Shown: one piece after another, positions 1 through 64,000 of the stretch | How positions within the stretch are numbered: position 1 is the stretch's first letter | Layout of the letters: every line of letters starts with the position of its first letter | Notes under the pieces: generated by a model | Databases searched by the model: none | What the model was told of the DNA's origin: nothing | What the model saw: the letters and a program-made list of their open reading frames with translations, nothing else | From: Dyella sp. S184 | GTDB lineage: Bacteria > Pseudomonadota > Gammaproteobacteria > Xanthomonadales > Rhodanobacteraceae | Direction: 5' to 3' | Length of the DNA: 64,000 nucleotides | NCBI RefSeq assembly: GCF_009766065.1 | Contig: NZ_LMUE01000005.1 | Span: forward strand, 62,001 to 126,000 | Made by a program: the position numbers and the translations under genes

Positions 1-504
1 CTGCGGCCGGATCTGGTGCTGCTCGACCTACGCGGCAATGTCGGCACCCGCCTCGGCAAGCTCGACGCTGGCGACTACTACGCGATCGTGCTGGCTTGCG
101 CCGGTCTGGAGCGGCTGGGTCTGGCCGCACGCATCCGCGGCCGACTGGCCGCACCGGACTGGCTGCCGGCACCGGGGCAGGCGGCGATCGCGATCGAGGC
201 GCGTGAAGGGCAGGCCAGCGTGCTGGCCCTGCTCGCCGCGCTGGACGATGCCGATACCCGACTCACCATCACCGCCGAGCGCGCGATGAACCAGGCACTC
301 GGCGGCAGCTGCACGGTGCCGGTCGGCGCCTGGTGTGTGCTTGGCGAACACGGACTGTATCTGCGCGGCATGGTTGGCGATGCGGCCAGCGGCCGCTTGC
401 TGCATGCCGAGGGCAGCAGCACCAGCGATCAGGCGGAGGCCCTGGGCCAACACGTCGCCGCGACCCTGCTGGCCCAGGGCGCGGACGAACTGCTCGGACG
501 CTGA
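1..504 (+). CDS. hemC: Porphobilinogen deaminase (hydroxymethylbilane synthase), C-terminal part
   Basis: This is the 3' part of hemC; its 5' end lies outside the window and the reading frame is open from base 1. The enzyme joins four porphobilinogen molecules into hydroxymethylbilane in cytoplasmic tetrapyrrole synthesis. The visible part starts inside the family motif DLRGNVGTRL and continues through APGQGA-like LPAPGQAAIAIE to the cofactor site GGSCTVP, whose Cys carries the dipyrromethane cofactor. The C-terminal regulatory domain follows and ends normally at TGA. A strong hairpin lies just downstream and separates it from the convergent DUF481 gene. Nothing suggests a broken gene; only the window edge truncates it. 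Confidence 0.96.
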   Translation: MRPDLVLLDLRGNVGTRLGKLDAGDYYAIVLACAGLERLGLAARIRGRLAAPDWLPAPGQAAIAIEAREGQASVLALLAALDDADTRLTITAERAMNQALGGSCTVPVGAWCVLGEHGLYLRGMVGDAASGRLLHAEGSSTSDQAEALGQHVAATLLAQGADELLGR

Positions 505-522
505 TCGCGCACCACAACGTAA

Positions 523-552
523 ACGGCCCTCCCGCTTGCGCGGAAGGGCCGT
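523..552. terminator. Hairpin between convergent hemC and DUF481 gene
   Basis: Arms ACGGCCCT (523-530) and AGGGCCGT (545-552) pair perfectly, and an inner CCGC/GCGG extends the stem. The hairpin sits between two convergent stop codons, so it can end transcription from both sides. There is no long T-run, so its efficiency is uncertain. Confidence 0.7.
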
Positions 553-581
553 CGATACTGCGGCAACGAAGCAGGCTGGAC

Positions 582-1394
582 TTAGAAACTGTAGACCAGG
601 TTGGTGGTCGCCAGCGTATCCGTCTTCTTGATACCCGGCAGCACGGTGCTGTTGTGACGCACCTGGAAACCCACCTTCAGCGACAGCTTCTTGGTCATGC
701 TGACTGCGATACCGGCATCGTTCTGCATATAGGTATCCTTCGAGCCCGATTCCAGCAGGAAGGTGTCATCGAACGAGGTGTTGTCGGTGATCTTGAACTT
801 GTAGTTGACCAGACCACGCAGCACCGTCTGACCTTCCACGGTCGTCTGCTGCGGTACATCGATGCCGCCGACCACGACGTCGGTAACCGCCGGGCGGAAG
901 CGCATGTAACCGGGGCCGACCTCGAACGACAACTCGTTACGATCGTCTTTCACGGCGATGTAGCCATAACCAATGGCGACGGTGCCCTGCCACAGCTGGG
1001 CACCGAAATCGTTGTGGTCGTAATACACGGAACCGACGATGTAGCTGCGCGGATCGAGCTTGAAGCCAGCCGAGGCTCCCGCCGTAAAATCATTCGCGGT
1101 GGTGTTGAACTGATTGACCGTATTGCCGGCGGCGTCGACCACCTTGGTCTGGCTCTTGGCGCGCAGCTCGCTGAGGAAGATATCGTTCTTCCACTGGTCG
1201 TTTTCCTGCTTGAAGTCCAGCTTGGCGTTGATGTTCTGCGAACGCGAGTTGCCGGTGGTCGAGGCAAAACCCATTTGGCCCGAACCGCTCCAACCCCCAT
1301 CGTTGGTGGCAGCGGCAGGCGTTGCGTCCTGAGCCTGCGCAGCAGAGCTTGCAAGGGCGGCCAGCAGCAGGCCGGCGATCAAGGTCTTTTTCAT
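582..1394 (-). CDS. DUF481 family outer-membrane protein (salt-induced YdiY-like)
   Basis: This encodes a 270-residue exported protein. It opens with a clear signal peptide (MKKTLIAGLLLAALASSAAQA, cleavage after AQA) and ends in Phe, as outer-membrane beta-barrels do. The start of the mature protein, GWSGSGQMGFASTTGNS, is the typical beginning of the DUF481 / putative salt-induced outer-membrane protein family, and the rest alternates short beta strands and turns. The E. coli relative YdiY is linked to salt and acid response; the molecular function is unknown. The gene stands alone, convergent with hemC and divergent from the WYL regulator. Start at ATG with an A-rich upstream region. The product family is well supported; the physiological role is not. 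Confidence 0.85.
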   Translation of the reverse strand: MKKTLIAGLLLAALASSAAQAQDATPAAATNDGGWSGSGQMGFASTTGNSRSQNINAKLDFKQENDQWKNDIFLSELRAKSQTKVVDAAGNTVNQFNTTANDFTAGASAGFKLDPRSYIVGSVYYDHNDFGAQLWQGTVAIGYGYIAVKDDRNELSFEVGPGYMRFRPAVTDVVVGGIDVPQQTTVEGQTVLRGLVNYKFKITDNTSFDDTFLLESGSKDTYMQNDAGIAVSMTKKLSLKVGFQVRHNSTVLPGIKKTDTLATTNLVYSF

Positions 1395-1683
1395 CGGGGG
1401 CAGTCCATTTGTTAATTAATAGTGATGCGTACCTTAACGAAATGGATTGAACGAACTGTGAACGCTTGCTAGCGCGGTTCAGGCAGCACTGAGTTTCAGG
1501 CCGCCGAAACCTTTGGCAAAAGTCATCGCGCCTATGTGGTCCGGACATCCCGCCAAGCGGACAACGGCACGTCGCGTAGCCCGTCACTCCTAAGCGCTAT
1601 ACATCGAGCAAGCTATGGCTTGCGGCAGCCATGCACCGCCGCCATGCTACAAACGTTCATCCCCACGATATGCCGACGAGTCC

Positions 1684-2667
1684 ATGGATCGCTACGAACG
1701 CATACTGACCCTGCACCGCCTGCTGAAATCGGCGCATTACCCAATTCCGCTGTCGCGCCTGCTCGGCGAACTGGAGTGTTCGCGCGCCACGCTGTATCGC
1801 GACATCGCGTTTCTGCGCGACGCGCTGCGCGCGCCGATCGAAAGCGCTGGCGGCGAGCAGGCCGCGTTTCGCTACGAAGTCGGCGAGGGCGAACGCTTCG
1901 AGTTGCCAGGGCTGTGGCTGACCTCCGACGAACTGTCCGCGCTGCTGGCCCTGAACGAGCTGATCAGCCGCTCCGGACCGGGCGTGCTGGCCGGTGCACT
2001 GGCGCCGTTCAAGGCGCGCATCGAGGGCCTGCTGTCCGATCAGGGCAGCGGCAAGGCATTGCCGATCGAGCGCATCCGGGTGATCCCGTGGGGCGAGCGC
2101 AAGCTCGACCAGCAGGTATTCCGCATCGTCGCCGGCGCGGTGCTGGAGCGGAAGCAACTGCGTTTCCGCTACCGCGCACGCACTACCAACATCGACAGCC
2201 ACCGCACCGTGTCGCCGCAACGGCTGACCCATTACCGCGACAACTGGTATCTGGACGTATGGGATCACGACCGCGAGGCGTTGCGCAGCTTCGCGGTGGA
2301 TCGCATGGCCGAGGCGCATGCGCTGGATGCCGCAGCCACCGATGTCGCGGAAGGCGACCTCAACGAACTGCTCGCCTCCAGCTACGGCATCTTCGCCGGC
2401 AAACCGAAGGCATGGGCGACTCTGCGCTTCTCGCCGCACGCCGCCCGCTGGGTCGCCGACGAGCACTGGCATTCGCAGCAGAAAGGCGAGTGGCTGCCGG
2501 ATGGTCGTTATGAACTGAAAGTGCCCTACTCCAATTCGAAGGAACTGCTGATGGACGTACTCAAATACGGCCCGGACGCAGAGGTCATGGGGCCGCTGCC
2601 GCTGCGCGAGGAAATGAAGATCCTGCTGCAGTTGGCCTTGGGCGGTTACCAACAGTCGCCGGCATGA
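1684..2667 (+). CDS. HTH-WYL transcriptional regulator (YafY type)
   Basis: The 327-residue cytoplasmic regulator begins MDRYERILTLHRLL, the usual start of YafY-type proteins, so I prefer this ATG to the in-frame codons from 1615. Residues 1-60 form an HTH_11 DNA-binding domain (LSRLLGELECSRATLYRDI). The WYL domain follows, with its signature region at HRTVSPQRLTHYRDNWYL, where the W-Y-L triad is visible as NWYLD. A C-terminal WCX extension completes the protein. WYL domains are thought to bind nucleic acid or nucleotide ligands. The patatin gene starts 13 bases after the stop, so the two are probably co-transcribed. The target genes cannot be read from the sequence. Confidence 0.88.
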   Translation: MDRYERILTLHRLLKSAHYPIPLSRLLGELECSRATLYRDIAFLRDALRAPIESAGGEQAAFRYEVGEGERFELPGLWLTSDELSALLALNELISRSGPGVLAGALAPFKARIEGLLSDQGSGKALPIERIRVIPWGERKLDQQVFRIVAGAVLERKQLRFRYRARTTNIDSHRTVSPQRLTHYRDNWYLDVWDHDREALRSFAVDRMAEAHALDAAATDVAEGDLNELLASSYGIFAGKPKAWATLRFSPHAARWVADEHWHSQQKGEWLPDGRYELKVPYSNSKELLMDVLKYGPDAEVMGPLPLREEMKILLQLALGGYQQSPA

Positions 2668-2680
2668 GCGAGGCGCCGCG

Positions 2681-3634
2681 ATGAGCCATACCGAGATCGC
2701 CGAAACCAGCGCAGCACCGGCCGATGCCGTGGTGCCACGCAAACCCACCGTGGCGCTGGCGCTCGGCGCCGGTGGTGCAAAGGGGCTGGCGCATATCGGC
2801 GTAATCGAGGAGATCGAGGCGCAGGGATTCCAGATCACCGCGATTGCCGGCACCTCGATGGGCGCCTTGATTGGTGGCGTGTATGCGATGGGCAAGCTCG
2901 ATGTCTATCGCGACTGGGCCTGCACGCTGGCCAGGCTTGACGTGTTCAAACTGCTCGACTGGACGTTTTCCGGCGGCGGCCTGATCAAGGGCGAGCGGAT
3001 CATCGGCACGTTGCGCGAATTGATTGGCGACGTCTGCATCCAGGAACTGCCGCTCGCCTTCACCGCGGTCGCCACCGACCTCGATCGCGAACGCGAGGTA
3101 TGGCTGACGCGCGGCTCGCTGTTCGACGCGATCCGCGCCTCGATCTCGATCCCGACAGTGTTTCGCCCATATGCAGTCAACGGGCGCCGACTGCTCGACG
3201 GCGCGCTGTTGAATCCGGTACCCGTCACGCCGCTGATCCGCGATCCGGCCGACTACCTGTTCGCGGTCAGCATGGATGGTCCGGCACAGCTGGCGCCGGT
3301 CGAGATAGCAACTGACGACGATCCCGTGGACGAGACCAGTTACCGTCGCCGCCTTGGCGAATTCTTCGGTCGGCTGCTGCCGCACAGCGAAGGCAAGCCG
3401 CGCGAACCTGGCGCCTGGGATCTGCTCAACCAGTCGATGGACCTGATGCAGGCGAACCTCTCGCGCCTGCGCCTGGCTGCGTATGAGCCGGATCTGCTGA
3501 TCCAGCTGCCACGCAACGTATCGACTGCATACGAGTTCTATCGCGCCCGCGAGTTGATCGAGCGTGGTCGTGTGCAGACGCGTGAGGCGCTGGCGCACTG
3601 GTCGAAGTCGGCGACGCCACAGCGGCAGCACTGA
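2681..3634 (+). CDS. Patatin-like phospholipase (RssA/YchK-like)
   Basis: The 317-residue protein has the patatin Ser-Asp dyad: oxyanion loop GAGGAKG (about residues 29-35), nucleophile elbow GTSMG (57-61, Ser59) and DGA (173-175). Proteins of this family are serine acyl hydrolases that act on phospholipids or lipid esters, usually at the inner face of the membrane. The length and the lack of a signal peptide fit the bacterial RssA-like branch. It lies 13 bases after the WYL regulator gene and is probably in the same transcript. The C-terminal 100 residues are outside the core fold. The substrate is unknown. Confidence 0.88.
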   Translation: MSHTEIAETSAAPADAVVPRKPTVALALGAGGAKGLAHIGVIEEIEAQGFQITAIAGTSMGALIGGVYAMGKLDVYRDWACTLARLDVFKLLDWTFSGGGLIKGERIIGTLRELIGDVCIQELPLAFTAVATDLDREREVWLTRGSLFDAIRASISIPTVFRPYAVNGRRLLDGALLNPVPVTPLIRDPADYLFAVSMDGPAQLAPVEIATDDDPVDETSYRRRLGEFFGRLLPHSEGKPREPGAWDLLNQSMDLMQANLSRLRLAAYEPDLLIQLPRNVSTAYEFYRARELIERGRVQTREALAHWSKSATPQRQH

Positions 3635-3656
3635 CCTCACATTGGTTTCGATGGTC

Positions 3657-4025
3657 TCAGCGCGGGCCGTGCGTGCGCAGCCAGTTTTCCAGATAGGCCT
3701 TGAGCGCGACGGCGTTGTTGTGTTCCTCATCGCGCGCGCCGTAGAGCAGGGTGACCACATGCCTTGCCGCATGCTCGGCCAACGGCCGCCAATGCGTGGA
3801 AGCGGCATCCAGCTCGGCGGCATAACGATGACGGAAACCATCCCAACGCGTCGGCTCATGCCCGAACCACTGGCGCAATGCGGTGGAGGGCGCCAGCTCT
3901 TTCGCCCACTGATCCAGCAGCACGTCGTCCTTCTTCAGTCCGCGCGGCCAGAGCCGATCGATCAGCACACGGTAACCGTCGGTTTTCGCGGCTGGTTCGT
4001 AGACACGTTTGACGGCGATGCTCAT
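3657..4025 (-). CDS. DUF488 family protein (YeaO-like)
   Basis: This 122-residue cytoplasmic protein carries the family landmarks KRVYEP, DGYRVLIDRLWPRGL and the closing RDEEHNNAVALKAYL. DUF488 proteins of this size are common in bacteria and have no firmly established activity. It is convergent with the patatin gene (22 bases apart) and is followed upstream by the GT2 gene on the same strand. The start ATG is unambiguous (MSIAVKRVY). No unusual features. Confidence 0.85.
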   Translation of the reverse strand: MSIAVKRVYEPAAKTDGYRVLIDRLWPRGLKKDDVLLDQWAKELAPSTALRQWFGHEPTRWDGFRHRYAAELDAASTHWRPLAEHAARHVVTLLYGARDEEHNNAVALKAYLENWLRTHGPR

Positions 4026-4104
4026 AGGCGGTCACCCGAACGGAAGATTCCCAGCATACGACGACCGCATCAGCCTGGCGTGACGCGGATCTGGGTTCCT
4101 CGAC

Positions 4105-4821
4105 TCATAGCTCTTCGACCTTGGTCACCTTGCCACGCCGCATCAGCCACGCCACACCACGCAGGTCGGCCAGGCCGACCCACAGCCGATCCAGCATGCC
4201 GTACTTGGACACACCGGCGGTGCGTGGCCGATGACCCACTGGCACGCTCTGGCTCTGGAATCCGGCACGCTTGACCAGCGCCGGCAGGTAGCGGTGCATG
4301 TGGTCGAAGTAGGGCAGGCGCAGGAACACTTCGCGATCGAACAGTTTCAGGCCGCAACCGGTATCCGGCGTGGCGTCCCTGAGCATGCGCGAGCGCACCG
4401 CGTTGGCGATCTTCGAGGAGATCCGCTTGTTGAAGCTGTCGCGACGGGTGGTACGCCAGCCGGCGAACAGTCGCGTCTCGGCGTCCGCCGTAGCGCGCGC
4501 GGCGAGCAGCTTCGGGATGTCGGCAGGATCGTTCTGGCCGTCGCCGTCCAGCGTGGCGATCCACGGCGACTTTGCTTCGCGCACGCCATTCCACACCGCC
4601 GTGCTCTGTCCGCTGCGGGTGACGTGGTGCAGCACGCGCAATTCCGGATGGACGGCCTTCTGTGCGCCCAGCACGGCGCGACTGTCGTCACTGGAGTCAT
4701 CATCGATATAGATGACTTCGTAATCGACCTTGCCGCGCAGGGCAGCCGCGATCTCGTCGAGCAGCGGCGGAATATTGTCGCGCTCGTTGAAGACGGGGAC
4801 GACGACGGAAAGTTGCGGCAT
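4105..4821 (-). CDS. Family 2 glycosyltransferase (polyprenyl-phosphate sugar transferase-like)
   Basis: The 238-residue GT-A enzyme starts MPQLSVVVPVFNERDNI, typical of GT2. It has the nucleotide-sugar Asp pair region VIYIDDDSSDDS, the metal-binding region ATLDGDGQNDPADI, and the QNDP segment found in dolichol-phosphate-mannose synthase-like enzymes. There are no C-terminal membrane helices, unlike ArnC or full DPM1-type proteins, so it is a short form. It likely transfers a sugar to polyprenyl phosphate in envelope glycan synthesis. It lies downstream of parB on the same strand after a 145-base gap rich in purine/pyrimidine blocks. The exact donor and acceptor cannot be deduced. Confidence 0.85.
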   Translation of the reverse strand: MPQLSVVVPVFNERDNIPPLLDEIAAALRGKVDYEVIYIDDDSSDDSRAVLGAQKAVHPELRVLHHVTRSGQSTAVWNGVREAKSPWIATLDGDGQNDPADIPKLLAARATADAETRLFAGWRTTRRDSFNKRISSKIANAVRSRMLRDATPDTGCGLKLFDREVFLRLPYFDHMHRYLPALVKRAGFQSQSVPVGHRPRTAGVSKYGMLDRLWVGLADLRGVAWLMRRGKVTKVEEL

Positions 4822-4862
4822 GGGGGAAGCCTTGAATATTTACGTGAACGTGAAGCGTGTGG

Positions 4863-4957
4863 CGGAGCGAGAAGCGAGTGAAGAGGAGAGAGAAGCGAGA
4901 GCGCGCGGGCATACCGTGCCCTGATGCCTTCTCTTCCTTCTCACTCCTCTCCTCTCA
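4863..4957. repeat. Complementary polypurine and polypyrimidine blocks
   Basis: Between the GT2 start and the parB stop, a run of almost pure G/A (about 4863-4906) is followed by a run of almost pure C/T (about 4923-4957). The blocks are roughly complementary (for example GAAGAGGAGAG against CTCCTCTCC), so they could fold into an imperfect hairpin. This could act as a terminator for parAB or as a non-B DNA element; it may also be a small interspersed repeat. Confidence 0.5.
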
Positions 4958-4966
4958 TTGCTGTCC

Positions 4967-5836
4967 TCAGCGGATCTTGCCGAGGATGCCTTCCAGCTCG
5001 TCATTGCTGTGGTAGTGGATCACCAGCTTGCCGCGGCTGCCGCGACCCTGCGCCAGCTCGACGCGGGTGGCGAAGCGTTCGCTGAGTTGGCGCTCCAGGT
5101 CGGCGATGTTGGCGTCGCGCGATGGCGTGCTCTTCGCCTTGCCCTTCGGTGCACTCTGCGCGCGCCGGGCGGCTTCCTCCAACTCACGCACGCTCCAGCC
5201 GTTGCGCGCCGCTTCCAGCGCCAGACTCTCGGCTTCGTGCTCGGGCAGGGTCAACAAGCAACGCGCATGGCCCATCTCCAGTTTGCCTTCGTCGAGCAAT
5301 TTCTTGATCGAGGCGGGCAGATCGGTGAGCCGCAGCAGGTTGGAGACGGCGGCACGCGAGCGGCCGACGGCGTCGGCGGCCTGCTGGTGGGTGAGGTCGA
5401 AATCGTCGATAAGCCGCTTCAGCGCGTCGGCTTCTTCCAGCGGGGTGAGATCCTGGCGCTGGATGTTCTCGATCAGCGCCATCGCCGGCACCGCAGCCTC
5501 CGGCACCACCTTCACCAGTGCCGGCAGTTCGGCCAGCTGGGCACGCTGGGCCGCGCGCCAGCGACGCTCGCCGGCGATCAGCTCGTAACTGTTCTTGCCG
5601 ATGGCGCGCACCACCACCGGCTGGATCAGGCCCTGCGCCTTGATCGACGCGGCCAGCTCGTCCAGCGCCTCGTCGTTCCAGTGCCGGCGCGGCTGGTATT
5701 TGCCCGGCTGGATCTGCTGGATCGGCAACATGCGCAGCTCGCCTTCCTGCCCGATCAGCGACGGCGCAGCTTCGCCGTCGCCACCGAGCAGGGCATCAAG
5801 CCCGCGTCCCAATCCACGTTTTTTCGCAGCAGCCAT
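4967..5836 (-). CDS. parB: Chromosome partitioning protein ParB
   Basis: This 289-residue ParB/Spo0J protein binds centromere-like parS sites and spreads as a CTP-dependent clamp to guide origin segregation with ParA. It opens MAAAKKRGLGRGLDALLGG, the conserved N-terminal box that touches ParA. It carries the CTP-binding motifs (IQPGKYQPRRHW and GERRWRAAQRA) and a central HTH (HQQAADAVGRSRAAVSNLLRL). A C-terminal dimerisation segment ends it. The start lies 3 bases after the parA stop, so the pair is one operon. Length and motifs are ordinary. Confidence 0.97.
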   Translation of the reverse strand: MAAAKKRGLGRGLDALLGGDGEAAPSLIGQEGELRMLPIQQIQPGKYQPRRHWNDEALDELAASIKAQGLIQPVVVRAIGKNSYELIAGERRWRAAQRAQLAELPALVKVVPEAAVPAMALIENIQRQDLTPLEEADALKRLIDDFDLTHQQAADAVGRSRAAVSNLLRLTDLPASIKKLLDEGKLEMGHARCLLTLPEHEAESLALEAARNGWSVRELEEAARRAQSAPKGKAKSTPSRDANIADLERQLSERFATRVELAQGRGSRGKLVIHYHSNDELEGILGKIR

Positions 5837-5839
5837 GCT

Positions 5840-6709
5840 TTATTCCTGATGGTTGGCGGCCGGCGCCTTGAGCATCGCGCCGCCACCGCCGTGTGTTGGC
5901 GGTTCGATGTCGTCGACCGCAACGGCTTGGTCAGCACGCGGTGGCAGTCCACGCTCACGCCGGATCACTTCGCCGGCCAGGCCGATGTATGCAATCGCGC
6001 CGCGTGAACTGCGGTCGTACAGATGGATCGGCTGGCCGTGGCTGGGCGCCTCGGCCAGCCGCACGTTGCGCGGGATGATCGAGCGCAATACCTTGTCGCC
6101 GAAATGCTGGGTGAGCTGGGCCGAGACTTCGTTGCCGAGGTTGTTGCGCACGTCGTACATGGTGCGCAGCAGGCCCTCGATCTCCAGCGCCGGATTCAAC
6201 CGGTGGCGCACCGCCTTGATCGTGTCCAGCAGGCTGGACAGGCCTTCCAGCGCAAAATATTCGCACTGCACCGGGATCAGCACGCCGTGGGCGGCGGTCA
6301 GCGCATTCAGCGTGAGCAGGTTCAGCGACGGTGGGCAGTCGATCAGGATGGTGTCGTAATTCGCCGAGACCTTCGCCAGCAGTTCCTTCAGCCGATGCTC
6401 GCGCGCCAGCGCGTCCATCAGCTTCAGCTCGGCCGCGGTGAGGTCACCGTTGCCTGGCAGCAGGTCGTAATGGCCGTCGGTCGGCACGATCGCCGCGGTG
6501 ATCTCGGCTTCTTCCAGCAGCACTTCGCAACCGCTCGGCCGGGTCTCGCGCTTGTTGATGCCCGAGGCCATCGTGGCGTTGCCCTGCGGATCCAGATCGA
6601 CCAGCAATACCTTGCGCTTCGCGGCAGCCAGGGCGGCAGCGAGATTGACGGCAGTGGTGGTCTTGCCGACGCCGCCTTTCTGGTTGGCGACAGCGATGAT
6701 GCGGGCCAT
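5840..6709 (-). CDS. parA: Chromosome partitioning ATPase ParA (Soj)
   Basis: This is a 289-residue Walker-type partitioning ATPase that forms nucleotide-dependent dimers on DNA and moves ParB-parS complexes. The deviant Walker A box KGGVGKTT lies at about residues 11-18, the Walker A' region LLVDLDPQGNAT follows, and the Walker B region is DTILIDCPPSL. The C-terminus extends about 30 residues beyond the usual Soj end with a Pro/Gly-rich tail. It is the middle gene of rsmG-parA-parB, the arrangement seen near the origin in many proteobacteria, so this part of the window may lie close to oriC. Confidence 0.97.
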   Translation of the reverse strand: MARIIAVANQKGGVGKTTTAVNLAAALAAAKRKVLLVDLDPQGNATMASGINKRETRPSGCEVLLEEAEITAAIVPTDGHYDLLPGNGDLTAAELKLMDALAREHRLKELLAKVSANYDTILIDCPPSLNLLTLNALTAAHGVLIPVQCEYFALEGLSSLLDTIKAVRHRLNPALEIEGLLRTMYDVRNNLGNEVSAQLTQHFGDKVLRSIIPRNVRLAEAPSHGQPIHLYDRSSRGAIAYIGLAGEVIRRERGLPPRADQAVAVDDIEPPTHGGGGAMLKAPAANHQE

Positions 6710-6760
6710 GGTGTCGTCGATACCGTGTACGGGTGAAAAGGGGTCTAGATTAGCATCCGC

Positions 6761-7396
6761 TCAGGAACTTGCCCGACCGAGCACGACCAGGCTGCGCTCG
6801 GCCGCCAGCCCCGGCACGGCCAGCGCATGGATGCCGCGCACCGTGAAGCCAGCCGGGACACCAGGCAGTTCGTCGTCCGGCGCCTTGCCCTTCATCGCCA
6901 GCCAGACACCGCCTGGCGCCAGCAGGTGGCCGCCCCAGCCGAGCATGTCGGCCAGGCTGGCAAACGCACGCGCGGTGATGCAGTCGAACTGACCTTCGAC
7001 CTCCTCCACCCGCGATTGCATCGCACGCACACCCTCGAGTTTCAGCGTGCGGATCGCCTCACGCAGGAAGCGCACCTTCTTGCCATTGGAATCGACCAGC
7101 AGGATCTCCCGCCCCGGTGCAGCAATCGCCAATGGAATGCCTGGCAAGCCGGGGCCGGTGCCTAGATCGGCAAGGCGCTGGCCCTGTACAAACGGCAGGA
7201 TCGCCAGCGAGTCGAGCAGGTGGCGGGTGATCATCTCCACGGGATCGCGTACGGCCGTGAGGTTGTAGGCACCGTTCCAGCGCTCCAGCAACGCCTGGTA
7301 GTCGAGCAGGCGCGCCACCGCATCCGTAGGCAATGACAGGCCAAGCGCGGCGATACCCTGTTCGAGCCGGGCCTGCAGGGCAGTGTGCGCGGTCAT
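6761..7396 (-). CDS. rsmG: 16S rRNA (guanine-N7) methyltransferase RsmG
   Basis: The 211-residue protein (also called GidB) methylates N7 of G527 in 16S rRNA using S-adenosylmethionine. The SAM-binding loop reads LADLGTGPGLPGIPLAI, and the preceding helix NLTAVRDPVEMITRHLLDSL is diagnostic for RsmG. Length matches the family. It lies 51 bases upstream of parA on the same strand and is likely part of the same transcript. Loss of this enzyme is known to give low-level streptomycin resistance; here it looks intact. Confidence 0.96.
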   Translation of the reverse strand: MTAHTALQARLEQGIAALGLSLPTDAVARLLDYQALLERWNGAYNLTAVRDPVEMITRHLLDSLAILPFVQGQRLADLGTGPGLPGIPLAIAAPGREILLVDSNGKKVRFLREAIRTLKLEGVRAMQSRVEEVEGQFDCITARAFASLADMLGWGGHLLAPGGVWLAMKGKAPDDELPGVPAGFTVRGIHALAVPGLAAERSLVVLGRASS

Positions 7397-7462
7397 GCGG
7401 ATTCCCGTGGTGATACGAAGGCTGGCAAGTATCCGGATCGGCGCGCTGCGACGCCAGCCGCG

Positions 7463-7490
7463 GACAAAAGAAAACCCGCCGTAGCGGGTG
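7463..7490 (-). terminator. Rho-independent terminator after the Band-7-like gene
   Basis: On the minus strand, arms ACCCGC and GCGGGT (7474-7479 with 7484-7489, loop of four) are followed by TTTTCTTTTG. It lies 63 bases downstream of the Band-7-like stop and upstream of rsmG, so it isolates the two transcripts. Confidence 0.75.
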
Positions 7491-7552
7491 AAAATCTTTC
7501 AACATCCCCTGTGCAGATCGCTCTTGGGCAATCTTGCGTTTGTTACCTAGAT

Positions 7553-8011
7553 TCAGGCGAACTCCAGCTCAACCCGGGTCACCATCATGCCGCGTTCGCG
7601 CAGCGCCAAATTCAGCTTCTGCTTCAGCCGCAAGCCCAGATCACGGGAGTCGTCGCCGGCAACCTCCGGCTCCCCACGCAGTGCATCCAGTGTGCCGCTT
7701 CGAATCAGTTGATCCGCCTGCTCGATCACTGCATCAGCCTGCTCCGGCTCCAGCACCTGCCAGTAAACCCTGCCGCTGACGTCATGTGTGCCGGCCAGCG
7801 ATTCCTGGAAGCGCAAGATGTGACCGCCAAGATCGATCCGATGAGCGACACGATCACGCAACGGCATCAACACATGGGTGCCCGGCTGCAGCAAACGCAC
7901 CGGCTTGCCCCGCCGATAAAGGCTGTACACCTGACCGACAGGTACGCGCTTCACAGCCAGCGCGGTGAACGCGGCCAGAGCCAGTATCAGGATGAAGATC
8001 AGGGTGGTCAT
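7553..8011 (-). CDS. Membrane-anchored Band-7/SPFH-like protein
   Basis: This 152-residue protein starts at ATG 8011 (a TTG at 8026 is in frame but less likely). An N-terminal transmembrane helix (TLIFILILALAAFTALAV) is followed by VPVGQVYSLYRRGKPVRLLQPGTH, the start of SPFH/Band-7 domains, and by short strands ending in VTRVELEFA. It is shorter than slipins and lacks the long coiled coil, so it is a minimal version. Such proteins scaffold membrane microdomains; the role here is unknown. Its upstream region is where the Tn7-like element inserted, with the left end 166 bases from this start, so the native promoter may have been altered. Confidence 0.7.
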   Translation of the reverse strand: MTTLIFILILALAAFTALAVKRVPVGQVYSLYRRGKPVRLLQPGTHVLMPLRDRVAHRIDLGGHILRFQESLAGTHDVSGRVYWQVLEPEQADAVIEQADQLIRSGTLDALRGEPEVAGDDSRDLGLRLKQKLNLALRERGMMVTRVELEFA

Positions 8012-8172
8012 ATTTATGATAAACAATGGTTTATATGGTTTCTTTTCGCCTGAAACGAGAGCTTCAGCACGCAGTCGGTCGTTTCTCTTGAGTTTAATTC
8101 AAATTTAACGAGAAAGATTAATGTAGATTTAACGTCAATCCATCCCCTGACGCAATCCCGTTGCCAATGAAT

Positions 8173-8177
8173 TGCCC
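8173..8177. repeat. Left copy of the 5-bp target-site duplication (TGCCC)
   Basis: TGCCC immediately precedes the left transposon end and is repeated exactly after the right end (29496-29500). A 5-bp duplication is what Tn7-family transposition produces. Confidence 0.93.
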
Positions 8178-8250
8178 TGTCGGCCGCCCTTATTGATGTC
8201 AGTAAGCACGTGAAAGATGTCAGCGACCCTAAAACGTGTCAGATGGCATC
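8178..8250. repeat. Left transposon end with terminal repeat and TnsB-type sites
   Basis: The terminal inverted repeat occupies 8178-8204. An 8-base motif GATGTCAG occurs on the plus strand at 8195 and 8216, with CGTGTCAG at 8235, so three sites are spaced 21 and 19 bases apart. Similar motifs occur in inverted orientation at the right end. Arrays of short repeats near the tips are the binding sites of TnsB in Tn7-family elements; calling them TnsB sites here is inference from position and orientation. Confidence 0.85.
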
Positions 8251-8686
8251 TGGCCGGTCTTGTAAACATCGAAGCATAAGGTCTGCCAACTTGCGTTCTC
8301 AGCCATCTGAAGGACCAGATCGGCCGTAAGAAACGAGGATTTAGGGCAGATGTAGCCTGTTTCAGCGCAATACCCCAAATGAGATCAATTTCTCGCTGAG
8401 GTGAGTTGGCTGCGCACTTTTTGGCGGTTATTGACCCAAAGAGGCCGACTTATGAGGGGTATGCCGGCTGAGCGAGCACGTTCGGTCATACCCGACTTGA
8501 AAGAGCGAGCTACGACCTCTGCCGATACGCACGAACGTGCAGAGCTTGTGGAGGTCATACGCTGTAGCGGCGTATAGACGTATAGACGGCGGGATAAAGA
8601 CAGCATTACCTTTGCGACCTCACGGCCCTTTGCGCATGCGATTAGCGATGAGTTGCTTGGTGATCTCGAAGCATGAGGAAACGTAA
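8251..8686. other. Sub-terminal region without a convincing gene
   Basis: No open frame here shows family-like sequence. A 111-residue minus-strand frame (8385-8720) overlaps the next gene head-on and looks like a shadow. A short plus-strand frame (about 8450-8576) has no recognisable relatives. The region likely holds the promoter of the downstream regulator, whose ribosome-binding site GAGG lies just before ATG 8687. Confidence 0.5.
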
Positions 8687-9724
8687 ATGGCCACGCGACG
8701 TACTGTAGTAGATGCTCCAAGGCCCTTGGAGGCTCTAGGCATCGACGAAATGGAGGAGCGCGCTTATGGCGTACTTCTTGAACACCGTATGGCGACGGCG
8801 GCGGAAGTCGCCAACTTGCTATCCCTATCAGCGCCTAGTGCTCAGCGCCTGCTCGATAGCATCGAGTTGAAGGGGTTGGTCTCCCACTCGTCTGACCGTC
8901 CAAGACGCTATGTCGCTGCGCCACCGGAGCTCGCGGTAGAGGCACTCATTAGTCAACGCCAGGCTGGTCTGGAGTTTGCGCGTTCAGCTATACCAGCGTT
9001 GAAGGGTCGCTTCCTGGCGTTTGCTGATCCTCGTGAGAACGAATTGGCTGTCGAGATCATCAAAAACCGTGCAGCCCTGAGTCAAATCTTTACTCAGGTA
9101 ATAGACACGACTCGAAGTGAGATTCTTGGCTTCCAACGTGCACCTGCGTTAAATATTGCTTTTCAAGAAGTGCCGAAAGGGGTTCGCGTACGCAACATCT
9201 CCGACACGGGATTTCTTGGCTTACCTAACGCGCTCGAATTGATGCGCAGCGCCGTGGAGAACGGTGAAGAAGCCCGGATTTTCCCCGCTTTGCCGGTGAA
9301 AATGCTTATTGCGGACCAACGGATTGCACTTATCCCGTTGAGATTAGACGACATGGATGGTCCGACCCTCTTGGTGAGGGCATCTTCATTGCTGGACGGC
9401 CTCCGCTCACTTTTCGAATTGACCTGGGAACGATCGACGCCTGTCGTGTTTACACGAACCGGTAAATTGGTCGCCGGAAAAGCTGATGCCCGATGGTCCG
9501 ACGCGGCCGAGCAAATCATTCCCTTGCTGGCCGCAGGCCTCAATGACAAGGCGATCGCACACGAGGCGGGTATCTCGTCTATGACCCTGACCCGACGCAT
9601 CAATGAACTCATGAAGTCCTTTGATACTCGAACGAGGTTCCAGCTGGGTTGGCGCGCCGCCCTGGATGCATTTCCAAACGGGTTAACGCCAAGTTCCAAG
9701 GCGAGAACGCGATCCTCGCGCTGA
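8687..9724 (+). CDS. TrmB-like regulator with C-terminal LuxR-type HTH
   Basis: The 345-residue cytoplasmic protein joins two DNA-binding modules. Residues about 15-75 form a winged helix of TrmB/MarR type (MATAAEVANLLSLSAPSAQRL). A middle region resembles the phospholipase-D-like/TrmB effector domain, with strands such as EILGFQRAP. Residues about 265-330 form a LuxR-type HTH (GLNDKAIAHEAGISSMTLTR). This architecture is better known from actinobacteria. The start is supported by GAGG nine bases upstream. It is the first gene inside the left transposon end and precedes the two S53 peptidase genes, so it is a candidate regulator of them. A large inverted repeat lies after its stop. The ligand is unknown. 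Confidence 0.75.
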   Translation: MATRRTVVDAPRPLEALGIDEMEERAYGVLLEHRMATAAEVANLLSLSAPSAQRLLDSIELKGLVSHSSDRPRRYVAAPPELAVEALISQRQAGLEFARSAIPALKGRFLAFADPRENELAVEIIKNRAALSQIFTQVIDTTRSEILGFQRAPALNIAFQEVPKGVRVRNISDTGFLGLPNALELMRSAVENGEEARIFPALPVKMLIADQRIALIPLRLDDMDGPTLLVRASSLLDGLRSLFELTWERSTPVVFTRTGKLVAGKADARWSDAAEQIIPLLAAGLNDKAIAHEAGISSMTLTRRINELMKSFDTRTRFQLGWRAALDAFPNGLTPSSKARTRSSR

Positions 9725-10161
9725 AAACATGAGTCGGACAGGCTGCTCATGTTGTTGCAAGATCGTGATCGACTAGTGATGCATTTACACCAAGTTGTAA
9801 ATGCATCAGCACTTTCTGTTGTGGTGCTGCTCGGGCGAGCCGATACTCGATCACAGCTCTGGAAAAGCCTCAAAGCTGGTCGCAAGCCATCACGTTTCCC
9901 TTAGAGACACTACCGCTTGCCACTCCATCATCTTTGATTGAACGGGGACATGTACGACCCAACCTTCGCCCTCCCTCGCTGGAGCGGTGACGGCTGTCCG
10001 CGAGAAAAATAAGCAGTTTGTAGGCGAGGGTGCGCTTAGGAATACAAGCGTGATGAGCGGGAGGGAGGCTGAAGAGATGTTCACAGGTAGCGAGCTTCGC
10101 CAAAGACGAGCCGGCTAGGGCGCCTCCCATTTTTTGACCAACTTTGTAGTGGGGTTCGATC
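9725..10161. promoter_or_regulatory. Intergenic region with a 13-bp-arm inverted repeat upstream of the S53 genes
   Basis: Arms TGATGCATTTACA (9777-9789) and TGTAAATGCATCA (9796-9808) are exact complements around a 6-base loop. There is no T-run after it, so it may be an operator for the preceding regulator rather than a terminator. The remaining 350 bases to the S53 start hold no convincing gene and presumably contain the peptidase promoter. Confidence 0.6.
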
Positions 10162-12543
10162 ATGAAACAAACACATTTTATTTTGAGTGCATGCATTGCG
10201 ACCGCGCTGGCTAGCGGGGCCGGAGCATTAAAGGCGCAAACGGCGACAGGCATGACTAGCGCCACAGCGACAATCGATAATGCCAACGAAGCTCCTCGGG
10301 TCACCCTGGCCGTTACCAATGCCAACGTGACTATGCTTCCGAGGACTCATCTTGGATTTGTAGCCAAAGCTTCATCGAGCGTGCCGCTCGCGAGCGAAAC
10401 GAAAATGAACCACCTGCAGCTGGTGCTCAAACCCAGCGCGATGCGGACGGCGGCAATGGAGGGGCTGATTGCCAACCAGCATAATCCCAAGTCCGCCCAG
10501 TTCCAGAAGTGGTTGACACCTGCACAGTTCGGCGAACAGTTCGGCGTAGTCGATAGCGATATCGCCGCTGTGACCGCGTGGTTGACCGCCCAGGGCTTCA
10601 CCGTCAACAACGTGTACCCGAACAAGACACAAATCGATTTCAGCGGCACGGTGGCGCAGGTCAACCAGGCGTTCCACACACAGGAAAGCATTTACACCCT
10701 TGGCAAGGATAAGCACCTGGCCAATGCCAGCGACATCAGCGTCCCGGCAGCGTTGCAGCCAGTGATTGCCGGTGTCATGGGGCTCAACGACTTTCACCCC
10801 ACAGCGCTGCACACCGCGTCGAAATCAAAGATTGCACAGTGGAGCGGGTCGAAGAAGGGATTTGTGCCTACGACTACCAACCCGACAACGGGAGCGAAAG
10901 TGATCGGTCAAGCCCTTGCTTTCGGAGGAAGCCTACGCGGCTTGGTGCCCAACGACATGGCTACGATGTACGGTATCAAGACGATTCGTGCCAACGGCGT
11001 GACGGGCAAAGGTATCACCATTGCGGTGGTGGAAAATGGTGACATGGTTCCGTCGGATTGGAGCGATTTCGTCAGCCAATTCAACCTTGGCCAGTATGGC
11101 GGCACGTTCAATTTGATCAATCCTGCGCCCACGAGCGGGCCGAATAACTGCAGCGATCCATCGGTGGCAACCTTTGGTGAATCCGTCGAAACCATTCTAG
11201 ATGCCGAGTGGGCGACCGCGATTGCCCCTGGCGCGAGTATCGAGGTAGCTACGTGCTCCAACGACACCGCCGACCTGTCCGGCCCTTCGACGACGAACTT
11301 CTTTGGGGGTACGTTCATTGCGGCGACGAACTTGGTCAACGGCGCTACGCGGCCAGACGTCATCAGCGCCAGTTACGGTTTTGGCGAGTTTTTTGTGGAT
11401 AGCGCCAGCAAGACCGCGATTGACCTGATGTGGGCGCAGGCGGATGCCGAGGGCATCTCCGTGTTCGTGTCGACGGGTGACTCGGGTTCCAATCCGAGTT
11501 TTAATGGTGAGCTTATTAACGGCGCCTATGGCAATAACGCGGTCGATGCGAATGCATTCGCCACTTCGCCTCATGATACCGGCGTCGGTGGTACAGACTT
11601 GGCAGACGTTCTCGACGGCACGACCAGCCAATACTTTGCCGCCACGCCAAGTGCGGTGGGCGGATCAGCGCTGTCCTATGTGCCAGAGATTCCCTGGAAC
11701 GCAAGCTGCGCTAACGGTGTTGCAGCGACGTCTGCCGGCTATAGCAGTGCTGTTGCGTTCTGCCTCAATGCACTGAAACATGATCCCTCGGGTTGGTACT
11801 TCACATCGGAGGGATCCAGCGGCGGCCCTTCCTCGGTGGATGCGAAGCCGGCGTGGCAGCGGCAAATATACAACGCTGCGAAAGACCAATCGCGCGATCT
11901 GCCCGATGTAGTCCTGTTTGGTGGATCGTATGGCGGCAACTCCTTAGTGATTCTCTGTACCGCGGCTTATCCGTGTCTACCGGGTTGGACCGGTCCGGTC
12001 GAACTCGTTGAAGGTACTTCGCTGTCCGCACCCATGTTTGCCGGTGTTCAGGCTTTGATGGACCAGGGACTGGCTGCGCGCGGTTTACCCACCGACCAGG
12101 GAAATGCAGCACCCACGTTGTACGCCTTGGCGGCTAACGAATATGGCGGTGCGACAGGTCCAACACCAGCCAGTCTGGCCGCTTGCAATGCTAACAACGG
12201 TGCCACGGGAACCGGTAGTTGTGTGTTTCACAACGTCACGCGGGGCTCGAACTCCACGCAATGTTTTGCTCAAACGAATTTCACCACACCTAATTGCTAC
12301 TACTACGGCGTGTTCGATGACCACAACAGCCCTAGCTTGCCACCGTATACCAACCCTGAATTGGTGGTTTCCATTGGCCTCACTACTGCCGACGCGGCGC
12401 CCACTGCGTACGGCACGGGCAACAAAGCGTTCGGTGCCCAGCCTGGCTGGAGCTTCGCCTCAGGACTCGGGTCGGTGAATGCCACAAATCTGTTGATTGC
12501 ATGGCGGGCGTTCGTCAACGCGCCATCCGCTGCCCCGCAATAA
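10162..12543 (+). CDS. Secreted S53 (sedolisin/kumamolisin-type) serine-carboxyl peptidase with pro-domain
   Basis: The 793-residue preproprotein has a signal peptide (about residues 1-26, ending ALKAQ), a Pro-kumamolisin activation domain (about 80-215, with QFQKWLTPAQFGEQFG) and an S53 catalytic domain (about 240-790). The catalytic residues appear intact: Glu343 and Asp347 in VETILDAEW, oxyanion Asp440 in STGDSGS and nucleophile Ser620 in EGTSLSAP. The usual C-terminal calcium site looks altered: NVTRG replaces the canonical D-V-T and PGWS replaces G-W-D. Family members are secreted acid endopeptidases that self-cleave their pro-domain. It is followed after 53 bases by a close paralogue. 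It is probably exported to the periplasm or medium and used for protein degradation at low pH. Confidence 0.92.
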   Translation: MKQTHFILSACIATALASGAGALKAQTATGMTSATATIDNANEAPRVTLAVTNANVTMLPRTHLGFVAKASSSVPLASETKMNHLQLVLKPSAMRTAAMEGLIANQHNPKSAQFQKWLTPAQFGEQFGVVDSDIAAVTAWLTAQGFTVNNVYPNKTQIDFSGTVAQVNQAFHTQESIYTLGKDKHLANASDISVPAALQPVIAGVMGLNDFHPTALHTASKSKIAQWSGSKKGFVPTTTNPTTGAKVIGQALAFGGSLRGLVPNDMATMYGIKTIRANGVTGKGITIAVVENGDMVPSDWSDFVSQFNLGQYGGTFNLINPAPTSGPNNCSDPSVATFGESVETILDAEWATAIAPGASIEVATCSNDTADLSGPSTTNFFGGTFIAATNLVNGATRPDVISASYGFGEFFVDSASKTAIDLMWAQADAEGISVFVSTGDSGSNPSFNGELINGAYGNNAVDANAFATSPHDTGVGGTDLADVLDGTTSQYFAATPSAVGGSALSYVPEIPWNASCANGVAATSAGYSSAVAFCLNALKHDPSGWYFTSEGSSGGPSSVDAKPAWQRQIYNAAKDQSRDLPDVVLFGGSYGGNSLVILCTAAYPCLPGWTGPVELVEGTSLSAPMFAGVQALMDQGLAARGLPTDQGNAAPTLYALAANEYGGATGPTPASLAACNANNGATGTGSCVFHNVTRGSNSTQCFAQTNFTTPNCYYYGVFDDHNSPSLPPYTNPELVVSIGLTTADAAPTAYGTGNKAFGAQPGWSFASGLGSVNATNLLIAWRAFVNAPSAAPQ

Positions 12544-12596
12544 CGCGGGACAGCACGCCATCCACTTTCGATCAACTTATTCGATGAGGCTTCATC

Positions 12597-14984
12597 ATGA
12601 AACAATCCTATTTCATTCTCAGTGCGTCGATCGCTGCCGCATTGGCCGGGGCCCCCGGCATGCTGCTGGCACAACCGCAGATTACCGTCGCAGCGCCCAC
12701 AGGTATTAGCGCCACCGAAGCGCCGCGGGTGACGCAGGCCGTGACCAACGGCAAACTGTCCACCCTGACGAAAACCCATCTCGGATTTACGACCCAAGCG
12801 CCGAGCACTCCCATGAGTCGCTCGACTTCAATGAATCATCTCCAATTGGTGCTCCAGCCTAGCGCGTTGCGGACAGCGGCCATGGAAGCGTTGATTGCCA
12901 ACCAGCACAACCCCAAATCCGCTCAGTTCCACAAGTGGCTCACACCGGAGCAGTTCGGCGAACAATTCGGCGTGGTCGATAGTGATATCGCCGCCGCGAC
13001 CGCGTGGTTGACGTCGCAAGGCTTCACCGTCAACAACGTGTACCCGAACAAGACACAGATCGATTTCAGCGGCACCGCAGCACAGGTGAATCAGGCGTTC
13101 CACACGCAGGAAAATATCTACACGATCAACAACGTCAAGCATTTTTCCAATGCCAGTGATATCAGTATTCCGGCGGCACTCGCACCCATCGTCGCTGGTG
13201 TGATGGGTTTGAACAATTTCCATGCAACGCCGTTGAACAAGAAATCGACATCTCAGGTTGGCCAGTGGGATGGTTCAAAGAAAGGGTTTGTGCCTAAGGC
13301 ATCCAAGAACCCGGCAATGGGTTCGAAAGTAATCGGACAGGCCATCCCAGTCGGTGGTTTAGGCAACGCGGACCGGGCCTTGGTGCCCAACGACATGGCC
13401 ACGATGTATGGCATTAAGACGATTCGTGCCAATGGCGTGACGGGCAAAGGCATCACCATTGCGGTGGTTGGAAAATATGACATGGTTCCAGCGGATTGGA
13501 CCAATTTCGTTAGCCAATTCAACCTTGGCCAGTATGGCGGAACGTTTACACAGATCAATCCCGCACCTACCAGTGGGACGAATAACTGTGTCGATCCATC
13601 GGTGGCGAACTTCGGTGATTACTCTGGAACTGTTGAGGATGCCGAATGGGCGACCGCGATTGCCCCTGGCGCGAATATCGAGGTTGCCACCTGCTCCGAC
13701 TATACCGCCGACTTCTCGGGCTATGAGACGTCGAACTTCTTTGGGGGTACCTTCATCGCAGCCACCAACTTGGTCAACGCTTCCAGCGGCCGTCCGGACA
13801 TCATCAGCGTCGGCTACGCTGCTGGCGAGCTTTTGGTGGATAGCGCTAGTAAGACTGCGATCGATCTGATGTGGGCACAGGCGGACGCGGAAGGCATCTC
13901 TGTGTTCGTGGAGGCTGGTGATTCAGGCTTGAATCCGGATTTCGCGGATGCCCAAATCAACGGCTACGGCATCCCCGGCAACACGATGATTGATGTCAAC
14001 GCACTTGCCAGTTCGCCCCATGACACCGCTGTTGGGGGTACAGACCTCGCGGATATTCTTGATGGCACCACCAACCAGTACTTTGCTGCCACGCCGAGCG
14101 TGGTCGGCGGCTCAGCGCTTTCCTATGTACCGGAGATTGCCTGGAATGGGTCTTGCGGTAACGGTGTCGCCGCCAAGGCTTATGGTTACAGCAGTGCCGT
14201 CGCGTTCTGTCAGGATTACTACGCGGCGTATGATCCCGATGGATACTACCTGACGGCCAGTGCAGGCTCGGGTGGGCCATCATCCGTCGATGCCAAGCCG
14301 GCTTGGCAGCAGCAGGTATACAACGCGGCAAAGGATCATTTCCGCGATATTCCCGACGTGGCGCTATTTGCGGGATCTTTTGATAACTACACGTCGATAG
14401 TCGTCTGCGACTCCTACTACCCCTGCTCACCAGGATGGTCGACGCCGGTGCTTCTCGAAGAAAGTACAGGCATTTCCACATCGATGTTTGCTGGCATTCA
14501 AGCGTTGATCGATCAGGGCATCGCCGCGCGCGGACTTCCAGCGGATCAAGGTAATGCGGCGCCCACGCTTTATGCACTTGCCGCCAACGAATACGGTGGC
14601 GCTAGTGGTCCAACGCCCACCAGTCTTGCTTCCTGCAATGCAGACAACGGCGCAACCGGGACCAGCAATTGTGTATTCCACAACGTCACGCGTGGATCCA
14701 CTTCTTCCAATTGCTTCGAAATAAGCGCACCGAGTCCAGGTTTCGTCGCCAGTACAACTCCGAATTGCTACTACTACGCAGCGATTGTGAACAAAAACGG
14801 TTTTGTTGGAGCGGGCCAAGCCGGGCTAACCACCATCGACGACACACCCACCACGTATGGGGTAGGTAACAAAGCCTATGGCGCTCAGCCTGGATGGAGT
14901 TTTGCATCCGGTCTGGGTTCGGTAAACGCGACAAACTTGCTCATCGCCTGGCGCGCTTATGTCGGTGCACCGCCGGCGCTCTAA
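12597..14984 (+). CDS. Second S53-family paralogue, predicted catalytically dead
   Basis: The 795-residue product aligns with its neighbour over the whole length, including signal peptide, pro-domain (QFHKWLTPEQFGEQFG) and catalytic fold, so the pair arose by tandem duplication. Two of three catalytic residues are lost. The Glu position reads DYSGTVEDAEW (Gly344 in place of Glu), and the nucleophile loop reads EESTGISTSMF (Gly625 in place of Ser). Asp348 and oxyanion Asp442 remain. The conserved ISASYG of copy 1 is ISVGYAAG here. The frame is fully open with a good start, so this looks like a maintained pseudo-enzyme rather than a decaying gene. It might act as a chaperone, inhibitor or binding protein for the active copy. 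The two genes probably share a transcript. Confidence 0.9.
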   Translation: MKQSYFILSASIAAALAGAPGMLLAQPQITVAAPTGISATEAPRVTQAVTNGKLSTLTKTHLGFTTQAPSTPMSRSTSMNHLQLVLQPSALRTAAMEALIANQHNPKSAQFHKWLTPEQFGEQFGVVDSDIAAATAWLTSQGFTVNNVYPNKTQIDFSGTAAQVNQAFHTQENIYTINNVKHFSNASDISIPAALAPIVAGVMGLNNFHATPLNKKSTSQVGQWDGSKKGFVPKASKNPAMGSKVIGQAIPVGGLGNADRALVPNDMATMYGIKTIRANGVTGKGITIAVVGKYDMVPADWTNFVSQFNLGQYGGTFTQINPAPTSGTNNCVDPSVANFGDYSGTVEDAEWATAIAPGANIEVATCSDYTADFSGYETSNFFGGTFIAATNLVNASSGRPDIISVGYAAGELLVDSASKTAIDLMWAQADAEGISVFVEAGDSGLNPDFADAQINGYGIPGNTMIDVNALASSPHDTAVGGTDLADILDGTTNQYFAATPSVVGGSALSYVPEIAWNGSCGNGVAAKAYGYSSAVAFCQDYYAAYDPDGYYLTASAGSGGPSSVDAKPAWQQQVYNAAKDHFRDIPDVALFAGSFDNYTSIVVCDSYYPCSPGWSTPVLLEESTGISTSMFAGIQALIDQGIAARGLPADQGNAAPTLYALAANEYGGASGPTPTSLASCNADNGATGTSNCVFHNVTRGSTSSNCFEISAPSPGFVASTTPNCYYYAAIVNKNGFVGAGQAGLTTIDDTPTTYGVGNKAYGAQPGWSFASGLGSVNATNLLIAWRAYVGAPPAL

Positions 14985-15030
14985 TCGCATGCAAGTTCTT
15001 GGGCATTGAAGTTGGTCATGCGTAATTTAC

Positions 15031-15058
15031 CTGGCGACAGGACGTCGCCAGATTTTCT
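15031..15058 (+). terminator. Rho-independent terminator after the S53 pair
   Basis: Arms CTGGCGAC (15031-15038) and GTCGCCAG (15044-15051) with a 5-base loop are followed by ATTTTCTT. It ends the S53 transcript; the other bases between 14985 and 15303 show no gene. Confidence 0.8.
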
Positions 15059-15303
15059 TATGCATGTTTCTGGATATTCAGAAGCAGGTTGTCAGCAGAC
15101 GGCAATGTAACTGCTCCACCAAGGGCCTGTTCATAGTCTCCTTTTTAACGCGCAGCTAGTTCAGTGCAGGGGGTCTTGTGCCTATCAAGTGACTATGTCA
15201 CCAGGCATTCCAGAACCCATCGCTCGTCGCCGAGCAATTCCTATTTTTTTCGTTTGCAATTGACCTTGTGGCGGCATCGAAGATGCCTGATGGTTGAGGA
15301 TCC

Positions 15304-16068
15304 ATGCCCCTTATTTCCCTGCACCTGCCGAAGACAGGTGGAACAAGTTTCAAGGCGTCGTTGATGGAGCATTTCGGTGATCGCTACCGGAATGATTACA
15401 GCGATCAGGCCCTTAGCCACTCGCGGCTCGATCGGTTCAGAGCAGCTCTCTCGGCTGGCGAAGTCATTGCCGACCAAGGGCTGGATAACATCGAGTGCGT
15501 GCACGGACACTTCATGCCGGTGAAGTACCAGCGGCTCGATACCAAGGGCGCCTTGACGTTTGTTACCTGGATGAGAGAGCCAGTGGCACGCATGCTTTCT
15601 CACTATGATTATTGGCGAGCGAACTATGATGAAAAAAACGCCACGCCGAATCACCGAAAGTTCATTGAGGAAGGCTGGACGCTGGAGCAGTTTTGCCTGA
15701 GCGAACAGTTCAGAAATATCTACACGCAATATCTGTGGGGTTTCCCCTTGGAGAGGTTTGCCTTCGTCGGTATCACCGAATACTACAGAGAGGACATGCT
15801 TGAGTTCTCCGAGCGCTTCCTGTCCACCAGTTTGCAGCCCCGATACTTGAACGCGATGAAGTACGGGATTTCACGTCGCATCGTTGATGACGTGTTTCTG
15901 GAAAAGGTGCGTGACTTCCACGCGGCCGACATGCAGCTGTATCAGCGAGCATTGCGATGGCGGCAAGCAAGGTTTCGTTCCAACCAAGAAAAGAAACAGA
16001 AAGTCTTGGTCAGAATGGCCATGGATCTAGCAAAGATTGCGCATCGCCAAATGTTGAATAAAGAATAG
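15304..16068 (+). CDS. Sulfotransferase-family protein (PAPS-dependent)
   Basis: The 254-residue protein has the 5'-phosphosulfate-binding loop LHLPKTGGTSFK near the N-terminus and the 3'-phosphate-binding motif REPVARMLSHYDYW about 90 residues later. Both are hallmarks of the Sulfotransfer_2 family, which moves sulfate from PAPS to carbohydrates or other acceptors. No signal peptide is visible. A GAGG box 8 bases before the ATG supports the start. It is transposon cargo between the S53 genes and a zone of gene fragments, with no sulfate-activation genes nearby, so PAPS would come from the host. The acceptor is unknown. Confidence 0.85.
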   Translation: MPLISLHLPKTGGTSFKASLMEHFGDRYRNDYSDQALSHSRLDRFRAALSAGEVIADQGLDNIECVHGHFMPVKYQRLDTKGALTFVTWMREPVARMLSHYDYWRANYDEKNATPNHRKFIEEGWTLEQFCLSEQFRNIYTQYLWGFPLERFAFVGITEYYREDMLEFSERFLSTSLQPRYLNAMKYGISRRIVDDVFLEKVRDFHAADMQLYQRALRWRQARFRSNQEKKQKVLVRMAMDLAKIAHRQMLNKE

Positions 16069-16242
16069 ATGAAGTGTTCTGTGCGCATTCGGTTGTTGTA
16101 CGTGCTCATGCACGGACAAAATAAGAAGAAGAGAATCCGAAGGGCTAGGCAATGAATAGAGAGAAATACAAAGTGGGCCCGATGAATCCGACGTCCCCCT
16201 CCCTGAACGCGCGGGTCAGACCCTTAGCTCTGATCAACAACG

Positions 16243-16464
16243 CATTCTCGAACTCAAAGACGGGGAAAGTTTCTTGCTAGAGGCGATTCTTGACGCCGAA
16301 AGTGATGGTGACATTCCACGGTTACATCGCCATAGCCCATCGCCGCTCGTTTGTCAGGCTTGGCTCGCGCACGTCGTGTGCGACTCGCATACCGCGTGAT
16401 TGACAAGAACACCGTTCGAATCTGGAGGATAGGTCAGATCGGTCAAGGTAGGCACGCAGACTAG
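16243..16464. repeat. 222-bp direct repeat, copy 1, with remnant of a RelE/ParE-like toxin
   Basis: This block matches 17923-18144 without gaps at an offset of exactly 1680 bases, with about 20 mismatches by eye. In both copies the right half can be read as the C-terminus of a RelE/ParE-like toxin (RVRLAYRVIDKNTVRIWR); copy 1 has a TAG stop just upstream (CCATAGCCC). No start codon or antitoxin partner remains. Upstream bases 16069-16242 show nothing recognisable. Confidence 0.7.
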
Positions 16465-16575
16465 TAACTAGGGTCGCGCTACTTCAGATACTAGGTGTTG
16501 CTTCATGGGCAGCGTCCGTTCGGAACCTTCGCGCGCGAAACCTGCCGTCCGCGTTTCATGATAGCCATGTCACTC

Positions 16576-16743
16576 TCGCGGATTTCCTTCAGCGAGCGCT
16601 GACCAAAGCATCGCTTGCGCCGGCAACTTCGGCAGGAGGGTATTTTTGTCGGGATATCGTTCGGTGCCACGCTTGCCGCGGCACTGCAGGTCGCAGCGGA
16701 TGCGCCGCAGGGCTCGGTGCTGCTGGTGATGCTGCCGGATACC
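16576..16743 (+). pseudogene. Fragment of a PLP-dependent cysteine synthase-type enzyme
   Basis: The plus strand reads RRQLRQEGIFVGISFGATLAAAL and soon after SVLLVMLPDT, which matches the C-terminal part of cysteine synthase/cystathionine beta-synthase proteins (…EEG-FVGISSGA… and …LPDTGERYLST). The homology stops abruptly after LPDT at about 16743, where a LysR fragment on the other strand begins. There is no start and no catalytic lysine region, so this is a scar of a recombination event. Confidence 0.65.
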
Positions 16744-17091
16744 AATGGCGTGAGCACCGCGTACAAGATGTAGTCGGTTGCGGCGAACGTAAAAGCCTGA
16801 TGGCTGGTCGACGGATCAAAAACTTCGCTTGCTCCAAGCCCATCTGACAGCAGGTTGAGTGCCTGAGCGATTGGGTTAGCCAAGCCGCATGCTACGGGCG
16901 TCGGCGTCATAGTGTTCCCAGCGCGAATAAAGAGATCGTCTTCCAGTGACCCGGAGCCTGGCCAGTGCGTGGCTGAACGAAGATGGGCTCAGCGCCAGCT
17001 CATCTGCAGCGGCTACTACGCTCGCGCTGCGGTATAACGCGTCGAAAACCAGCAGTAAATTCAAGTCGAGCCGGCGCAGTGCAGAATGCAT
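16744..17091 (-). pseudogene. Frameshifted and truncated LysR-family regulator
   Basis: From ATG 17091 the minus strand encodes a normal LysR DNA-binding head (MHSALRRLDLNLLLVFDALY … SPSSFSHALARLR). At about 16945 the expected continuation LEDDLFIRAGNTMTPTP is found in another frame, showing an indel. That frame continues into the effector domain (FTFAATDYILYAVLTPL) and then ends at the junction with the cysteine-synthase fragment. It is therefore inactive. The head is complete enough to trace the subfamily, but not to deduce targets. Confidence 0.75.
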
Positions 17092-17178
17092 AGGTCTCAT
17101 CCGTCAATGAAGAAAATGCAGCATGCGCATGCTGCGCTTCCATTAAGATATGAGCATCTTTTATTCGCAGGCCTGTTC

Positions 17179-17673
17179 ATGTCATCCATACAATTTCGTG
17201 ACGCACTTCCCACCGACGCTTCTCGGTGCTACCAGATCGAAAGCTCGGCGTATGAAGGGGATGAAGCCGCTACCCTAGAAAAAATTCGCACCCGGATCAA
17301 TCAATACCCGGAGGGCTTTCTCCTCCTCGAAATCGAGGGGGAAGTGGTTGGCTTCATCAACAGCGGCTGTGCTTATGAGGTAGTGATGTCCGATGAGGAG
17401 TTTAAGGAGCTGGTCGGCCACTCTGCGGATGCACCCAATGTTGTAATCATGTCGGTAGTGCTCGACCCTAGGCACCAAGGTAAAGGCTACTCCACCTTGC
17501 TGATGAAAAATTTTGTTGCGCGAATGAAGGCATTTGGCAAAAAAACGATCCATCTCATGTGCAAAGATCGTCATGTTGAGCTCTATCGCCGCATGGGTTA
17601 TGAGTACGTACAACCTTCAGCTTCCGACCACGGCGGCATGGCTTGGCACGAGATGGTCATGTCGCTCCGCTAG
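17179..17673 (+). CDS. GNAT-family N-acetyltransferase
   Basis: The 164-residue cytoplasmic protein starts at ATG 17179 (MSSIQFRDALPTDASRCYQI). It has the GNAT acetyl-CoA loop in motif A as SVVLDPRHQGKGYSTLLM, followed by the motif B segment HVELYRRMGYEYV. The sequence resembles arylalkylamine-type GNATs, which acetylate small amines, but the substrate cannot be assigned. It is the only intact gene in the scar zone between the two copies of the 222-bp repeat, so it may have been picked up or kept by chance. Confidence 0.82.
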   Translation: MSSIQFRDALPTDASRCYQIESSAYEGDEAATLEKIRTRINQYPEGFLLLEIEGEVVGFINSGCAYEVVMSDEEFKELVGHSADAPNVVIMSVVLDPRHQGKGYSTLLMKNFVARMKAFGKKTIHLMCKDRHVELYRRMGYEYVQPSASDHGGMAWHEMVMSLR

Positions 17674-17688
17674 TACCGAGCCTGGGGC

Positions 17689-17922
17689 CTAGGGCGTCAA
17701 GTGTGAGGTAGCGATCTCAGCGGATCTTTGAGATGGCAGTCGAGTTAACACGCTTTTGAGATAGGCATACGGATCATGCCCATTCATGCGTGCCGACTGG
17801 ATAAGGCTCATGATTGCCGCCGCCCGTTTACCACTACGAAGCGATCCGGCAAACAACCAGTTGGAACGTCCAAGCGCCCACGGCCTGATCTGGTTCTCGA
17901 CCGCATTGTTGTCTATGGGCAC
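17689..17922 (-). pseudogene. 3' remnant of an IS66-family transposase (TnpC)
   Basis: The minus strand encodes VPIDNNAVENQIRPWALGRS and then NWLFAGSLRSGKRAAAIMSL, which is the conserved C-terminal region of IS66 TnpC, including the last DDE-domain residues (NNxVEN). The segment is cut at its N-terminal side exactly where the 222-bp repeat copy 2 starts. No IS66 inverted repeats or other tnp genes remain. Confidence 0.85.
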
Positions 17923-18144
17923 CATTCTCGAACTCAAAGATGGGGACAGTTTCTTGCTACAAACGATTCTTGACGCCGAAAGTGATGGTGGCATTCCACG
18001 GTTACATCGCCACAGCCCATCGCCGCTCGTTTGTCAGGCTTGGCTCGCGCACGTCGTGTGCGACTCGCATACCGCGTGATTGATAAGAACACCGTTCGGA
18101 TTTGGAGGGTGGGTCAGGTCGCTGAAGGCAAGCATTGAGACTAG
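17923..18144. repeat. 222-bp direct repeat, copy 2
   Basis: This is the second copy of the block at 16243-16464. Here the toxin-like frame is open for longer (from about 17986 to TGA at 18136-18138, ending RVGQVAEGKH), consistent with a degraded RelE/ParE-like gene. It abuts the IS66 fragment. Bases 18145-18229 show nothing further. Confidence 0.7.
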
Positions 18145-18229
18145 CTGGCTCACCTGGTATGGGTGTAACCCTCCTCTCGGCCCTCACTGGTTCCAGGCCC
18201 TGCTGCAGCCTGATGTCTTCGGTCGAATA

Positions 18230-18553
18230 TCAAATCTTGGTCGAATCCCCGATGAGTTCAAGGCCGCCTCCGGGGAGCGTACGAACAAGTCGGCCCTGCT
18301 CATCTTCTCCAACATATCCGCCTTCGGCGCGCATCTTGGCCACAAAAGCATCACGCTCCGGATTCGGACCGGCCATGTACACAGCCCAGAGATCGTGAAA
18401 AATGCGGGCCTCGTCAGGCTCCAGTTGGTCAGCATCGAATTCACCACGCAGGGCGGCATAAACGCGATCCAGCGTACGGCCGGGGGACGACTCTGTAGAG
18501 TCGTCAGGAATCAGCGCTTCATCTGATTTGGATAGTCGGACTTTCTTACGCAT
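18230..18553 (-). CDS. Small protein of unknown function downstream of tniQ
   Basis: The 107-residue acidic protein starts at ATG 18553 (MRKKVRLSKSDEALI), preceded by AGAGG at suitable distance. The sequence has helical, charged stretches (RVYAALRGEFDADQLEPDEA and AGPNPERDAFVAKMRAEGG) and no membrane segment. I do not recognise the family. It begins 40 bases after the tniQ stop on the same strand and is probably the last gene of the transposition operon, so an accessory role in transposition is possible. An alternative start at 18619 would overlap tniQ and is less likely. Confidence 0.6.
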   Translation of the reverse strand: MRKKVRLSKSDEALIPDDSTESSPGRTLDRVYAALRGEFDADQLEPDEARIFHDLWAVYMAGPNPERDAFVAKMRAEGGYVGEDEQGRLVRTLPGGGLELIGDSTKI

Positions 18554-18593
18554 GTTCTCAACCTCTAAGGGCGAGCTCAGCTGTATGTGCGTT

Positions 18594-19694
18594 TCACCAA
18601 TAGTGCGGCGGAGGGCCATCGACTGATGAATAACGTCTGGGCTCCAGCAAGTGACGGGACGGCTGATCTTGTAGCGCTTCCCTGACCTGTTCTCTCGAAC
18701 CGATGACCCTCGACATGGATTCTAACCACCCTGGACAATGTCCGGGGGGAGCGCATCCGCCGTTCCGCAGCCTGGTTCGCGGCGATAGCCTTGAGAACGT
18801 ATGCGCAACAACCCACAAAGCAGCACGACGAGTGGGCATGTCGCTTAGACATCGCACTCCACGTCGCCATGCCAATTGCTTCGTTGTCCGGGGCAGCGCG
18901 TTGCGGTTAAAGGACAGATAACTGCGTTCAAAAAAGTCAGGGCAGAGATCACGCACGATCCAACGAAACTCATTCGGATTGCCGGCTCGACGAAGTACCA
19001 ACACCAGAAGCCGACAGATTGCACCAAGGTCCTTGGCCGCATGGGTCGGCGCGTTCCCCGGTGAGCGGTAGGCCTCGTACGTAAGGCATGCGCGTTCAAA
19101 GGTGGTCAGCGTATCCCAAATCTCTTTCGATTCGGGATGCCGAGATAGGCCCTCTTTGAGGGCATTAATGGCCTGCAGATCCGCGGGAATTCGATTCGTA
19201 ACGTCGAGTTCCTTCATGCTCGGATCTCGAATCCAACTAGGCGGCAGTATGCGACTTCCGTCGTTGTTCGTATGGAGCCAATCGAACAACGGCGTTCTGT
19301 GAAAGGAGCAATGCGTCGCCAAGACATGAGCCCACTGTAGGCGAAAATAGGGCGTTTTGCGTTGCTGCAGATCGTCCTCAAAGCAGAGAGGACAATAGTG
19401 TTTCCTGCACGTTGGGTGCAGCATCCAATCCCTTTCCGGCACCGGGCTGGCGAATGGAGCGAGATCTGTCCATTCCAGCCCTGTAGCGTCAAAAAATGGG
19501 CGGCGCGCCTCCCAGCAATCGAACGCATCAAAATCCCAACCGCGTTCAAAACGTGCTCCAACCGCGCGCACCGCGCCCTCCCTAGTCAATCCGTAACGTT
19601 GGACGTTTCGGTCCAGCCACGATGACAGTGATTCGTCGTCGTGGGGGCGGTCACAGTAAATGAAAGGGCCGCCCCCTTTGCGACTACGCAGCAT
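18594..19694 (-). CDS. tniQ: TniQ-family target-selection protein
   Basis: The protein is about 366 residues from ATG 19694; an in-frame ATG at 19763 would overlap tnsC and is the alternative. It opens with FIYCDRPHDDESLSSWLDRN, the TniQ signature (P…ESLxSWLxR). A zinc-ribbon follows with YCPLCFEDD and later THCSFHRTPL (CPxC … CxxH). TniQ/TnsD proteins recognise or accept the insertion target and recruit the TnsC ATPase. Only one TniQ gene is present and there is no separate TnsE. It follows tnsC after 20 bases in the operon. The C-terminal half is poorly conserved, as is usual. Confidence 0.85.
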   Translation of the reverse strand: MLRSRKGGGPFIYCDRPHDDESLSSWLDRNVQRYGLTREGAVRAVGARFERGWDFDAFDCWEARRPFFDATGLEWTDLAPFASPVPERDWMLHPTCRKHYCPLCFEDDLQQRKTPYFRLQWAHVLATHCSFHRTPLFDWLHTNNDGSRILPPSWIRDPSMKELDVTNRIPADLQAINALKEGLSRHPESKEIWDTLTTFERACLTYEAYRSPGNAPTHAAKDLGAICRLLVLVLRRAGNPNEFRWIVRDLCPDFFERSYLSFNRNALPRTTKQLAWRRGVRCLSDMPTRRAALWVVAHTFSRLSPRTRLRNGGCAPPGHCPGWLESMSRVIGSREQVREALQDQPSRHLLEPRRYSSVDGPPPHYW

Positions 19695-19714
19695 GTGTTT
19701 ATCCACGGCCGGGC

Positions 19715-20680
19715 TCAGTGAATCGTTGGCCCATCCAGCATTTCGTGCGAAGGCACATCCCATGGAAGCCGAAGCATTTCCGGAGTGATCGTCTCCTTTC
19801 CGGAGATGATTGCCTCGATGGCGGCGTTCTTTACTATGTCGATGATGTAACCAAGCTTCCCGTCAGAGAGCTCAAGCAGCTTCGTGATCATCTCCCTAGT
19901 GCGCAGATTTACGTTCCCCTGCAGCAGCAAGTTCGGCTCCAGACTGGCAAGGAGGTCTACCAAGTCGTCGTCGTCCCTCCATGGTGGTAGCTTGATTTCA
20001 CTGAATCGCGCGCGAAGGTGTTGATCGCTATCGAATGCTTTTCCGGCCTGCTCGACCCCCAGCGCGAGCACTGGCATTTTGAGTGAATTCATCAAATATT
20101 TGATTGCGTCTAGTACGCGTTGTTGGTCGCGCTCGGACGTCTTAAGCACGTCTTGCGTCTCGTCCAGAATAAGCAGCCTGCAATTGATGTTTCGCAGAGT
20201 CATGGTTACGACAAGCTCGCGATCTGCCACCCGTGCGTTGTTGTTTACGGGCGCATTGATCTGCTCCAGGATTCGGCCATAGACGGCCCGGGAAGTGGCA
20301 AGCCCTGATAACTCAATCATGACGGCACAGGGACGAACGCTACCGATAAATGAGGACGGCGCTAGCTGTGAATAGGCCTTCAAAATTGCGTTCCCAAGGG
20401 TAGTTTTCCCGCTGTTGGTGGGACCCGTAACAATGAGTCCGGGGGCGCGGGAACGCGGCTGTTGTTTGATCATCCAGAGAACACGATTCACCGCCTTTTT
20501 AAGTTGAGGATGCAAGATAACGCGTTCTGTTTGGACGGCTATAGTCCTTTCCTCCTTAGATGCGTTACGGAGATCCTTCTTCTCTGTCTCAGTTTTTGAC
20601 ACCTTCGCATCAAGCTCCGCCCGTACTTCCGAATCATTTGGCGATGGCTGTGAAGTCGAGAAATCGATTGAGTCAGTCAT
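19715..20680 (-). CDS. tnsC: TnsC/TniB-like AAA+ transposition ATPase
   Basis: This 321-residue AAA+ protein has Walker A GPTNSGKT (about 86-93) and Walker B LLILDETQDV (about 169-178), followed by a sensor region (MPVLALGVEQAGKAF). In Tn7-family elements TnsC polymerises on target DNA, links TniQ with the TnsAB transposase, and controls target immunity. The N-terminal 50 residues are charged and probably flexible. It begins 2 bases after the tnsB stop, so translation is coupled. Length fits TniB-like ATPases rather than the longer Tn7 TnsC. Confidence 0.9.
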   Translation of the reverse strand: MTDSIDFSTSQPSPNDSEVRAELDAKVSKTETEKKDLRNASKEERTIAVQTERVILHPQLKKAVNRVLWMIKQQPRSRAPGLIVTGPTNSGKTTLGNAILKAYSQLAPSSFIGSVRPCAVMIELSGLATSRAVYGRILEQINAPVNNNARVADRELVVTMTLRNINCRLLILDETQDVLKTSERDQQRVLDAIKYLMNSLKMPVLALGVEQAGKAFDSDQHLRARFSEIKLPPWRDDDDLVDLLASLEPNLLLQGNVNLRTREMITKLLELSDGKLGYIIDIVKNAAIEAIISGKETITPEMLRLPWDVPSHEMLDGPTIH

Positions 20681-20682
20681 GA

Positions 20683-22524
20683 TCAGAACTCCATAATTTC
20701 GAATGGGATAGGAACTCGATTTGGGCTGAACACCGTCACAGGGGCGGTCGGTTCTGTCGCTACCTTCGGCATGGGGAGCGCTAGCACGTTCTTATCTCTT
20801 TCAACTTTCTTGTGTGACAAGCGATGCGCTTGGCGCGTGGCCTTCTGACTGGTGGCAACAAGTGCCTTGTTGGCGTCATGGCCGGCGATCCGGTCGTCGA
20901 TTCGTTGCTGAATGCTTCCCGTGGTGCGTTGTGCGGAACTCAGCTTTTGCCATTCGGCCACTGACATCTGCGGCACGTCCGTGCGAACACAGTTCACGAT
21001 AATGACCTGGCCGAAAGGGTCGACGAAATACACGCGGCGAATGTCACGGGAGTCGAATCGAATCGCGTGCCTGACGCCCTTGGCAACGTAGTCACGCAGC
21101 TCGTCCGACCAGTACCGCATACCATGCATGTTGATACCTACGCGACTGATGGGACGCTCGCAGTAAGGAAGGAAATCAACATAGAGACGCATGCACTGGT
21201 GATCTGAGAGCTCGCACGCCGGGGATGTTTCGGAAGAGCTCTTACTGCGCCATGCTTCAATCGGCGGCATACCGATACCGCGATGCACTACCTGGTGATA
21301 GTGCGCTGTGATTTCCGTGACGAGCCACTGCCGAAATTCGGACAGGGTGAGACAGGCCCTCCGTTCGACGTCTTGACCAGCTTTTGCTCGTACGTCGCGC
21401 TGCGTAGCGCCGGGGAGCATGCGCAATCGCCCCATCATTGTCCCAATGAGACGTTCAATGACTCCGCCCCAGTGCGGGCTACCCACGGGCCGGTATCGAA
21501 GTTCGATGCCATGCTCCTGGCAGCCCCGCTTTATCGCGATGCCGTGAAAGTCGTGGCCGTTGTCAGTAAGGATTACTTCGATCTCCCCAGAACAAGGCCA
21601 TTCCACGCCTAAAAGGTCAAAGCCGAGGTAACGCGCCAACTGTTCTTTGGGTAGCACGATAGAAAGAATGCACATCGCGAGAGAGGAGCTGGTGGGCGCC
21701 TCGAACGAAATGTGGAAACCGACGACGCACCTCGTTGCGACACAAATCGCAAAGGTCACCCAGGGCCTTCCAACGACCACGCGTCTTGCGTCATCAGACA
21801 CGAGAAGAATGTCGGCCAACGTGTGATCTATTTCAATCAACTCCATAGGCCGCATCACGGTCAGTGTTCCAGGCACCGGCTTGAACTTTTCTCGCGTTTG
21901 CTTACCACCGTGGCGCCGCTGCATTACGTACTCTGGCGCAATGGCCTTGAGGCGATTACGCACCGTTTTTTCACAGGGACAGGCCAGTCCTTGCTTCGCG
22001 CATTCCAATTCCAAATGGTCCATGGCGACCCCCAGACTCGGTCGTTCTCGGGTCAAATGGGACTTTTCTATGGCTTCGTGCAGTAATGCCTCCCGTCGCA
22101 CGCCGAGGTAGCGACTTCCCTTTCGACGTCCTCGTTTTTGGGCTAAGAGAGCGGACACCTTTGGCTCTATTTGGTATTCCCGACAAATTCGCCAGACCGT
22201 TCGTTCATCTACACCAAGAGTCTGCGCGGCCATCGCCACCGCCTTGGTCTTGTCGCAAGCACCCTCGATTGCCTTGCATGCATTGGCTTTTTCAGCGGCC
22301 CTTTCCCACTCGTCGGCGTCGATAGCAGCCAATGGCAAGTCGCGATCGGTTTCATTCAACGGCTCGAGAGGCGTCAGGTTAGACATCGGCACAGTTCGTA
22401 TTACCTTCTCACCCGTAAGACGGATCAGTACGTCTGGGCTAGCGTCGGAGTTCTCTACGATTTCTCCGCTATGTCCATTCCAAACGACGGGTCGGCCTTC
22501 AGCGAACAGAGCGTTAGTCGACAT
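20683..22524 (-). CDS. tnsB: TnsB/TniA-like DDE transposase
   Basis: The 613-residue transposase of the Mu/retroviral integrase (rve) superfamily starts at ATG 22524 (MSTNALFAEG), overlapping tnsA by 11 bases. An N-terminal HTH region (VDERTVWRICREYQI) precedes the catalytic core. The DDE triad is visible as Asp233 (IEIDHTLAD), Asp321 (LTDNGHDF) and Glu357 (GGVIERLIGTM). A C-terminal beta-barrel-like part and a basic tail follow. TnsB binds the end repeats and joins the 3' ends to target DNA. All key residues are present, so the enzyme looks functional. Confidence 0.93.
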   Translation of the reverse strand: MSTNALFAEGRPVVWNGHSGEIVENSDASPDVLIRLTGEKVIRTVPMSNLTPLEPLNETDRDLPLAAIDADEWERAAEKANACKAIEGACDKTKAVAMAAQTLGVDERTVWRICREYQIEPKVSALLAQKRGRRKGSRYLGVRREALLHEAIEKSHLTRERPSLGVAMDHLELECAKQGLACPCEKTVRNRLKAIAPEYVMQRRHGGKQTREKFKPVPGTLTVMRPMELIEIDHTLADILLVSDDARRVVVGRPWVTFAICVATRCVVGFHISFEAPTSSSLAMCILSIVLPKEQLARYLGFDLLGVEWPCSGEIEVILTDNGHDFHGIAIKRGCQEHGIELRYRPVGSPHWGGVIERLIGTMMGRLRMLPGATQRDVRAKAGQDVERRACLTLSEFRQWLVTEITAHYHQVVHRGIGMPPIEAWRSKSSSETSPACELSDHQCMRLYVDFLPYCERPISRVGINMHGMRYWSDELRDYVAKGVRHAIRFDSRDIRRVYFVDPFGQVIIVNCVRTDVPQMSVAEWQKLSSAQRTTGSIQQRIDDRIAGHDANKALVATSQKATRQAHRLSHKKVERDKNVLALPMPKVATEPTAPVTVFSPNRVPIPFEIMEF

Positions 22525-23050
22525 GGCTGCTCTCCCCGTTTCCAACGAAGTCTTTTTCAGTAATCACAACAAGCGGGAGGGCCGTCGACAATGTGACAGC
22601 GGCTTGTCGCTCCATTAACTTGTAGCGATAGCGATCAGCCTGGTGCTTCGTTTTCACCTCGATGAGAAAGCACTCTAGTTTTCTCGTTGACTCGCACACG
22701 TACGCGACAAGAATGTCGGGGGTATAGCTGCGCCGATCTCCACCTGCGGTGTAGTGGATCGATACGGGCTGCGTGGCCACCGCGACGCACTCGGGGCAGG
22801 CGGTTAGGGCTTTGAGCACATGCCGCTCTAGCCGGCTTTCCACCGGGAGCAGTGCTTGACCTGGCCACGTTGGCGCATAGCCGGTCGAGTGGCAGCCATG
22901 CGACAACGGTATCGAGCGTGACCACCAATCCAGGTGCTTTATCGTGATGTCGGGATAGCGATCTCTGGCCAATTCCGAGGTGTGGAGCAGGGCGCGTGCG
23001 CGCTCGCGTAGAGCATTTTGGAGATCGAACTGTGGTGCGTTCATGATCAC
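22514..23050 (-). CDS. tnsA: TnsA-like endonuclease
   Basis: The 178-residue protein has the TnsA N-terminal nuclease fold. Candidate catalytic residues are Glu71/Glu75 (VESRLERHV), Asp112 (SYTPDILVAY) and Glu131/Lys133 (FLIEVKTK), the E-D-ExK arrangement of type-II-restriction-like nucleases. TnsA nicks the 5' ends so that the element is cut out fully and moves without cointegrates. It lacks the TnsA C-terminal TnsC-interacting domain of Tn7 (273 aa), so it is a short form. It is the first tns gene, followed by tnsB with an 11-base overlap. Confidence 0.87.
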   Translation of the reverse strand: MIMNAPQFDLQNALRERARALLHTSELARDRYPDITIKHLDWWSRSIPLSHGCHSTGYAPTWPGQALLPVESRLERHVLKALTACPECVAVATQPVSIHYTAGGDRRSYTPDILVAYVCESTRKLECFLIEVKTKHQADRYRYKLMERQAAVTLSTALPLVVITEKDFVGNGESSHVD

Positions 23051-23227
23051 CTCTAATTAGTTAGAGGCGAGCCGGTAGCGCGCGAACATACCCCTTGAAC
23101 GGCATTCCGAGGAGGTATACGCTGAACACGTCGGTCACCAAATCGACGGTTACAGCGATCGCCCAAGCCTGAATCTTGGGCGTTCGCATTTATGGGGCTC
23201 GCCAAATGGCGTCACCAAGAAGGCGAT

Positions 23228-23560
23228 TTATGGGTGTGTTGGTACCTCCCTTGTGGCAAAGATGGGCTTGCAACGAGCCTTTGACTGACTAAGCAGGCTT
23301 AGCAGTCGCCAGCAGACTTCACTTGTTAAAGCGTAGGGCGTCGAAACGCCTGGCAGGGGTGTAAAGGGTTCATTCCGAAGGCGAGGCCGCCATGCCGGAA
23401 CCGCTGCAGCAATAAGCGTATGGGCGTCCTGCAAGGGGATAATCGGTCCCCGTTGCTCAAGTTGACGTCGCACCCAATCTGCAGCGTCGCGAGATGCTTG
23501 GCCCGCGCAGGAGAGGTGACTCTCCAGCGACACGAAGCCATCGCACCGCGAGCTAGGCAT
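23228..23560 (-). CDS. Small protein of unknown function coupled to the HTH gene upstream of tnsA
   Basis: The 110-residue frame starts at ATG 23560 (MPSSRCDGFVSLESHLS), 8 bases inside the end of the upstream HTH gene. A GGGAG box at the right distance supports translation. The protein is rich in Arg, Pro and Leu, with a helical part (ASRDAADWVRRQLEQRG). I do not recognise a family. The tight overlap and the position between the HTH gene and tnsA suggest a role in transposon regulation or accessory function; this is inference. Bases 23051-23227 before tnsA show no gene and may hold a tns promoter. Confidence 0.5.
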   Translation of the reverse strand: MPSSRCDGFVSLESHLSCAGQASRDAADWVRRQLEQRGPIIPLQDAHTLIAAAVPAWRPRLRNEPFTPLPGVSTPYALTSEVCWRLLSLLSQSKARCKPIFATREVPTHP

Positions 23561-23834
23561 CTGTCGTCTCCCTTGCGGGCAACGCACCCGAGAGACTTCG
23601 CGCGGTCGTCGGGAGAATTGATTCCAGCCAGCTTCTAACTTCGCTTGTCGCGGCAAACCAACCGCGCCGCCCGGGAACCTGAAACATCGTGATGGGCAGC
23701 CGCCCCTCAAGCCGGGCGCGAGATAAAGCACTAGTTGACTCAAATCCCATCGCTCTCGCCGTAGCGGTGGAGCTAAGGAGGGCCGCGTTCGGCAGGTACA
23801 GCTCAGTGCGGGCTGAAACGCGATCTTTCGCCAC
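23553..23834 (-). CDS. Small excisionase/AlpA-like DNA-binding protein
   Basis: The 93-residue basic protein contains an HTH_17-like winged helix: LPNAALLSSTATARAMGF, then EGRLPITMFQVPGRRGWFAA, then TSEVRSWLE. This pattern (helix-turn-helix, short wing, closing helix) is typical of excisionase and AlpA-type regulators. It is transcribed toward tnsA and overlaps the following small gene by 8 bases. A 36-bp palindrome lies about 80 bases upstream of its start, which could be its own operator. It may regulate the tns genes or help shape the transposon end complex; both are inference. Confidence 0.6.
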   Translation of the reverse strand: MAKDRVSARTELYLPNAALLSSTATARAMGFESTSALSRARLEGRLPITMFQVPGRRGWFAATSEVRSWLESILPTTARSLSGALPARETTDA

Positions 23835-23873
23835 TTAAATCCCCAAAGGCCGAGAAAAGCATGCTTGATGCAG

Positions 23874-23948
23874 CTTACGCCTGAACTTACCGAATAACAA
23901 GCGTAAGTCATTGATTTTGAAGTGATATATATGTATCACGTCAAAATC
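23874..23948. promoter_or_regulatory. 36-bp palindrome and second inverted repeat upstream of the tns region
   Basis: Outer arms GATTTTGA (23913-23920) and TCAAAATC (23941-23948) enclose GTGATA (23922-23927) and TATCAC (23934-23939), giving a nearly perfect 36-bp palindrome with an A/G mismatch between the arms. A second pair, CTTACGC (23874-23880) and GCGTAAG (23901-23907), lies beside it. The AT-rich setting suggests a promoter with operators for the leftward HTH-tns transcript. Confidence 0.65.
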
Positions 23949-24207
23949 TAGATACCCCGCGCAACGCTTTGAAATCCCTATTGTTAGGACTGGCGACTTT
24001 CAGTCGGCGGCGCACAATTCCTCAAGCGTTAGCCTGCGAGGACTGCCTTGATGACCGTTGAGGCGTCCCAGCTATCTCGCCGATAGCTGGAAATAACGGG
24101 TGAGAAAGCTTTGAAGAGTCTGAGCAGATGGCTCAGTCGATGCGCTTGAGCCCGCGGCGTTGCTCGGTCTTGACCGGCACGTCCTGCTCAGCCAACGTCG
24201 CCATGAG
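23949..24207. other. Region between the E1 stop and the palindrome
   Basis: No gene is convincing here. A 9-bp-arm hairpin (CCAGCTATC 24068-24076 with GATAGCTGG 24082-24090) may end the E1 transcript, though no T-run follows on the minus strand. A 23-codon minus-strand frame (24133-24204) may be a remnant. Confidence 0.5.
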
Positions 24208-25638
24208 TCACGACGGTTCGGTAGCTTGACTAAAAACGTCTGGCCAAACCGTCTGCCAGGCCTTAGCCGTCCCCAGCTGGGAGCAGAACGCGCAATCGGC
24301 CAACCGCGGTTTCTTAGCTCTTAGATGACGATGTGGCGCGTGCCACGGGGATAGAAACAGGTAATTCGTATCATCCGCTACGTGGTTCTTGGTGTCGAAG
24401 CGGACCAGCTCCAAGGCGAGAAGCGCTCCCGCCAAGTTGGAGATAAAGGCGAAAGGAGCCGAGGCTTGTTTTCCGGCCGGGGTCCGAAGCTGCCCTTCGC
24501 CACACATGGATTTGTAGAGCGTGTCCAGCGCTGTATTGATCAGAGCAGCTTTGTCCAATGTAGGAAAGTTGGTGCAAAGTTTCGTTGCCAGCGCTTCATC
24601 AATCAGCGGCTTGCGGACGTCATCCACTGTGATGCCAAGATTTTCTGCGGTGTGCTCGTCCTGCTGCTGCTCATTTACTACATGCGGGTAGATGCACGCC
24701 AAACATGCGTCCTTCGTAGGTTGCCGATGACTATGGACGATGATTTCGCTGATGTCCGTTGTCGAGGCATCGATGACCTCAAGCGGTAAGTCATTCTGCA
24801 CCGAGCGGCGCGCACGGCGACTATCTACGGTCGTGATAACTCGAGTAACCTTATTTCCGGGCCGCGTGGACAGATAGCTTGCCAGATCGCCTTCGTAGGC
24901 TGTTACAGCCAGCCCCGGACGATTAAACCGCTGAGCTAAGAGCGACGATTTGCTCGCGCCCACATCGCGCGGCACGAAGTAGAGGCAGCGGTTCAAATTT
25001 CCGCGGTGAACTTTTTTAGGGTCAACGATCGTCAATTCGCCGACAATCCGGAGTTCCTCCGCAGCCCATAGAAATCCGTTGGCTACCCCACCAGCACCGA
25101 CTAGCACCGTGTCACGAAGGATGACTTCGCTATTCAGTAGCCCAGGTTGAATGCCCAAGTCACTGAAACGCACAGTCAACGCCGGGGAATCAACAGTTGC
25201 TGTCGATGGAGGATTGCGATCTGCCAGCAACCCGAGCGCGTTACTAAGGGTAAATCCGCATAGATAGCACGCTGCGATTTTGCGAAGGAGCCCGTGGATA
25301 TCTTCAATCCCGCCTGGGACTACATCGCCCCTCTCACCGTGATCATTCTGCGCAGAAAGGGACAAGGTGTCCCCATCAAGACTGGTCCATATCTGCAGGG
25401 GTGCGGTGGTTACGTATTTCGTACCAAGCGCAATCTCGACGTCACATTCCATGTTCAGATCGACTATGGAGACGGTGCGGGAGAGCAGTGACTCAACGTC
25501 TCGCGCGAGATTCATGCAGGCGGGCGAGTCGGAACGTGAAACGCGAACTCGAAGGGAAAGCTTCTCGGTTGCCTCTCCCTCTGAGAGACCAGTTGCTGCC
25601 ATGAGCGTGCGAACGTTTTCATTGATGCCGTTATTCAT
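24208..25638 (-). CDS. E1-like (ThiF/MoeB-fold) ubiquitin-like-protein activating enzyme
   Basis: The 476-residue protein starts at ATG 25638, overlapping the JAB gene by 4 bases. Residues 1-165 form an unrecognised N-terminal domain. From about 175 comes a ThiF/E1 adenylation fold: nucleotide loop VLVGAGGVANG (178-188), acidic strand TIVDPKKVHRGNLNR (203-217) and the later helices. Two CxxC pairs, CLAC (312-315) and CAFC (449-452), probably bind zinc as in MoeB/E1 enzymes. Several Cys residues, including Cys355, could be the thioester site. The predicted reaction is ATP-dependent adenylation of the Ubl C-terminal glycine and transfer to the E2-like Cys. It is the last gene of Ubl-E2-JAB-E1. 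Ligase partners are not seen. Confidence 0.87.
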   Translation of the reverse strand: MNNGINENVRTLMAATGLSEGEATEKLSLRVRVSRSDSPACMNLARDVESLLSRTVSIVDLNMECDVEIALGTKYVTTAPLQIWTSLDGDTLSLSAQNDHGERGDVVPGGIEDIHGLLRKIAACYLCGFTLSNALGLLADRNPPSTATVDSPALTVRFSDLGIQPGLLNSEVILRDTVLVGAGGVANGFLWAAEELRIVGELTIVDPKKVHRGNLNRCLYFVPRDVGASKSSLLAQRFNRPGLAVTAYEGDLASYLSTRPGNKVTRVITTVDSRRARRSVQNDLPLEVIDASTTDISEIIVHSHRQPTKDACLACIYPHVVNEQQQDEHTAENLGITVDDVRKPLIDEALATKLCTNFPTLDKAALINTALDTLYKSMCGEGQLRTPAGKQASAPFAFISNLAGALLALELVRFDTKNHVADDTNYLFLSPWHAPHRHLRAKKPRLADCAFCSQLGTAKAWQTVWPDVFSQATEPS

Positions 25639-26099
25639 GGCTCTTCCAGCTTGAGGGCAGTTCGGAGTTCGATGTGCATCCACCTGTCGTCGGACGACAA
25701 CTCATATGCGGCAACCTGGTCGAAGAAGTTATTCGGCGTCGTGTCTTCTGCGAAGTTCGGCACCACCAGTGAATAAGCGCCCGCGTGGCGCACGATTGCC
25801 CACTCGTCATCTGCGGCAGAGTGGAATGCTTCGCGCGGGTGCGAGTGCACCTGAGCAACGATCTTTGCGCGAGTTTTCCGAAGATGAGCCATAACCGCTC
25901 GCATGGCTTCGCTCGACATGTGGAAGCGATCAAAGGCCGCCACCTGATCGGGGCGGTAGGCTTCAGTGATCTGCGTCACCTCGGCGGTGGCGTGGCCAAG
26001 CCAAAGAACTACGGTTTCGACATCGCGCTCGCCGCCTTCGCGCAGATGGCGCAATGTCGTTTCAATAATCTGTGGCGCGCACTTCAACTGGGTTGTCAT
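25635..26099 (-). CDS. JAB/JAMM (Mov34/MPN-type) metallopeptidase
   Basis: The 154-residue protein starts at ATG 26099, with a 4-base overlap to the E2 gene. The JAMM signature is visible: Glu28 in VETVVLWLG and the zinc motif HSHPREAFHSAADD (85-98; His85, His87, Ser94 and Asp97/98). Such peptidases are deubiquitinase relatives that trim ubiquitin-like precursors or remove them from targets. The cognate Ubl here ends GGGGA, with an extra Ala after the glycines, which this enzyme could remove. It lies between E2 and E1 genes. The spacing inside the JAMM motif is one residue shorter than in AMSH/RadC types. Confidence 0.88.
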   Translation of the reverse strand: MTTQLKCAPQIIETTLRHLREGGERDVETVVLWLGHATAEVTQITEAYRPDQVAAFDRFHMSSEAMRAVMAHLRKTRAKIVAQVHSHPREAFHSAADDEWAIVRHAGAYSLVVPNFAEDTTPNNFFDQVAAYELSSDDRWMHIELRTALKLEEP

Positions 26100-26521
26100 A
26101 GTCCTACCTGCGTACGCCAAGCGACACATAGCTGGGTGAGCAGACCGGCCACGTTCATGCCGTCTTGCGCGCGATATGTATCCCAGAGATCGGTAAGATG
26201 GCTTGAATGAGTGTGGTACTCACGGAAACCACGCATGCAGACGAATGGGCGCCGTGTTGTAGGATGCAAATCCTGGTGGAAAACCCCACCGGGCAAGCCT
26301 ACCGGCGGACTTCCATCTGGCATGAGAAGTAGTGCCGAGGGAGGGAGTTCGGGCCAGTTATCGCAAGTGAGCTGCACGCGAAGCGGGCGTGTTCCGTTGA
26401 ACGTAACATCGACGACCGGATATTCGATCGAATTAACTTCCCAGCTATGGCACCGGGTGAAAACGAGCGAGAGGTTGGCAACCTCTCGCTCGAAGTTAGA
26501 CTTGGCGAGTGCCTCATGCAC
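26096..26521 (-). CDS. E2-like (UBC-fold) conjugating protein
   Basis: From GTG 26521 the protein has 141 residues; the frame continues upstream in the Ubl gene but only as a shadow. The UBC-like core has strands VVDVTFNGTRPLRVQL, a Pro-rich loop NWPELPPSALLLMPDG, and HPTTRRPFVCMRG, in which Cys95 sits after His86-Pro87 as the E2 active Cys does in prokaryotic E2 families (HP…C). It would take the Ubl from the E1 as a thioester and pass it to a target. The start overlaps the Ubl stop by 8 bases and the end overlaps the JAB start by ATGA. No HPN Asn is seen, so amide formation may differ from eukaryotic E2s. Confidence 0.8.
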   Translation of the reverse strand: MHEALAKSNFEREVANLSLVFTRCHSWEVNSIEYPVVDVTFNGTRPLRVQLTCDNWPELPPSALLLMPDGSPPVGLPGGVFHQDLHPTTRRPFVCMRGFREYHTHSSHLTDLWDTYRAQDGMNVAGLLTQLCVAWRTQVGL

Positions 26522-26825
26522 CGCCACCGCCCTCCCGCTTATGCCACTCGATCTCGACGATGCCGTAGAGATCATTCGCAGCGAAGGTCTCCGCTTCATT
26601 GATGGGCCGATTCCCGACCGTGGCCACCCAGTCCGCAGTGTTTGTAAGCCCAAGCTGCAGCGCGGCAGCGGCAAGCAATTCACGTACTACCTCGGTGCTA
26701 TAGCCGCGCCGATAGTCATCAAGGTTGGGAAACACGCCGCTCGTGGTGATCACAGCGAGCGCCATCGGGTGGCTCTTACTTTCGGAGTCGGCTCCAGCCG
26801 ATCCGGATGCGTCAGGGGTGCTCAT
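26514..26825 (-). CDS. Ubiquitin-like protein with C-terminal GGGGA tail
   Basis: The 103-residue protein starts at ATG 26825 with AGAGG upstream; the longer frame from 26891 lacks a ribosome site. Residues 1-20 are a Ser/Asp-rich tail, and residues 21-97 fit a beta-grasp fold (MALAVITTSG strand, helix STEVVRELLAAAALQLGL, strands WVATVGNRPI and LYGIVEIEWHK). It ends KREGGGGA. Di-glycine near the end is the site of E1 adenylation in ubiquitin-like systems; the extra Ala would have to be cut off, probably by the neighbouring JAB peptidase. It is the first gene of the operon, transcribed away from the Xre regulator. I infer the fold from pattern, not from a profile search. Confidence 0.82.
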   Translation of the reverse strand: MSTPDASGSAGADSESKSHPMALAVITTSGVFPNLDDYRRGYSTEVVRELLAAAALQLGLTNTADWVATVGNRPINEAETFAANDLYGIVEIEWHKREGGGGA

Positions 26826-26986
26826 GGTGCTTACCTCTTTGTCGGGGACCCGCAAGGGGGAAGGCGGGCGGAATGTTTGTCTCACAAACATCTGGCATTG
26901 TCACTAACAATCACATCTCCATGTCATCAACATTGACATTGCCCCCCGTATGGGCGACGCTGTGGCTCGTCCTATGAGCTCCCCTC
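26826..26986. promoter_or_regulatory. Divergent promoter with several dyads between Ubl and Xre operons
   Basis: This 161-base region separates the Ubl operon (leftward) from xre (rightward). It holds ATGTTTGT-CTC-ACAAACAT (26873-26891), ATTGT-CACTA-ACAAT (26897-26911) and TGTCA…TGACA (26922-26938). Such dyads fit Xre-family operators. The purine-rich ribosome site for the Ubl start is at its left edge. Autoregulation of both operons by the Xre protein is the simplest reading. Confidence 0.7.
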
Positions 26987-27310
26987 ATGACAGACAAAGA
27001 AACCTTCTATAAAGCGCTCGGTAGCAAAATCCGCGAGCAGCGCGAGGTCGTAGGCCTCACCCAGGCGCAACTGGCAAATGCTGTGGGTCTGTCCCGAACC
27101 TCGGTAACTAACATCGAGCTAGGCAGGCAACGATTGATGCTCGATCAATTCGAAAGCATATGTGCCGCCGTTGGAAAGACAGCAGGTGATGTTCTTGGCT
27201 CTGCGCAAACCCCTGTCGTCGAGACGAGGAATGCTCATGACTTGGGTGCATTGCCGTCTGTGCAGAATTTCGTCCGCGAGCTCAAGCAAGCGAAGGGTAA
27301 GGAAAGATGA
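26987..27310 (+). CDS. Xre-family transcriptional regulator
   Basis: The 107-residue protein has an HTH_3 domain at residues 8-65 (KIREQREVVGLTQAQLANAV, then GLSRTSVTNIELGRQRLMLD). The remainder is a short tail ending QAKGKER. It is the first gene of the rightward operon, overlapping the ImmA/IrrE peptidase gene by ATGA. The pairing of an Xre repressor with an ImmA/IrrE peptidase is known from ICEBs1 (ImmR/ImmA) and from CBASS-associated CapH/CapP, where cleavage of the repressor derepresses the island. Here the likely targets are the divergent Ubl operon and its own promoter. Confidence 0.88.
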   Translation: MTDKETFYKALGSKIREQREVVGLTQAQLANAVGLSRTSVTNIELGRQRLMLDQFESICAAVGKTAGDVLGSAQTPVVETRNAHDLGALPSVQNFVRELKQAKGKER

Positions 27311-27846
27311 CTCCGACCCGACCCCGCTATGCCCGAATCAGGCAACTCGTCGACGAGCTACTGACCGCAAGCGGCACGAGATCGGCACCAGTGCCAGTAG
27401 AGAAGATCGCAGCCCACGTAGGTGCGGAGATTGTCTTTCGAGACTTCGATGAAAACGTGTCCGGGGTACTCGTGCGAAGCGACACGGCTCCAGTCATTGG
27501 AGTCGCAACAAACCAATCCACCGAACGTCAGCGATTCACAATCGCGCATGAACTAGGTCATCTGGCTCTCCATGAGGGTCGTGAAGTTCACGTCGATAAG
27601 CTTTTTCGTATCAACTTGAGATCACCTAGTTCTTCACGTGCGGAAGACGTCCAGGAAATCGAGGCGAATGCGTTTGCTGCGTCCTTGTTAATGCCACAGC
27701 TTTTCCTTCAGAAGGATATCGCCAGCATCGAGCTCGACTTCGAAGATCCCAGTCGGATTCTTCCTCTTGCTCAGAAATATGGTGTGAGCGTGCAAGCTAT
27801 GACGTTTCGACTCCTGAATCTGTTTGGCTCATCCGAGCGAGCATGA
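27307..27846 (+). CDS. ImmA/IrrE-family metallopeptidase
   Basis: The 179-residue protein contains the zinc motif FTIAHELGHLALHEG (His81, Glu82, His85) and the downstream Glu119 in EIEANAFAASLLMP, the third zinc ligand in this family. Length is typical of single-domain ImmA-type peptidases. It would cleave its partner Xre repressor upon a stress or DNA-damage signal, as in ImmA/ImmR and CapP/CapH; this is inference from family and gene order. It is coupled to xre upstream and to the zinc-finger gene downstream by 4-base overlaps. Confidence 0.9.
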   Translation: MTPTRPRYARIRQLVDELLTASGTRSAPVPVEKIAAHVGAEIVFRDFDENVSGVLVRSDTAPVIGVATNQSTERQRFTIAHELGHLALHEGREVHVDKLFRINLRSPSSSRAEDVQEIEANAFAASLLMPQLFLQKDIASIELDFEDPSRILPLAQKYGVSVQAMTFRLLNLFGSSERA

Positions 27847-28208
27847 TTGCGTTTCTAGGCCAGATTCTGCGAGCCTTGGCGGGGTTGTTTCGCACACCGT
27901 CACAGCCCGATGACAGCGCCACACGAGAGCACGTCCGCACAAGTTATTCGTCGCGAACTCGATGTAACGTTCGACGTTATCGCGGCACGAACGAGCCGCC
28001 GCCAATGCAATGGAAGGCTTGTCACCACACAACAATCGCCCGATTCAAGGCGGAAATGACATGCCCTCACGGACATGGGCTGACGTTGAAGAGTCATAGC
28101 GTCAGCGCATCAGGGATCGTCAGTCCCAGTGTGGTTTGCCCTTCGCCAGGATGCCGGTTTCATGAGTTTGTCGTGCTAGACGACTGGGACTTTGGCGAAG
28201 TCGCGTAA
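27843..28208 (+). CDS. Small predicted zinc-binding protein coupled to the ImmA gene
   Basis: The 121-residue protein starts in the ATGA overlap with the peptidase gene. Residues 1-20 look hydrophobic (MIAFLGQILRALAGLF) and could form a membrane anchor or amphipathic helix. The C-terminal half has Cys/His pairs that could bind zinc: KACHH, MTCPHGHG and VVCPSPGCRFHEF. I do not recognise the family. Its firm coupling to xre-immA suggests a role in sensing or in the conjugation module. A few residues resemble zinc-ribbon adaptor proteins found near prokaryotic ubiquitin-like genes, but I cannot confirm this. Confidence 0.65.
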   Translation: MIAFLGQILRALAGLFRTPSQPDDSATREHVRTSYSSRTRCNVRRYRGTNEPPPMQWKACHHTTIARFKAEMTCPHGHGLTLKSHSVSASGIVSPSVVCPSPGCRFHEFVVLDDWDFGEVA

Positions 28209-28240
28209 GAACTAAGCGCGTTGGCATCTATTCGGAAAGG

Positions 28241-28435
28241 TCAGAATTTTTCGACGTACACACCGACATATGGTGTTTTGCGCGTACTCGAGTCGGGCGA
28301 CACGGACTCTTTCAACTTTGTAAGCTGTTCCGAAGACAGACGCTTGACCTCAACACGCGAAGGTTCATGCCGTGCTGCTGCACTCACAACTTTCTCGTAT
28401 GAACCTGCAGCATCTTGAGCATGGGATTTGTTCAT
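28241..28435 (-). CDS. Small protein downstream of the Ntn hydrolase
   Basis: The 64-residue protein starts at ATG 28435, 11 bases after the Ntn hydrolase stop, with GAGG upstream. It is charged and mostly helical in look (YEKVVSAAARHEPSRVEVKR then LSSEQLTKLKESVSP), with a C-terminal VGVYVEKF strand. No family is recognised. The spacing implies co-translation with the hydrolase, so an activator, inhibitor or adaptor is possible. It ends 32 bases from the convergent zinc-binding gene. Confidence 0.55.
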   Translation of the reverse strand: MNKSHAQDAAGSYEKVVSAAARHEPSRVEVKRLSSEQLTKLKESVSPDSSTRKTPYVGVYVEKF

Positions 28436-28446
28436 ATCGACGAACC

Positions 28447-29247
28447 TCAAGTGTTCAGTTCCGACGGGTAGTAGTGCTTTCTCGCGACCCACTTAAATCC
28501 GTTGTGCTTGGTGATAGCTGCAAGATCAACGGGTTTTGCGACAATGGAGTATCCAGGCTGGAAGCGTACGTAGCCACACGTCACATCAATAAAATAGTGC
28601 ACAAGGTCGACTGCATCCTGAATCGGCATTGCGCCGTTAATCAAAGGTTCCATGCTCGTCAACAGCGCTCTTGCATCGTCGAGGGTAACCCCCGCCGCGA
28701 TAAGCTTTTGTTCGATCTGACTCGAGTATCCAAATAGTACGCGCTGAATCGGCTCGCGCGCGCCTTCCCATACGCAATCCCAGATGGCCTCGGGCTGCAC
28801 AACTTGCGCCAATTCGGCACCATGGCCGGTCAACGTAAGCCGCCAAATCTCCGCGCTATCCTTATCCGATGAATAGCCACCGATAAGGAAGCCCATCACC
28901 GTCGAGTTGTCGTTGCCACCGTGCAGTGGCTCATAGAGCTCGTCGTAGAAATATCGCTTGAACGCATTGGCGACGTTTTCCACATTGAAATTTCGCGGAT
29001 CGACATGCCACGCGGGGTCTGGTCCGCTCAGCCTCGCTCGCAACTCGTTCGCAAGGCTGGATACTGACCTGTTCTTAAGGCTTCCAAGTCCAAAAGTGAG
29101 CGCGCCCACGGGAAGGTTTCGGACGTGAATCAGCTTTTCAGTGTTGAAGTAGGAATTGTGATATTGGTCAGCCGTAAACAGCGCGGAAGCGCTATCCGCC
29201 CCTAGGACGAGACCGTCCCCGACTTTCAACGCGACAACTATCGTCAT
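28447..29247 (-). CDS. Proteasome beta/HslV-like Ntn hydrolase
   Basis: The 266-residue protein starts MTIVVALKVGDGLVLGADSA, the typical N-terminus of T1-family peptidases. Removal of Met would expose Thr1. Counting from it, the conserved Asp17 falls in GADSAS and a Lys lies at 37 in NTEKLIHV, near the usual Lys33. A glycine turn FGLGS and the strand VMGFLIGGYSS fit the alpha-beta-beta-alpha sandwich. The protein is longer than HslV (about 175) and is not a close match to Anbu as I know it. No AAA+ unfoldase lies next to it. It is followed by a 64-aa gene. It sits at the right end of the transposon beside the Ubl module, so degradation or processing of Ubl-tagged proteins is an appealing but unproven role. 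Confidence 0.8.
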   Translation of the reverse strand: MTIVVALKVGDGLVLGADSASALFTADQYHNSYFNTEKLIHVRNLPVGALTFGLGSLKNRSVSSLANELRARLSGPDPAWHVDPRNFNVENVANAFKRYFYDELYEPLHGGNDNSTVMGFLIGGYSSDKDSAEIWRLTLTGHGAELAQVVQPEAIWDCVWEGAREPIQRVLFGYSSQIEQKLIAAGVTLDDARALLTSMEPLINGAMPIQDAVDLVHYFIDVTCGYVRFQPGYSIVAKPVDLAAITKHNGFKWVARKHYYPSELNT

Positions 29248-29370
29248 CCGTGTCCCCCTGCCGCAACTGCCTTCGGCCCAATAGGGCCGCCCCTTAAGGC
29301 CGAGTCTATGCGTCGTGCGGTTGACTGCGCAATGTCCAGCTCAGCCAAAGGATGCATCGGTACCAATTGG

Positions 29371-29495
29371 TGTCAGTTGGCGTCTGAAAGGACTTTATTG
29401 TTGTCAGTTGGCATCAGTGCGACCCGTTGCTCGGCAAACAATATTGTTTTCAGTCATAACTTTATACGTACTGACATCAATAAGGACCGCCGACA
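29371..29495. repeat. Right transposon end with terminal repeat and TnsB-type sites
   Basis: The terminal inverted repeat is 29469-29495. On the minus strand, GATGTCAG (29478-29471), GATGCCAA (29415-29408) and GACGCCAA (29384-29377) mirror the motifs of the left end. The sites lie 63 and 31 bases apart, wider than on the left, an asymmetry typical of Tn7 ends. Bases 29248-29370 lie between the hydrolase start and these sites and hold its promoter. Confidence 0.85.
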
Positions 29496-29779
29496 TGCCC
29501 ATCGGATCGCTTCAACCGCCAGAGTCTGGTCAGCTCTCATCCCGCCACGAAAGGCAAAGCATCACCCGTACCAAATGGCACAAGTTGATGAACGCTTTTG
29601 GTGTGGACGCGTGATTCCGCTACAGCAATCACAGGTTGTCGATCCAAGCGCAGCCTGGAGCGGCCCTTGCGGGCCCTGCATCAATGCAATCGGCAACTGC
29701 AACACCTCCGGATCAGCACATCGGCTGACCCGGGATGTCCGTACTGGGGCTGATCAAGGGCAATCCTGGACGTGGAACG
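29496..29779. other. Chromosomal flank right of the transposon, starting with TSD copy TGCCC
   Basis: 29496-29500 is the second TGCCC. Joining bases up to 8177 directly to 29501 rebuilds the empty site. Short frames cross the joint (one ends …WHKLMNAFGVDA at 29613) but have no good start. No tRNA or conserved gene end is seen, so the site looks intergenic. Confidence 0.75.
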
Positions 29780-30613
29780 TCAGAACTTGCCGGCGCGGAA
29801 GTCGGCGATCGCCTCGTGGATCTGCTCGGGCGTGTTCATCACGAACGGCCCGTAGCGCGCCACGCTTTCCTTCAACGGTTTACCGGCGACGACGAGCATG
29901 CGCGATGGCTTGCCGCCACCGGCCAGTTGCAGCTGCTCGCCTTCGGACAGCACGCCAAGCTCGCTGCGTTGCAGTGATTCGCCACCGACCAATGCCGATT
30001 CGCCCTCGAACACATAGGCGAAGCCGTGATGCCCGGTCGGCAGATCCAGCGTCAACGACGCGCCGGCTTGCAGGCTGATGTCCAGATACACCGGCGCGGT
30101 GACGATGCCTTCGACCGGACCGGTCGCACCGGCCAGCTCGCCGGCAATCACCTTCACCTCGACACCGTCAGCCGGATGCACCACCGGAATTCGCTCGGGG
30201 CCGATGTCCTGGTAGCGCGGCGCAGTCATCTTGTCCTTCGCCGGCAGGTTCACCCACAGCTGGAACCCCCACATCAGGCCGTTTTCCTGCTGCGGCATTT
30301 CCGAATGCAGGATGCCGCGGCCAGCGGTCATCCACTGCACGCTGCCCGGGGTGAGGTCACCGCGATTGCCGTGGTTGTCACCGTGCTGCATATGCCCGGC
30401 CAGCATGTAGGTGACCGTCTCGAAGCCGCGATGCGGATGCTCCGGGAAGCCGGCGATGTAGTCGCCCGCATCGTCGGAACGGAATTCGTCCAGCAGCAGG
30501 AACGGATCGAGCATGTCGAGTCCGGGCTGGCCGATGATGCGCTTCAGCTTCACGCCGGCGCCGTCGGAGGTGTCGGTGCCGCGGATGCGGCGGGTGATGT
30601 GGCGATCGCTCAT
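29780..30613 (-). CDS. Pirin family protein
   Basis: The 277-residue protein is a bicupin. The metal-binding residues lie in FPEHPHRGFETVTYMLAGHM and HSEMPQ, typical of pirins; the second cupin follows with GHHGFAYVFEG. Bacterial pirins include quercetin dioxygenases and redox-sensing proteins; the activity here cannot be fixed. The gene is the first chromosomal gene right of the transposon and is read toward it, with 284 bases between its stop and the insertion point. Confidence 0.92.
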   Translation of the reverse strand: MSDRHITRRIRGTDTSDGAGVKLKRIIGQPGLDMLDPFLLLDEFRSDDAGDYIAGFPEHPHRGFETVTYMLAGHMQHGDNHGNRGDLTPGSVQWMTAGRGILHSEMPQQENGLMWGFQLWVNLPAKDKMTAPRYQDIGPERIPVVHPADGVEVKVIAGELAGATGPVEGIVTAPVYLDISLQAGASLTLDLPTGHHGFAYVFEGESALVGGESLQRSELGVLSEGEQLQLAGGGKPSRMLVVAGKPLKESVARYGPFVMNTPEQIHEAIADFRAGKF

Positions 30614-30736
30614 GGGGTGACTCCAGTCAGAGATGTCTGGCCACGAAGATGGCCCCGTTGCTGCGCTTATCCAAGCGCTAGCGCTGGAACGGATCGTTTC
30701 ATCCCGGCAACGCTGCGGCGACCAGAGACCCGGCCT

Positions 30737-31414
30737 TCAGTGCACCCAGTGCCCACTGCGCTGGCGCGGTGGTGCGTCGTCATCGTGATCATCGCCCGGC
30801 GACTGCAACACCATGGCTTCCACTTCAGCCTCGGTGGCCGGCTTGGCCTGCCAGTATTGATTCACCGCGCCGAGCACGGCCGGTACTTGCGACAGGCACT
30901 CGTCGTATTCATCTTCGCTGAGTTTCTCGAACTCGGTATCCGCGCTGAGGATGCCTTCGTCCACCGCCAGTGCCATCACCGGGCCGAGCAGTTCCATCAA
31001 CTGCGGGTCTTCGGACAGGCGGTTTTCCCACAGGCTGGCGCGCAGGTCGATGCCGCGGCTGAAACCTTCACACCAGCCGGCGGCCGACAGCGTCGGGCCG
31101 GTTTCCAGTTCGACCTCGCCGAGGATCGGCTCATAGGCATCGACGTCGAGTTCCGCACTGATCGAATCGTTGAGCTTGGCCAGCAGCGCCAGCACGCGGT
31201 TGCCTTCATCCTCGTCGGCGAACGGTTCGTGCAGCACCTCGGGTAGCCACTCGTCCGGCAATACCAGCAGCGGACCGACCGCCAGCGCGCTGAGCAAGCC
31301 GTGCACGCCGTCGAGCAGCAGGTCGCCTTCGCCGGTATGCGCGCGCAGGTAGCGATCCAGCTCATCCAGTTCGTTGTCGTCCAGCGAGCTGGGCCATTCG
31401 GTTTTTGCGGTCAT
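30737..31414 (-). CDS. UPF0149 (YecA/YgfB-like) family protein
   Basis: From ATG 31414 the protein has 225 residues; the longer frame is an overlap with xth in another reading frame. It has LDRYLRAHTGEGDLLLDGVHGLLSA-type start, then AGWCEGFSRGID and the acidic helical C-terminus of the UPF0149 family (YgfB/YecA). The extended tail ends with His/Asp-rich HDDDAPP. Function of the family is unclear; YgfB in Pseudomonas acts on AlpA-dependent gene control. It overlaps xth by ATGA and is therefore translated with it. Confidence 0.87.
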   Translation of the reverse strand: MTAKTEWPSSLDDNELDELDRYLRAHTGEGDLLLDGVHGLLSALAVGPLLVLPDEWLPEVLHEPFADEDEGNRVLALLAKLNDSISAELDVDAYEPILGEVELETGPTLSAAGWCEGFSRGIDLRASLWENRLSEDPQLMELLGPVMALAVDEGILSADTEFEKLSEDEYDECLSQVPAVLGAVNQYWQAKPATEAEVEAMVLQSPGDDHDDDAPPRQRSGHWVH

Positions 31415-32178
31415 ATATCCAGTTCCAGCGTCACCGGCGTGTGGTCGGAAGGACGCTCCCAGCGACGCGGTTCGCGGTCGATTGCTGCCGCCGTGGCGGC
31501 GGATTTCAATGCCTCGCCGATCAGGATCAGATCGATGCGCAGGCCCATGTTGCGACGGAACGCGGCCTGCCGGTAGTCCCACCAGCTGTAATGTTCAGCG
31601 CCGGATTCGAACAGCCGGAAACTGTCGTGCAGCCCGAGGTCGGTGATCGCCCTGAGTCCAGCGCGCTCCGGCGGCGAACACAGGATGTCTTCGCCCCAGG
31701 CCACCGGATCGTAGACGTCGCGATCATCCGGGCAGATGTTGAAATCGCCCAGCACCACCAGGTTCGGATGGCGCTCCAGTTCGCGCGCCAGGAACTCGCG
31801 CACCTTGGCCAGCCAGTCCAGCTTGTAAGCGTATTTCTCGTCGCCGACCGCCTTGCCGTTGACCACGTACAGGTCGACCACGCGCAACTTGCCGATAGTG
31901 GCGGCCAGGATCCGCCGCTGCGGATCATCCAGTCCGGGGATATCGGTGACGATGTCGGTGGGTTGCTCGCGAGCCAGGATCGCCACGCCGTTGTAAGTCT
32001 TCTGGCCCGAATACACCGTGCGATAGCCCGCCGCCGCCAGCTCGTCGACCGGAAATTTGGCATCCTCCAACTTGGTTTCCTGCAGCGCCACGATGTCCGG
32101 CTGCGCATCGGCCAACCACTGGGTCAGGTGCGGCAGGCGCACCTTCAGCGAATTGACGTTCCACGAGGCGATTTTCAT
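31411..32178 (-). CDS. xth: Exodeoxyribonuclease III (AP endonuclease)
   Basis: The 255-residue enzyme starts at ATG 32178 (MKIASWNVNSLKVRL), the canonical ExoIII start. The metal-binding Glu lies in IVALQETKLED, the catalytic Asp and Asn in LGDFNICP, and the C-terminal SDHTPV motif holds the last Asp-His pair. It incises DNA at abasic sites in base-excision repair. It is followed by a UPF0149 gene with a 4-base overlap. Confidence 0.95.
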   Translation of the reverse strand: MKIASWNVNSLKVRLPHLTQWLADAQPDIVALQETKLEDAKFPVDELAAAGYRTVYSGQKTYNGVAILAREQPTDIVTDIPGLDDPQRRILAATIGKLRVVDLYVVNGKAVGDEKYAYKLDWLAKVREFLARELERHPNLVVLGDFNICPDDRDVYDPVAWGEDILCSPPERAGLRAITDLGLHDSFRLFESGAEHYSWWDYRQAAFRRNMGLRIDLILIGEALKSAATAAAIDREPRRWERPSDHTPVTLELDI

Positions 32179-32516
32179 CCTGACATTGTAAGGGATGTGC
32201 ACGTCCGGGCTGCCTGAAACCGGCAATCAACAGCAAGACGGGACGGTTTTTGCGATTTTCGAGGCCATTGTTGCTGTCCATATCAAATTGGCGAGAACGG
32301 CGCTGCAGCGCGGCCTGGGGCGGTAAATGATCGGGACCTGGTGGGCGTGGACACGCCGCCGAATAGGGATTTGTGCATTAAACCCACCGAAACCTTGCAT
32401 TCCGGTGTATGCTGGGAAAGCAGGAGTCTGAGGAAACTCAGGGCTTCTGCTCCTATTGCGGTCAAGTGCACTACGCTCCGAGCCGCAAACCATCACTAGC
32501 TTCAAAGGTATGTTAC

Positions 32517-32726
32517 ATGTCGGATCGTCAGAGCGGTACAGTCAAGTGGTTCAACGACGCCAAAGGTTTTGGCTTCATCACCCCGGAAAGCGGTGACGAC
32601 CTGTTCGTGCATTTCCGCGCGATCCAGGGCACGGGCTTCAAGTCCCTGCAGGAAGGCCAGCGCGTCACGTTCGTCGTCACCAAGGGCCAGAAGGGCCTGC
32701 AGGCTGAGGAAGTCCAGGTTGCCTAA
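32517..32726 (+). CDS. Cold-shock domain protein (CspA family)
   Basis: The 69-residue protein is a single OB-fold with RNP1 KGFGFI and RNP2 LFVHF, starting [20 protein letters not shown]. It binds single-stranded RNA/DNA and acts as an RNA chaperone. ATG 32517 is preceded by AAAGG. The 230 bases before it lack another gene and contain room for a long regulated leader, common in csp genes. A terminator follows 26 bases after the stop. Confidence 0.95.
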
Positions 32727-32752
32727 ATCCTTCGGGATTTGAGCGATCTTGA

Positions 32753-32779
32753 AAAGCCCGCTTCGGCGGGCTTTTTTTT
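32753..32779 (+). terminator. Rho-independent terminator of the cold-shock gene
   Basis: Stem AAAGCCCGC (32753-32761) pairs with GCGGGCTTT (32766-32774) around TTCG and is followed by a T-run. It is a textbook intrinsic terminator and could also stop oligopeptidase A transcripts from the other strand. Confidence 0.92.
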
Positions 32780-32852
32780 GTCCCGAGTTTTGTTGTATCG
32801 CGTTGTTGTATCGCGCCACCACAGCGGATGGCGCGATACAAAGCCCAACGCT

Positions 32853-34895
32853 TCAGGCCAGCCCGTGGCTGCGCAACAGCGCCTCCGGCTCCGGCTTCCT
32901 GCCGCGGAACGCGACGAAGCTTTCCAGTGCCGGGCGGCTCGCACCGACCGCGAGGAACTCGCGGCGGAAGCGATCGCCGGTAGCGCGATCGATCACGCCG
33001 TGTTCCTCAAATTCGCCGAACGCGTCGGCCGACAACAGCTCCGCCCACAGATAGCTGTAGTAACCAGCGGCATAGCCGCCGGCGAAGATATGGCTGAAGC
33101 CATGCGGGAAACGCTGCCATGCGGGCGGATGCATCACCGCAACCTGCTTGCGTACCTGTTCGAGCACGACCAGCGGACGGGCACCTTGCTCCGGGTCGTA
33201 TTCAAGATGCAACAGGAAATCGAACAAGGCGAATTCCAGCTGGCGCACCAGGAACAGGCCGGCGTGAAAGTGGCGCGCAGCCAGCATGCGTTCGAACAGT
33301 TCGTCGGGTAGCCGCTCGCCAGTTTCGTAGTGACGCGCGAACAGGTCCAGCGCGGCACGGTTCCAGCCGAAGTTCTCCATGAACTGACTGGGCAGTTCCA
33401 CCGCGTCCCATTCGACCCCATCGATGCCGCCGATCGAGGGAAGCGCGATTTCGGTCAGCAGGTGATGCAGGCCATGACCGAACTCGTGGAACAGGGTGAG
33501 CACATCATCGTGGGTGAGCAGCGCCGGCTTGCCCTCGGTCGGCGGTGCGAAGTTGCAGGTGAGGAAGGCCACCGGCAATTGCCGGTTCACGCCATCGTCG
33601 AAGCGCGCGCGGCAGACATCCATCCATGCGCCACCCCGCTTGCCATTGCGCGCATACAGGTCGACGTAGGCACCGGCGAACACGCGGCCATCGGCATCGC
33701 GCACATCGTAATAGCGCACCTCGGGATGCCATACGTCGACGTCGTCACGCTGGGCGAGCGTGATGCCGTAGAGTTTTTCGGTGAGGCCCAACAGGCCTGC
33801 GATCACCGCCGGCAGCGGGAAGTAGGGCTTGAGCTGTTCCTCGTCCAGCGCGTACTGCTGCTGACGCAGCTTCTCCGAGGCATAGCCGACGTCCCATGAT
33901 TCAAGATTGTCGAGCTTGAGCTTGCTGCTGGCGAACTCGCGCAACGCAGCCAGTTCGCGCTGTGCTACTGGCCTGGCGCGGACGGCCAGGTCATGCAGGA
34001 ATTCCAGTACCTCGGTCGGCGAACCGGCCATCTTGGTCGCCAGCGATTCCTCCGCCGCGTTGGCGAAGCCGAGCAGTTGCGCGGCTTCGTGGCGCAACGC
34101 CATGATCTTCTCGATGCGCGCGCTGTTGTCGAACTTGCCTGCATTCGGGCCTTGGTCGGAGGCGCGCGTCTGGTACGCCCAGTACACCCGTTCGCGCAGG
34201 CCGCGGTTGTCGGCATAACTGAGCACGGCCTGCACGCTGGATTGTTTCAGCGTGACCAGATAGCCGTCCAGATCCTGATCCTCGGCGTACTGGCGCAACA
34301 CCGCGCGACCAGATTCGGGAATGCCAGCAAGATCGCGCTCATCGGTAATATGTTCGTGCCATGCCTCGCTGGCATCGAGCACGGCATTGGAGAATTCGGT
34401 GGAGAGTTTCGACAGTTCCACGCCGATCTCGCGGAAGCGCGAACGCGCCGGCTCCTCCAGCGCTACTCCGGACAGCCGGAAGTCGCGCAATGCGTGTTCG
34501 ACCAGTGCGCGCTCCGGACGCGGCAGCTGCGCGAAATCCGGCGCATCCGCCAGCGCCTGCACGGCGGCGTAAAGGTCGCGGTTCTGACCCAGCTCGATCG
34601 CGTGCTCGGTGAGCATTTCCTCAGCCGGTCCGTAGGCTTTGCGCAAGGCCTCGCTGTCGGCCACCGAATGCAGATGGGAAACCGGAGCCCACGCGCGGGC
34701 AAGCCGCTGCTCCAGCCGCTCCTGGGTCAGCATCACGGTGGCGAAATCACGCGGTGCGCCGGGTGCGGTGAGCGCGTCGATGCCGGCACGATAGTCGACG
34801 AGGATCGCGTCGACCGCTGGCTCGACGTGTTCGGGGCGGATCTGCGAGAACACCGGCAGGGTATCGTCGGCCAGCAGCGGATTGTCTTGGTTCAT
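32853..34895 (-). CDS. prlC: Oligopeptidase A (M3 family)
   Basis: The 680-residue zinc metallopeptidase has HEFGHGLHHLL in its C-terminal half, the HExxH of M3 peptidases, and the typical start MNQDNPLLADDTLPVFSQI. It is cytoplasmic and degrades short peptides, including cleaved signal peptides. Length matches E. coli OpdA/PrlC. It is transcribed away from the cNMP-patatin gene (35037). Nothing unusual is seen. Confidence 0.96.
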   Translation of the reverse strand: MNQDNPLLADDTLPVFSQIRPEHVEPAVDAILVDYRAGIDALTAPGAPRDFATVMLTQERLEQRLARAWAPVSHLHSVADSEALRKAYGPAEEMLTEHAIELGQNRDLYAAVQALADAPDFAQLPRPERALVEHALRDFRLSGVALEEPARSRFREIGVELSKLSTEFSNAVLDASEAWHEHITDERDLAGIPESGRAVLRQYAEDQDLDGYLVTLKQSSVQAVLSYADNRGLRERVYWAYQTRASDQGPNAGKFDNSARIEKIMALRHEAAQLLGFANAAEESLATKMAGSPTEVLEFLHDLAVRARPVAQRELAALREFASSKLKLDNLESWDVGYASEKLRQQQYALDEEQLKPYFPLPAVIAGLLGLTEKLYGITLAQRDDVDVWHPEVRYYDVRDADGRVFAGAYVDLYARNGKRGGAWMDVCRARFDDGVNRQLPVAFLTCNFAPPTEGKPALLTHDDVLTLFHEFGHGLHHLLTEIALPSIGGIDGVEWDAVELPSQFMENFGWNRAALDLFARHYETGERLPDELFERMLAARHFHAGLFLVRQLEFALFDFLLHLEYDPEQGARPLVVLEQVRKQVAVMHPPAWQRFPHGFSHIFAGGYAAGYYSYLWAELLSADAFGEFEEHGVIDRATGDRFRREFLAVGASRPALESFVAFRGRKPEPEALLRSHGLA

Positions 34896-35036
34896 GGGAG
34901 CTCCTTGAGGCCACCAGCGTGGCGATCACGCCGGCCGAAATCAAGCACGCTGCGCGATCCTGCATCGCCCCAGCACAACCCCGCGATCGGCACGGTAATG
35001 CCGTTTTGTCATGGATCGCACCGTAACCTTGCTGCC

Positions 35037-36803
35037 ATGTCGCCGCCGGATGTCGCCGAACTGCTTGCCCACAGCGGAATGTTTGCGCAGCTGGATGCCG
35101 TTGTGCGCGAAGCACTGGCCCATGAGTTGGTGTGGCTGGGCCTGCCCGGCGGCCGGCCGTTGTTCAAACCCGGTGAGCCCGCTGATTCGCTGTATCTGCT
35201 GAAAAGCGGCAGCCTTGGCGTGTTCGACGACCGCTCGCCGGAGGATACCGCCGAGCTGACCCAGCTGATCGCAGCCGGCGAAAGTGTCGGCGCGGCCAGC
35301 CTGCTGGGTGGCGAGCAGCGTGTCCGTACGGTACGCGCGCTGCGCGATTCCGAGTTGCTGCGGCTCGATCGCGACGCCTTCGAACGGCTGCTCGGACGCT
35401 ACCCGCACGCCATGCTTGGCGTGGCGCGGATGGCGATTGAGCGACTGCAACAGCGCGACCGCCGTGCGGATCAAGCCGGCGCGCCGCGCACGTTCGCCAT
35501 CCTGCCGATCGATCAATCAGTGCCGGCGCGCGTGCTGGCGATGCAATTGGCGCAGGCGCTGGGCGCTTACGGCAGCTGTGGCGTGATCGATGGCGAGCTT
35601 GGCGCCGGACGCAGCGGCGACTGGTTCGCCGAACGCGAGGCGAAGTTGCGCTTCGTGATCTATCTGGATGCGAGCGGCGACCCGCTGTGGCGCCAGCGCT
35701 GTCTGCGCCAGGCCGACGTGCTGTTGTTGCCGGCGCTGGCTGCGCAACCGGCACGTGCATGGCCGGAAGCCGCCCTGCTGGATCCGAAACGCACCGGCCA
35801 CCGCACCCGCCATCTGGTGCTGCTGCATGCCGGCCACCAGGTCAGCCTCGGCGCGGCGCAGCGCTGGCGGGCGCCGTTCGTCGGCGATCTGCGGCATCAC
35901 CATATCTGCCACGACAGCGACATCGTGCGGTTGGCACGATTGGTCAGCGGACATGGCCGCGGCCTGGTGCTGGCCGGCGGGGGCGCGCGTGGTGTGGCGC
36001 ATCTGGGCGTGCTGCGCGCGCTCCATGAAGCGGGCCACACCTTCGACGCGGTCGGCGGCACCAGTATCGGCGCGATCATCGGTGCCGGGCTGGCCTGCGG
36101 CTGGGAGCTGGAGGCGATGACGGAAACCTTGCGCCGCGCCTTCGTGCATGGTCGGCCCCTGTCGGACTGGACCTTGCCACTGGTGGCGATGACCCGCGGC
36201 CGGCGCGCTTCGCTGATGCTGCAGCGCGCCTTTGGCGTACTGGAGATCGAGGATCTGCCGTTGTCGTATTTCTGCGTTTCCACCCGCCTGTCCGGCGGCG
36301 GCATGGCGGTCCATCGACGTGGCCCGCTGTGGCTGTGGCTGCGCGCATCAAGTGCGATTCCTGGCGTGCTGCCGCCGGTATTGCATCAAGGCGGTGTCCA
36401 TGTCGACGGCGCACTGGTCAACAACCTGCCGACCGATGTGATGGCCGCCGACGGCATCGCCCATATCACCGCGCTGGACATCCGCGCTGATATCGCCCTG
36501 CTCACCACCGCCGAGGAATCGGCCACACCGCCGCTATGGCGTCTGCTGCTGCAGCGGCGTCAAGACATTCGCCGACCGGGCCTGATATCGACCCTGGTGC
36601 GCGCCGGCATGGTCAACGGCGAGACGGCGAGCGAACAACGGCGCGAACGCGCCGACCTGCTGATCTCGCCGCCGCTGGATCACATCGGGATGCTTGACTG
36701 GAAGGATTGGCAGCGCGCGATCGATGCGGGGTACCGGCACACGATCGAGATACTCGAAGCACGTACACACGAGGGCACGCCGACGGCTACCATGCTCCCA
36801 TGA
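35037..36803 (+). CDS. NTE-like patatin phospholipase with N-terminal cyclic-nucleotide-binding domain
   Basis: The 588-residue protein starts at ATG 35037 (MSPPDVAELL); an in-frame ATG at 34998 is possible. Residues 1-140 form a cNMP-binding domain (PLFKPGEPADSLYLLKSGSL). A middle domain (150-300) resembles the linker of neuropathy-target-esterase-like proteins. The patatin domain follows with GGGARG (314-319), GTSIG (341-345, Ser343) and DGA (456-458). The enzyme probably hydrolyses lysophospholipids under control of a bound ligand. It overlaps the gamma-carbonic-anhydrase gene by ATGA, so three genes form an operon. Confidence 0.9.
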   Translation: MSPPDVAELLAHSGMFAQLDAVVREALAHELVWLGLPGGRPLFKPGEPADSLYLLKSGSLGVFDDRSPEDTAELTQLIAAGESVGAASLLGGEQRVRTVRALRDSELLRLDRDAFERLLGRYPHAMLGVARMAIERLQQRDRRADQAGAPRTFAILPIDQSVPARVLAMQLAQALGAYGSCGVIDGELGAGRSGDWFAEREAKLRFVIYLDASGDPLWRQRCLRQADVLLLPALAAQPARAWPEAALLDPKRTGHRTRHLVLLHAGHQVSLGAAQRWRAPFVGDLRHHHICHDSDIVRLARLVSGHGRGLVLAGGGARGVAHLGVLRALHEAGHTFDAVGGTSIGAIIGAGLACGWELEAMTETLRRAFVHGRPLSDWTLPLVAMTRGRRASLMLQRAFGVLEIEDLPLSYFCVSTRLSGGGMAVHRRGPLWLWLRASSAIPGVLPPVLHQGGVHVDGALVNNLPTDVMAADGIAHITALDIRADIALLTTAEESATPPLWRLLLQRRQDIRRPGLISTLVRAGMVNGETASEQRRERADLLISPPLDHIGMLDWKDWQRAIDAGYRHTIEILEARTHEGTPTATMLP

Positions 36804-37333
36804 ATTCTTTACGCAGTTACAAGGGCATCACGCCCACCCTCGGCGATCGTGTGTATGTCGATCCCGCCGCCAGCGTGATCGGCGATGTGGTGCTAGGCGA
36901 CGACGTGTCGATCTGGCCCGGCACGGTGTTGCGCGGCGACGTGAACTACATCCGCGTCGGCGCCCGCACCAGCATCCAGGACGGCAGCGTCGTGCATGTC
37001 GCCCACGCCGGTCCGTACGGACCGGGCTTTCCGTGCCTGATCGGCGAAGGCGTCACCATCGGTCATGCTGCGGTGGTGCATGCCTGCACGATCGGCGATT
37101 ACTGCCTGATCGGCATGCACGCCACCGTCATGGATGGCGCGGTGGTGAAGAAATACGGCTTTGTCGGCGCCGGCAGCCTGATCCCACCGGGCAAGGTGGT
37201 CGGCGAGCGCGAGTTGTGGCTGGGCAACCCGGCGAAGTTCGTGCGTCTGCTCAGCGACCAGCAGATCGAACAGCTGCACTACTCCGCCGACCACTACGTG
37301 CGGTTGAAGGACACCTATCTGGCGTCTGCCTGA
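36800..37333 (+). CDS. Gamma-carbonic anhydrase family protein (YrdA-like)
   Basis: The 177-residue protein is a left-handed beta-helix of hexapeptide repeats (VIGDVVLGDDVSIWPGTVLR). It keeps the metal-binding His residues in VVHVAH, IGHAAVVHAC. Such proteins form trimers and bind zinc or iron; some have carbonic anhydrase activity, others do not. It starts in the 4-base overlap with the patatin gene and overlaps the phosphatase gene by one base. Confidence 0.9.
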   Translation: MNSLRSYKGITPTLGDRVYVDPAASVIGDVVLGDDVSIWPGTVLRGDVNYIRVGARTSIQDGSVVHVAHAGPYGPGFPCLIGEGVTIGHAAVVHACTIGDYCLIGMHATVMDGAVVKKYGFVGAGSLIPPGKVVGERELWLGNPAKFVRLLSDQQIEQLHYSADHYVRLKDTYLASA

Positions 37334-37662
37334 TGACTGTGCGGCGGGTACTGTTCGTGTGCAGCCGCAACCGCCTGCGCAGTCCCACCGCCGAGCAGGT
37401 ATTCGGTGCGTGGCCGGGCCTCGAAGTGGATTCCGCCGGCGTGGCCGAGGATGCCGAAGTCACGCTGACGACCGAGCAGCTGGACTGGGCCGAACTCATC
37501 ATGGTGATGGAAGCCAGCCACCGGCGGCGTCTGCAGGCGCGTCACCGCAACCACCTCAAGGGCAAGCGGGTGATCTGTCTGGACATCCCGGATGACTACG
37601 ACTTCATGCAGCCGGAACTGGTCGCGCTGCTGCTAAGAAAGGCGGGGCCGCTGCTGCGCTGA
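37333..37662 (+). CDS. Low-molecular-weight tyrosine phosphatase-like protein
   Basis: The 109-residue protein is a short form of the LMW-PTP family. The phosphate loop is VCSRNRLRSPTAE; C-x5-R-S is intact, while the second Cys of classical enzymes (CxxxxCR) is Leu. The general-acid region reads DIPDDYDFMQPEL. Thus phosphatase activity is plausible but may differ in redox control. It starts in the TGATG overlap with the carbonic-anhydrase-like gene and is the third gene of the operon. Confidence 0.85.
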   Translation: MTVRRVLFVCSRNRLRSPTAEQVFGAWPGLEVDSAGVAEDAEVTLTTEQLDWAELIMVMEASHRRRLQARHRNHLKGKRVICLDIPDDYDFMQPELVALLLRKAGPLLR

Positions 37663-37675
37663 CACCACCGCGGGA

Positions 37676-38221
37676 TCACATGCCCGGCGTGGCAGCCTGC
37701 TGGATGCGCTCGGCTTCCGCTTCATGCCGTTTCGTTTCGATGTTGCGTGCCGCGGAGAGCTTGCCGCCAAGCAAGGCCAACGTGAAGTTGTTGCTGTCGA
37801 ATTCGCGCAGCAGGTCGATCTCGCGCCGCGCCTCGTCCAGATCGTTCTGGTTGATGGTGCTCTCGATCTCTTCGGAGGCGCGTGGGAAGGACTCGCGCAA
37901 GGCTTCCTGCGCCGTGCGGTTCTGTGGCTCCAGCTGCAGCACGCTGAGGTAGAACTCGTAGGCGTTGCTGCCCGCCGGCGCCACCAGTCGGCCATCATGC
38001 ATGGCATCGCGGGCCAGTCCGAGCAGGATCTGGGTGCCGCTCTGCGCATCGTTAGCGGATGCGTCAGCCGGGTTGCCGGATGACGTTCCCCCGATGTTCG
38101 GTGCAGCATTCGCGGTGGCGTAGCTGTACCAGAAGATACCGCTGGCGACCGTAGCCATGATCAGCAATGAAACGAGTACAAGCGCGTTGCGACGCGACGC
38201 GGCATAGAGAATGCGAAACAT
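37676..38221 (-). CDS. Single-pass membrane protein of unknown function
   Basis: The 181-residue protein starts at ATG 38221, supported by GCAGGTG five bases upstream. One membrane helix (NALVLVSLLIMATVASGIFW) is followed by a Ser/Asn-rich linker and a helical region reminiscent of tetratricopeptide repeats (YEFYLSVLQLEPQNRTAQEAL). The rest is coiled and charged (ARNIETKRHEAEAERIQ). I do not recognise a defined family; related proteins occur in Xanthomonadales. It faces the phosphatase gene with 13 bases between stops. Confidence 0.75.
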   Translation of the reverse strand: MFRILYAASRRNALVLVSLLIMATVASGIFWYSYATANAAPNIGGTSSGNPADASANDAQSGTQILLGLARDAMHDGRLVAPAGSNAYEFYLSVLQLEPQNRTAQEALRESFPRASEEIESTINQNDLDEARREIDLLREFDSNNFTLALLGGKLSAARNIETKRHEAEAERIQQAATPGM

Positions 38222-38380
38222 GACACCTGCTGCATGGACTTCCGACCGCTCGCGGAAGTTGCCGCATTCGGCACGCTCCCGGCGGGTCCCGCCACGATAG
38301 CCGTGTCGTGTTTCAGTCATATGGCGGTTCGGCGCGAACAGGTTGCCGTCGCCGCCTGCACGGCGGCAACGGCGTGCTAC

Positions 38381-40153
38381 TCACCAGCCCAGCACGGCGG
38401 CATTGCCGTCGTCGGGTGAGCCATCCGGATGAGTGAACCAGAACACCCGGTTCTGCTGATCGGGACAGTTCTTGCCGCTGTCGTAGCTGGACACCACGCC
38501 GCTGAGCGAGCCGACGTCGCTGCGGTAGCAACCGCCCAGCGAATCGCGGAAAGTGAACTCCTGCTTGCTGTGCTGGCCGGTATGGCCGGTGAAGTTGCCG
38601 CTGGCATCGAAGTCCAACGTGTCGGCACTGTCCACCTTGTTGCCCACCTTCGCCGAGTACAGCACGATGCCGCCAAGCACATGCTCGTCGCGCTTCTCGT
38701 AGCCCTGATGCGTCGTGCTGGCCACGGTGGCGCTGCCATCCGCCGCCACTACCTGATCGATGTCCAGGTGCAACGGGTAGCCCACATGCTCGTGGTATTC
38801 GGCGGTGACGGAACCACCGACATTGCTCTGGCTCTTGCTGTCGGCCGAGGTGTACTGGTCGGTCACCTGATCGTAGGTGGTGGCGTTGATGGTGAAACCC
38901 TGGGTGTCGGCAAAGCCCACCGTGGCGTCCACCTGGCTATGCACGCGGCCGTGCGCGGTATCGGCATAGCCCTCGATCACGTAATGCCGGCTCAGGTTGG
39001 TGGTGATGTTGCCGGTGACATCGCCCGAGGCATCCGTGCTCAGGGTGCTGCCGATCGTCGGTGTCGGCGGCTGATCGGCCAGCGTGTTGCGCTCGATCTG
39101 GCCGCTGATCTGCTTGGTGTGCGAGTCAAGATAGACCAGCAGGGTGGCGGTAGCGGAAAAATAATTGTTCGCGCCGGCCACGCTCACCGCGACCGTGTGC
39201 GATGCACCGTTGCTGAGCACGCCGGCGAACGGCGTGAGATCGACCCGGTACGGCATGAAGTTCAGCGTCTGCACGCCGGGCGTCGGCTCCCACAGGAAGG
39301 GATCGATGCCACCGGTGTAGATCCACGGATACACCGGCGCCACGCCGGCTGGCTGGCCGTCGATGCTGATCTCCGCCTCGCGGAAATTGCCGCCGCCGCA
39401 TTCATCTACTTCGGCGGCGTACTGGTCGGGCACGCAGGTGTACCAGAACTCGTCGTCATACTGGCTTTGCGCGAACACATCCAGATAGGCGCGCTCGACA
39501 TTGCGTGGCAGGCTCAGCGTCTTCGTCAATTGGTCGGCCGGGGTAGCCAGCGTCACGGTGTTGCCCACCGGATCGGAACCCAGCGGATAGATCGCATCCG
39601 CCACCTGTGCCGACGGCGCGAGGATCGAGGCGGGATAGAACAGCAGCTTCGCGCTGCCATGGATGACGCCGTTATACGTGCTGTTCACCGTGTTGCCGAT
39701 GATCGCCTGGCCCTGGCCAGCCTGACCCAGCAGTGCGATGTAATCGGTGAGGTCACGCTCCACGTGCCAGCTCGGTGCCAGGGTGGCGCCCGGTTCCTGG
39801 GTTGTGCCGAAATACAGGTTCACGCCGCCCAGCCAGATCGTCGCGGTACGGTCGTACTGCACCCCGGCGGTGACCGAGAAATCCGCTTCCAGCACCACCT
39901 TGGACCAATGCCCCGGACAGCCGGCGGGTGGGGCATAGCTGAAAGAACGGGTGCCGTAATCGTCGAACGTGTCGTTGCTGAAAAGCTGCACGACACACGG
40001 CGTACCGGGCGGACGCGGCACGCCCGGATCGGCCACGGTGACATTGCTCGAACCGACCGGACTGCTGGCCGGTGCAGCAAAAGCGCTGCAGGCAAATGTG
40101 AAAGACAACCCGGCTAGCACCAGGCCACGACGGACAAACCCCTTAGGCAACAT
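38381..40153 (-). CDS. Secreted peptide-N-glycosidase A-like protein
   Basis: The 590-residue protein has a signal peptide (ending CSAFA). Its core shares the landmarks of PNGase A: GGNFREAEISIDGQPAGVAP, YPWIYTGGIDPFLWEPTPG and MPYRVDLTPFAG. PNGase A removes N-linked glycans from glycopeptides and is best known in plants and fungi; bacterial members are secreted and often occur in soil or plant-associated species. C-terminal repeats (residues about 350-520) are beta-rich. No other glycan-degrading genes lie nearby. It stands alone as a transcription unit. Confidence 0.85.
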   Translation of the reverse strand: MLPKGFVRRGLVLAGLSFTFACSAFAAPASSPVGSSNVTVADPGVPRPPGTPCVVQLFSNDTFDDYGTRSFSYAPPAGCPGHWSKVVLEADFSVTAGVQYDRTATIWLGGVNLYFGTTQEPGATLAPSWHVERDLTDYIALLGQAGQGQAIIGNTVNSTYNGVIHGSAKLLFYPASILAPSAQVADAIYPLGSDPVGNTVTLATPADQLTKTLSLPRNVERAYLDVFAQSQYDDEFWYTCVPDQYAAEVDECGGGNFREAEISIDGQPAGVAPVYPWIYTGGIDPFLWEPTPGVQTLNFMPYRVDLTPFAGVLSNGASHTVAVSVAGANNYFSATATLLVYLDSHTKQISGQIERNTLADQPPTPTIGSTLSTDASGDVTGNITTNLSRHYVIEGYADTAHGRVHSQVDATVGFADTQGFTINATTYDQVTDQYTSADSKSQSNVGGSVTAEYHEHVGYPLHLDIDQVVAADGSATVASTTHQGYEKRDEHVLGGIVLYSAKVGNKVDSADTLDFDASGNFTGHTGQHSKQEFTFRDSLGGCYRSDVGSLSGVVSSYDSGKNCPDQQNRVFWFTHPDGSPDDGNAAVLGW

Positions 40154-40262
40154 GCGTGACTCCCCACGTGATGGTGCCCCCTGTCCGCCAACGCTAGCAC
40201 AGCGTCGCTGCTCAGGAATGGGGATATGCCGGAATTTTGGCTACCGCGCTCGTAGCGAGAGT

Positions 40263-40529
40263 TCAGACGTTGGAGGTTGCCGTTTCCAGCGCCGTGATCC
40301 ACGCCAACGCATGCTGGCGGTCGGTACCGCACATCGCCGGCTCCGGCTGCAGGCTGGCGCACACCGCCGGCCGACGCGGGTCACCGAAGATCGCGCAGCG
40401 ATTGTCATTCGTGAGCTGCACGCAACGAATACCCGCAGGCTTTCCACGGGGCATGCCGGGGATCGGGGAGCTGATCGACGGCGCGATGCAGCAGGCACCA
40501 CAGCCGGCCCGGCAGCCCAGCACGCTCAC
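40263..40529 (-). CDS. YkgJ-family cysteine-cluster protein
   Basis: From GTG 40529 the product is 88 residues; the longer frame upstream overlaps aroE and is not coding. It has the Cys cluster [30 protein letters not shown] and [12 protein letters not shown]. The cysteines probably bind a metal or an Fe-S cluster; function is unknown. It overlaps the aroE stop by GTGA, so it is translated with aroE. Confidence 0.85.
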
Positions 40530-41356
40530 GCAGTCTGCCGGCGCAGCAGTTGGTACACCGGCTCGGTATCCGGCCGCTGGCCGTGCCACAGCTCGAACGC
40601 ATCGGCAGCGGTTTCCACCAGCATGCCGAGGCCGTCGAATGCGTAGCGCGCACCGGCCGTCTTCGCCCAGGTCAGGAAACCGCTGGCCGCGATGCCATAG
40701 GACAGGTCGTAGCAAAGCGCACGGGCACCGACCAACGAGAATGGCAGCTGCAGCGATGCACCCAGCACCCCGGCCGAAGTGGCCTGGATGATCAGATCGT
40801 AGCTGCCGATGTCAGCCAGATCTTCCCAGTAACGAGTATGCGCGCGCGCCGGCTCGCCGATCGCATCGGCCAGTGCATCGGCTGCCTCGGGCGAGCGATT
40901 GACGATGGTCAGCGTATCCACCCCAGCATCCAGCAGGTTCCACGCCACGCCGTGCGCGGCACCACCGGCACCGAGCAGGAGCGCGGTATGGCCGCGCAGA
41001 TCTACGCCGTGGCGATCGGTGATGTCGCGCACCATGCCGGCGCCATCGGTGTTGTGCGCGGCCAGCCTGCCGTCCGCCAAGCGGGTCAGCACATTCGCGC
41101 TGCCGGCACGCGTGGCCGACTCGCTGTGCTGGTCGGCCAGCGCGAAGGCAGCCGCCTTGTGCGGCAGCGTGACATTCGCACCGCGGCCATGATCGGCGAA
41201 GAAGCGTCGCACCGAAGCGACGAGGTCGGCTGGCGCTGCGTCGATCGTGCGGTACTCCAGCGCGATGCCAAACTGCTGCGCAAAAGCTTGGTGGATCTGC
41301 GGCGACCGACTGTGACTGATCGGATGGCCAAACACGGCGAACTGGGCTGGATCCAC
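40526..41356 (-). CDS. aroE: Shikimate 5-dehydrogenase
   Basis: The 276-residue enzyme reduces 3-dehydroshikimate with NADPH in aromatic amino acid synthesis. The substrate region [16 protein letters not shown] opens the protein, the catalytic Lys lies in [12 protein letters not shown], and the NADP loop is [11 protein letters not shown] prefer GTG 41356 (with AGGGAA upstream), though ATG 41407 is in frame and would add 17 residues. It is followed by ykgJ in a 4-base overlap. Confidence 0.94.
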
Positions 41357-41505
41357 TTGGTTTCCCTGGATGGTTGGCTGGCACCGGATCGGCGCACAGA
41401 CACGCATTCTACAAGCCGCGACTGCCAGAACCTCCTTCCTGAGGACCGGTCGCAGCCAGTGAGATGGGCGCATTGCACGATGCGGCCATCCTTCACCGAA
41501 CGGAT

Positions 41506-41769
41506 ATGCCGATGCGCCCGCAGACCCTATGTTCTCCGCGTAACTCACGCCTGCTCGTGGCCGCCATGCTGTGGCTGCTCGGTGGCGCCGCGCTGCTGCT
41601 GACCACCCTGGTTCCGCTACGCACGGACCTGCTCGGCTGGACGCCGGCGTTCTGGCTGCTGGGCGCGCCGCTGGCCGTATTGCTGGTGCTGGAACCGGCG
41701 TTGCCGCGTCAATTGTTCGCACTGTGCCGGCCGCAGCGCCGTCCGCTGCGAGGCAGCGCATGGCATTGA
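41506..41769 (+). CDS. Small two-helix inner-membrane protein
   Basis: From ATG 41506 (or 41512) the product has about 87 residues with two hydrophobic helices (LLVAAMLWLLGGAALLLTTL and FWLLGAPLAVLLVLEPAL) separated by a short polar loop. The ends are basic. No family is recognised. It is divergent from aroE and convergent with the RimK-like gene, 15 bases apart. Confidence 0.65.
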   Translation: MPMRPQTLCSPRNSRLLVAAMLWLLGGAALLLTTLVPLRTDLLGWTPAFWLLGAPLAVLLVLEPALPRQLFALCRPQRRPLRGSAWH

Positions 41770-41784
41770 GCCTTACGCCGCGCT

Positions 41785-43269
41785 TCAGCCTGTAATGCCC
41801 TGCCGCTTGCGTTCCATCCGGCGCAGGAACTCCTGCATGACGCGCAGGTACAAGGCATCGCCCAGATGGGCATCTTCGACGCCGGCATCGATCGACGGAT
41901 TGTCGTTGACTTCGATCACCACCGGCTTGTTGCCGACCTGTTTGAGGTCGACGCCATAGAATCCGTCACCGATCGGCTGGGTTGCCTTCAATGCCAGCTT
42001 GACCACCTCAGCTGGCGCCTCGCTCACCGCGACGGTTTCGGAGCCGCCGGTTTTTGCCGTGCCCTTGGCGCCGTGGTTGTAGATCTGCCAGTGATTGCGC
42101 GACATGTAGTACTTGCAGGCATATAGCGGCTCGTGATTAAGCACGCCGATGCGCCAGTCGAACTCGGTATAGAGATATTCCTGCGCCAGCAGCAGCGCGC
42201 TGTGCTGGAACAGCTCGCCCGCGGCCTGCTCCAGCGCCGGCTCGCTCTCCACCTTGACCACGCCGCGCGAGAACGAGCCATCGGGAATCTTCAGCACCAA
42301 TGGAAAGCCGAGCTTGGCGACGACCTCCTTCATGCCCTTGCTGTCGTCCCGATACAGGATCTCAGTGCGCGGCACCGCGAGTTTGCGCGACACCATCAGG
42401 TCATTGAGGAAGATCTTGTTGGTGCAGCGGAGAATCGAAGTCGGATCGTCGAATACCACCATGCCTTCCTTCTCCGCGCGATGAGCGAAGCGGTAGGTAT
42501 GGTTATCGCTGGCAGTGGTTTCGCGGATGAACAGGCCGTCGTATTCGGCAAGACGCTGGTAATCGTTCTTGCCGATCGGGTCGACCTCGATGCCGAGCTG
42601 CTTGCCGGCAGCAATGAAGGCCTTCAGTGCCTTCTTGTTCGATGGCGGCATCTGCTCGGCCGGATCGACCAGCATCGCGATGTCATAGCGATACAGCTTG
42701 CGCGCGCGCGGCTTGCGCCACAGCTTCTTGGAGAAGCGATCAAGCTCCTCGGCGAATGCGTCTTCCTGCGCATCGTCCAGCGTCTGCAGCCCGACTGGCT
42801 TGATCGCGCTGACCTGCCATACGCGGTCGCGCTCGAACTCGATGCGCAGCAGCGGGCAGGGGAAAGACTCGAACACCTGGCGCGACAGATCCTGCAGCGC
42901 CGGGTAGGCGGTCTCGCCGAAGTAGACCAGGATGCCGAAGTCGGTGGTGTCGCGGCCACCGGCCGGCAGGAAGTGGGTCAGCTTCTGGTTGAGGTCGTTG
43001 ATGTCCACGCCGTACAGCGAGCGCCGGCGCAGGTCGTTCACCGTGCGCACCGACGGCATCACCTTGTGCCCACGCGCTTCGGCCAGCAGCGACACGTAGT
43101 AGCCGGTGCCAAGGTATTTATAGCTGCGGCACAGATTGATCACGTGGGTGCGTTCGTCGTCGCCACCAACCGGCTCGCGCAAGTAATCCATCGCGCTCAT
43201 GACGTCGACGGAGGGGTAGTACGAGCCCCAGTCGGAGGCTTTTTCGACAACGATGACCAGACGGGTCAT
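41785..43269 (-). CDS. RimK-like ATP-grasp ligase with N-terminal extension
   Basis: The 494-residue protein has an N-terminal RimK-like ATP-grasp-associated domain (MTRLVIVVEKASDWGSYYPS) and a C-terminal ATP-grasp fold. Nucleotide- and metal-binding segments are visible as FPLVLKIPDGSFSRGVVKV, LLLAQEYLYTEFDWRIGV and VIEVNDNPSIDAG. Relatives join amino acids to proteins or small peptides with ATP. A GNAT gene starts 261 bases away on the opposite strand, a pairing seen in other proteobacteria. Substrates are unknown. Confidence 0.87.
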   Translation of the reverse strand: MTRLVIVVEKASDWGSYYPSVDVMSAMDYLREPVGGDDERTHVINLCRSYKYLGTGYYVSLLAEARGHKVMPSVRTVNDLRRRSLYGVDINDLNQKLTHFLPAGGRDTTDFGILVYFGETAYPALQDLSRQVFESFPCPLLRIEFERDRVWQVSAIKPVGLQTLDDAQEDAFAEELDRFSKKLWRKPRARKLYRYDIAMLVDPAEQMPPSNKKALKAFIAAGKQLGIEVDPIGKNDYQRLAEYDGLFIRETTASDNHTYRFAHRAEKEGMVVFDDPTSILRCTNKIFLNDLMVSRKLAVPRTEILYRDDSKGMKEVVAKLGFPLVLKIPDGSFSRGVVKVESEPALEQAAGELFQHSALLLAQEYLYTEFDWRIGVLNHEPLYACKYYMSRNHWQIYNHGAKGTAKTGGSETVAVSEAPAEVVKLALKATQPIGDGFYGVDLKQVGNKPVVIEVNDNPSIDAGVEDAHLGDALYLRVMQEFLRRMERKRQGITG

Positions 43270-43530
43270 GGCACCACTCAGGTTATCCAGCTATGGCGGG
43301 ATGCCCCTGCGCGCGGCGCGGCGGGACACACAAGGCGCGCAGTTTGGCACAGGCAGGCCTCGCACAAGGGTAAAGCCCTGAAGAGTGAATAAACGGTATG
43401 GCCCGTGATCAAGAGCCGCCTGTGAACACGCGCAGCAGACGCCGCCGGCTGCTAGAGTCCGCGCGTGCTGATCACCCCACTCCATCTGTTGCACGAATAC
43501 GCGCGCCGCGTCGCGCCGGAATCCCCAGGC

Positions 43531-44004
43531 ATGCACCCACCCCCAGCCAGCGCCAGCGTGCGCGTGCGTCGCGCCGAATCGTCCGACCTCGACGATCTGG
43601 TGACACTGGAAGATCGCACCTTCGACAGCGACCGGCTGACCCGCGCGCAATATCGCCGCCACCTGGACAGCGACACGGCCCTGGTGCTGGTGGCCAGCGC
43701 CAATCACCGCAACTTCCTCGGCACCGCCGTGGTGTTCTTCCGCAAGGGCAGCGGCGTGGCACGGCTGTACTCGATCGCCAGCAAACCGGAGGCGCGCGGC
43801 AAGGGCGTCGGCACCGCGCTGCTGGAGGCCATTGAAGCAAGTGCGCGGCAACGTCGTTGCCACGCGGTGCGACTGGAAGTGCGCGACGACAACGCCAACG
43901 CGGTGCGTCTGTACGAACGACACGGTTACCGGCACATCGGCCATTACCCGCATTACTACCAGGATGGCACGCATGCCTGGCGTTACGAGAAATCGCTGGA
44001 TTGA
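43531..44004 (+). CDS. GNAT-family acetyltransferase (RimI-like)
   Basis: From ATG 43531 (MHPPPASASV) the protein has 157 residues; an earlier non-ATG start is possible. The acetyl-CoA loop is IASKPEARGKGVGTALLEAI, and the motif B region is NANAVRLYERHGYRHIGHY, close to RimI-type N-alpha-acetyltransferases. It is divergent from the RimK-like gene. Such pairs suggest joint modification of a peptide or protein, but this is inference. Confidence 0.87.
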   Translation: MHPPPASASVRVRRAESSDLDDLVTLEDRTFDSDRLTRAQYRRHLDSDTALVLVASANHRNFLGTAVVFFRKGSGVARLYSIASKPEARGKGVGTALLEAIEASARQRRCHAVRLEVRDDNANAVRLYERHGYRHIGHYPHYYQDGTHAWRYEKSLD

Positions 44005-44153
44005 GGCAGCGACCGCCGCAGCCCGATGAGGGTTGCGCAGCGCAACGGCCAGCGCGGGTTTATCATGTCGCTGCGATCCGGGGGGATAGCGGGGGAGTCG
44101 CGGCACCGCCATACGGCGGTGGCTCGAACTGTCCTGCCTCATGAGATTTTCCG

Positions 44154-45650
44154 ATGTCCATGCGTATCCTCGCTCTTGCCACCACCCTGACCTTGACGCT
44201 CGCCGGCTGCACGACCAGTCGTGGCCTGCACCCCGACGGTCAGCTGACTGATTCGCAAAACCTCGCCATAGAGCACAGCCTCGCTGACGCGAAACTCACC
44301 CCGGCAGCATGGCCAGCGCAGGATTGGTGGGTGGGCTTGGGCGATCCGCAGTTGTCGGCGTTGATCGACGAGGCTCTGAAGCACAATCCCGGACTCGCGG
44401 GCGCCGATGCGCTGGCCAAACTGGCGCAGGCCCAGGTGCAGGGTGCCAACGCGGCCCGGGGTGCGCAGGTGGATCTGGACGCCGCAGCGCCCGGGATCCG
44501 ACTGTCCAACAAGGATTACAGCTATCCGGTGGCGGATCTCGGCACGTTTGCCTGGGCTAGCTCGGCCACGCTCGACTTTTCCTGGGGGCTGGATCTGTGG
44601 GGCGGCAAGCGCGCCGCCTGGGAGGCCGCGCTGGGTCGCAGCCGCGCCGCCCAGATCGACGCCCACGCCGCACGCATCCAGCTGTCGGTGAACGTCGCCC
44701 GCGCCTATATCCAGCTCGGCTATGCCTACGCCCAGCAGGATGTGGCCGCGGCGGAACTGCAGCGTACCGGCAAGGTGCTTGAACTGACCCGCCGCTATGT
44801 GAGCGCGGGCCTGGCTACGCCGCAGCAACTGCATCAGGCCGACTTCGCGGTGGCCAGCGCGCAGCAGCAGCAAGCCCAGGTCGAGCGGGCGATCGATGCC
44901 GTCCGCAGCAGCCTGGCGGTGCTGCTCGGCCAGGGTCCCGACCGCGGCCTGCAGATTGCGCGGCCACGCCTGCTGAAACCAGCCGAACTCGCGTTGCCGG
45001 ACAATTTGCCGGTGGACCTGATCGGCCGTCGTCCCGATCTGGTAGCCGCGCGCTGGCGCGTAGAGGCAGCGAACAAGGACATCAAGGCGGCGAAGACCGA
45101 GTTCCTGCCGAACATCAGCCTCAGCGCGATGGCCGGCTTCGTCGAGGTGGGTGACAACACCAGCCTGTTCGCGCTACCCGCACGCACCTTTGGCGTTATC
45201 CCCGCGCTGAGCCTGCCGATCTTCGATGGGGGCCGACGACGGGCCAATCTGGCGGCGACCGATGCCAGTTACGACGGCTTGGTGGCGCAATACAACGCGA
45301 CCCTGGTTCGCGCGGTCAACGAAGTTGCGGACCACTACTCCGCGCTGAAGTCGATGCGGACCCAGATCGCCGCCGAGCAACGTGCGCAACAGGACGCACA
45401 GCAAGCCTGGGACGATACGTTGAAACTCTACAAGGGCGGCCTCGGCAGTTCGCTGGAGACGCTGATCGCCCGCGAGCAGCTGCTGGCCGCGCAGCAGCGC
45501 ATGGCCGCACTGGACAGTCAGCAGATGGATCTCTCCGTGCAGCTGATCCAGTCACTCGGCGGCGGTTATCAGGTAGGAAACCCGGCGTCGCTGCCGCCAG
45601 GCGTTGATGCGGTCAAGACGAGTTCCGCCAGCAGTCCCGCGGATCGCTGA
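44154..45650 (+). CDS. NodT-family outer-membrane efflux lipoprotein
   Basis: The 498-residue protein has a lipoprotein signal (MRILALATTLTLTLAGC, lipobox LAGC). Two OEP repeats follow, with the landmarks WPAQDWWVGLGDPQLSALID, LIGRRPDLVAARWRVEAAN and IPALSLPIFDGGRRRANL of the OprM/NodT group. It forms the outer-membrane channel of tripartite pumps. No RND pump or membrane-fusion gene is adjacent, so it must serve a pump encoded elsewhere. A hairpin follows the stop directly. Confidence 0.93.
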   Translation: MSMRILALATTLTLTLAGCTTSRGLHPDGQLTDSQNLAIEHSLADAKLTPAAWPAQDWWVGLGDPQLSALIDEALKHNPGLAGADALAKLAQAQVQGANAARGAQVDLDAAAPGIRLSNKDYSYPVADLGTFAWASSATLDFSWGLDLWGGKRAAWEAALGRSRAAQIDAHAARIQLSVNVARAYIQLGYAYAQQDVAAAELQRTGKVLELTRRYVSAGLATPQQLHQADFAVASAQQQQAQVERAIDAVRSSLAVLLGQGPDRGLQIARPRLLKPAELALPDNLPVDLIGRRPDLVAARWRVEAANKDIKAAKTEFLPNISLSAMAGFVEVGDNTSLFALPARTFGVIPALSLPIFDGGRRRANLAATDASYDGLVAQYNATLVRAVNEVADHYSALKSMRTQIAAEQRAQQDAQQAWDDTLKLYKGGLGSSLETLIAREQLLAAQQRMAALDSQQMDLSVQLIQSLGGGYQVGNPASLPPGVDAVKTSSASSPADR

Positions 45651-45652
45651 AA

Positions 45653-45687
45653 CGATCGATCCCGCCTGAAACAGACGGGATCGATCG
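45653..45687. terminator. Strong hairpin after the NodT-type gene
   Basis: Arms CGATCGATCCCG (45653-45664) and CGGGATCGATCG (45676-45687) pair over 12 bases with an 11-base loop. It lacks a T-run but is positioned to end transcription between convergent genes. Confidence 0.65.
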
Positions 45688-45737
45688 CACGCAACGGCAC
45701 GGCTCGGGTCACCTCAGCGAAGGCGACCCAAAGTCAC

Positions 45738-46010
45738 TCAGTTGTGGTTCGCTGCCTCCGCCGCCTGCTTGAGTTCACGGCTGGCCTGATCGAGCAGATC
45801 CTTGGCCTTCGCCGCATGCCCGTCCATATCCCACTCGTTGGCTTGCTGCGCATCGGTAATGCGCTTGAACGCCTGGTCGGTCAGTCGCTGCGCCGCGGCG
45901 ATGCTCGGATGGCGCTTCGCACTGACATCCCGCACGGGTGGTGCGGCAAACACCGCGGAGGTGGCCAGTGCAAGACCTGCGATCAGTGCGAATGACTGCG
46001 TACGCTTCAT
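45738..46010 (-). CDS. Small exported helical protein
   Basis: The 90-residue protein has a signal peptide (MKRTQSFALIAGLALATSAVFA) and a mature part of about 68 residues made of helices (HPSIAAAQRLTDQAFKRITD, HAAKAKDLLDQASRELKQA). It is probably periplasmic. The pattern resembles small periplasmic proteins common in Xanthomonadales, but no function is known. A GAGAG box is seen before the ATG. Confidence 0.8.
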   Translation of the reverse strand: MKRTQSFALIAGLALATSAVFAAPPVRDVSAKRHPSIAAAQRLTDQAFKRITDAQQANEWDMDGHAAKAKDLLDQASRELKQAAEAANHN

Positions 46011-46187
46011 GTTTCTCTCCTGGTTGGGTTTGGCTCGATGAACCCGCAGCGAAATCTCTCCGGCACCCCATTGTCGCCGGGCAGGCTGCCGCGCAAATCT
46101 AGCAGTGTGCTGTGACGTTGCGCGGGCTCAAGTTCCTGCGATTTAACTGCAAGTGGGTATCAGCGGCATCGCCTGCCAGCTCCCCGC

Positions 46188-46877
46188 TCAGCCGCCGAGT
46201 GGCGAGCCTATCCGCTGCGCGGTGGCATCGTCGGGTCGCGCCACCAGCGCACCGGTGCGCATCAGGCTGATGCTGTAATGGCCCTGGTCAACCAGCGGCA
46301 GGAACGCGCCACTGCCGTAGACGGTGTCGACTTCCGGCAACCATTGCGCGTACTGCTTCTTCAGGTTGAGCAGGTCGAAGCTGCCGTTTTCGCCGAGGCT
46401 GATCACGGTCCGCGGCGCACTGGCTTCCTGTGCAGGGTCGTCGTAGCGACCGGATAGCCGGTCGAGTCGGTACAGCGGCGGCAACCCGGCCAGCAACGCC
46501 GGCAGTTTCCATTTCAGCACCACGGCTTCGACGCGCCAGTCATCCCCGTAAAGTTGCTCCTGCCGCGTGCTGCCGTCGGGCCAGCTCAAGGTGAGTGCCC
46601 AACGCTGCGGCGACAGGATGTGCGCGTCGATGTCGACCACCGGGGTTTCTTCGCTGAGCAGCCGGTAGCCACGCAGCGCGACGCCGGTGCCGGCCAGCAG
46701 CAGGGTGAGTGCGAAGCAGATCAGGCACAGCAACGCGCGCCAGCTGGCGGCGAGCCGGCGACCGTTGTGCAGGTGCCGGCGCAGCACCACGAGCTGTACC
46801 AGGGTGACCAGCAGGAACACCGTCGCCAGCACCAATAGCACCGTCATCGGCATGCGCAACAGCGTGCTCCAGTCCAT
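46188..46877 (-). CDS. Inner-membrane protein of unknown function
   Basis: The 229-residue protein has two N-terminal membrane helices (TVLLVLATVFLLVTLVQLVVL and ALLCLICFALTLLLAGTGVA) and a soluble periplasmic C-terminal domain of about 150 residues. The domain has Trp-rich strands (WALTLSWPDGSTRQEQLYGD) and a SGAFLPL turn. It matches a family known to me only as hypothetical in Xanthomonadaceae and relatives. It is divergent from lptM. Confidence 0.8.
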   Translation of the reverse strand: MDWSTLLRMPMTVLLVLATVFLLVTLVQLVVLRRHLHNGRRLAASWRALLCLICFALTLLLAGTGVALRGYRLLSEETPVVDIDAHILSPQRWALTLSWPDGSTRQEQLYGDDWRVEAVVLKWKLPALLAGLPPLYRLDRLSGRYDDPAQEASAPRTVISLGENGSFDLLNLKKQYAQWLPEVDTVYGSGAFLPLVDQGHYSISLMRTGALVARPDDATAQRIGSPLGG

Positions 46878-46995
46878 CGTGTCACCCTCGCCGCCGCGGT
46901 GTGCGGTCTACCGTGCATCATAACGGTGATGACCTGGTGCTGCGGCTGGTTCATTGGGCGTCGCTATACTGCGAACGTCCACAGGAAACCTCGCC

Positions 46996-47193
46996 ATGCG
47001 CCGATCAATCTTTCTGCTGCCGCTCTGCCTCGTTGTTGCCATGCTTGTCGGCTGCGGCCAGAAGGGTCCGCTCTTCCTGCCGCCGGTCAAGCCAGCCGCC
47101 GTATCGACCAAGCCGAAACCGCCAGCGAAACCGAAACCGCCAACGCCAGCCGCGGCAGCCAGCAGCGCAACGCCTGCCAGCGCACAGTCCTGA
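46996..47193 (+). CDS. lptM: LPS-assembly lipoprotein LptM (YifL)
   Basis: From ATG 46996 the lipoprotein has 65 residues: signal MRRSIFLLPLCLVVAMLVGC with lipobox VGC, then the hallmark GQKGPLFLP. A Pro/Lys/Ala-rich tail follows. In E. coli LptM binds the LptDE translocon and promotes its disulfide maturation. AGGAAA lies before the start. It precedes dapF by 4 bases, the same order as in E. coli. Confidence 0.92.
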   Translation: MRRSIFLLPLCLVVAMLVGCGQKGPLFLPPVKPAAVSTKPKPPAKPKPPTPAAAASSATPASAQS

Positions 47194-47197
47194 CACC

Positions 47198-48046
47198 ATG
47201 CAACTGCAGTTCTCGAAAATGCACGGCATCGGCAACGACTTTGTCGTGCTGGACTGTCGCTATCGTGATTTTCCACTGGCGGCAACGCAGATCCGTGCGC
47301 TGGCCGACCGTCATACCGGTGTGGGTTTCGACCAGCTGCTGAGCGTGGAGCCGGCACGCGATCTGTCCTGTGCGTTCTACTACGGCATCTGGAATGCCGA
47401 TGGCTCGCCCTCAGGCCAGTGCGGCAATGGCGTGCGTTGCGTGGCGGCATGGCTGCATCGCGCGGGCGCGGTGGCGATCGGCGACATGCTGCGCCTGGAA
47501 AGCCCATCCGGACCGGTGACCGTGCGCTTGCTCGACACCGACCGCGTGGCGGTGGACATGGGCGAACCGATCTTCGATCCGTCGCGGATTCCGTTCGACA
47601 CACCGCAGGCGGCCGATCGTTACGTACTGGATATGGACGGTGAGGCGCTGGAGATCGGCGCCGTCTCGATGGGCAATCCACATGCGGTGGTCGTGGTGGA
47701 CCATCTCCCCACCCACGCCATGCCCCGGCTTGGCCCCGCGCTGACCGGGCATGCACGCTTTCGCGAAGGCGCCAATGCCGGTTTCGTGCAGAAGCTGGAT
47801 CGGCAGCTTCTGCATCTGCGTGTGCACGAGCGTGGCGCGGGCTGGACGCGGGCCTGCGGCACCGGTGCCTGCGCCGCCATGGCGGTATTGCACCAGCGTC
47901 GCGAAGTCGGCGACCGCGTGCAGGTGGAACTACCGGGCGGCACCCTGCAAATCGACTGGGCCGGCCCCGGCCACACCCTGTGGATGACCGGCCCGGCCGC
48001 GTTCGCCTTCGAGGGCGTATGGTCGGTTCCCACCCCCACGACTTGA
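47198..48046 (+). CDS. dapF: Diaminopimelate epimerase
   Basis: The 282-residue enzyme interconverts LL- and meso-diaminopimelate for lysine and peptidoglycan synthesis. The start MQLQFSKMHGIGNDFVVLD is canonical. The two catalytic Cys are Cys75 (GQCGNGVRC) and Cys220 (TRACGTGACAA). One position differs from the common FNADGSEV (here WNADGSPSG), likely neutral. It follows lptM and precedes a DUF484 gene and xerC. Confidence 0.96.
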   Translation: MQLQFSKMHGIGNDFVVLDCRYRDFPLAATQIRALADRHTGVGFDQLLSVEPARDLSCAFYYGIWNADGSPSGQCGNGVRCVAAWLHRAGAVAIGDMLRLESPSGPVTVRLLDTDRVAVDMGEPIFDPSRIPFDTPQAADRYVLDMDGEALEIGAVSMGNPHAVVVVDHLPTHAMPRLGPALTGHARFREGANAGFVQKLDRQLLHLRVHERGAGWTRACGTGACAAMAVLHQRREVGDRVQVELPGGTLQIDWAGPGHTLWMTGPAAFAFEGVWSVPTPTT

Positions 48047-48140
48047 CGCGCGGGTTGAAGCGCGCCCGCGTCCATCGCACACTCCAGCCAGACGGCGCGC
48101 TTTTCCCGCACGCCCCGCCTTGGTTCGAGGACACCTTCGC

Positions 48141-48827
48141 ATGACCGCAACCCTGCTCGACGACGCTACCCAGGCCCGGGTGGTTGCTGCCTATCTGAAA
48201 CGTCATCCGGAATTCCTCAGCGAATACCCCGATCTGGCGGCGAAGCTGACCATGCCGCGCGAGCAGGGCCCGGTGTCGTCACTGGCGGTGTATCAGCTGC
48301 AGAGCCTGCGCGACAAGAACGCCGAACTGGAGCGGCGGCTTGCCGAGTTGATCGAGATTGCCGCCGAGAACGAGAAGCTGATGGAGCGCGTGCACGCGCT
48401 TACCGTGGCGCTGCTGCGCGCGAACACGATGGAGGTGACCGCGCGCACGGTGGTCGCCAAGCTGAGCGCGGATTTCCACACCGAGCAGGTGCGCCTGCTG
48501 CTGTTCGGCGACGAACCGCAGCTGCCGCGTGCCGAATGGCTGCAGCAGATTCCCGGTGGTGCCGACGCATTGCCGGAGTTCGCCGAATTCCTGCAGCACA
48601 GCGAACCGGTCTCCGGTCGCCTGTCCAGCGAGAAGCTCACCCGGCTGTTCGGTCGTGATGCCGAGCTGATCCGTTCGGTCGCAATGATGAAGCTGGGTGA
48701 CTCCGGCATCCTGGCGATCGGGAGCCACAATCCGGATCGCTTCCAGCCGGGCATGGGCACGCTGTTCCTGAAGATGATCGCCGCCACCATCACCGCCGCC
48801 CTGGCGCGCGCGCGGGATGTCTCCTGA
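48141..48827 (+). CDS. DUF484 family protein
   Basis: From ATG 48141 the protein has 228 residues. It begins with a short helical domain (VVAAYLKRHPEFLSEYPDL), followed by a coiled coil (SLRDKNAELERRLAELIEIA) and a GAF-like domain (QVRLLLFGDEP, SGILAIGSHNPDRFQPGMGT). DUF484 proteins sit between dapF and xerC in many gammaproteobacteria; their role is unknown. It ends 6 bases before xerC. Confidence 0.92.
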   Translation: MTATLLDDATQARVVAAYLKRHPEFLSEYPDLAAKLTMPREQGPVSSLAVYQLQSLRDKNAELERRLAELIEIAAENEKLMERVHALTVALLRANTMEVTARTVVAKLSADFHTEQVRLLLFGDEPQLPRAEWLQQIPGGADALPEFAEFLQHSEPVSGRLSSEKLTRLFGRDAELIRSVAMMKLGDSGILAIGSHNPDRFQPGMGTLFLKMIAATITAALARARDVS

Positions 48828-48833
48828 GCCGCA

Positions 48834-49739
48834 ATGACACCTGAGCAACTGGTCGACCGCTGGCTCGACCGCCTCGCTGGCGAGCGGCAGGCGTCACCGC
48901 ACACGGTCGCCGGCTATCGCCGCGACCTGGCCAAGCTGCTGCGTTTCATGCAAGAGCAGCAACTGACCTCGTTCGACGCGCTGGACGCGAACCGGATGCG
49001 CAACTTCATCGCCGGCGAGCATCGCCGTAAGACCGAGACGGCCAAAGAGGGCTTGGCGCCGAAAAGCCTGCAGCGCCTGCTGTCGTCCTGCCGCAGCCTG
49101 TTCCGCCAGCTCAACCGCGAAGGCCTGCTGGCCGGCGATCCGCTGCTCGGCGTGCGCGGCCCGAAGGTCCGCCGCAAACTGCCGCAGGTACTCGATGTCG
49201 ACGAAGCCAGTGCGCTGGTGGAAACCGACAGCGGTGGCAAACTGGCCGTGCGCGATCGCGCGATGCTGGAACTGTTCTATTCCAGCGGCCTGCGCCTGTC
49301 CGAACTGGTCGGCCTGCGCTGGATCGACCTGGATCTCGATGGCGGTGAGGTACGTGTGCTCGGCAAAGGCAGCAAGACCCGTATCGTACCGGTCGGGCGG
49401 CATGCGATCGCCGCGCTGCGTGCGCTCGGCGCGGAGCAGGGCATGCCGGCAGAGAGTCCGGTCTTCCGCGGCCGCGGCGGCGCGCCGATCAACCCGCGCA
49501 CCGTGCAGCTGCGCATGAACAAGCTGGCGCTGCAGCAAAATCTGCCCAAGCACATCCATCCGCATCTGCTGCGACATACCTTCGCCAGCCACATGCTGGA
49601 ATCCTCCGGCGACTTGCGCGCGGTGCAGGAACTGCTCGGCCACGCGGACATCGCCACTACGCAGATCTACACGCATCTGGACTTCCAGCACCTGGCCAAG
49701 GTCTACGATGCCGCGCATCCGCGAGCGCGGCGCAAGTAA
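48834..49739 (+). CDS. xerC: Tyrosine recombinase XerC
   Basis: The 301-residue recombinase acts with XerD at dif to resolve chromosome dimers. The N-terminal SAM-like core-binding domain (VDRWLDRLAGERQASPHTVA) is followed by the catalytic domain with Arg154 (GLRLSELVGL), His244 and Arg247 (HPHLLRHTFA), His270 (LLGHADI) and Tyr279 (TTQIYTHLD). It is in the dapF-DUF484-xerC cluster. Its core location and full match rule out a phage integrase. Confidence 0.95.
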   Translation: MTPEQLVDRWLDRLAGERQASPHTVAGYRRDLAKLLRFMQEQQLTSFDALDANRMRNFIAGEHRRKTETAKEGLAPKSLQRLLSSCRSLFRQLNREGLLAGDPLLGVRGPKVRRKLPQVLDVDEASALVETDSGGKLAVRDRAMLELFYSSGLRLSELVGLRWIDLDLDGGEVRVLGKGSKTRIVPVGRHAIAALRALGAEQGMPAESPVFRGRGGAPINPRTVQLRMNKLALQQNLPKHIHPHLLRHTFASHMLESSGDLRAVQELLGHADIATTQIYTHLDFQHLAKVYDAAHPRARRK

Positions 49740-49854
49740 CTGCGAAATCGCACCGTTCACTGAACAGGCGAGCGTCGGCCGAGCTGTAATAAGCCTCCGG
49801 AAAGATTTTTTCCGTCACAATCTCTCCACGACATTTCATCTAGGCACCAGCCCC

Positions 49855-50946
49855 GTGACCCGTTCGGAAATACCACTTTCCGTCACAGCTCCCGCTGTGA
49901 TTGATCACGGCGTGCGGCCGCCGCATCGGCATCTGGTGGGCATTGGTGAGCTGCCACCACGCGACATCTTCCGCATCCTGCTGCTGCGTCCCAACCATCG
50001 GCTTGGCAATACGCTGCTGTTGACCCCGCTGCTGACCGAGCTGGAGCGGCGCTATCCCGGTGCCGAGATCGACCTGGTCACCGGCTGCGAGGCTGCCGAT
50101 GACGTGTTTGCCGGATTTCGCCAGGTTCGCCACATCCATCAGCTGACCCGACGGCCGGGCCACCATCCGCTGCACCTGCTGCTCACCTTGCTGCGCCTGC
50201 GGCGGAACCGTTACGACCTGGCCATCGACAGCACACGCGGTTCACGCTCGGGCCGACTGCTGCTTTTCCTCAGTGGTGCCCGCTACCTGCTCGGCCTGCC
50301 CGACAGCAAGCGTGAGCTGCGCGATGGTGGTGCCGCCTGGCAGGCGGCCCTGGCGAAAGCACCGGAACATTTTTCGCTGGACGGTGTGTACGCGTTGCGT
50401 TGCGCTATGGGACTTTCTTTCACGGATAACGCCGACGCGTGGCCACTGCTGCGCATCCAGCTGCGCGCGGAAGAGCAGGCGTGTGGCCGCGCGCTGCTGG
50501 CCGACCTGCTCGGTCACGCGCCAGACGGCGATCGCAAGGTGATCGCGCTGTTCCCGAATGCCACCGGCAACAAGCGCCTTTCCGGCGACTGGTGGCTGGC
50601 CCTCGTCGATGCACTGGCGGCGACCCATCCGCAACTGCGCTTCATCGAGATGCTCCCCGCCCACGGCCAATCGCAGCTGCAGCTGCGCTTTCCTGCGTTC
50701 TATTCCAGCAACGTGCGCCGGATGGCGGCGGTGCTTGCACAGTGCGATGGCTACATCAGCGCCGACTGCGGCGTGATGCACCTGGCCTGCGCCGCCGGCG
50801 TGCCCACGCTGGGATTTTTCACGCGCAACAACCTGATCCGTTATCGGCCCCGTGGCCCGCGTGACGAAGCCCTGTGCGTGGCCGACCGCACGCCGGCCGA
50901 GGTGGCCGCCGCCGCCGACTCGTTCATACGTGCCCTGTCGGACTGA
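49855..50946 (+). CDS. Family 9 glycosyltransferase (heptosyltransferase-like)
   Basis: I choose GTG 49855 (VTRSEIPLS), giving about 363 residues; the frame extends back into xerC but that part is not convincing. The core starts IFRILLLRPNHRLGNTLLLT, then LVTGCEAADDVFAGF, and the C-terminal donor-binding half has FPNATGNKRLSGDWWLAL and GYISADCGVMHLACAAGVPT. GT9 enzymes add heptoses or related sugars to LPS core. No other LPS genes are adjacent. It lies between xerC and hslV. Confidence 0.87.
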   Translation: MTRSEIPLSVTAPAVIDHGVRPPHRHLVGIGELPPRDIFRILLLRPNHRLGNTLLLTPLLTELERRYPGAEIDLVTGCEAADDVFAGFRQVRHIHQLTRRPGHHPLHLLLTLLRLRRNRYDLAIDSTRGSRSGRLLLFLSGARYLLGLPDSKRELRDGGAAWQAALAKAPEHFSLDGVYALRCAMGLSFTDNADAWPLLRIQLRAEEQACGRALLADLLGHAPDGDRKVIALFPNATGNKRLSGDWWLALVDALAATHPQLRFIEMLPAHGQSQLQLRFPAFYSSNVRRMAAVLAQCDGYISADCGVMHLACAAGVPTLGFFTRNNLIRYRPRGPRDEALCVADRTPAEVAAAADSFIRALSD

Positions 50947-50952
50947 AGCGGC

Positions 50953-50974
50953 CGCCGATTGCTTGCAATCGGCG
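50953..50974. terminator. Hairpin between the GT9 gene and hslV
   Basis: CGCCGATTGC (50953-50962) pairs with GCAATCGGCG (50965-50974) around TT. It follows the GT9 stop and precedes the hslVU promoter region; no T-run, so it may be a weak terminator. Confidence 0.55.
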
Positions 50975-51021
50975 GGGTCGATCCATATCTAGTCAGCTCC
51001 TCCCCGGAGCAAGTCCCCACC

Positions 51022-51558
51022 ATGGAATCTTTCCACGCCACCACCATCGTCTGCGTGCGCCGCGAGGGTCGCGTCGTGATCGGCAGTGATGGTCAGGTCA
51101 CGCTCGGCAATACGGTGATGAAGGGCAACGCGCGCAAAGTGCGCCGGCTCGGCAAGAACGGTGACGTCGTGGCCGGATTCGCTGGCGCCACCGCCGATGC
51201 GTTCACCCTGTTCGAACTTTTCGAACATAAGCTCGAGAAACACAACAACAACCTCACTCGTGCCGCGGTGGAAATGGCCAAGGAATGGCGCACCGACCGT
51301 CGCTTCGGCCGGCTCGAGGCGATGCTTGCCGTGGCCGACAAGGAGACGTCGCTGCTGATCTCCGGCAACGGCGACGTGGTCGAACCCGAACACGGCCTGA
51401 TCGCGATTGGCTCCGGCGGCCCTTTCGCGCAGTCGGCTGCGATGGCACTGCTGGAAAATACCGAGCTGGATGCGCGAACCATCGTCGAGAAGGCGCTGAA
51501 GATCGCCGGCGACATCTGCATCTACACCAACCACAACGTGTCGATCGAAGAGCTGTGA
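51022..51558 (+). CDS. hslV: ATP-dependent protease HslVU, peptidase subunit HslV
   Basis: The 178-residue subunit forms a dodecameric Ntn-hydrolase chamber. It starts [16 protein letters not shown]; the catalytic Thr is Thr7, so a six-residue propeptide must be removed, as in related Xanthomonadales. Asp and Lys of the active site lie in GSDGQVTLG and GNARKVRRL. Start ATG 51022 follows a CGGAGC box. It is followed by hslU after a short inverted-repeat region. It is the housekeeping relative of the transposon-borne Ntn hydrolase at 28447. Confidence 0.96.
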
Positions 51559-51646
51559 ATCGGGAATGGGAAATCGGGAATGGCCAGAAGCCAGCTCGGT
51601 AACCCCACGCCTTCCGATTCCCGTTTCCCGACTCCCCATTCCCGGC
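51557..51646. repeat. Inverted repeat of GGGAAT-type units between hslV and hslU
   Basis: Units of CGGGAATGGGAAATCGGG (51560-51577) are mirrored by CGATTCCCGTTTCCCG and CCCCATTCCCG (51616-51645). Such GGGAAT-rich repeats are scattered in Xanthomonadales genomes. The structure might modulate hslU translation or mRNA stability. Confidence 0.7.
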
Positions 51647-51653
51647 TAAGCCC

Positions 51654-52994
51654 ATGTCCGAATTGACTCCCCGCGAAATCGTCAACGAACTCGATCGCTA
51701 CATCATCGGCCAGCACGACGCCAAGCGCGCCGTGGCGGTGGCACTGCGCAGCCGCTGGCGGCGCATGCAACTGGAGCCGGGCATGCGCGAGGAAGTGACG
51801 CCGAAGAACATCCTGATGATCGGCCCCACCGGCGTGGGCAAGACCGAGATCGCGCGACGCCTGGCCACGCTGGCGAATGCGCCGTTCGTGAAAGTGGAGG
51901 CGACCAAGTTCACCGAGGTCGGCTACGTCGGCAAGGATGTCGAATCCATCATCCGTGACCTCGCCGACGTGGCCTACAAGCTGACCCGCGAGCACGCGGT
52001 CAAGCGCGTGCGCACACTGGCCGAGGATCGCGCCGAGGATCGCATCCTCGATGCCTTGCTGCCGCGCCGGCAGAGCGCGCCCACCGACTGGAGCCACGAC
52101 GCGCCGGCACCGGCGATCGACAGCGATACCCGCCAGAAACTGCGCAAGCAGCTACGCGAAGGCGCGCTGGATGAGCGCGAGATCGAGCTGGATTTCGCCA
52201 TGAACATGGGTGTGGAGATCATGTCCCCGCCCGGCATGGAAGAGATGGGCGCGCAGTTGCGCCAGATGTTCCAGAACATCGGTGGTGCCAAGACGCAGCA
52301 ACGGAAATTGGCGATCAAGTTGGCGCGGCCGATGCTGATCGACGAGGAAGCCGGCAAGCTGCTCAACGACGACGAGATCCGCGCGCAGGCGATGGAAGCG
52401 GCCGAGCAGAACGGCATCGTCTTCATCGACGAGATCGACAAGGTGGCGCAACGCGGCGACCGCGGCCACGCCGGAGTCAGCCGTGAGGGCGTGCAGCGCG
52501 ACCTGCTGCCGCTGGTCGAAGGCTCCACCGTGTCGACCAAGTACGGCCCGATCAAGACCGACCACATGCTGTTCATCGCCTCCGGCGCGTTCTCGCTGGC
52601 CAAGCCGTCCGACCTGATCCCGGAACTGCAGGGTCGCCTGCCGATCCGCGTCGAGCTGTCCGCGCTCAGCGTGGACGACTTCAAGCGCATCCTGCGCGAA
52701 CCGCACAACGCGCTGACCAAGCAGTACACGGCGTTGCTCGCCACCGAAGGCGTGGGGCTGGAGTTTGTCGACAGCGGCATCGACCGGCTGGCCGAGGTGG
52801 CATTCCAGGTGAACGAGCGCACCGAGAACATCGGTGCCCGCCGGCTGCATACCGTGATGGAGCGCCTGCTGGAGAAAATCTCCTACGAGGCCGCGGACAA
52901 GTCCGGCGAAAACTACAAGATCGACGCCGAACATGTAGACAAAAGCCTTGGCAGCCTCGTTCAGAACGAAGATCTCAGCCGCTACATTCTCTAA
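51654..52994 (+). CDS. hslU: HslU unfoldase ATPase
   Basis: The 446-residue AAA+ unfoldase feeds substrates to HslV. It starts [20 protein letters not shown]. Walker A is GPTGVGKTE (about 57-65); the pore motif GYVG lies in [11 protein letters not shown]; Walker B is IVFIDEIDK; and the family C-terminus ends LSRYIL, the tail that docks into HslV. All HslU landmarks are present. Confidence 0.97.
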
Positions 52995-53044
52995 CCTCAT
53001 GAAGCTCTAACAAGCCGGTCACCCCAATCTGTTAAAATGGGCTC

Positions 53045-53665
53045 GTGAGCAACATTATTGAACTGAAAAGCACCGGCCAGCGCGCCCAGCTGCGTGAAGC
53101 GCAGCAGACCCAGACCTTGGTGCGGCTGTGGCGCGAAGACCTCGAACACGGCAGCTTCTGTGGTTACGTAGGCGGCGTCGGACGCGAATTCTTCCTGCTC
53201 TGGGTCGTCGGCGACGGCATCACCTACGACGGCATGTACGTGATGCGCCATCGCGACATTTCCGAGCTGGAGTCGCCAGACAAGCACCATGTGTTCTTCG
53301 AGAAGGCGCTGGCGCTGAAGCACATCCTGCCGCGGCCGCCGCGTGGATTCCCACTGGACAACATCCGTGAAGTCATTCAGGCCGCCGGTGCGCAGGCCCC
53401 GGTGATCGGCGTGCATGTGGACAGCGAGGATGAAGCCGAGGTCTGCTACATCGGCCGTCTGGCCAGTGTCGACGACGATGGTTTTTACATGCAGGAACTC
53501 AGCCCTGACGCGGAGTGGATGCGCGAGGTTTCGTTCTTCGGCTGGGACGAGGTTTCCACCGTCAGCATCGAGGACAGCTACGCGCAGTCCCTGCTGGCCG
53601 TGGCCGGACCGGCACCGGAACTGCTGGCACCAGGCAGCCAGGAATCGGTCACTCGCATCGAGTGA
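53045..53665 (+). CDS. Conserved protein of unknown function
   Basis: The 206-residue protein starts at GTG 53045 (MSNIIELKSTGQRAQLREAQ). It is rich in acidic residues and aromatic strands (HGSFCGYVGGVGREFFLLWV, DGITYDGMYVMRHRDISELE, VCYIGRLASVDDDGFYMQEL), which suggests a small beta-rich fold. I do not recognise a named family. It lies just after hslU but with a 50-base gap, so co-expression is uncertain. Confidence 0.75.
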   Translation: MSNIIELKSTGQRAQLREAQQTQTLVRLWREDLEHGSFCGYVGGVGREFFLLWVVGDGITYDGMYVMRHRDISELESPDKHHVFFEKALALKHILPRPPRGFPLDNIREVIQAAGAQAPVIGVHVDSEDEAEVCYIGRLASVDDDGFYMQELSPDAEWMREVSFFGWDEVSTVSIEDSYAQSLLAVAGPAPELLAPGSQESVTRIE

Positions 53666-53668
53666 TCC

Positions 53669-53691
53669 ATGGCGCTGGTTTCCAGCGCCAT
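53669..53691. terminator. Bidirectional hairpin between convergent genes
   Basis: ATGGCGCTGG (53669-53678) pairs perfectly with CCAGCGCCAT (53682-53691) around TTT. It lies between the stops of the preceding gene and the convergent GST gene. Confidence 0.7.
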
Positions 53692-53703
53692 CCGTGGTTC
53701 TGC

Positions 53704-54393
53704 CTATTTCTGTCCGAACAGGATCTTGCGTGCCTCTTCGTCGGTACGAAGGTCGGTCTGTTCCTTGATCGTCTCGCCCAAAGCATAGGCACGCTGCGTC
53801 GCCGGACGTGCGCGAATGTCTTCGAACCAGCGCTTGAGGTGGGGAAATTCCTCCAGCGTCATGCCTTGTGCCTCGTACGGCACGATCCACGGATAGGCCG
53901 CCATGTCGGCAATCGTATAGTCCTTGCCGGCGATGAAGGCACGGCCGTCCAGACGTCTATCCAGTACGCCGTACAAGCGGTGCGTCTCGTTGACATAGCG
54001 GTCGATCGCATACGGGATCTTCTCCGGCGCATAGCGATTGAAATGGTGGTTCTGGCCCAGCATCGGACCGAGCCCACCCACCTGCCAGAACAGCCATTCC
54101 AGAACTACGTAGCGCTCGCGCGCGGAAGCAGGCATGAACCTGCCGGTCTTCTCCGCCAGGTACTGCAGGATCGCACCGGACTCGAAAACGCTCAGCGGCT
54201 CGCCACCACCCGATGGATCGGTATCGACGATCGCCGGCATCTTGTTGTTCGGCGAAATCTTCAGATACTCGGGCTTGAACTGGTCTCCCTTGCCGATGTT
54301 CACCGGCTTGATCTCGTAGGGCAGGCTGGCTTCCTCGAGGAACATGCTGATCTTGTGGCCGTTGGGTGTAGGCCAGTAATGCAGTTCGATCAT
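53704..54393 (-). CDS. Glutathione S-transferase family protein (YfcG/Ure2-like)
   Basis: The 229-residue protein has an N-terminal thioredoxin-like GST domain starting MIELHYWPTPNGHKISMFLE, with the GSH-contact region SPNNKMPAIVD and FESGAILQYLAEKTGRF. The helical C-terminal domain includes FIAGKDYTIADMAAYPWI, the conserved N-capping box. The family reduces disulfides or detoxifies electrophiles. It is convergent with the gene at 53045. Confidence 0.93.
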   Translation of the reverse strand: MIELHYWPTPNGHKISMFLEEASLPYEIKPVNIGKGDQFKPEYLKISPNNKMPAIVDTDPSGGGEPLSVFESGAILQYLAEKTGRFMPASARERYVVLEWLFWQVGGLGPMLGQNHHFNRYAPEKIPYAIDRYVNETHRLYGVLDRRLDGRAFIAGKDYTIADMAAYPWIVPYEAQGMTLEEFPHLKRWFEDIRARPATQRAYALGETIKEQTDLRTDEEARKILFGQK

Positions 54394-54566
54394 CGCTATC
54401 TCCTGGAATAGGCGGAATCGTTAAAGGATCGGGGCGGCAATCTCTGATTCAAGCGTACGACCAGGCAATGGCAGGGCCTGGCGAAGAAATCCCGCGGCTC
54501 GCGTCAACGCACGCGTTAGATCTCGCGTTCATAGCCATGCTGCCCACTCTTTCCGGAGATATCGCG

Positions 54567-55007
54567 ATGAAACCTGTTCTTCGCCTTGCCTTGCTCGGTT
54601 TCGCCCTGGCTATTGCCGGCACCGGCGTCGCTATTGCCCAGCCCTTCCAGGACACGGCAACGTCCAGCGACTCGGCCGCCACCAAGCCCGTGCATCAGGC
54701 GCCTGATCCGCAGCGCCAGACCGCACGGCTCAGCCGCAAGCTCCAGCTAACGCCAGAGCAGGCTGCCAAGATTGAGCCGATCCTGCAGAGCCGGGTACTG
54801 CAGATGCAGCAACTGCGCGCGGATACCACGCTGGCCCCCAGCGATCGCCGCGCGAAGATGCGCGCGCTCATGCAGGACAGCAACACCCAGCTGCAGGCCG
54901 TGCTCACCGACAGCCAGAAGCAGCAATACCAGCAGATGCAGCAGCAGGCCATGCAGCACCGTCAGGACAAGAAGAGTTCGAGCGACGACGATTCCGACAA
55001 ACAGTAA
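54567..55007 (+). CDS. Small periplasmic helical protein (Spy/CpxP-like in style)
   Basis: From ATG 54567 the product has 146 residues: signal peptide (MKPVLRLALLGFALAIAGTG … AIA), then a long helical region with LSRKLQLTPEQAAKIEPILQ and QKQQYQQMQQQAMQHRQDKK, ending in a Ser/Asp-rich tail. The LTPEQxxKI motif resembles Spy/CpxP-type periplasmic chaperones, but the LTxxQ repeats are incomplete. A strong terminator follows. Confidence 0.8.
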   Translation: MKPVLRLALLGFALAIAGTGVAIAQPFQDTATSSDSAATKPVHQAPDPQRQTARLSRKLQLTPEQAAKIEPILQSRVLQMQQLRADTTLAPSDRRAKMRALMQDSNTQLQAVLTDSQKQQYQQMQQQAMQHRQDKKSSSDDDSDKQ

Positions 55008-55030
55008 GGCACTGCTGCACACATCTTTGC

Positions 55031-55059
55031 CGAAGGGCCGGCTCGTTGTCGGCCCTTCG
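55031..55059 (+). terminator. Rho-independent terminator after the Spy-like gene
   Basis: CGAAGGGCCG (55031-55040) pairs with CGGCCCTTCG (55050-55059) and is followed by CCTTTACT. It separates the periplasmic protein gene from ribokinase. Confidence 0.8.
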
Positions 55060-55123
55060 CCTTTACTGCGCGACGCAATCGCTTATGCTCGACCCCTTTC
55101 TCGAAAGATCGGCCAGGGGTGTC

Positions 55124-56020
55124 ATGACCCGTATCGTTGTCGTCGGCAGCATCAACATGGATCTGGTCACCCAGGCACCACGCTTTGTGGGTCCTGGTGA
55201 AACCATCCTCGGCGAACGTTTTCTCACCGTCCCCGGCGGCAAGGGCGCGAACCAGGCTGTGGCCGCGGCGCGGCTGGGCGCCGAGGTGGCGCTGGTCGGC
55301 GCCACTGGCAACGACGCGTTCGGCCAGCAACTGCGCCAGGGTCTGGCCGCGGAAAGCATTGATCTCAGCCACACCGTCCAGCTCGACGATTGCGCCAGCG
55401 GCACCGCCTCGATCACCGTCGCCGACGGCGAGAACCTGATCATTGTGGTGCCCGCAGCAAACGCGCGCGTGACGCCGGCGCAAGTCGAACAGGCGCACGC
55501 ACTGATCGCGCGCGCCGACGCCGTGCTGGTACAGATGGAGATCCCGTTGGAGACCGTGGAAGCCACCTTGCGCCTCGGTCATCGACTGGGCGTGCCGGTG
55601 ATCCTCAACCCCGCGCCCGCGCAGAAGCTGCCCACCGAGTGGTTGCAGCTCGCCCGCTATGTCACGCCGAACCAGCATGAACTGGCGATCCTTCTCGGCA
55701 CGGACCCCACTGAGGACTTCCGCACGCTGATGCAACGCGCACCGTGTCCCGTCGTGCTCACCCGCGGCGCCGAAGGCGCGTGGTATCGCGAGCAGGGCGA
55801 ACCGATACACCAATCCGGTTTTCAGGTCGATGTGGTTGACAGCACCGGCGCCGGCGACACTTTCAACGCCGCTCTCGCCGTGTTCCTGCACGAAGGCTTG
55901 GCCATCGCCGTGCGCCAGGCCTGCGCCGCTGCGGCACTATCGGTCAGCAAACTCGGTGCACAGGGCGGCATGCCCAGCTTGCGTGAAGTGGAGACGCGGC
56001 TCGCCCAGCAGACCGGCTGA
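55124..56020 (+). CDS. rbsK: Ribokinase (PfkB family)
   Basis: The 298-residue kinase starts at ATG 55124 (MTRIVVVGSINMDLVTQAPR). It has PfkB signature 1 (VPGGKGANQAVAAARLGAEV) and signature 2 with the catalytic Asp245 in DSTGAGDTFNAALAV. It phosphorylates ribose at C5 with ATP. No rbs transporter or repressor gene is adjacent, so ribose may arrive by another route or come from nucleosides. Confidence 0.93.
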   Translation: MTRIVVVGSINMDLVTQAPRFVGPGETILGERFLTVPGGKGANQAVAAARLGAEVALVGATGNDAFGQQLRQGLAAESIDLSHTVQLDDCASGTASITVADGENLIIVVPAANARVTPAQVEQAHALIARADAVLVQMEIPLETVEATLRLGHRLGVPVILNPAPAQKLPTEWLQLARYVTPNQHELAILLGTDPTEDFRTLMQRAPCPVVLTRGAEGAWYREQGEPIHQSGFQVDVVDSTGAGDTFNAALAVFLHEGLAIAVRQACAAAALSVSKLGAQGGMPSLREVETRLAQQTG

Positions 56021-56088
56021 TTACCTGCCGATGCAGAGAGGCATACGAGCCGACAAGCACGAGGCCAGCACCGACGACGAACAAAAAA

Positions 56089-56109
56089 AGAGCGCCCACC
56101 GGGCGCTCT
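56089..56109 (-). terminator. Intrinsic terminator, distal of the autotransporter
   Basis: AGAGCGCCC (56089-56097) pairs with GGGCGCTCT (56101-56109) around ACC; on the minus strand a run of seven T follows. It ends the leftward autotransporter transcript or serves ribokinase from the other side. Confidence 0.8.
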
Positions 56110-56258
56110 GGAAACTACTGTTGGTGCCACCAGTCCTTCACGAACATATTCCACACCGGTGTCTTCCCACCTTCAGAGAAGACACCGACCCTGAGGCACG
56201 CCGCCGATGACCAGCTTCCTTGCGTACGTATGCTTGTGATTCACAAGTGCGGTCCTGC

Positions 56259-56287
56259 ACCCTGCTCCGACAAACGTGGAGCAGGGT
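56259..56287 (-). terminator. Hairpin directly after the autotransporter stop
   Basis: ACCCTGCTCC (56259-56268) pairs with GGAGCAGGGT (56278-56287) with a 9-base loop, nine bases from the stop codon. There is no T-run, so it may protect the mRNA end. Confidence 0.6.
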
Positions 56288-56295
56288 GGTCAGCA

Positions 56296-59200
56296 TCAGA
56301 AACTGACGTTCAGCACCATCCGTGCACCCTGATCCTTGGTCTGGCTGGCGAACTGGCCGTGGTAGCTCGCGTCGAACGTGACGTTCTTGCCCAGTGGGAA
56401 ACGTATGCCGATGTCAGCAACCTCGGCATTCGCCGCCACCGGCAGACCGGCGACGGAGAAGCTACCCGTGCCGCCATTGGCAAAACGCTGCTGATCGACC
56501 GAGGCCAGGTCACCCCAGGCGTGCTGGTAACCCACGCTCGCAAACCACTGCGTCCAGGCATTCGGTGCCCACGCCGCACGCACACCCACCGTGCCGTAAT
56601 TCACGCTGCTGCCGTTGGCCTGCACATCCAGCCCGGCGATGCCGCCTTCGCTGATGGCATCCTGATGAATCCACACGCGTGCCAAGGTGGCAAACGGGGT
56701 CAAGCTGCTGGTGGCAAAGCTGAACTTGTAGCCGCCGTCGACATACGCTTGCGTAACCCCGGTGTCGTACTTGGCCGCGGCGAGGCTGCCCAGGCCCGGT
56801 ACGTCGAAGTAGCGACGGCTGCTGGTCTCATACCAGCTGTGTGCCGCACCGCCCTGGAACTGCCACGCACCCAGATCCACACCGGTGTACAGACCCAGCA
56901 CCGTGCTGGTGCTGTGCGCATCGGCCGCGTTGTTCTCGGTGCTGCTGTTGGACAGCTCACCTGCACCGGCGACCGCGCCCACACGCCACGCGCCCAAGGT
57001 TTTATCGGTACCTACCAGCAGGCCGCTGCCGTTGCTGCTCTGGCTTGACGCATTGCCGTCGCTGTCGTGGTTAGCGCCATGGCCCCAGGTACTGGCCCAC
57101 ACGCTGCCTTGCGCATCGGCCTGCTGACCGATCGCGTTCGCACCCTGCATACCTTGCAGGTGGTCGCTGATGGCATCACGCACATAGTGACTGTCGTCGA
57201 TGATCGCGGTGCGCGTACTGGCGAGGCTGTCGCCCGCCAGTTCGTTGAACGCGCCTCGCGCCGCATCGGCTGACAACGGCAGCACGGCGTTATAGATCGC
57301 ATTGCCCGATCCCAGCGCCTCGACACCCGCACCCGTGTTGATCTCGTTCGGTGTCACGCCGACTGCCGGGAACGCGGTGCTGTTTCGCACCAGCGTCAGA
57401 TATGCATCGTCAGCGTCGTAGCTCAGCGTCGGCGTCAGGAACGCGAAGTTCGACGTCGCACTACCGAAGGTGCCACTGACGCCGCTGTCGGCGGTGAGGA
57501 TCGTGTACTTGATCGACGTATTCCAGTTGCTGCCCGCCTCCATCGAGACGACCGAACCGCCGCCAAGCGTGGCCGTACCGCTCGCATGGATCAGGTCGCT
57601 GCTGCCGGTGTCGGTCGCATCGAGGTAATACGTCGAACCCGCCGCCAGATTCGCGTTGCCGTTTACCGTCAGTGTGCCGATGACGCCATTGCCACCCGGC
57701 GACACCGTGGCGCCGCTGGCAATCGTCATGCCACCCATGCTGCCCGTACCGACCAACGTAGCGCCGTTATCGACGCTGACACTGCTGGCAAGGCTGCCCT
57801 GAACATTCAGAATCCCAGCGGCCACTTCCGTACTACCGGTATAGGTGTCGGTACCGGTCAGGACCAAACTGCCGGCGCCGGTCTTCACCAAATCGCCGGC
57901 CTGCGTGCCGTCGCTGATGCTACCCGCCAACGTGGTCGTCAAGCCCGTGCTCACATTGATGGTGGGATCTCCGCTCAACGTGATCGCGTTGGCCAGCGTG
58001 AAGCCACTGGTGAAATCCAGCGTGGTGCCTTCAGCCATGGCCAGCGTGCCGCTGCTGATCGCCGAGGCATTGCCGAGCACCAGGGTGCCGGCATTGAGCG
58101 AGGTGCCGCCCGTGTAGCTATTGATGCCGCTGAGAGTCAGGCTGTTCGCGCCGATCTTGAGCAGACTGCCGCTGCCGGAGACGATGTTACCGAAACTCAC
58201 CGCGTCGCTACGATCGAACGCCAACACACCATTGTCGACGATGGCGCCTGCCACCGAACCGGTCGTGCCACCGTTGCCAATCTGCAGCGTACCGGCGCTG
58301 ATCGTGGTGCCACCGCTATAGGTATTGCTGCCGGTCAGCGCCAGCGTGCCGGTGCCCGACTGCGTCAGGCTGCCGCTGCCGCTGATGGCACCGCTGTTGA
58401 TCAACGTGTCCGAACGATCGAACACGAGTGCAGCATTGTCGAGAATGTGACCGGCGACCGCACCGCTCGTGCCGCCGTTGCCAATCTGCAAGGTGCCCGC
58501 GCTGATCGTGGTGCCTCCGGTATAAGTGTTGTCGCCCGTGACGATGAGTGCCGCGCCGCCGGTCTTGCTCAGCGAACCGTCACCGGAGATCACGCCGGCA
58601 TACGTGCCATCGATGGTCTGGTCGAAGTCCACGCTGGCCGAACCCCCGGTCACTGGCGCAAACGTCACGTTGCCGACCAAGCTGCCGGTATTGGCTGCCA
58701 GCGTGCCATCGGTAATCGTCCACGCTTCGCTGGCGTTGCCGGTGCCCGTCAGCGTCCAGGTGCTAGTACCCGATTTCAGGTAGTTGGCAAAACCCTGGTA
58801 CTGCACGCTGCTGCCGGCAGCACCCAGCTGATCCACATCAAAGCTGTCATTGGTCGTGCCGCCCAGAGCGAGCGTATCGCCGCCGTTTGTGGTGCCGCTG
58901 CTGCTCACTACGTTGCCGGTGAAGGCGTAGCCCGCATCGATCTCCAGCGTATTGCCGCCACCGCTGAAATCCACTGCGTCCGCCTGCGTCGCGCCGTCAC
59001 CGCTGATGCCACCAGCGATCGTGCCGCTGTTGATCACAGTGGAACCACCTGTCGACACGACACCGACACCGCCGGCACCCGCGGCATAACCCGTACCACC
59101 ATTGCCGCCCGTGATGCTGCTCGTATTGTTCAGCTGGAAGCCAGCGCCACTGACACCAGCGCCGCCTTGGCCACCGTTGCCGGCCTGACCGTTGGCGCCG

Positions 59201-62200
59201 GACGAACCAGTCTGCCCATTCCTGGAATAGCCACCGGCGCCACCGGCGCCACCGATACCACCGTTGCCACCGACGCCACCTTGAATACTGCCGCTATTGG
59301 TCAGCGTGAAGCTCGTTCCCGACACGCCCGCACCGCCGTTGCCGCCGTTGCCACCGTTGCCACCGTTGCCGCCTGCGCCACCCGTATTGGAACCATTGGT
59401 GGAAAAGGAGGCGCCGCCATAGCCACCAGCACCGCCGTTGCCACCGTTGCCGCCTGCGCCGCCCGTAATCGTGGCCACATTGTTCGTCGTGAAGCTCGTG
59501 CCGGCGATGCCACTGCCACCGTTGCCGCCATTACCACCCGTTGTGGCGGAAGGAGCGTCGCCACCGTTGCCCGAGGAATCATCACCACCATGGCCACTGC
59601 TGCCACCCGCGCCGCCGACGCCACCGGCGCCACCGGCGACGCTACCGTTGTTGGTCAGCGTGAAGCCCGTCCCGTATATGCCGCTGGCGCCACCACCGCC
59701 GGCACCGGTGGCACCCGCTGCGCCGCCAGGATTATTCGTGCTGCTGTATTTGCCGAGGGACCCATGGCCGCCGTAGCCGCCAGCACCACCCTGACCGCCA
59801 CTGATCTGGCCCGTATTGACCAGGCTAAAACCGCTGCCACTCACGCCTGCACCCGCATAGGCGCCCGCACCACCGGAACCACCACTCTGACTGCCGCTGA
59901 GAAAACCGCCATAGCCACCGACACCACCAGCACCACCCGCGCCGCCGGCGATGACTCCGTTGTTATTGAAGGTGAAACCGGCACCGTTGACGGCTACGCC
60001 ACCGACGCTGCCCGCGGAACCATTCCCGCCAGGGCCGTATTTGTAACTGCCACCATTGCTGCCGTGCGCGCCGCCCATGCCGATGACGCTGACACCTGCG
60101 CCGCCAACCGCCAACGTGGTGCCGGTAGACAGAGTGAATCCACCGATGAAGCTGCTGCCATTGCCGTCCAGGTCCAGCTCGCCCGTTTCGACGGCCGACG
60201 CGCCGCTGATGGTGGACGCACCGTTGAGAATCAGCGTGCCGTAGTCGTTCTTGACCAGGCCGTCAGTGCCCTGCAACACATTGTCGATCGTGGCGACATC
60301 GCTGGCGCTAGCCGTGGTGCCATCACCAACGTTTATGACCGGTGCGTTGCCCTTGGCATCGGCGACCAGCGTCAACGCATCGCCGTTCATGACGTAGCCA
60401 TCGGTCATGAACTGCAAGCCGGTAGCGGATACCGCACCAGCGCTGTCGTCTACGGTAACCGTGCCTGCGGCGCCGCCGAAGATCGCGATGCCCGGCTGCG
60501 GGCTCATCGCCGCCGACACGTCGCCATTGATGTCGGTCCAGTTTGACGAGGTTACCGACCACGTACCCGTACCGCCGCCCATCTGCGTGGGCGACGCCAG
60601 GCCGTTGCCGTTCCAGATATTGAGTGTTTCGCCACCGGTGTTGACCAGATTGATCTGTTTGTCCGTCGTCAGCGTCTGGATCGACAGCGTGTCGCCAGTT
60701 GGAACAGTACCGAATGAGATGCCGCCGTTGGTTTCGGTCAGCGTACCGCTGTAGTTGAACAGTCGGTACAGACCCGGGCCGAAGTCAGGATCGGCATTGA
60801 CGTTGAGCGTTGCGCCATTGAGCGTCAGGTTGCCGCCGACAGTGACCAGGTCGCCGGTGCCAGCCGTGCCAAAATCTGCACCCGGAGCGCCGAACTCGTA
60901 ATCGAGGATGCCGCCCTGCGCCACTGTCAGGTTGCCGTTAACCGTCAGCGTGCCGATGCTGCCGGCAACGCCCGGCGCAAGATGCGCGCCGCTGGCGACA
61001 TCCACGCTGCCGCCTATCGATCCGAAGCCACCCAGCGTGGCTCCACTTTCGACACTGGCATCACCGGCAATCGACGCACCTGGATTGGCGCTGTCACCGA
61101 TCAGCAGCGTGCCGCCCTGGACGGTCGTCGCACCGAGGTAGGTGTTGACGCCGTCAAGCACCTCCTGACCAGCCGCAACAACCAACCCTCCACTACCCGC
61201 GATCACACCGTTGAACGTATCGTTGGCATTGGTCAGGGACAATGACTGCGTACCCAGCATGACGTTGCCGTTGCCGTTCAACGACGTGATGGATGCGCCG
61301 TTGGTCGTGCCGCTGATATCGAAAACGCCATTGGCCGTGACGACACTGGAATCGGCGATGCTGCCATTGCCACTCAACGCCAGCGTACCGCCGCTGATCG
61401 TGGTCGCACCGCTGTAGGTGTTGTCTGCGGTAAGTATTGTCGTGCCGGCCAGCACATCGACGGTACCATTACCGCTGATCGTCGGATCGAAGGTGTAGCC
61501 GGTATCGGTGTGGTTGAACACCAGGGAGCCGGTGCCCGCGCCAAACGTGACGGTACTCGTATTCAGTGTGCCCGCGGCCGTCGCGGCACTGCCTGCGGCC
61601 GCACCGATGTTCAGCACACCGATCGAGCCTGCATCCGCCGCAATCGACACGCTGTCGCCGGTCACCGAAGCGCCGTCGGCGATGGTCAGCGTGCCGTTGC
61701 CGCCATGGTTGCCGACCACGATCTGGCCGCCTGGTTCAACCGTTACCGATGAGCCTGCATCCGTCACGGTCACCGTGCCGGTCGAACCTGCCTGGTCGGC
61801 GATTGAGAGGAAGCTGCTGTTGACCGAACCGCCATTGGAGACCGTCAACGTACCGCTGCCGTACTTGCCGACATTGATGCTAGCGGCCGCCACCACCTGC
61901 GCACCGCTGGTGACGGTCACCGTGCCGGTATCGCCCGCGTTCTGGCCGATATTGAGTTCGCCGTCGCTGGTGACTGATGCACCATTGCTCACCGTCAGGC
62001 TGCCGTTGCCGGTGCCGTTGTTGCTACCGACCTGGAACGGCGTACCGCCGCCAGTCGCGGTGATGCTCGAACCAACGCCGTCCACGATCAACGCGCCGTT
62101 GTCGATGACATTCGCGGTGCTGGCCACGCTACCACCACTGGTGATCGCCAGCGTGCCGCCACTGATCGTCGTGTCGCCCGTGTAAGTATTCGTGCCGGTC

Positions 62201-64000
62201 AAGGTTTCGTTGCCCGCCGCTACCGTGAGGCCGCCGCTGCCGGCAATGATGCCGTCAAACTCATCGAATGCGTTGGTCAACGTCAATGTCTGTGCACCGA
62301 GATTGACGTTGCCACTGCTGTTACCGTTCAGCGACGTAATCGATGCGCCGTTGGTCGTGTTGCTGATATCGAATGTGCCGTAGTCAATGACGTTGTATGC
62401 GTCCGCAACGCTACCGTTGCCGCTCAGTGCCAATGTGCCGCCGAAGATCGCGGCATTTCCGGTAAACGTGCTGGCACCCGTCAACGTGAGGGTACCTGTG
62501 GCGGAGTACTGATAGAGCCCGCCGGTACCGCTGACCACGCCAGCGTACGTGATGGCATCGCTGCGATCGAAAAGCAGATAACCGTTGTTGGTCACGTTAC
62601 CGACAATGGAACCGGTCGTCCCCTGGTCACCGATGAGCAGATCAGTGCCGCTGCCGACCGTCGTACCGCCGGTATAGGTGTTTTCGCCCAAGAGGATTTC
62701 AATGGGACCTGCCACGTTGAGACTTCCGCTCCCGCTGATGACGCCACTGAAGGCACCGCTGGCGTTAGTCAGTGACAACGACTGTGTACCCAGGTTGACA
62801 TTGCCGCTGCCATCCAGCGACACGATGGATGCGCCGGTGGTCGTGTTGCTGATATCGAACGTGCCATTTGCGGTGACATCGCTGGAACTGGCGATGCTGC
62901 CCGTGCCGGACAGTGCCAGCGTGCCACCGGTGTTGATGGTGGTGCTGCCGGTGTAGGTGTTGGCACCGGTCAGTGTCAACGTGCCACTGCCCGCGCTGTC
63001 TGTCACGGTGAGGCCGCCGCTACCGGTCATCGCCTGCGAGATCGTCGTGGCATAGCTGTTGGTGTCGATGGTTCCGCCGCCGGCATTGAGCGTGATCGCA
63101 CGCGTGCTGGCGAGATTGAAGCTGCTGCCGAATTGCAGCGTGCCTCCGTTGAACGTAAGGCTGCCGCTGGCGTCGCCGAGGCTGGCGTCGGAGGACACCG
63201 ACAGCGTACCGCCGCTGATCGTCCACGGTGTCACTGCCGTCGTGGTGCCGGTCAAGGTCCAGGTGCTGGTGCCGGTTTTTGCGTAGCTGTCGAAACCCGT
63301 GAATTCACCGCCGATGCTGGAAACGTCGAAGCTGTCGCCAGTGCTGCCGCCTAGTGCGAGTACGTTGCCGTTTCCGGCCGTGGAAACCACGTTGCCGGTG
63401 AAGCTGTAACCGCTATCGAGCTCCAGCGTGTTGTTGCTGCCGGTGATTTCCACTGCATCGGCGGAATTGGCGCCGCTGCCGTCCAAGCCGCCGCTGATGC
63501 TGCTACTAGTGATCAGCAGGTTGGCATTGCCGGATATACCGACGCCAACACCACCCGTACCAACAATTGATCCGAAGCCACCCGCACCACCGGCGATGCT
63601 TCCACTGTTGTTAATCGTGTTGCTATTGCCGGTAACGCTGAGGCCGGCGCCGCCACTGCCGCCACCACCAGCCTGCGGGGTGATGCCACCGTAGACTACA
63701 CCGCTGATAACTCCAGCCACGCCTGCGGCACCACCCGCGCCGCCCGTGATGCTTCCGTTGTTTTGTATCTGGTTGCCCGATCCACTGACGCTAACACCCA
63801 TGCCGCCGCCACCGCCGCCGCCGCTCAAGGCCGCGCTGTAAGCACCAGTACCACCGGCTCCGCCGTTGATCACACCGTTATTGATCAACGTGCTATTACT
63901 TATCGCAACAGCCACCCCTGCTGCGCCACCACCGCCGCCACCGCCGTAAAAATAGGCAGCTCCAGATCCGATCGAACCTGCCAAAGATGCGTTACCGCCG
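56296..64000 (-). CDS. Giant autotransporter adhesin-like protein (5' end beyond the window)
   Basis: The minus-strand frame is open from the right edge to TGA at 56296, more than 2560 residues; the true start and signal peptide lie outside. The passenger has three zones: a Gly-rich part at the N-terminal edge (GAAYFYGGGGGGGAAGVAV), many autotransporter-associated beta-strand repeats (such as YTGGTTISAGTLQIGNGG and LALSGNGS), and a second Gly/Asn/Ala-rich block (59,000-60,000; GGNGGNGGNGGAGVSGTSF), then further repeats. The last 280 residues form the beta-barrel (from about SVWASTWGHGANHDSDG) ending MVLNVSF, a normal barrel terminus. It is probably a surface adhesin or biofilm protein. The repeats invite recombination and assembly error. 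Confidence 0.92.
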   Translation of the reverse strand, partial: GGNASLAGSIGSGAAYFYGGGGGGGAAGVAVAISNSTLINNGVINGGAGGTGAYSAALSGGGGGGGMGVSVSGSGNQIQNNGSITGGAGGAAGVAGVISGVVYGGITPQAGGGGSGGAGLSVTGNSNTINNSGSIAGGAGGFGSIVGTGGVGVGISGNANLLITSSSISGGLDGSGANSADAVEITGSNNTLELDSGYSFTGNVVSTAGNGNVLALGGSTGDSFDVSSIGGEFTGFDSYAKTGTSTWTLTGTTTAVTPWTISGGTLSVSSDASLGDASGSLTFNGGTLQFGSSFNLASTRAITLNAGGGTIDTNSYATTISQAMTGSGGLTVTDSAGSGTLTLTGANTYTGSTTINTGGTLALSGTGSIASSSDVTANGTFDISNTTTGASIVSLDGSGNVNLGTQSLSLTNASGAFSGVISGSGSLNVAGPIEILLGENTYTGGTTVGSGTDLLIGDQGTTGSIVGNVTNNGYLLFDRSDAITYAGVVSGTGGLYQYSATGTLTLTGASTFTGNAAIFGGTLALSGNGSVADAYNVIDYGTFDISNTTNGASITSLNGNSSGNVNLGAQTLTLTNAFDEFDGIIAGSGGLTVAAGNETLTGTNTYTGDTTISGGTLAITSGGSVASTANVIDNGALIVDGVGSSITATGGGTPFQVGSNNGTGNGSLTVSNGASVTSDGELNIGQNAGDTGTVTVTSGAQVVAAASINVGKYGSGTLTVSNGGSVNSSFLSIADQAGSTGTVTVTDAGSSVTVEPGGQIVVGNHGGNGTLTIADGASVTGDSVSIAADAGSIGVLNIGAAAGSAATAAGTLNTSTVTFGAGTGSLVFNHTDTGYTFDPTISGNGTVDVLAGTTILTADNTYSGATTISGGTLALSGNGSIADSSVVTANGVFDISGTTNGASITSLNGNGNVMLGTQSLSLTNANDTFNGVIAGSGGLVVAAGQEVLDGVNTYLGATTVQGGTLLIGDSANPGASIAGDASVESGATLGGFGSIGGSVDVASGAHLAPGVAGSIGTLTVNGNLTVAQGGILDYEFGAPGADFGTAGTGDLVTVGGNLTLNGATLNVNADPDFGPGLYRLFNYSGTLTETNGGISFGTVPTGDTLSIQTLTTDKQINLVNTGGETLNIWNGNGLASPTQMGGGTGTWSVTSSNWTDINGDVSAAMSPQPGIAIFGGAAGTVTVDDSAGAVSATGLQFMTDGYVMNGDALTLVADAKGNAPVINVGDGTTASASDVATIDNVLQGTDGLVKNDYGTLILNGASTISGASAVETGELDLDGNGSSFIGGFTLSTGTTLAVGGAGVSVIGMGGAHGSNGGSYKYGPGGNGSAGSVGGVAVNGAGFTFNNNGVIAGGAGGAGGVGGYGGFLSGSQSGGSGGAGAYAGAGVSGSGFSLVNTGQISGGQGGAGGYGGHGSLGKYSSTNNPGGAAGATGAGGGGASGIYGTGFTLTNNGSVAGGAGGVGGAGGSSGHGGDDSSGNGGDAPSATTGGNGGNGGSGIAGTSFTTNNVATITGGAGGNGGNGGAGGYGGASFSTNGSNTGGAGGNGGNGGNGGNGGAGVSGTSFTLTNSGSIQGGVGGNGGIGGAGGAGGYSRNGQTGSSGANGQAGNGGQGGAGVSGAGFQLNNTSSITGGNGGTGYAAGAGGVGVVSTGGSTVINSGTIAGGISGDGATQADAVDFSGGGNTLEIDAGYAFTGNVVSSSGTTNGGDTLALGGTTNDSFDVDQLGAAGSSVQYQGFANYLKSGTSTWTLTGTGNASEAWTITDGTLAANTGSLVGNVTFAPVTGGSASVDFDQTIDGTYAGVISGDGSLSKTGGAALIVTGDNTYTGGTTISAGTLQIGNGGTSGAVAGHILDNAALVFDRSDTLINSGAISGSGSLTQSGTGTLALTGSNTYSGGTTISAGTLQIGNGGTTGSVAGAIVDNGVLAFDRSDAVSFGNIVSGSGSLLKIGANSLTLSGINSYTGGTSLNAGTLVLGNASAISSGTLAMAEGTTLDFTSGFTLANAITLSGDPTINVSTGLTTTLAGSISDGTQAGDLVKTGAGSLVLTGTDTYTGSTEVAAGILNVQGSLASSVSVDNGATLVGTGSMGGMTIASGATVSPGGNGVIGTLTVNGNANLAAGSTYYLDATDTGSSDLIHASGTATLGGGSVVSMEAGSNWNTSIKYTILTADSGVSGTFGSATSNFAFLTPTLSYDADDAYLTLVRNSTAFPAVGVTPNEINTGAGVEALGSGNAIYNAVLPLSADAARGAFNELAGDSLASTRTAIIDDSHYVRDAISDHLQGMQGANAIGQQADAQGSVWASTWGHGANHDSDGNASSQSSNGSGLLVGTDKTLGAWRVGAVAGAGELSNSSTENNAADAHSTSTVLGLYTGVDLGAWQFQGGAAHSWYETSSRRYFDVPGLGSLAAAKYDTGVTQAYVDGGYKFSFATSSLTPFATLARVWIHQDAISEGGIAGLDVQANGSSVNYGTVGVRAAWAPNAWTQWFASVGYQHAWGDLASVDQQRFANGGTGSFSVAGLPVAANAEVADIGIRFPLGKNVTFDASYHGQFASQTKDQGARMVLNVSF

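Follow-up and report, generated by a model that had tools for sequence, protein, structure and literature searches.

Does the stretch of Dyella sp. S184 DNA analysed here (64,000 nucleotides, hereafter the window) carry a bacterial tag-and-degrade pathway, in which a ubiquitin-like protein (Ubl) marks targets for a proteasome-like hydrolase encoded nearby, as the initial annotation suggested? We favour a different reading, to which we give a probability of roughly 0.75, namely a mobile Bil-type operon for Ubl conjugation, controlled by a damage-responsive switch of its own and accompanied by an unrelated passenger.

The vehicle of both is a complete Tn7-like transposon, whose extent and transposition genes are as follows:

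8178-29495, no strand: Tn7-like transposon of 21.3 kb, with 27-bp terminal inverted repeats and a TGCCC duplication
18594-19763, minus strand: TniQ (Pfam TniQ, 8.1e-12)
19715-20680, minus strand: TniB/TnsC ATPase (Pfam TniB, 1.5e-36)
20683-22545, minus strand: TniA/TnsB transposase (Pfam Mu-transpos_C, 1.9e-8)
22514-23050, minus strand: TnsA endonuclease (Pfam Tn7_TnsA-like_N, 6.1e-8)

We call the element Tn7-like on the basis of TnsA, TnsB, TnsC and TniQ, the TGT...ACA ends and the 5-bp target duplication, TGCCC, which flanks it at 8173-8177 and 29496-29500. The inverted repeats, at 8178-8204 and 29469-29495, are alike at 25 of 27 positions by count, and the GC content, taken in 2-kb steps, is 0.53-0.57 between 8 and 30 kb as against 0.61-0.67 outside. 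The repeats and duplications enclose both the operon and the hydrolase gene, just as the initial annotation had it when placing everything on one transposon.

Inside the transposon, a compact Ubl-E2-JAB-E1 operon occupies 24208-26825 on the minus strand. Its genes, the starts of which were corrected using alignments with relatives, are:

26514-26825, minus strand: single-domain Ubl, 103 aa, ending in REGGGGA (alignment with 24 relatives)
26096-26521, minus strand: BilB-like E2, 141 aa, with a GTG start and a CEHH motif (Pfam Metal_CEHH, 8.5e-6)
25635-26099, minus strand: BilC-like JAB/JAMM peptidase, 154 aa (Pfam Prok-JAB, 8.5e-8; PADLOC BilC, 2.5e-18)
24208-25638, minus strand: BilD-like E1, 476 aa (Pfam ThiF, 4e-13; E1-N, 2.2e-7)

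The E2/JAB and JAB/E1 junctions both have ATGA overlaps. When profiles were compared with the PDB, the best match of the E1 was BilD (8tyz_A, 4.8e-37), that of the JAB was BilC (8tyx_B, 3.5e-28), and BilB (8tyz_C, 2.9e-8) was the only match of the E2 up to E 1. C394 of the E1 (numbered in the 491-aa frame), invariant in 6/6 sequences of the E1 alignment, aligns by hand count with BilD position 417, the metal-ligand motif E..HxHx6Sx2D of the JAB is conserved in the alignment with relatives, and the CEHH motif of the E2 is spaced as Cys, Glu +6, His +8 and His +13. The Ubl alone has no significant match in Pfam, PADLOC or the PDB (the best PDB match of its profile being at 0.39), and its identity is predicted from gene position, the C-terminal glycine run and alignment with proteins annotated as 'multiubiquitin'. 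All four genes show at 24 of the 30 loci around E1 relatives, and at every one of these 24 the gene order is identical. In viral contigs, none of 43 candidate stretches was confirmed to hold an E1 relative. With the gene starts corrected, the GGGGA-tailed Ubl, the E2-like protein, the JAMM peptidase and the E1-like enzyme of the initial annotation are all present, and its description of them as a mobile Ubl conjugation module is borne out.

The same annotation considered the system a candidate for an undescribed one and its gene order unlike that of Bil, and on these two points we differ. Namely, in the Bil literature (PMC11354881), the letters A, B, C and D stand for Ubl, E2, JAB and E1, so that Ubl-E2-JAB-E1 is the Bil letter order, and four genes in this order are found both in Bil and in the window. 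The spacing of the BilB CEHH residues given there (Cys138/Glu144/His146/His151) equals that of the window E2, while the E1 is BilD-like with an aligned catalytic cysteine (Cys417 in BilD) and the JAB is BilC-like with its metal ligands kept. By the profiles of E1, E2 and JAB, and for E1 and E2 also by active-site positions, the operon is, as judged from sequence, Bil-type, rather than an undescribed system. That said, the likeness is not complete. The window Ubl appears to have one domain (103 aa, with room for one by alignment), whereas BilA has two according to that paper; the sequences of the window proteins are far from those of the Bil proteins with solved structures; and the window operon has a divergent capH-capP-zinc-finger operon beside it and sits on a Tn7-like element. 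The PADLOC BilB match of the window E2 is weak (0.024), and no PADLOC BilA model matched in the window. The number of Ubl domains varies among these relatives, two of which have a Ubl of approximately 236 aa annotated as multiubiquitin. Since the domain number of the window Ubl departs from that of BilA, we speak of a Bil-type operon rather than of a strict member of Bil. With Bub, the window has in common a Ubl, an E1 and nearby HTH/M78-type control, and the Bub operon of a congener (G018) adjoins a gene set related to the Tn7-like one of the window. However, the E1 in G018 is a DUF6791+ThiF protein, the Ubl is Multi_ubiq and DUF6527 follows the E1, none of which the window operon matches; a search for DUF6527 gave no match anywhere in the genome of the window.

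The hydrolase gene is the last one before the right end of the transposon:

28447-29247, minus strand: T1-type Ntn hydrolase of phage family phrog_5990 (4e-10)
28241-28435, minus strand: 64-aa ORF directly downstream of it (open frame; small ORF in the same place at locus L010)

The protein begins Met-Thr and would expose Thr1, and its T2, D18 and K38, invariant in 11/11 aligned sequences, occupy what we take to be the positions of the catalytic residues of the proteasome. Its sequence finds nothing significant in Pfam, NCBIfam or PADLOC and has no sequence relative in the PDB, and the best PDB matches of the family profile are at E 0.36 or worse (an Anbu protein among them, at 1.6). Its AlphaFold model (mean pLDDT 79.6), on the other hand, has 20S proteasome subunits as best Foldseek match (E 4.4e-9). 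With the M-T start, the proteasome fold and the invariant residues, the initial reading of a T1-type Ntn hydrolase exposing Thr1 stands. Relatives occur in viral contigs, and phrog_5990 and the proteasome-like homologues described by Fuchs et al. (2021; PMC8665760) are alike in proteasome fold, Thr after Met and phage or mobile-element context. The 64-aa ORF, earlier regarded as a partner, is an open frame, and at L010, in another genome, a hydrolase gene 68% identical to this one is likewise followed by a small ORF; however, the similarity between the two ORFs is marginal (none by BLASTP, 8.8 bits by phmmer). A profile made from the pair did match one of the ORFs, but such a match is circular and carries no weight here. 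The ORF goes with the hydrolase cassette, if with anything.

Between the Ubl and the hydrolase lie three genes at 26987-28208, divergent from the operon, which were overlooked in the initial annotation:

26873-26891, no strand: palindrome ATGTTTGTCTCACAAACAT with 8-bp arms between the divergent operons, a candidate CapH operator
26987-27310, plus strand: CapH-like HTH repressor (PADLOC capH, 8.9e-11; Pfam HTH_31, 1.5e-10)
27307-27846, plus strand: CapP-like M78 metallopeptidase with HELGH (PADLOC capP, 3.2e-35; Pfam Peptidase_M78, 3.2e-21)
27843-28208, plus strand: zinc-finger-like protein of 121 aa, here Zn9 (ATGA overlap with capP)

As in CapH+CapP, for which the models matched, an HTH repressor and an M78 protease lie divergent to an immune-type operon; the window differs in having a third gene ATGA-coupled downstream. 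According to an EMBO J paper (PMC13373217), CapP is activated by single-stranded DNA and cuts CapH, and CapW or CapH+CapP adjoin 219 of 544 Bub operons. In some relatives of the window operon, a RES/Xre toxin-antitoxin pair takes the position of the regulator. The block E1-JAB-E2-Ubl / capH-capP-Zn9 recurs in genome G038 without the hydrolase, with a 19-mer in the same interval that is like the candidate operator at 16/19 positions by count. Taken alone, the candidate is weak and not significant, as palindrome arms of at least 7 bp arose in 138 of 2000 shuffles.

Searches of Pfam, NCBIfam, PADLOC and PHROGs assign Zn9 to no family. Of 26 related operons, 14 have it nearby, and two of these 14 (L004 and L005, the latter being the same as L033) match by construction, having been included in the profile; it was not found at the other 12, three of which (L016, L017 and L034) are on contigs with less than 1.5 kb upstream. 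Among 197 related genomes, the 3 with a Zn9 match are also the 3 with a strong E1 match. G038 and G163, we note, belong to the same genus. Three viral contigs likewise hold Zn9-like domains, their fetched flanks showing no operon gene, and therefore the link between Zn9 and the operon is not exclusive. Comparison by fold gave a best PDB match at only E 3.2 (model pLDDT 76.6), and comparison with Pfam gave only chance matches near E 0.09, two in all and each from a single member.

How might such a module work? The sequence analysis shows which genes are present and how they are coupled, their homology, the active-site positions, the ends of the transposon and the pattern of co-occurrence; the biochemical steps and the anti-phage role are what we infer. 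While the cell is at rest, the CapH-like repressor would keep the divergent promoters repressed. Once phage infection or DNA damage had produced single-stranded DNA, the CapP-like protease would cut CapH, and Ubl, E2, JAB and E1 would be made. The JAB would trim the Ubl after its glycine run, and the E1 would adenylate it and pass it via Cys394 to the E2 cysteine. The E2 would then attach it to a target, by analogy with Bil most likely a phage structural protein, and the JAB could reverse the attachment. In this scheme, Zn9 would most likely be an accessory of conjugation and the Ntn hydrolase a separate cargo of a phage family.

If, instead, the Ubl marked targets that the Ntn hydrolase degrades or cleaves, one could point to the shared transposon, to the 1.6 kb or so between the Ubl start and the hydrolase gene, and to the invariant Thr, Asp and Lys together with the proteasome fold. 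However, none of the 30 loci around E1 relatives shows the hydrolase, and none of the 14 loci with hydrolase relatives (phages, a plasmid and islands) shows an operon gene, both within the fetched flanks, several contigs and flanks being short and these absences limited accordingly. Moreover, the hydrolase is absent from G038 and G163, it co-occurs with the E1 only in the window's own genome among 197 related ones, and its family occurs in phages. For these samples, the neighbourhood check thus speaks against the proposed link, and we consider joint tagging and processing highly improbable; the hydrolase looks like a separate phage-family passenger, unrelated to the operon. Separating a mobile tagging module from an apparent chance neighbour also stops a false 'bacterial ubiquitin-proteasome' story. 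A less improbable, if still unlikely, alternative is a stress-response system that modifies host proteins rather than acting against phages. CapP-type control responds to DNA damage, phage protection by Bub operons is, according to PMC13373217, not demonstrated, and the RES/Xre pair replaces the regulator in some relatives, all of which would fit. Against this, the enzymes are of Bil rather than Bub type, Bil is listed among known anti-phage pathways in that same paper, and many defence systems are carried as cargo by Tn7-like elements (PMC8649781).

Zn9 directly follows capP in the window, G038, L004 and L023, with the ATGA overlap in the window, and it may conceivably belong to the CapH-CapP switch as its third component, a possibility we hold to be somewhat doubtful. 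Namely, at L019 and L024 its neighbour is a RES/Xre pair and not CapHP (the RES match at L024 being just under the Pfam cut-off), and four capP-positive operons (L029, L031, L036 and L038) have no Zn9 match; at L035 it comes right after the E1 on the same strand, but a capH match (4e-6) and an M78-like gene, recognized by eye, are also upstream. More speculatively, and in our view improbably, Zn9 could be a dedicated partner of Bil-type conjugation, E3-like or an adaptor for target recognition, as a distant counterpart of the Bub DUF6527 protein encoded after the E1, derived from a zinc-finger domain also present in phages. Pfam DUF6527 itself was matched by 0 of 15 members; against a profile of eight DUF6527 proteins, a comparison gave P 0.0007, an HH-suite probability of 27% and a score that none of 200 column shuffles equalled, which is suggestive only. 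Were Zn9 such a partner, the defence would recognize its targets with a part taken from its enemy. Most likely, Zn9, co-encoded with CapP, is an accessory of the conjugation pathway, and this small conserved gene is a candidate for a recognition or accessory factor so far missing from ubiquitin-like conjugation in bacteria.

Finally, Tn7-type transposition genes lie near Bil-type operons in the window and G163 and near a Bub-type operon in G018, three genomes that all belong to one family. Elements of this kind may thus be carriers of ubiquitin-like systems.

The proteins named in the initial annotation are real open frames, with E1, JAB, E2 and the T1-type Ntn hydrolase backed by family or fold and the Ubl assigned by alignment only. 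The four operon starts were set from alignment with relatives, and one gene, which the annotation had overlooked, has to be added:

24208-25638, minus strand, E1
25635-26099, minus strand, JAB
26096-26521, minus strand, E2
26514-26825, minus strand, Ubl
27843-28208, plus strand, Zn9 (P0009), a 121-aa zinc-finger-like protein, ATGA-coupled to capP

ATGA junctions are found at E2/JAB and JAB/E1 and, on the opposite strand, at capH/capP and capP/Zn9, and the cluster therefore consists of two divergent, tightly coupled operons. The order Ubl, E2, JAB, E1 recurs in 24 of 30 examined loci, namely in those showing all four genes; L008 and L017 are truncated.

Taken as a whole, this is a mobile operon of Bil type under control of the CapHP type, and its small zinc-finger-like partner is a recurrent one; in other words, it is a variant of a known system. 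The best solved relative of the E1 profile is BilD (4.8e-37), while BilC is the sole one for JAB at E <= 0.001 (3.5e-28) and BilB the sole one for E2 at E <= 1 (2.9e-8). The window E2 matches the spacing of the BilB motif, given in a review as Cys138, Glu144, His146 and His151 (PMC11354881), and position 417 of BilD, according to the same review its catalytic cysteine, corresponds to Cys394 of the long E1 frame, as counted on the printed alignment. What is more, the letters BilA to BilD stand for Ubl, E2, JAB and E1, which is the gene order of the window. Unlike in Bil, the Ubl seems to be single-domain here.

Does the Ntn hydrolase (28447-29247, minus strand) belong to this system, as the initial annotation had proposed? 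Its fold is that of the proteasome (174 PDB matches at E <= 0.001, the 50 listed being proteasome subunits and one Anbu), and all 11 aligned proteins share Thr2, Asp18 and Lys38. In homologue neighbourhoods, none of 14 loci with an Ntn relative had an E1, E2, JAB or Ubl match (E <= 1e-2; one-side flanks of 0.4 to ~10 kb), and among the 30 loci surrounding E1 relatives, some on short contigs, not one had a match to Ntn, to the 64-aa ORF just downstream of it or to this transposon's genes (E <= 1e-3). Among 197 Rhodanobacteraceae genomes, Ntn occurs in G000 (the window's own), G045 and G179, and strong E1 matches in G000, G038 and G163. Given these counts and the differing genome sets, the proposed link is not supported, and Ntn looks like a chance neighbour of the operon. 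Its nearest relative (68% identical) lies in an island that bears an integrase but no Ubl gene, it matches the phage family phrog_5990, and relatives occur in 10 IMG/VR contigs, several, by eye, near tail, baseplate or lysis genes; in the class samples it was found in 2/369, one match being partial. In six of the 10 viral contigs, as in the window, the end of the Ntn gene is followed or overlapped by a small ORF of 64-103 aa (L064 6786-7004, L068 6856-7059, L069 6774-7034, L070 6832-7026, L071 6767-7078, L072 3348-3578), and none of these six matches the profile built from the small ORFs of the window and of L010, the locus of the 68% identical relative.

None of Pfam, NCBIfam, PADLOC and PHROGs assigns Zn9 to a family, and nothing in the PDB matches its AlphaFold model (best E 3.2). 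The conserved core of the protein reads approximately W..CHPST..FKA..TC..GH.LTL..H....G.V.PSVVC..PGC.FHEFV.L..W. Of 26 related operons, 14 have a Zn9 relative nearby (the same 14 when all 30 loci are counted; L039-L042 were left out of the 26, their E1 matches being weak or partial), two of the 14 loci being members of the Zn9 profile itself. In the 197 genomes, Zn9 occurs in the same three as the strong E1 matches, a fourth E1 match, in G019, being weak (45 bits); the chance of such a coincidence (2 + 2 in 196 genomes, the index genome excluded) is ~5e-5 by hand calculation, with G038 and G163 belonging to one genus. Of 72,556 plasmid records, three carry Zn9 relatives, all three with the operon, and in the class samples Zn9 (1/340) and E1 (1/369, E <= 1e-20) were found in the own genome only. 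That said, a strict link between Zn9 and the operon is weakened, since Zn9 was not seen at 12/26 operons and Zn9-like domains occur in three viral contigs (L086 3829-4320, L087 5842-6171, L088 5677-6159) whose retrieved flanks show none of the operon genes.

At locus L035, Zn9 directly follows E1 on the same strand. DUF6527 stands immediately after a ThiF-type E1 in all four inspected loci of twelve fetched (L051, L052, L053 and L055, judged by eye; by Pfam in genome G018). Against eight of the twelve DUF6527 proteins the Zn9 profile scores 23.5, a value reached by none of 200 column shuffles (best 20.7; reversed profile 8.9). With an HH-suite probability of just 27% (9% for full alignments), a relationship between the two sequences may be regarded as a lead.

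As for control, the divergent genes match the PADLOC models capH (8.9e-11) and capP (3.2e-35). According to a 2026 EMBO J paper, ssDNA activates CapP, which cleaves CapH, and CapW or CapH+CapP accompany 219/544 operons of Bub, another bacterial ubiquitin-like system (PMC13373217). A palindrome at 26873-26891 (8-bp arms), with a similar 19-mer in the same interval of G038, is a candidate operator; arms of at least 7 bp arose in 138/2000 shuffles. At three loci (L019 7216-8308, L024 7144-8296, L005 6180-7269), the place of CapHP beside the Ubl operon is taken by a toxin-antitoxin pair, RES and Xre/MbcA.

The claim that operon and Ntn gene share one transposon holds, both lying within a Tn7-like element bounded by 27-bp inverted repeats (8178-8204 / 29469-29495), the sole pair found when the two borders of the low-GC stretch were compared. 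These repeats, the TGCCC on either side of them and the TnsA, TnsB, TnsC and TniQ genes together make it a complete element. Within the family, transposases related to its own are frequent (21/147 genomes, E <= 1e-40). The element also contains two tandem genes at 10162-14984, alike by eye, the first with a Pro-kumamolisin activation domain, which look like sedolisin-type proteases, and a 222-nt direct repeat, 91% identical (16243-16464 and 17923-18144).

Tn7-like cargo includes many defence systems (Benler et al., PMC8649781), and the word "ubiquitin" is absent from the version of its main text that was searched. In the congener G018 (L085 6503-16704), a diverged Tn7-type gene set (TnsA 48% identical over 73 aa, TniA 35%, TniB 38%, TniQ 27%) adjoins a Bub operon (Multi_ubiq / DUF6791-ThiF / DUF6527) with HTH and M78 genes, and in G163 another TniA/TniB pair lies near a Bil-type operon, an M78-like gene there scoring below the Pfam cut-off. 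We infer that both operons are cargo of their transposition gene sets. Small ORFs adjoining tnsA in the window (23553-23834) and in L085 (11713-12048), whose transposition gene sets are related, are similar by eye.
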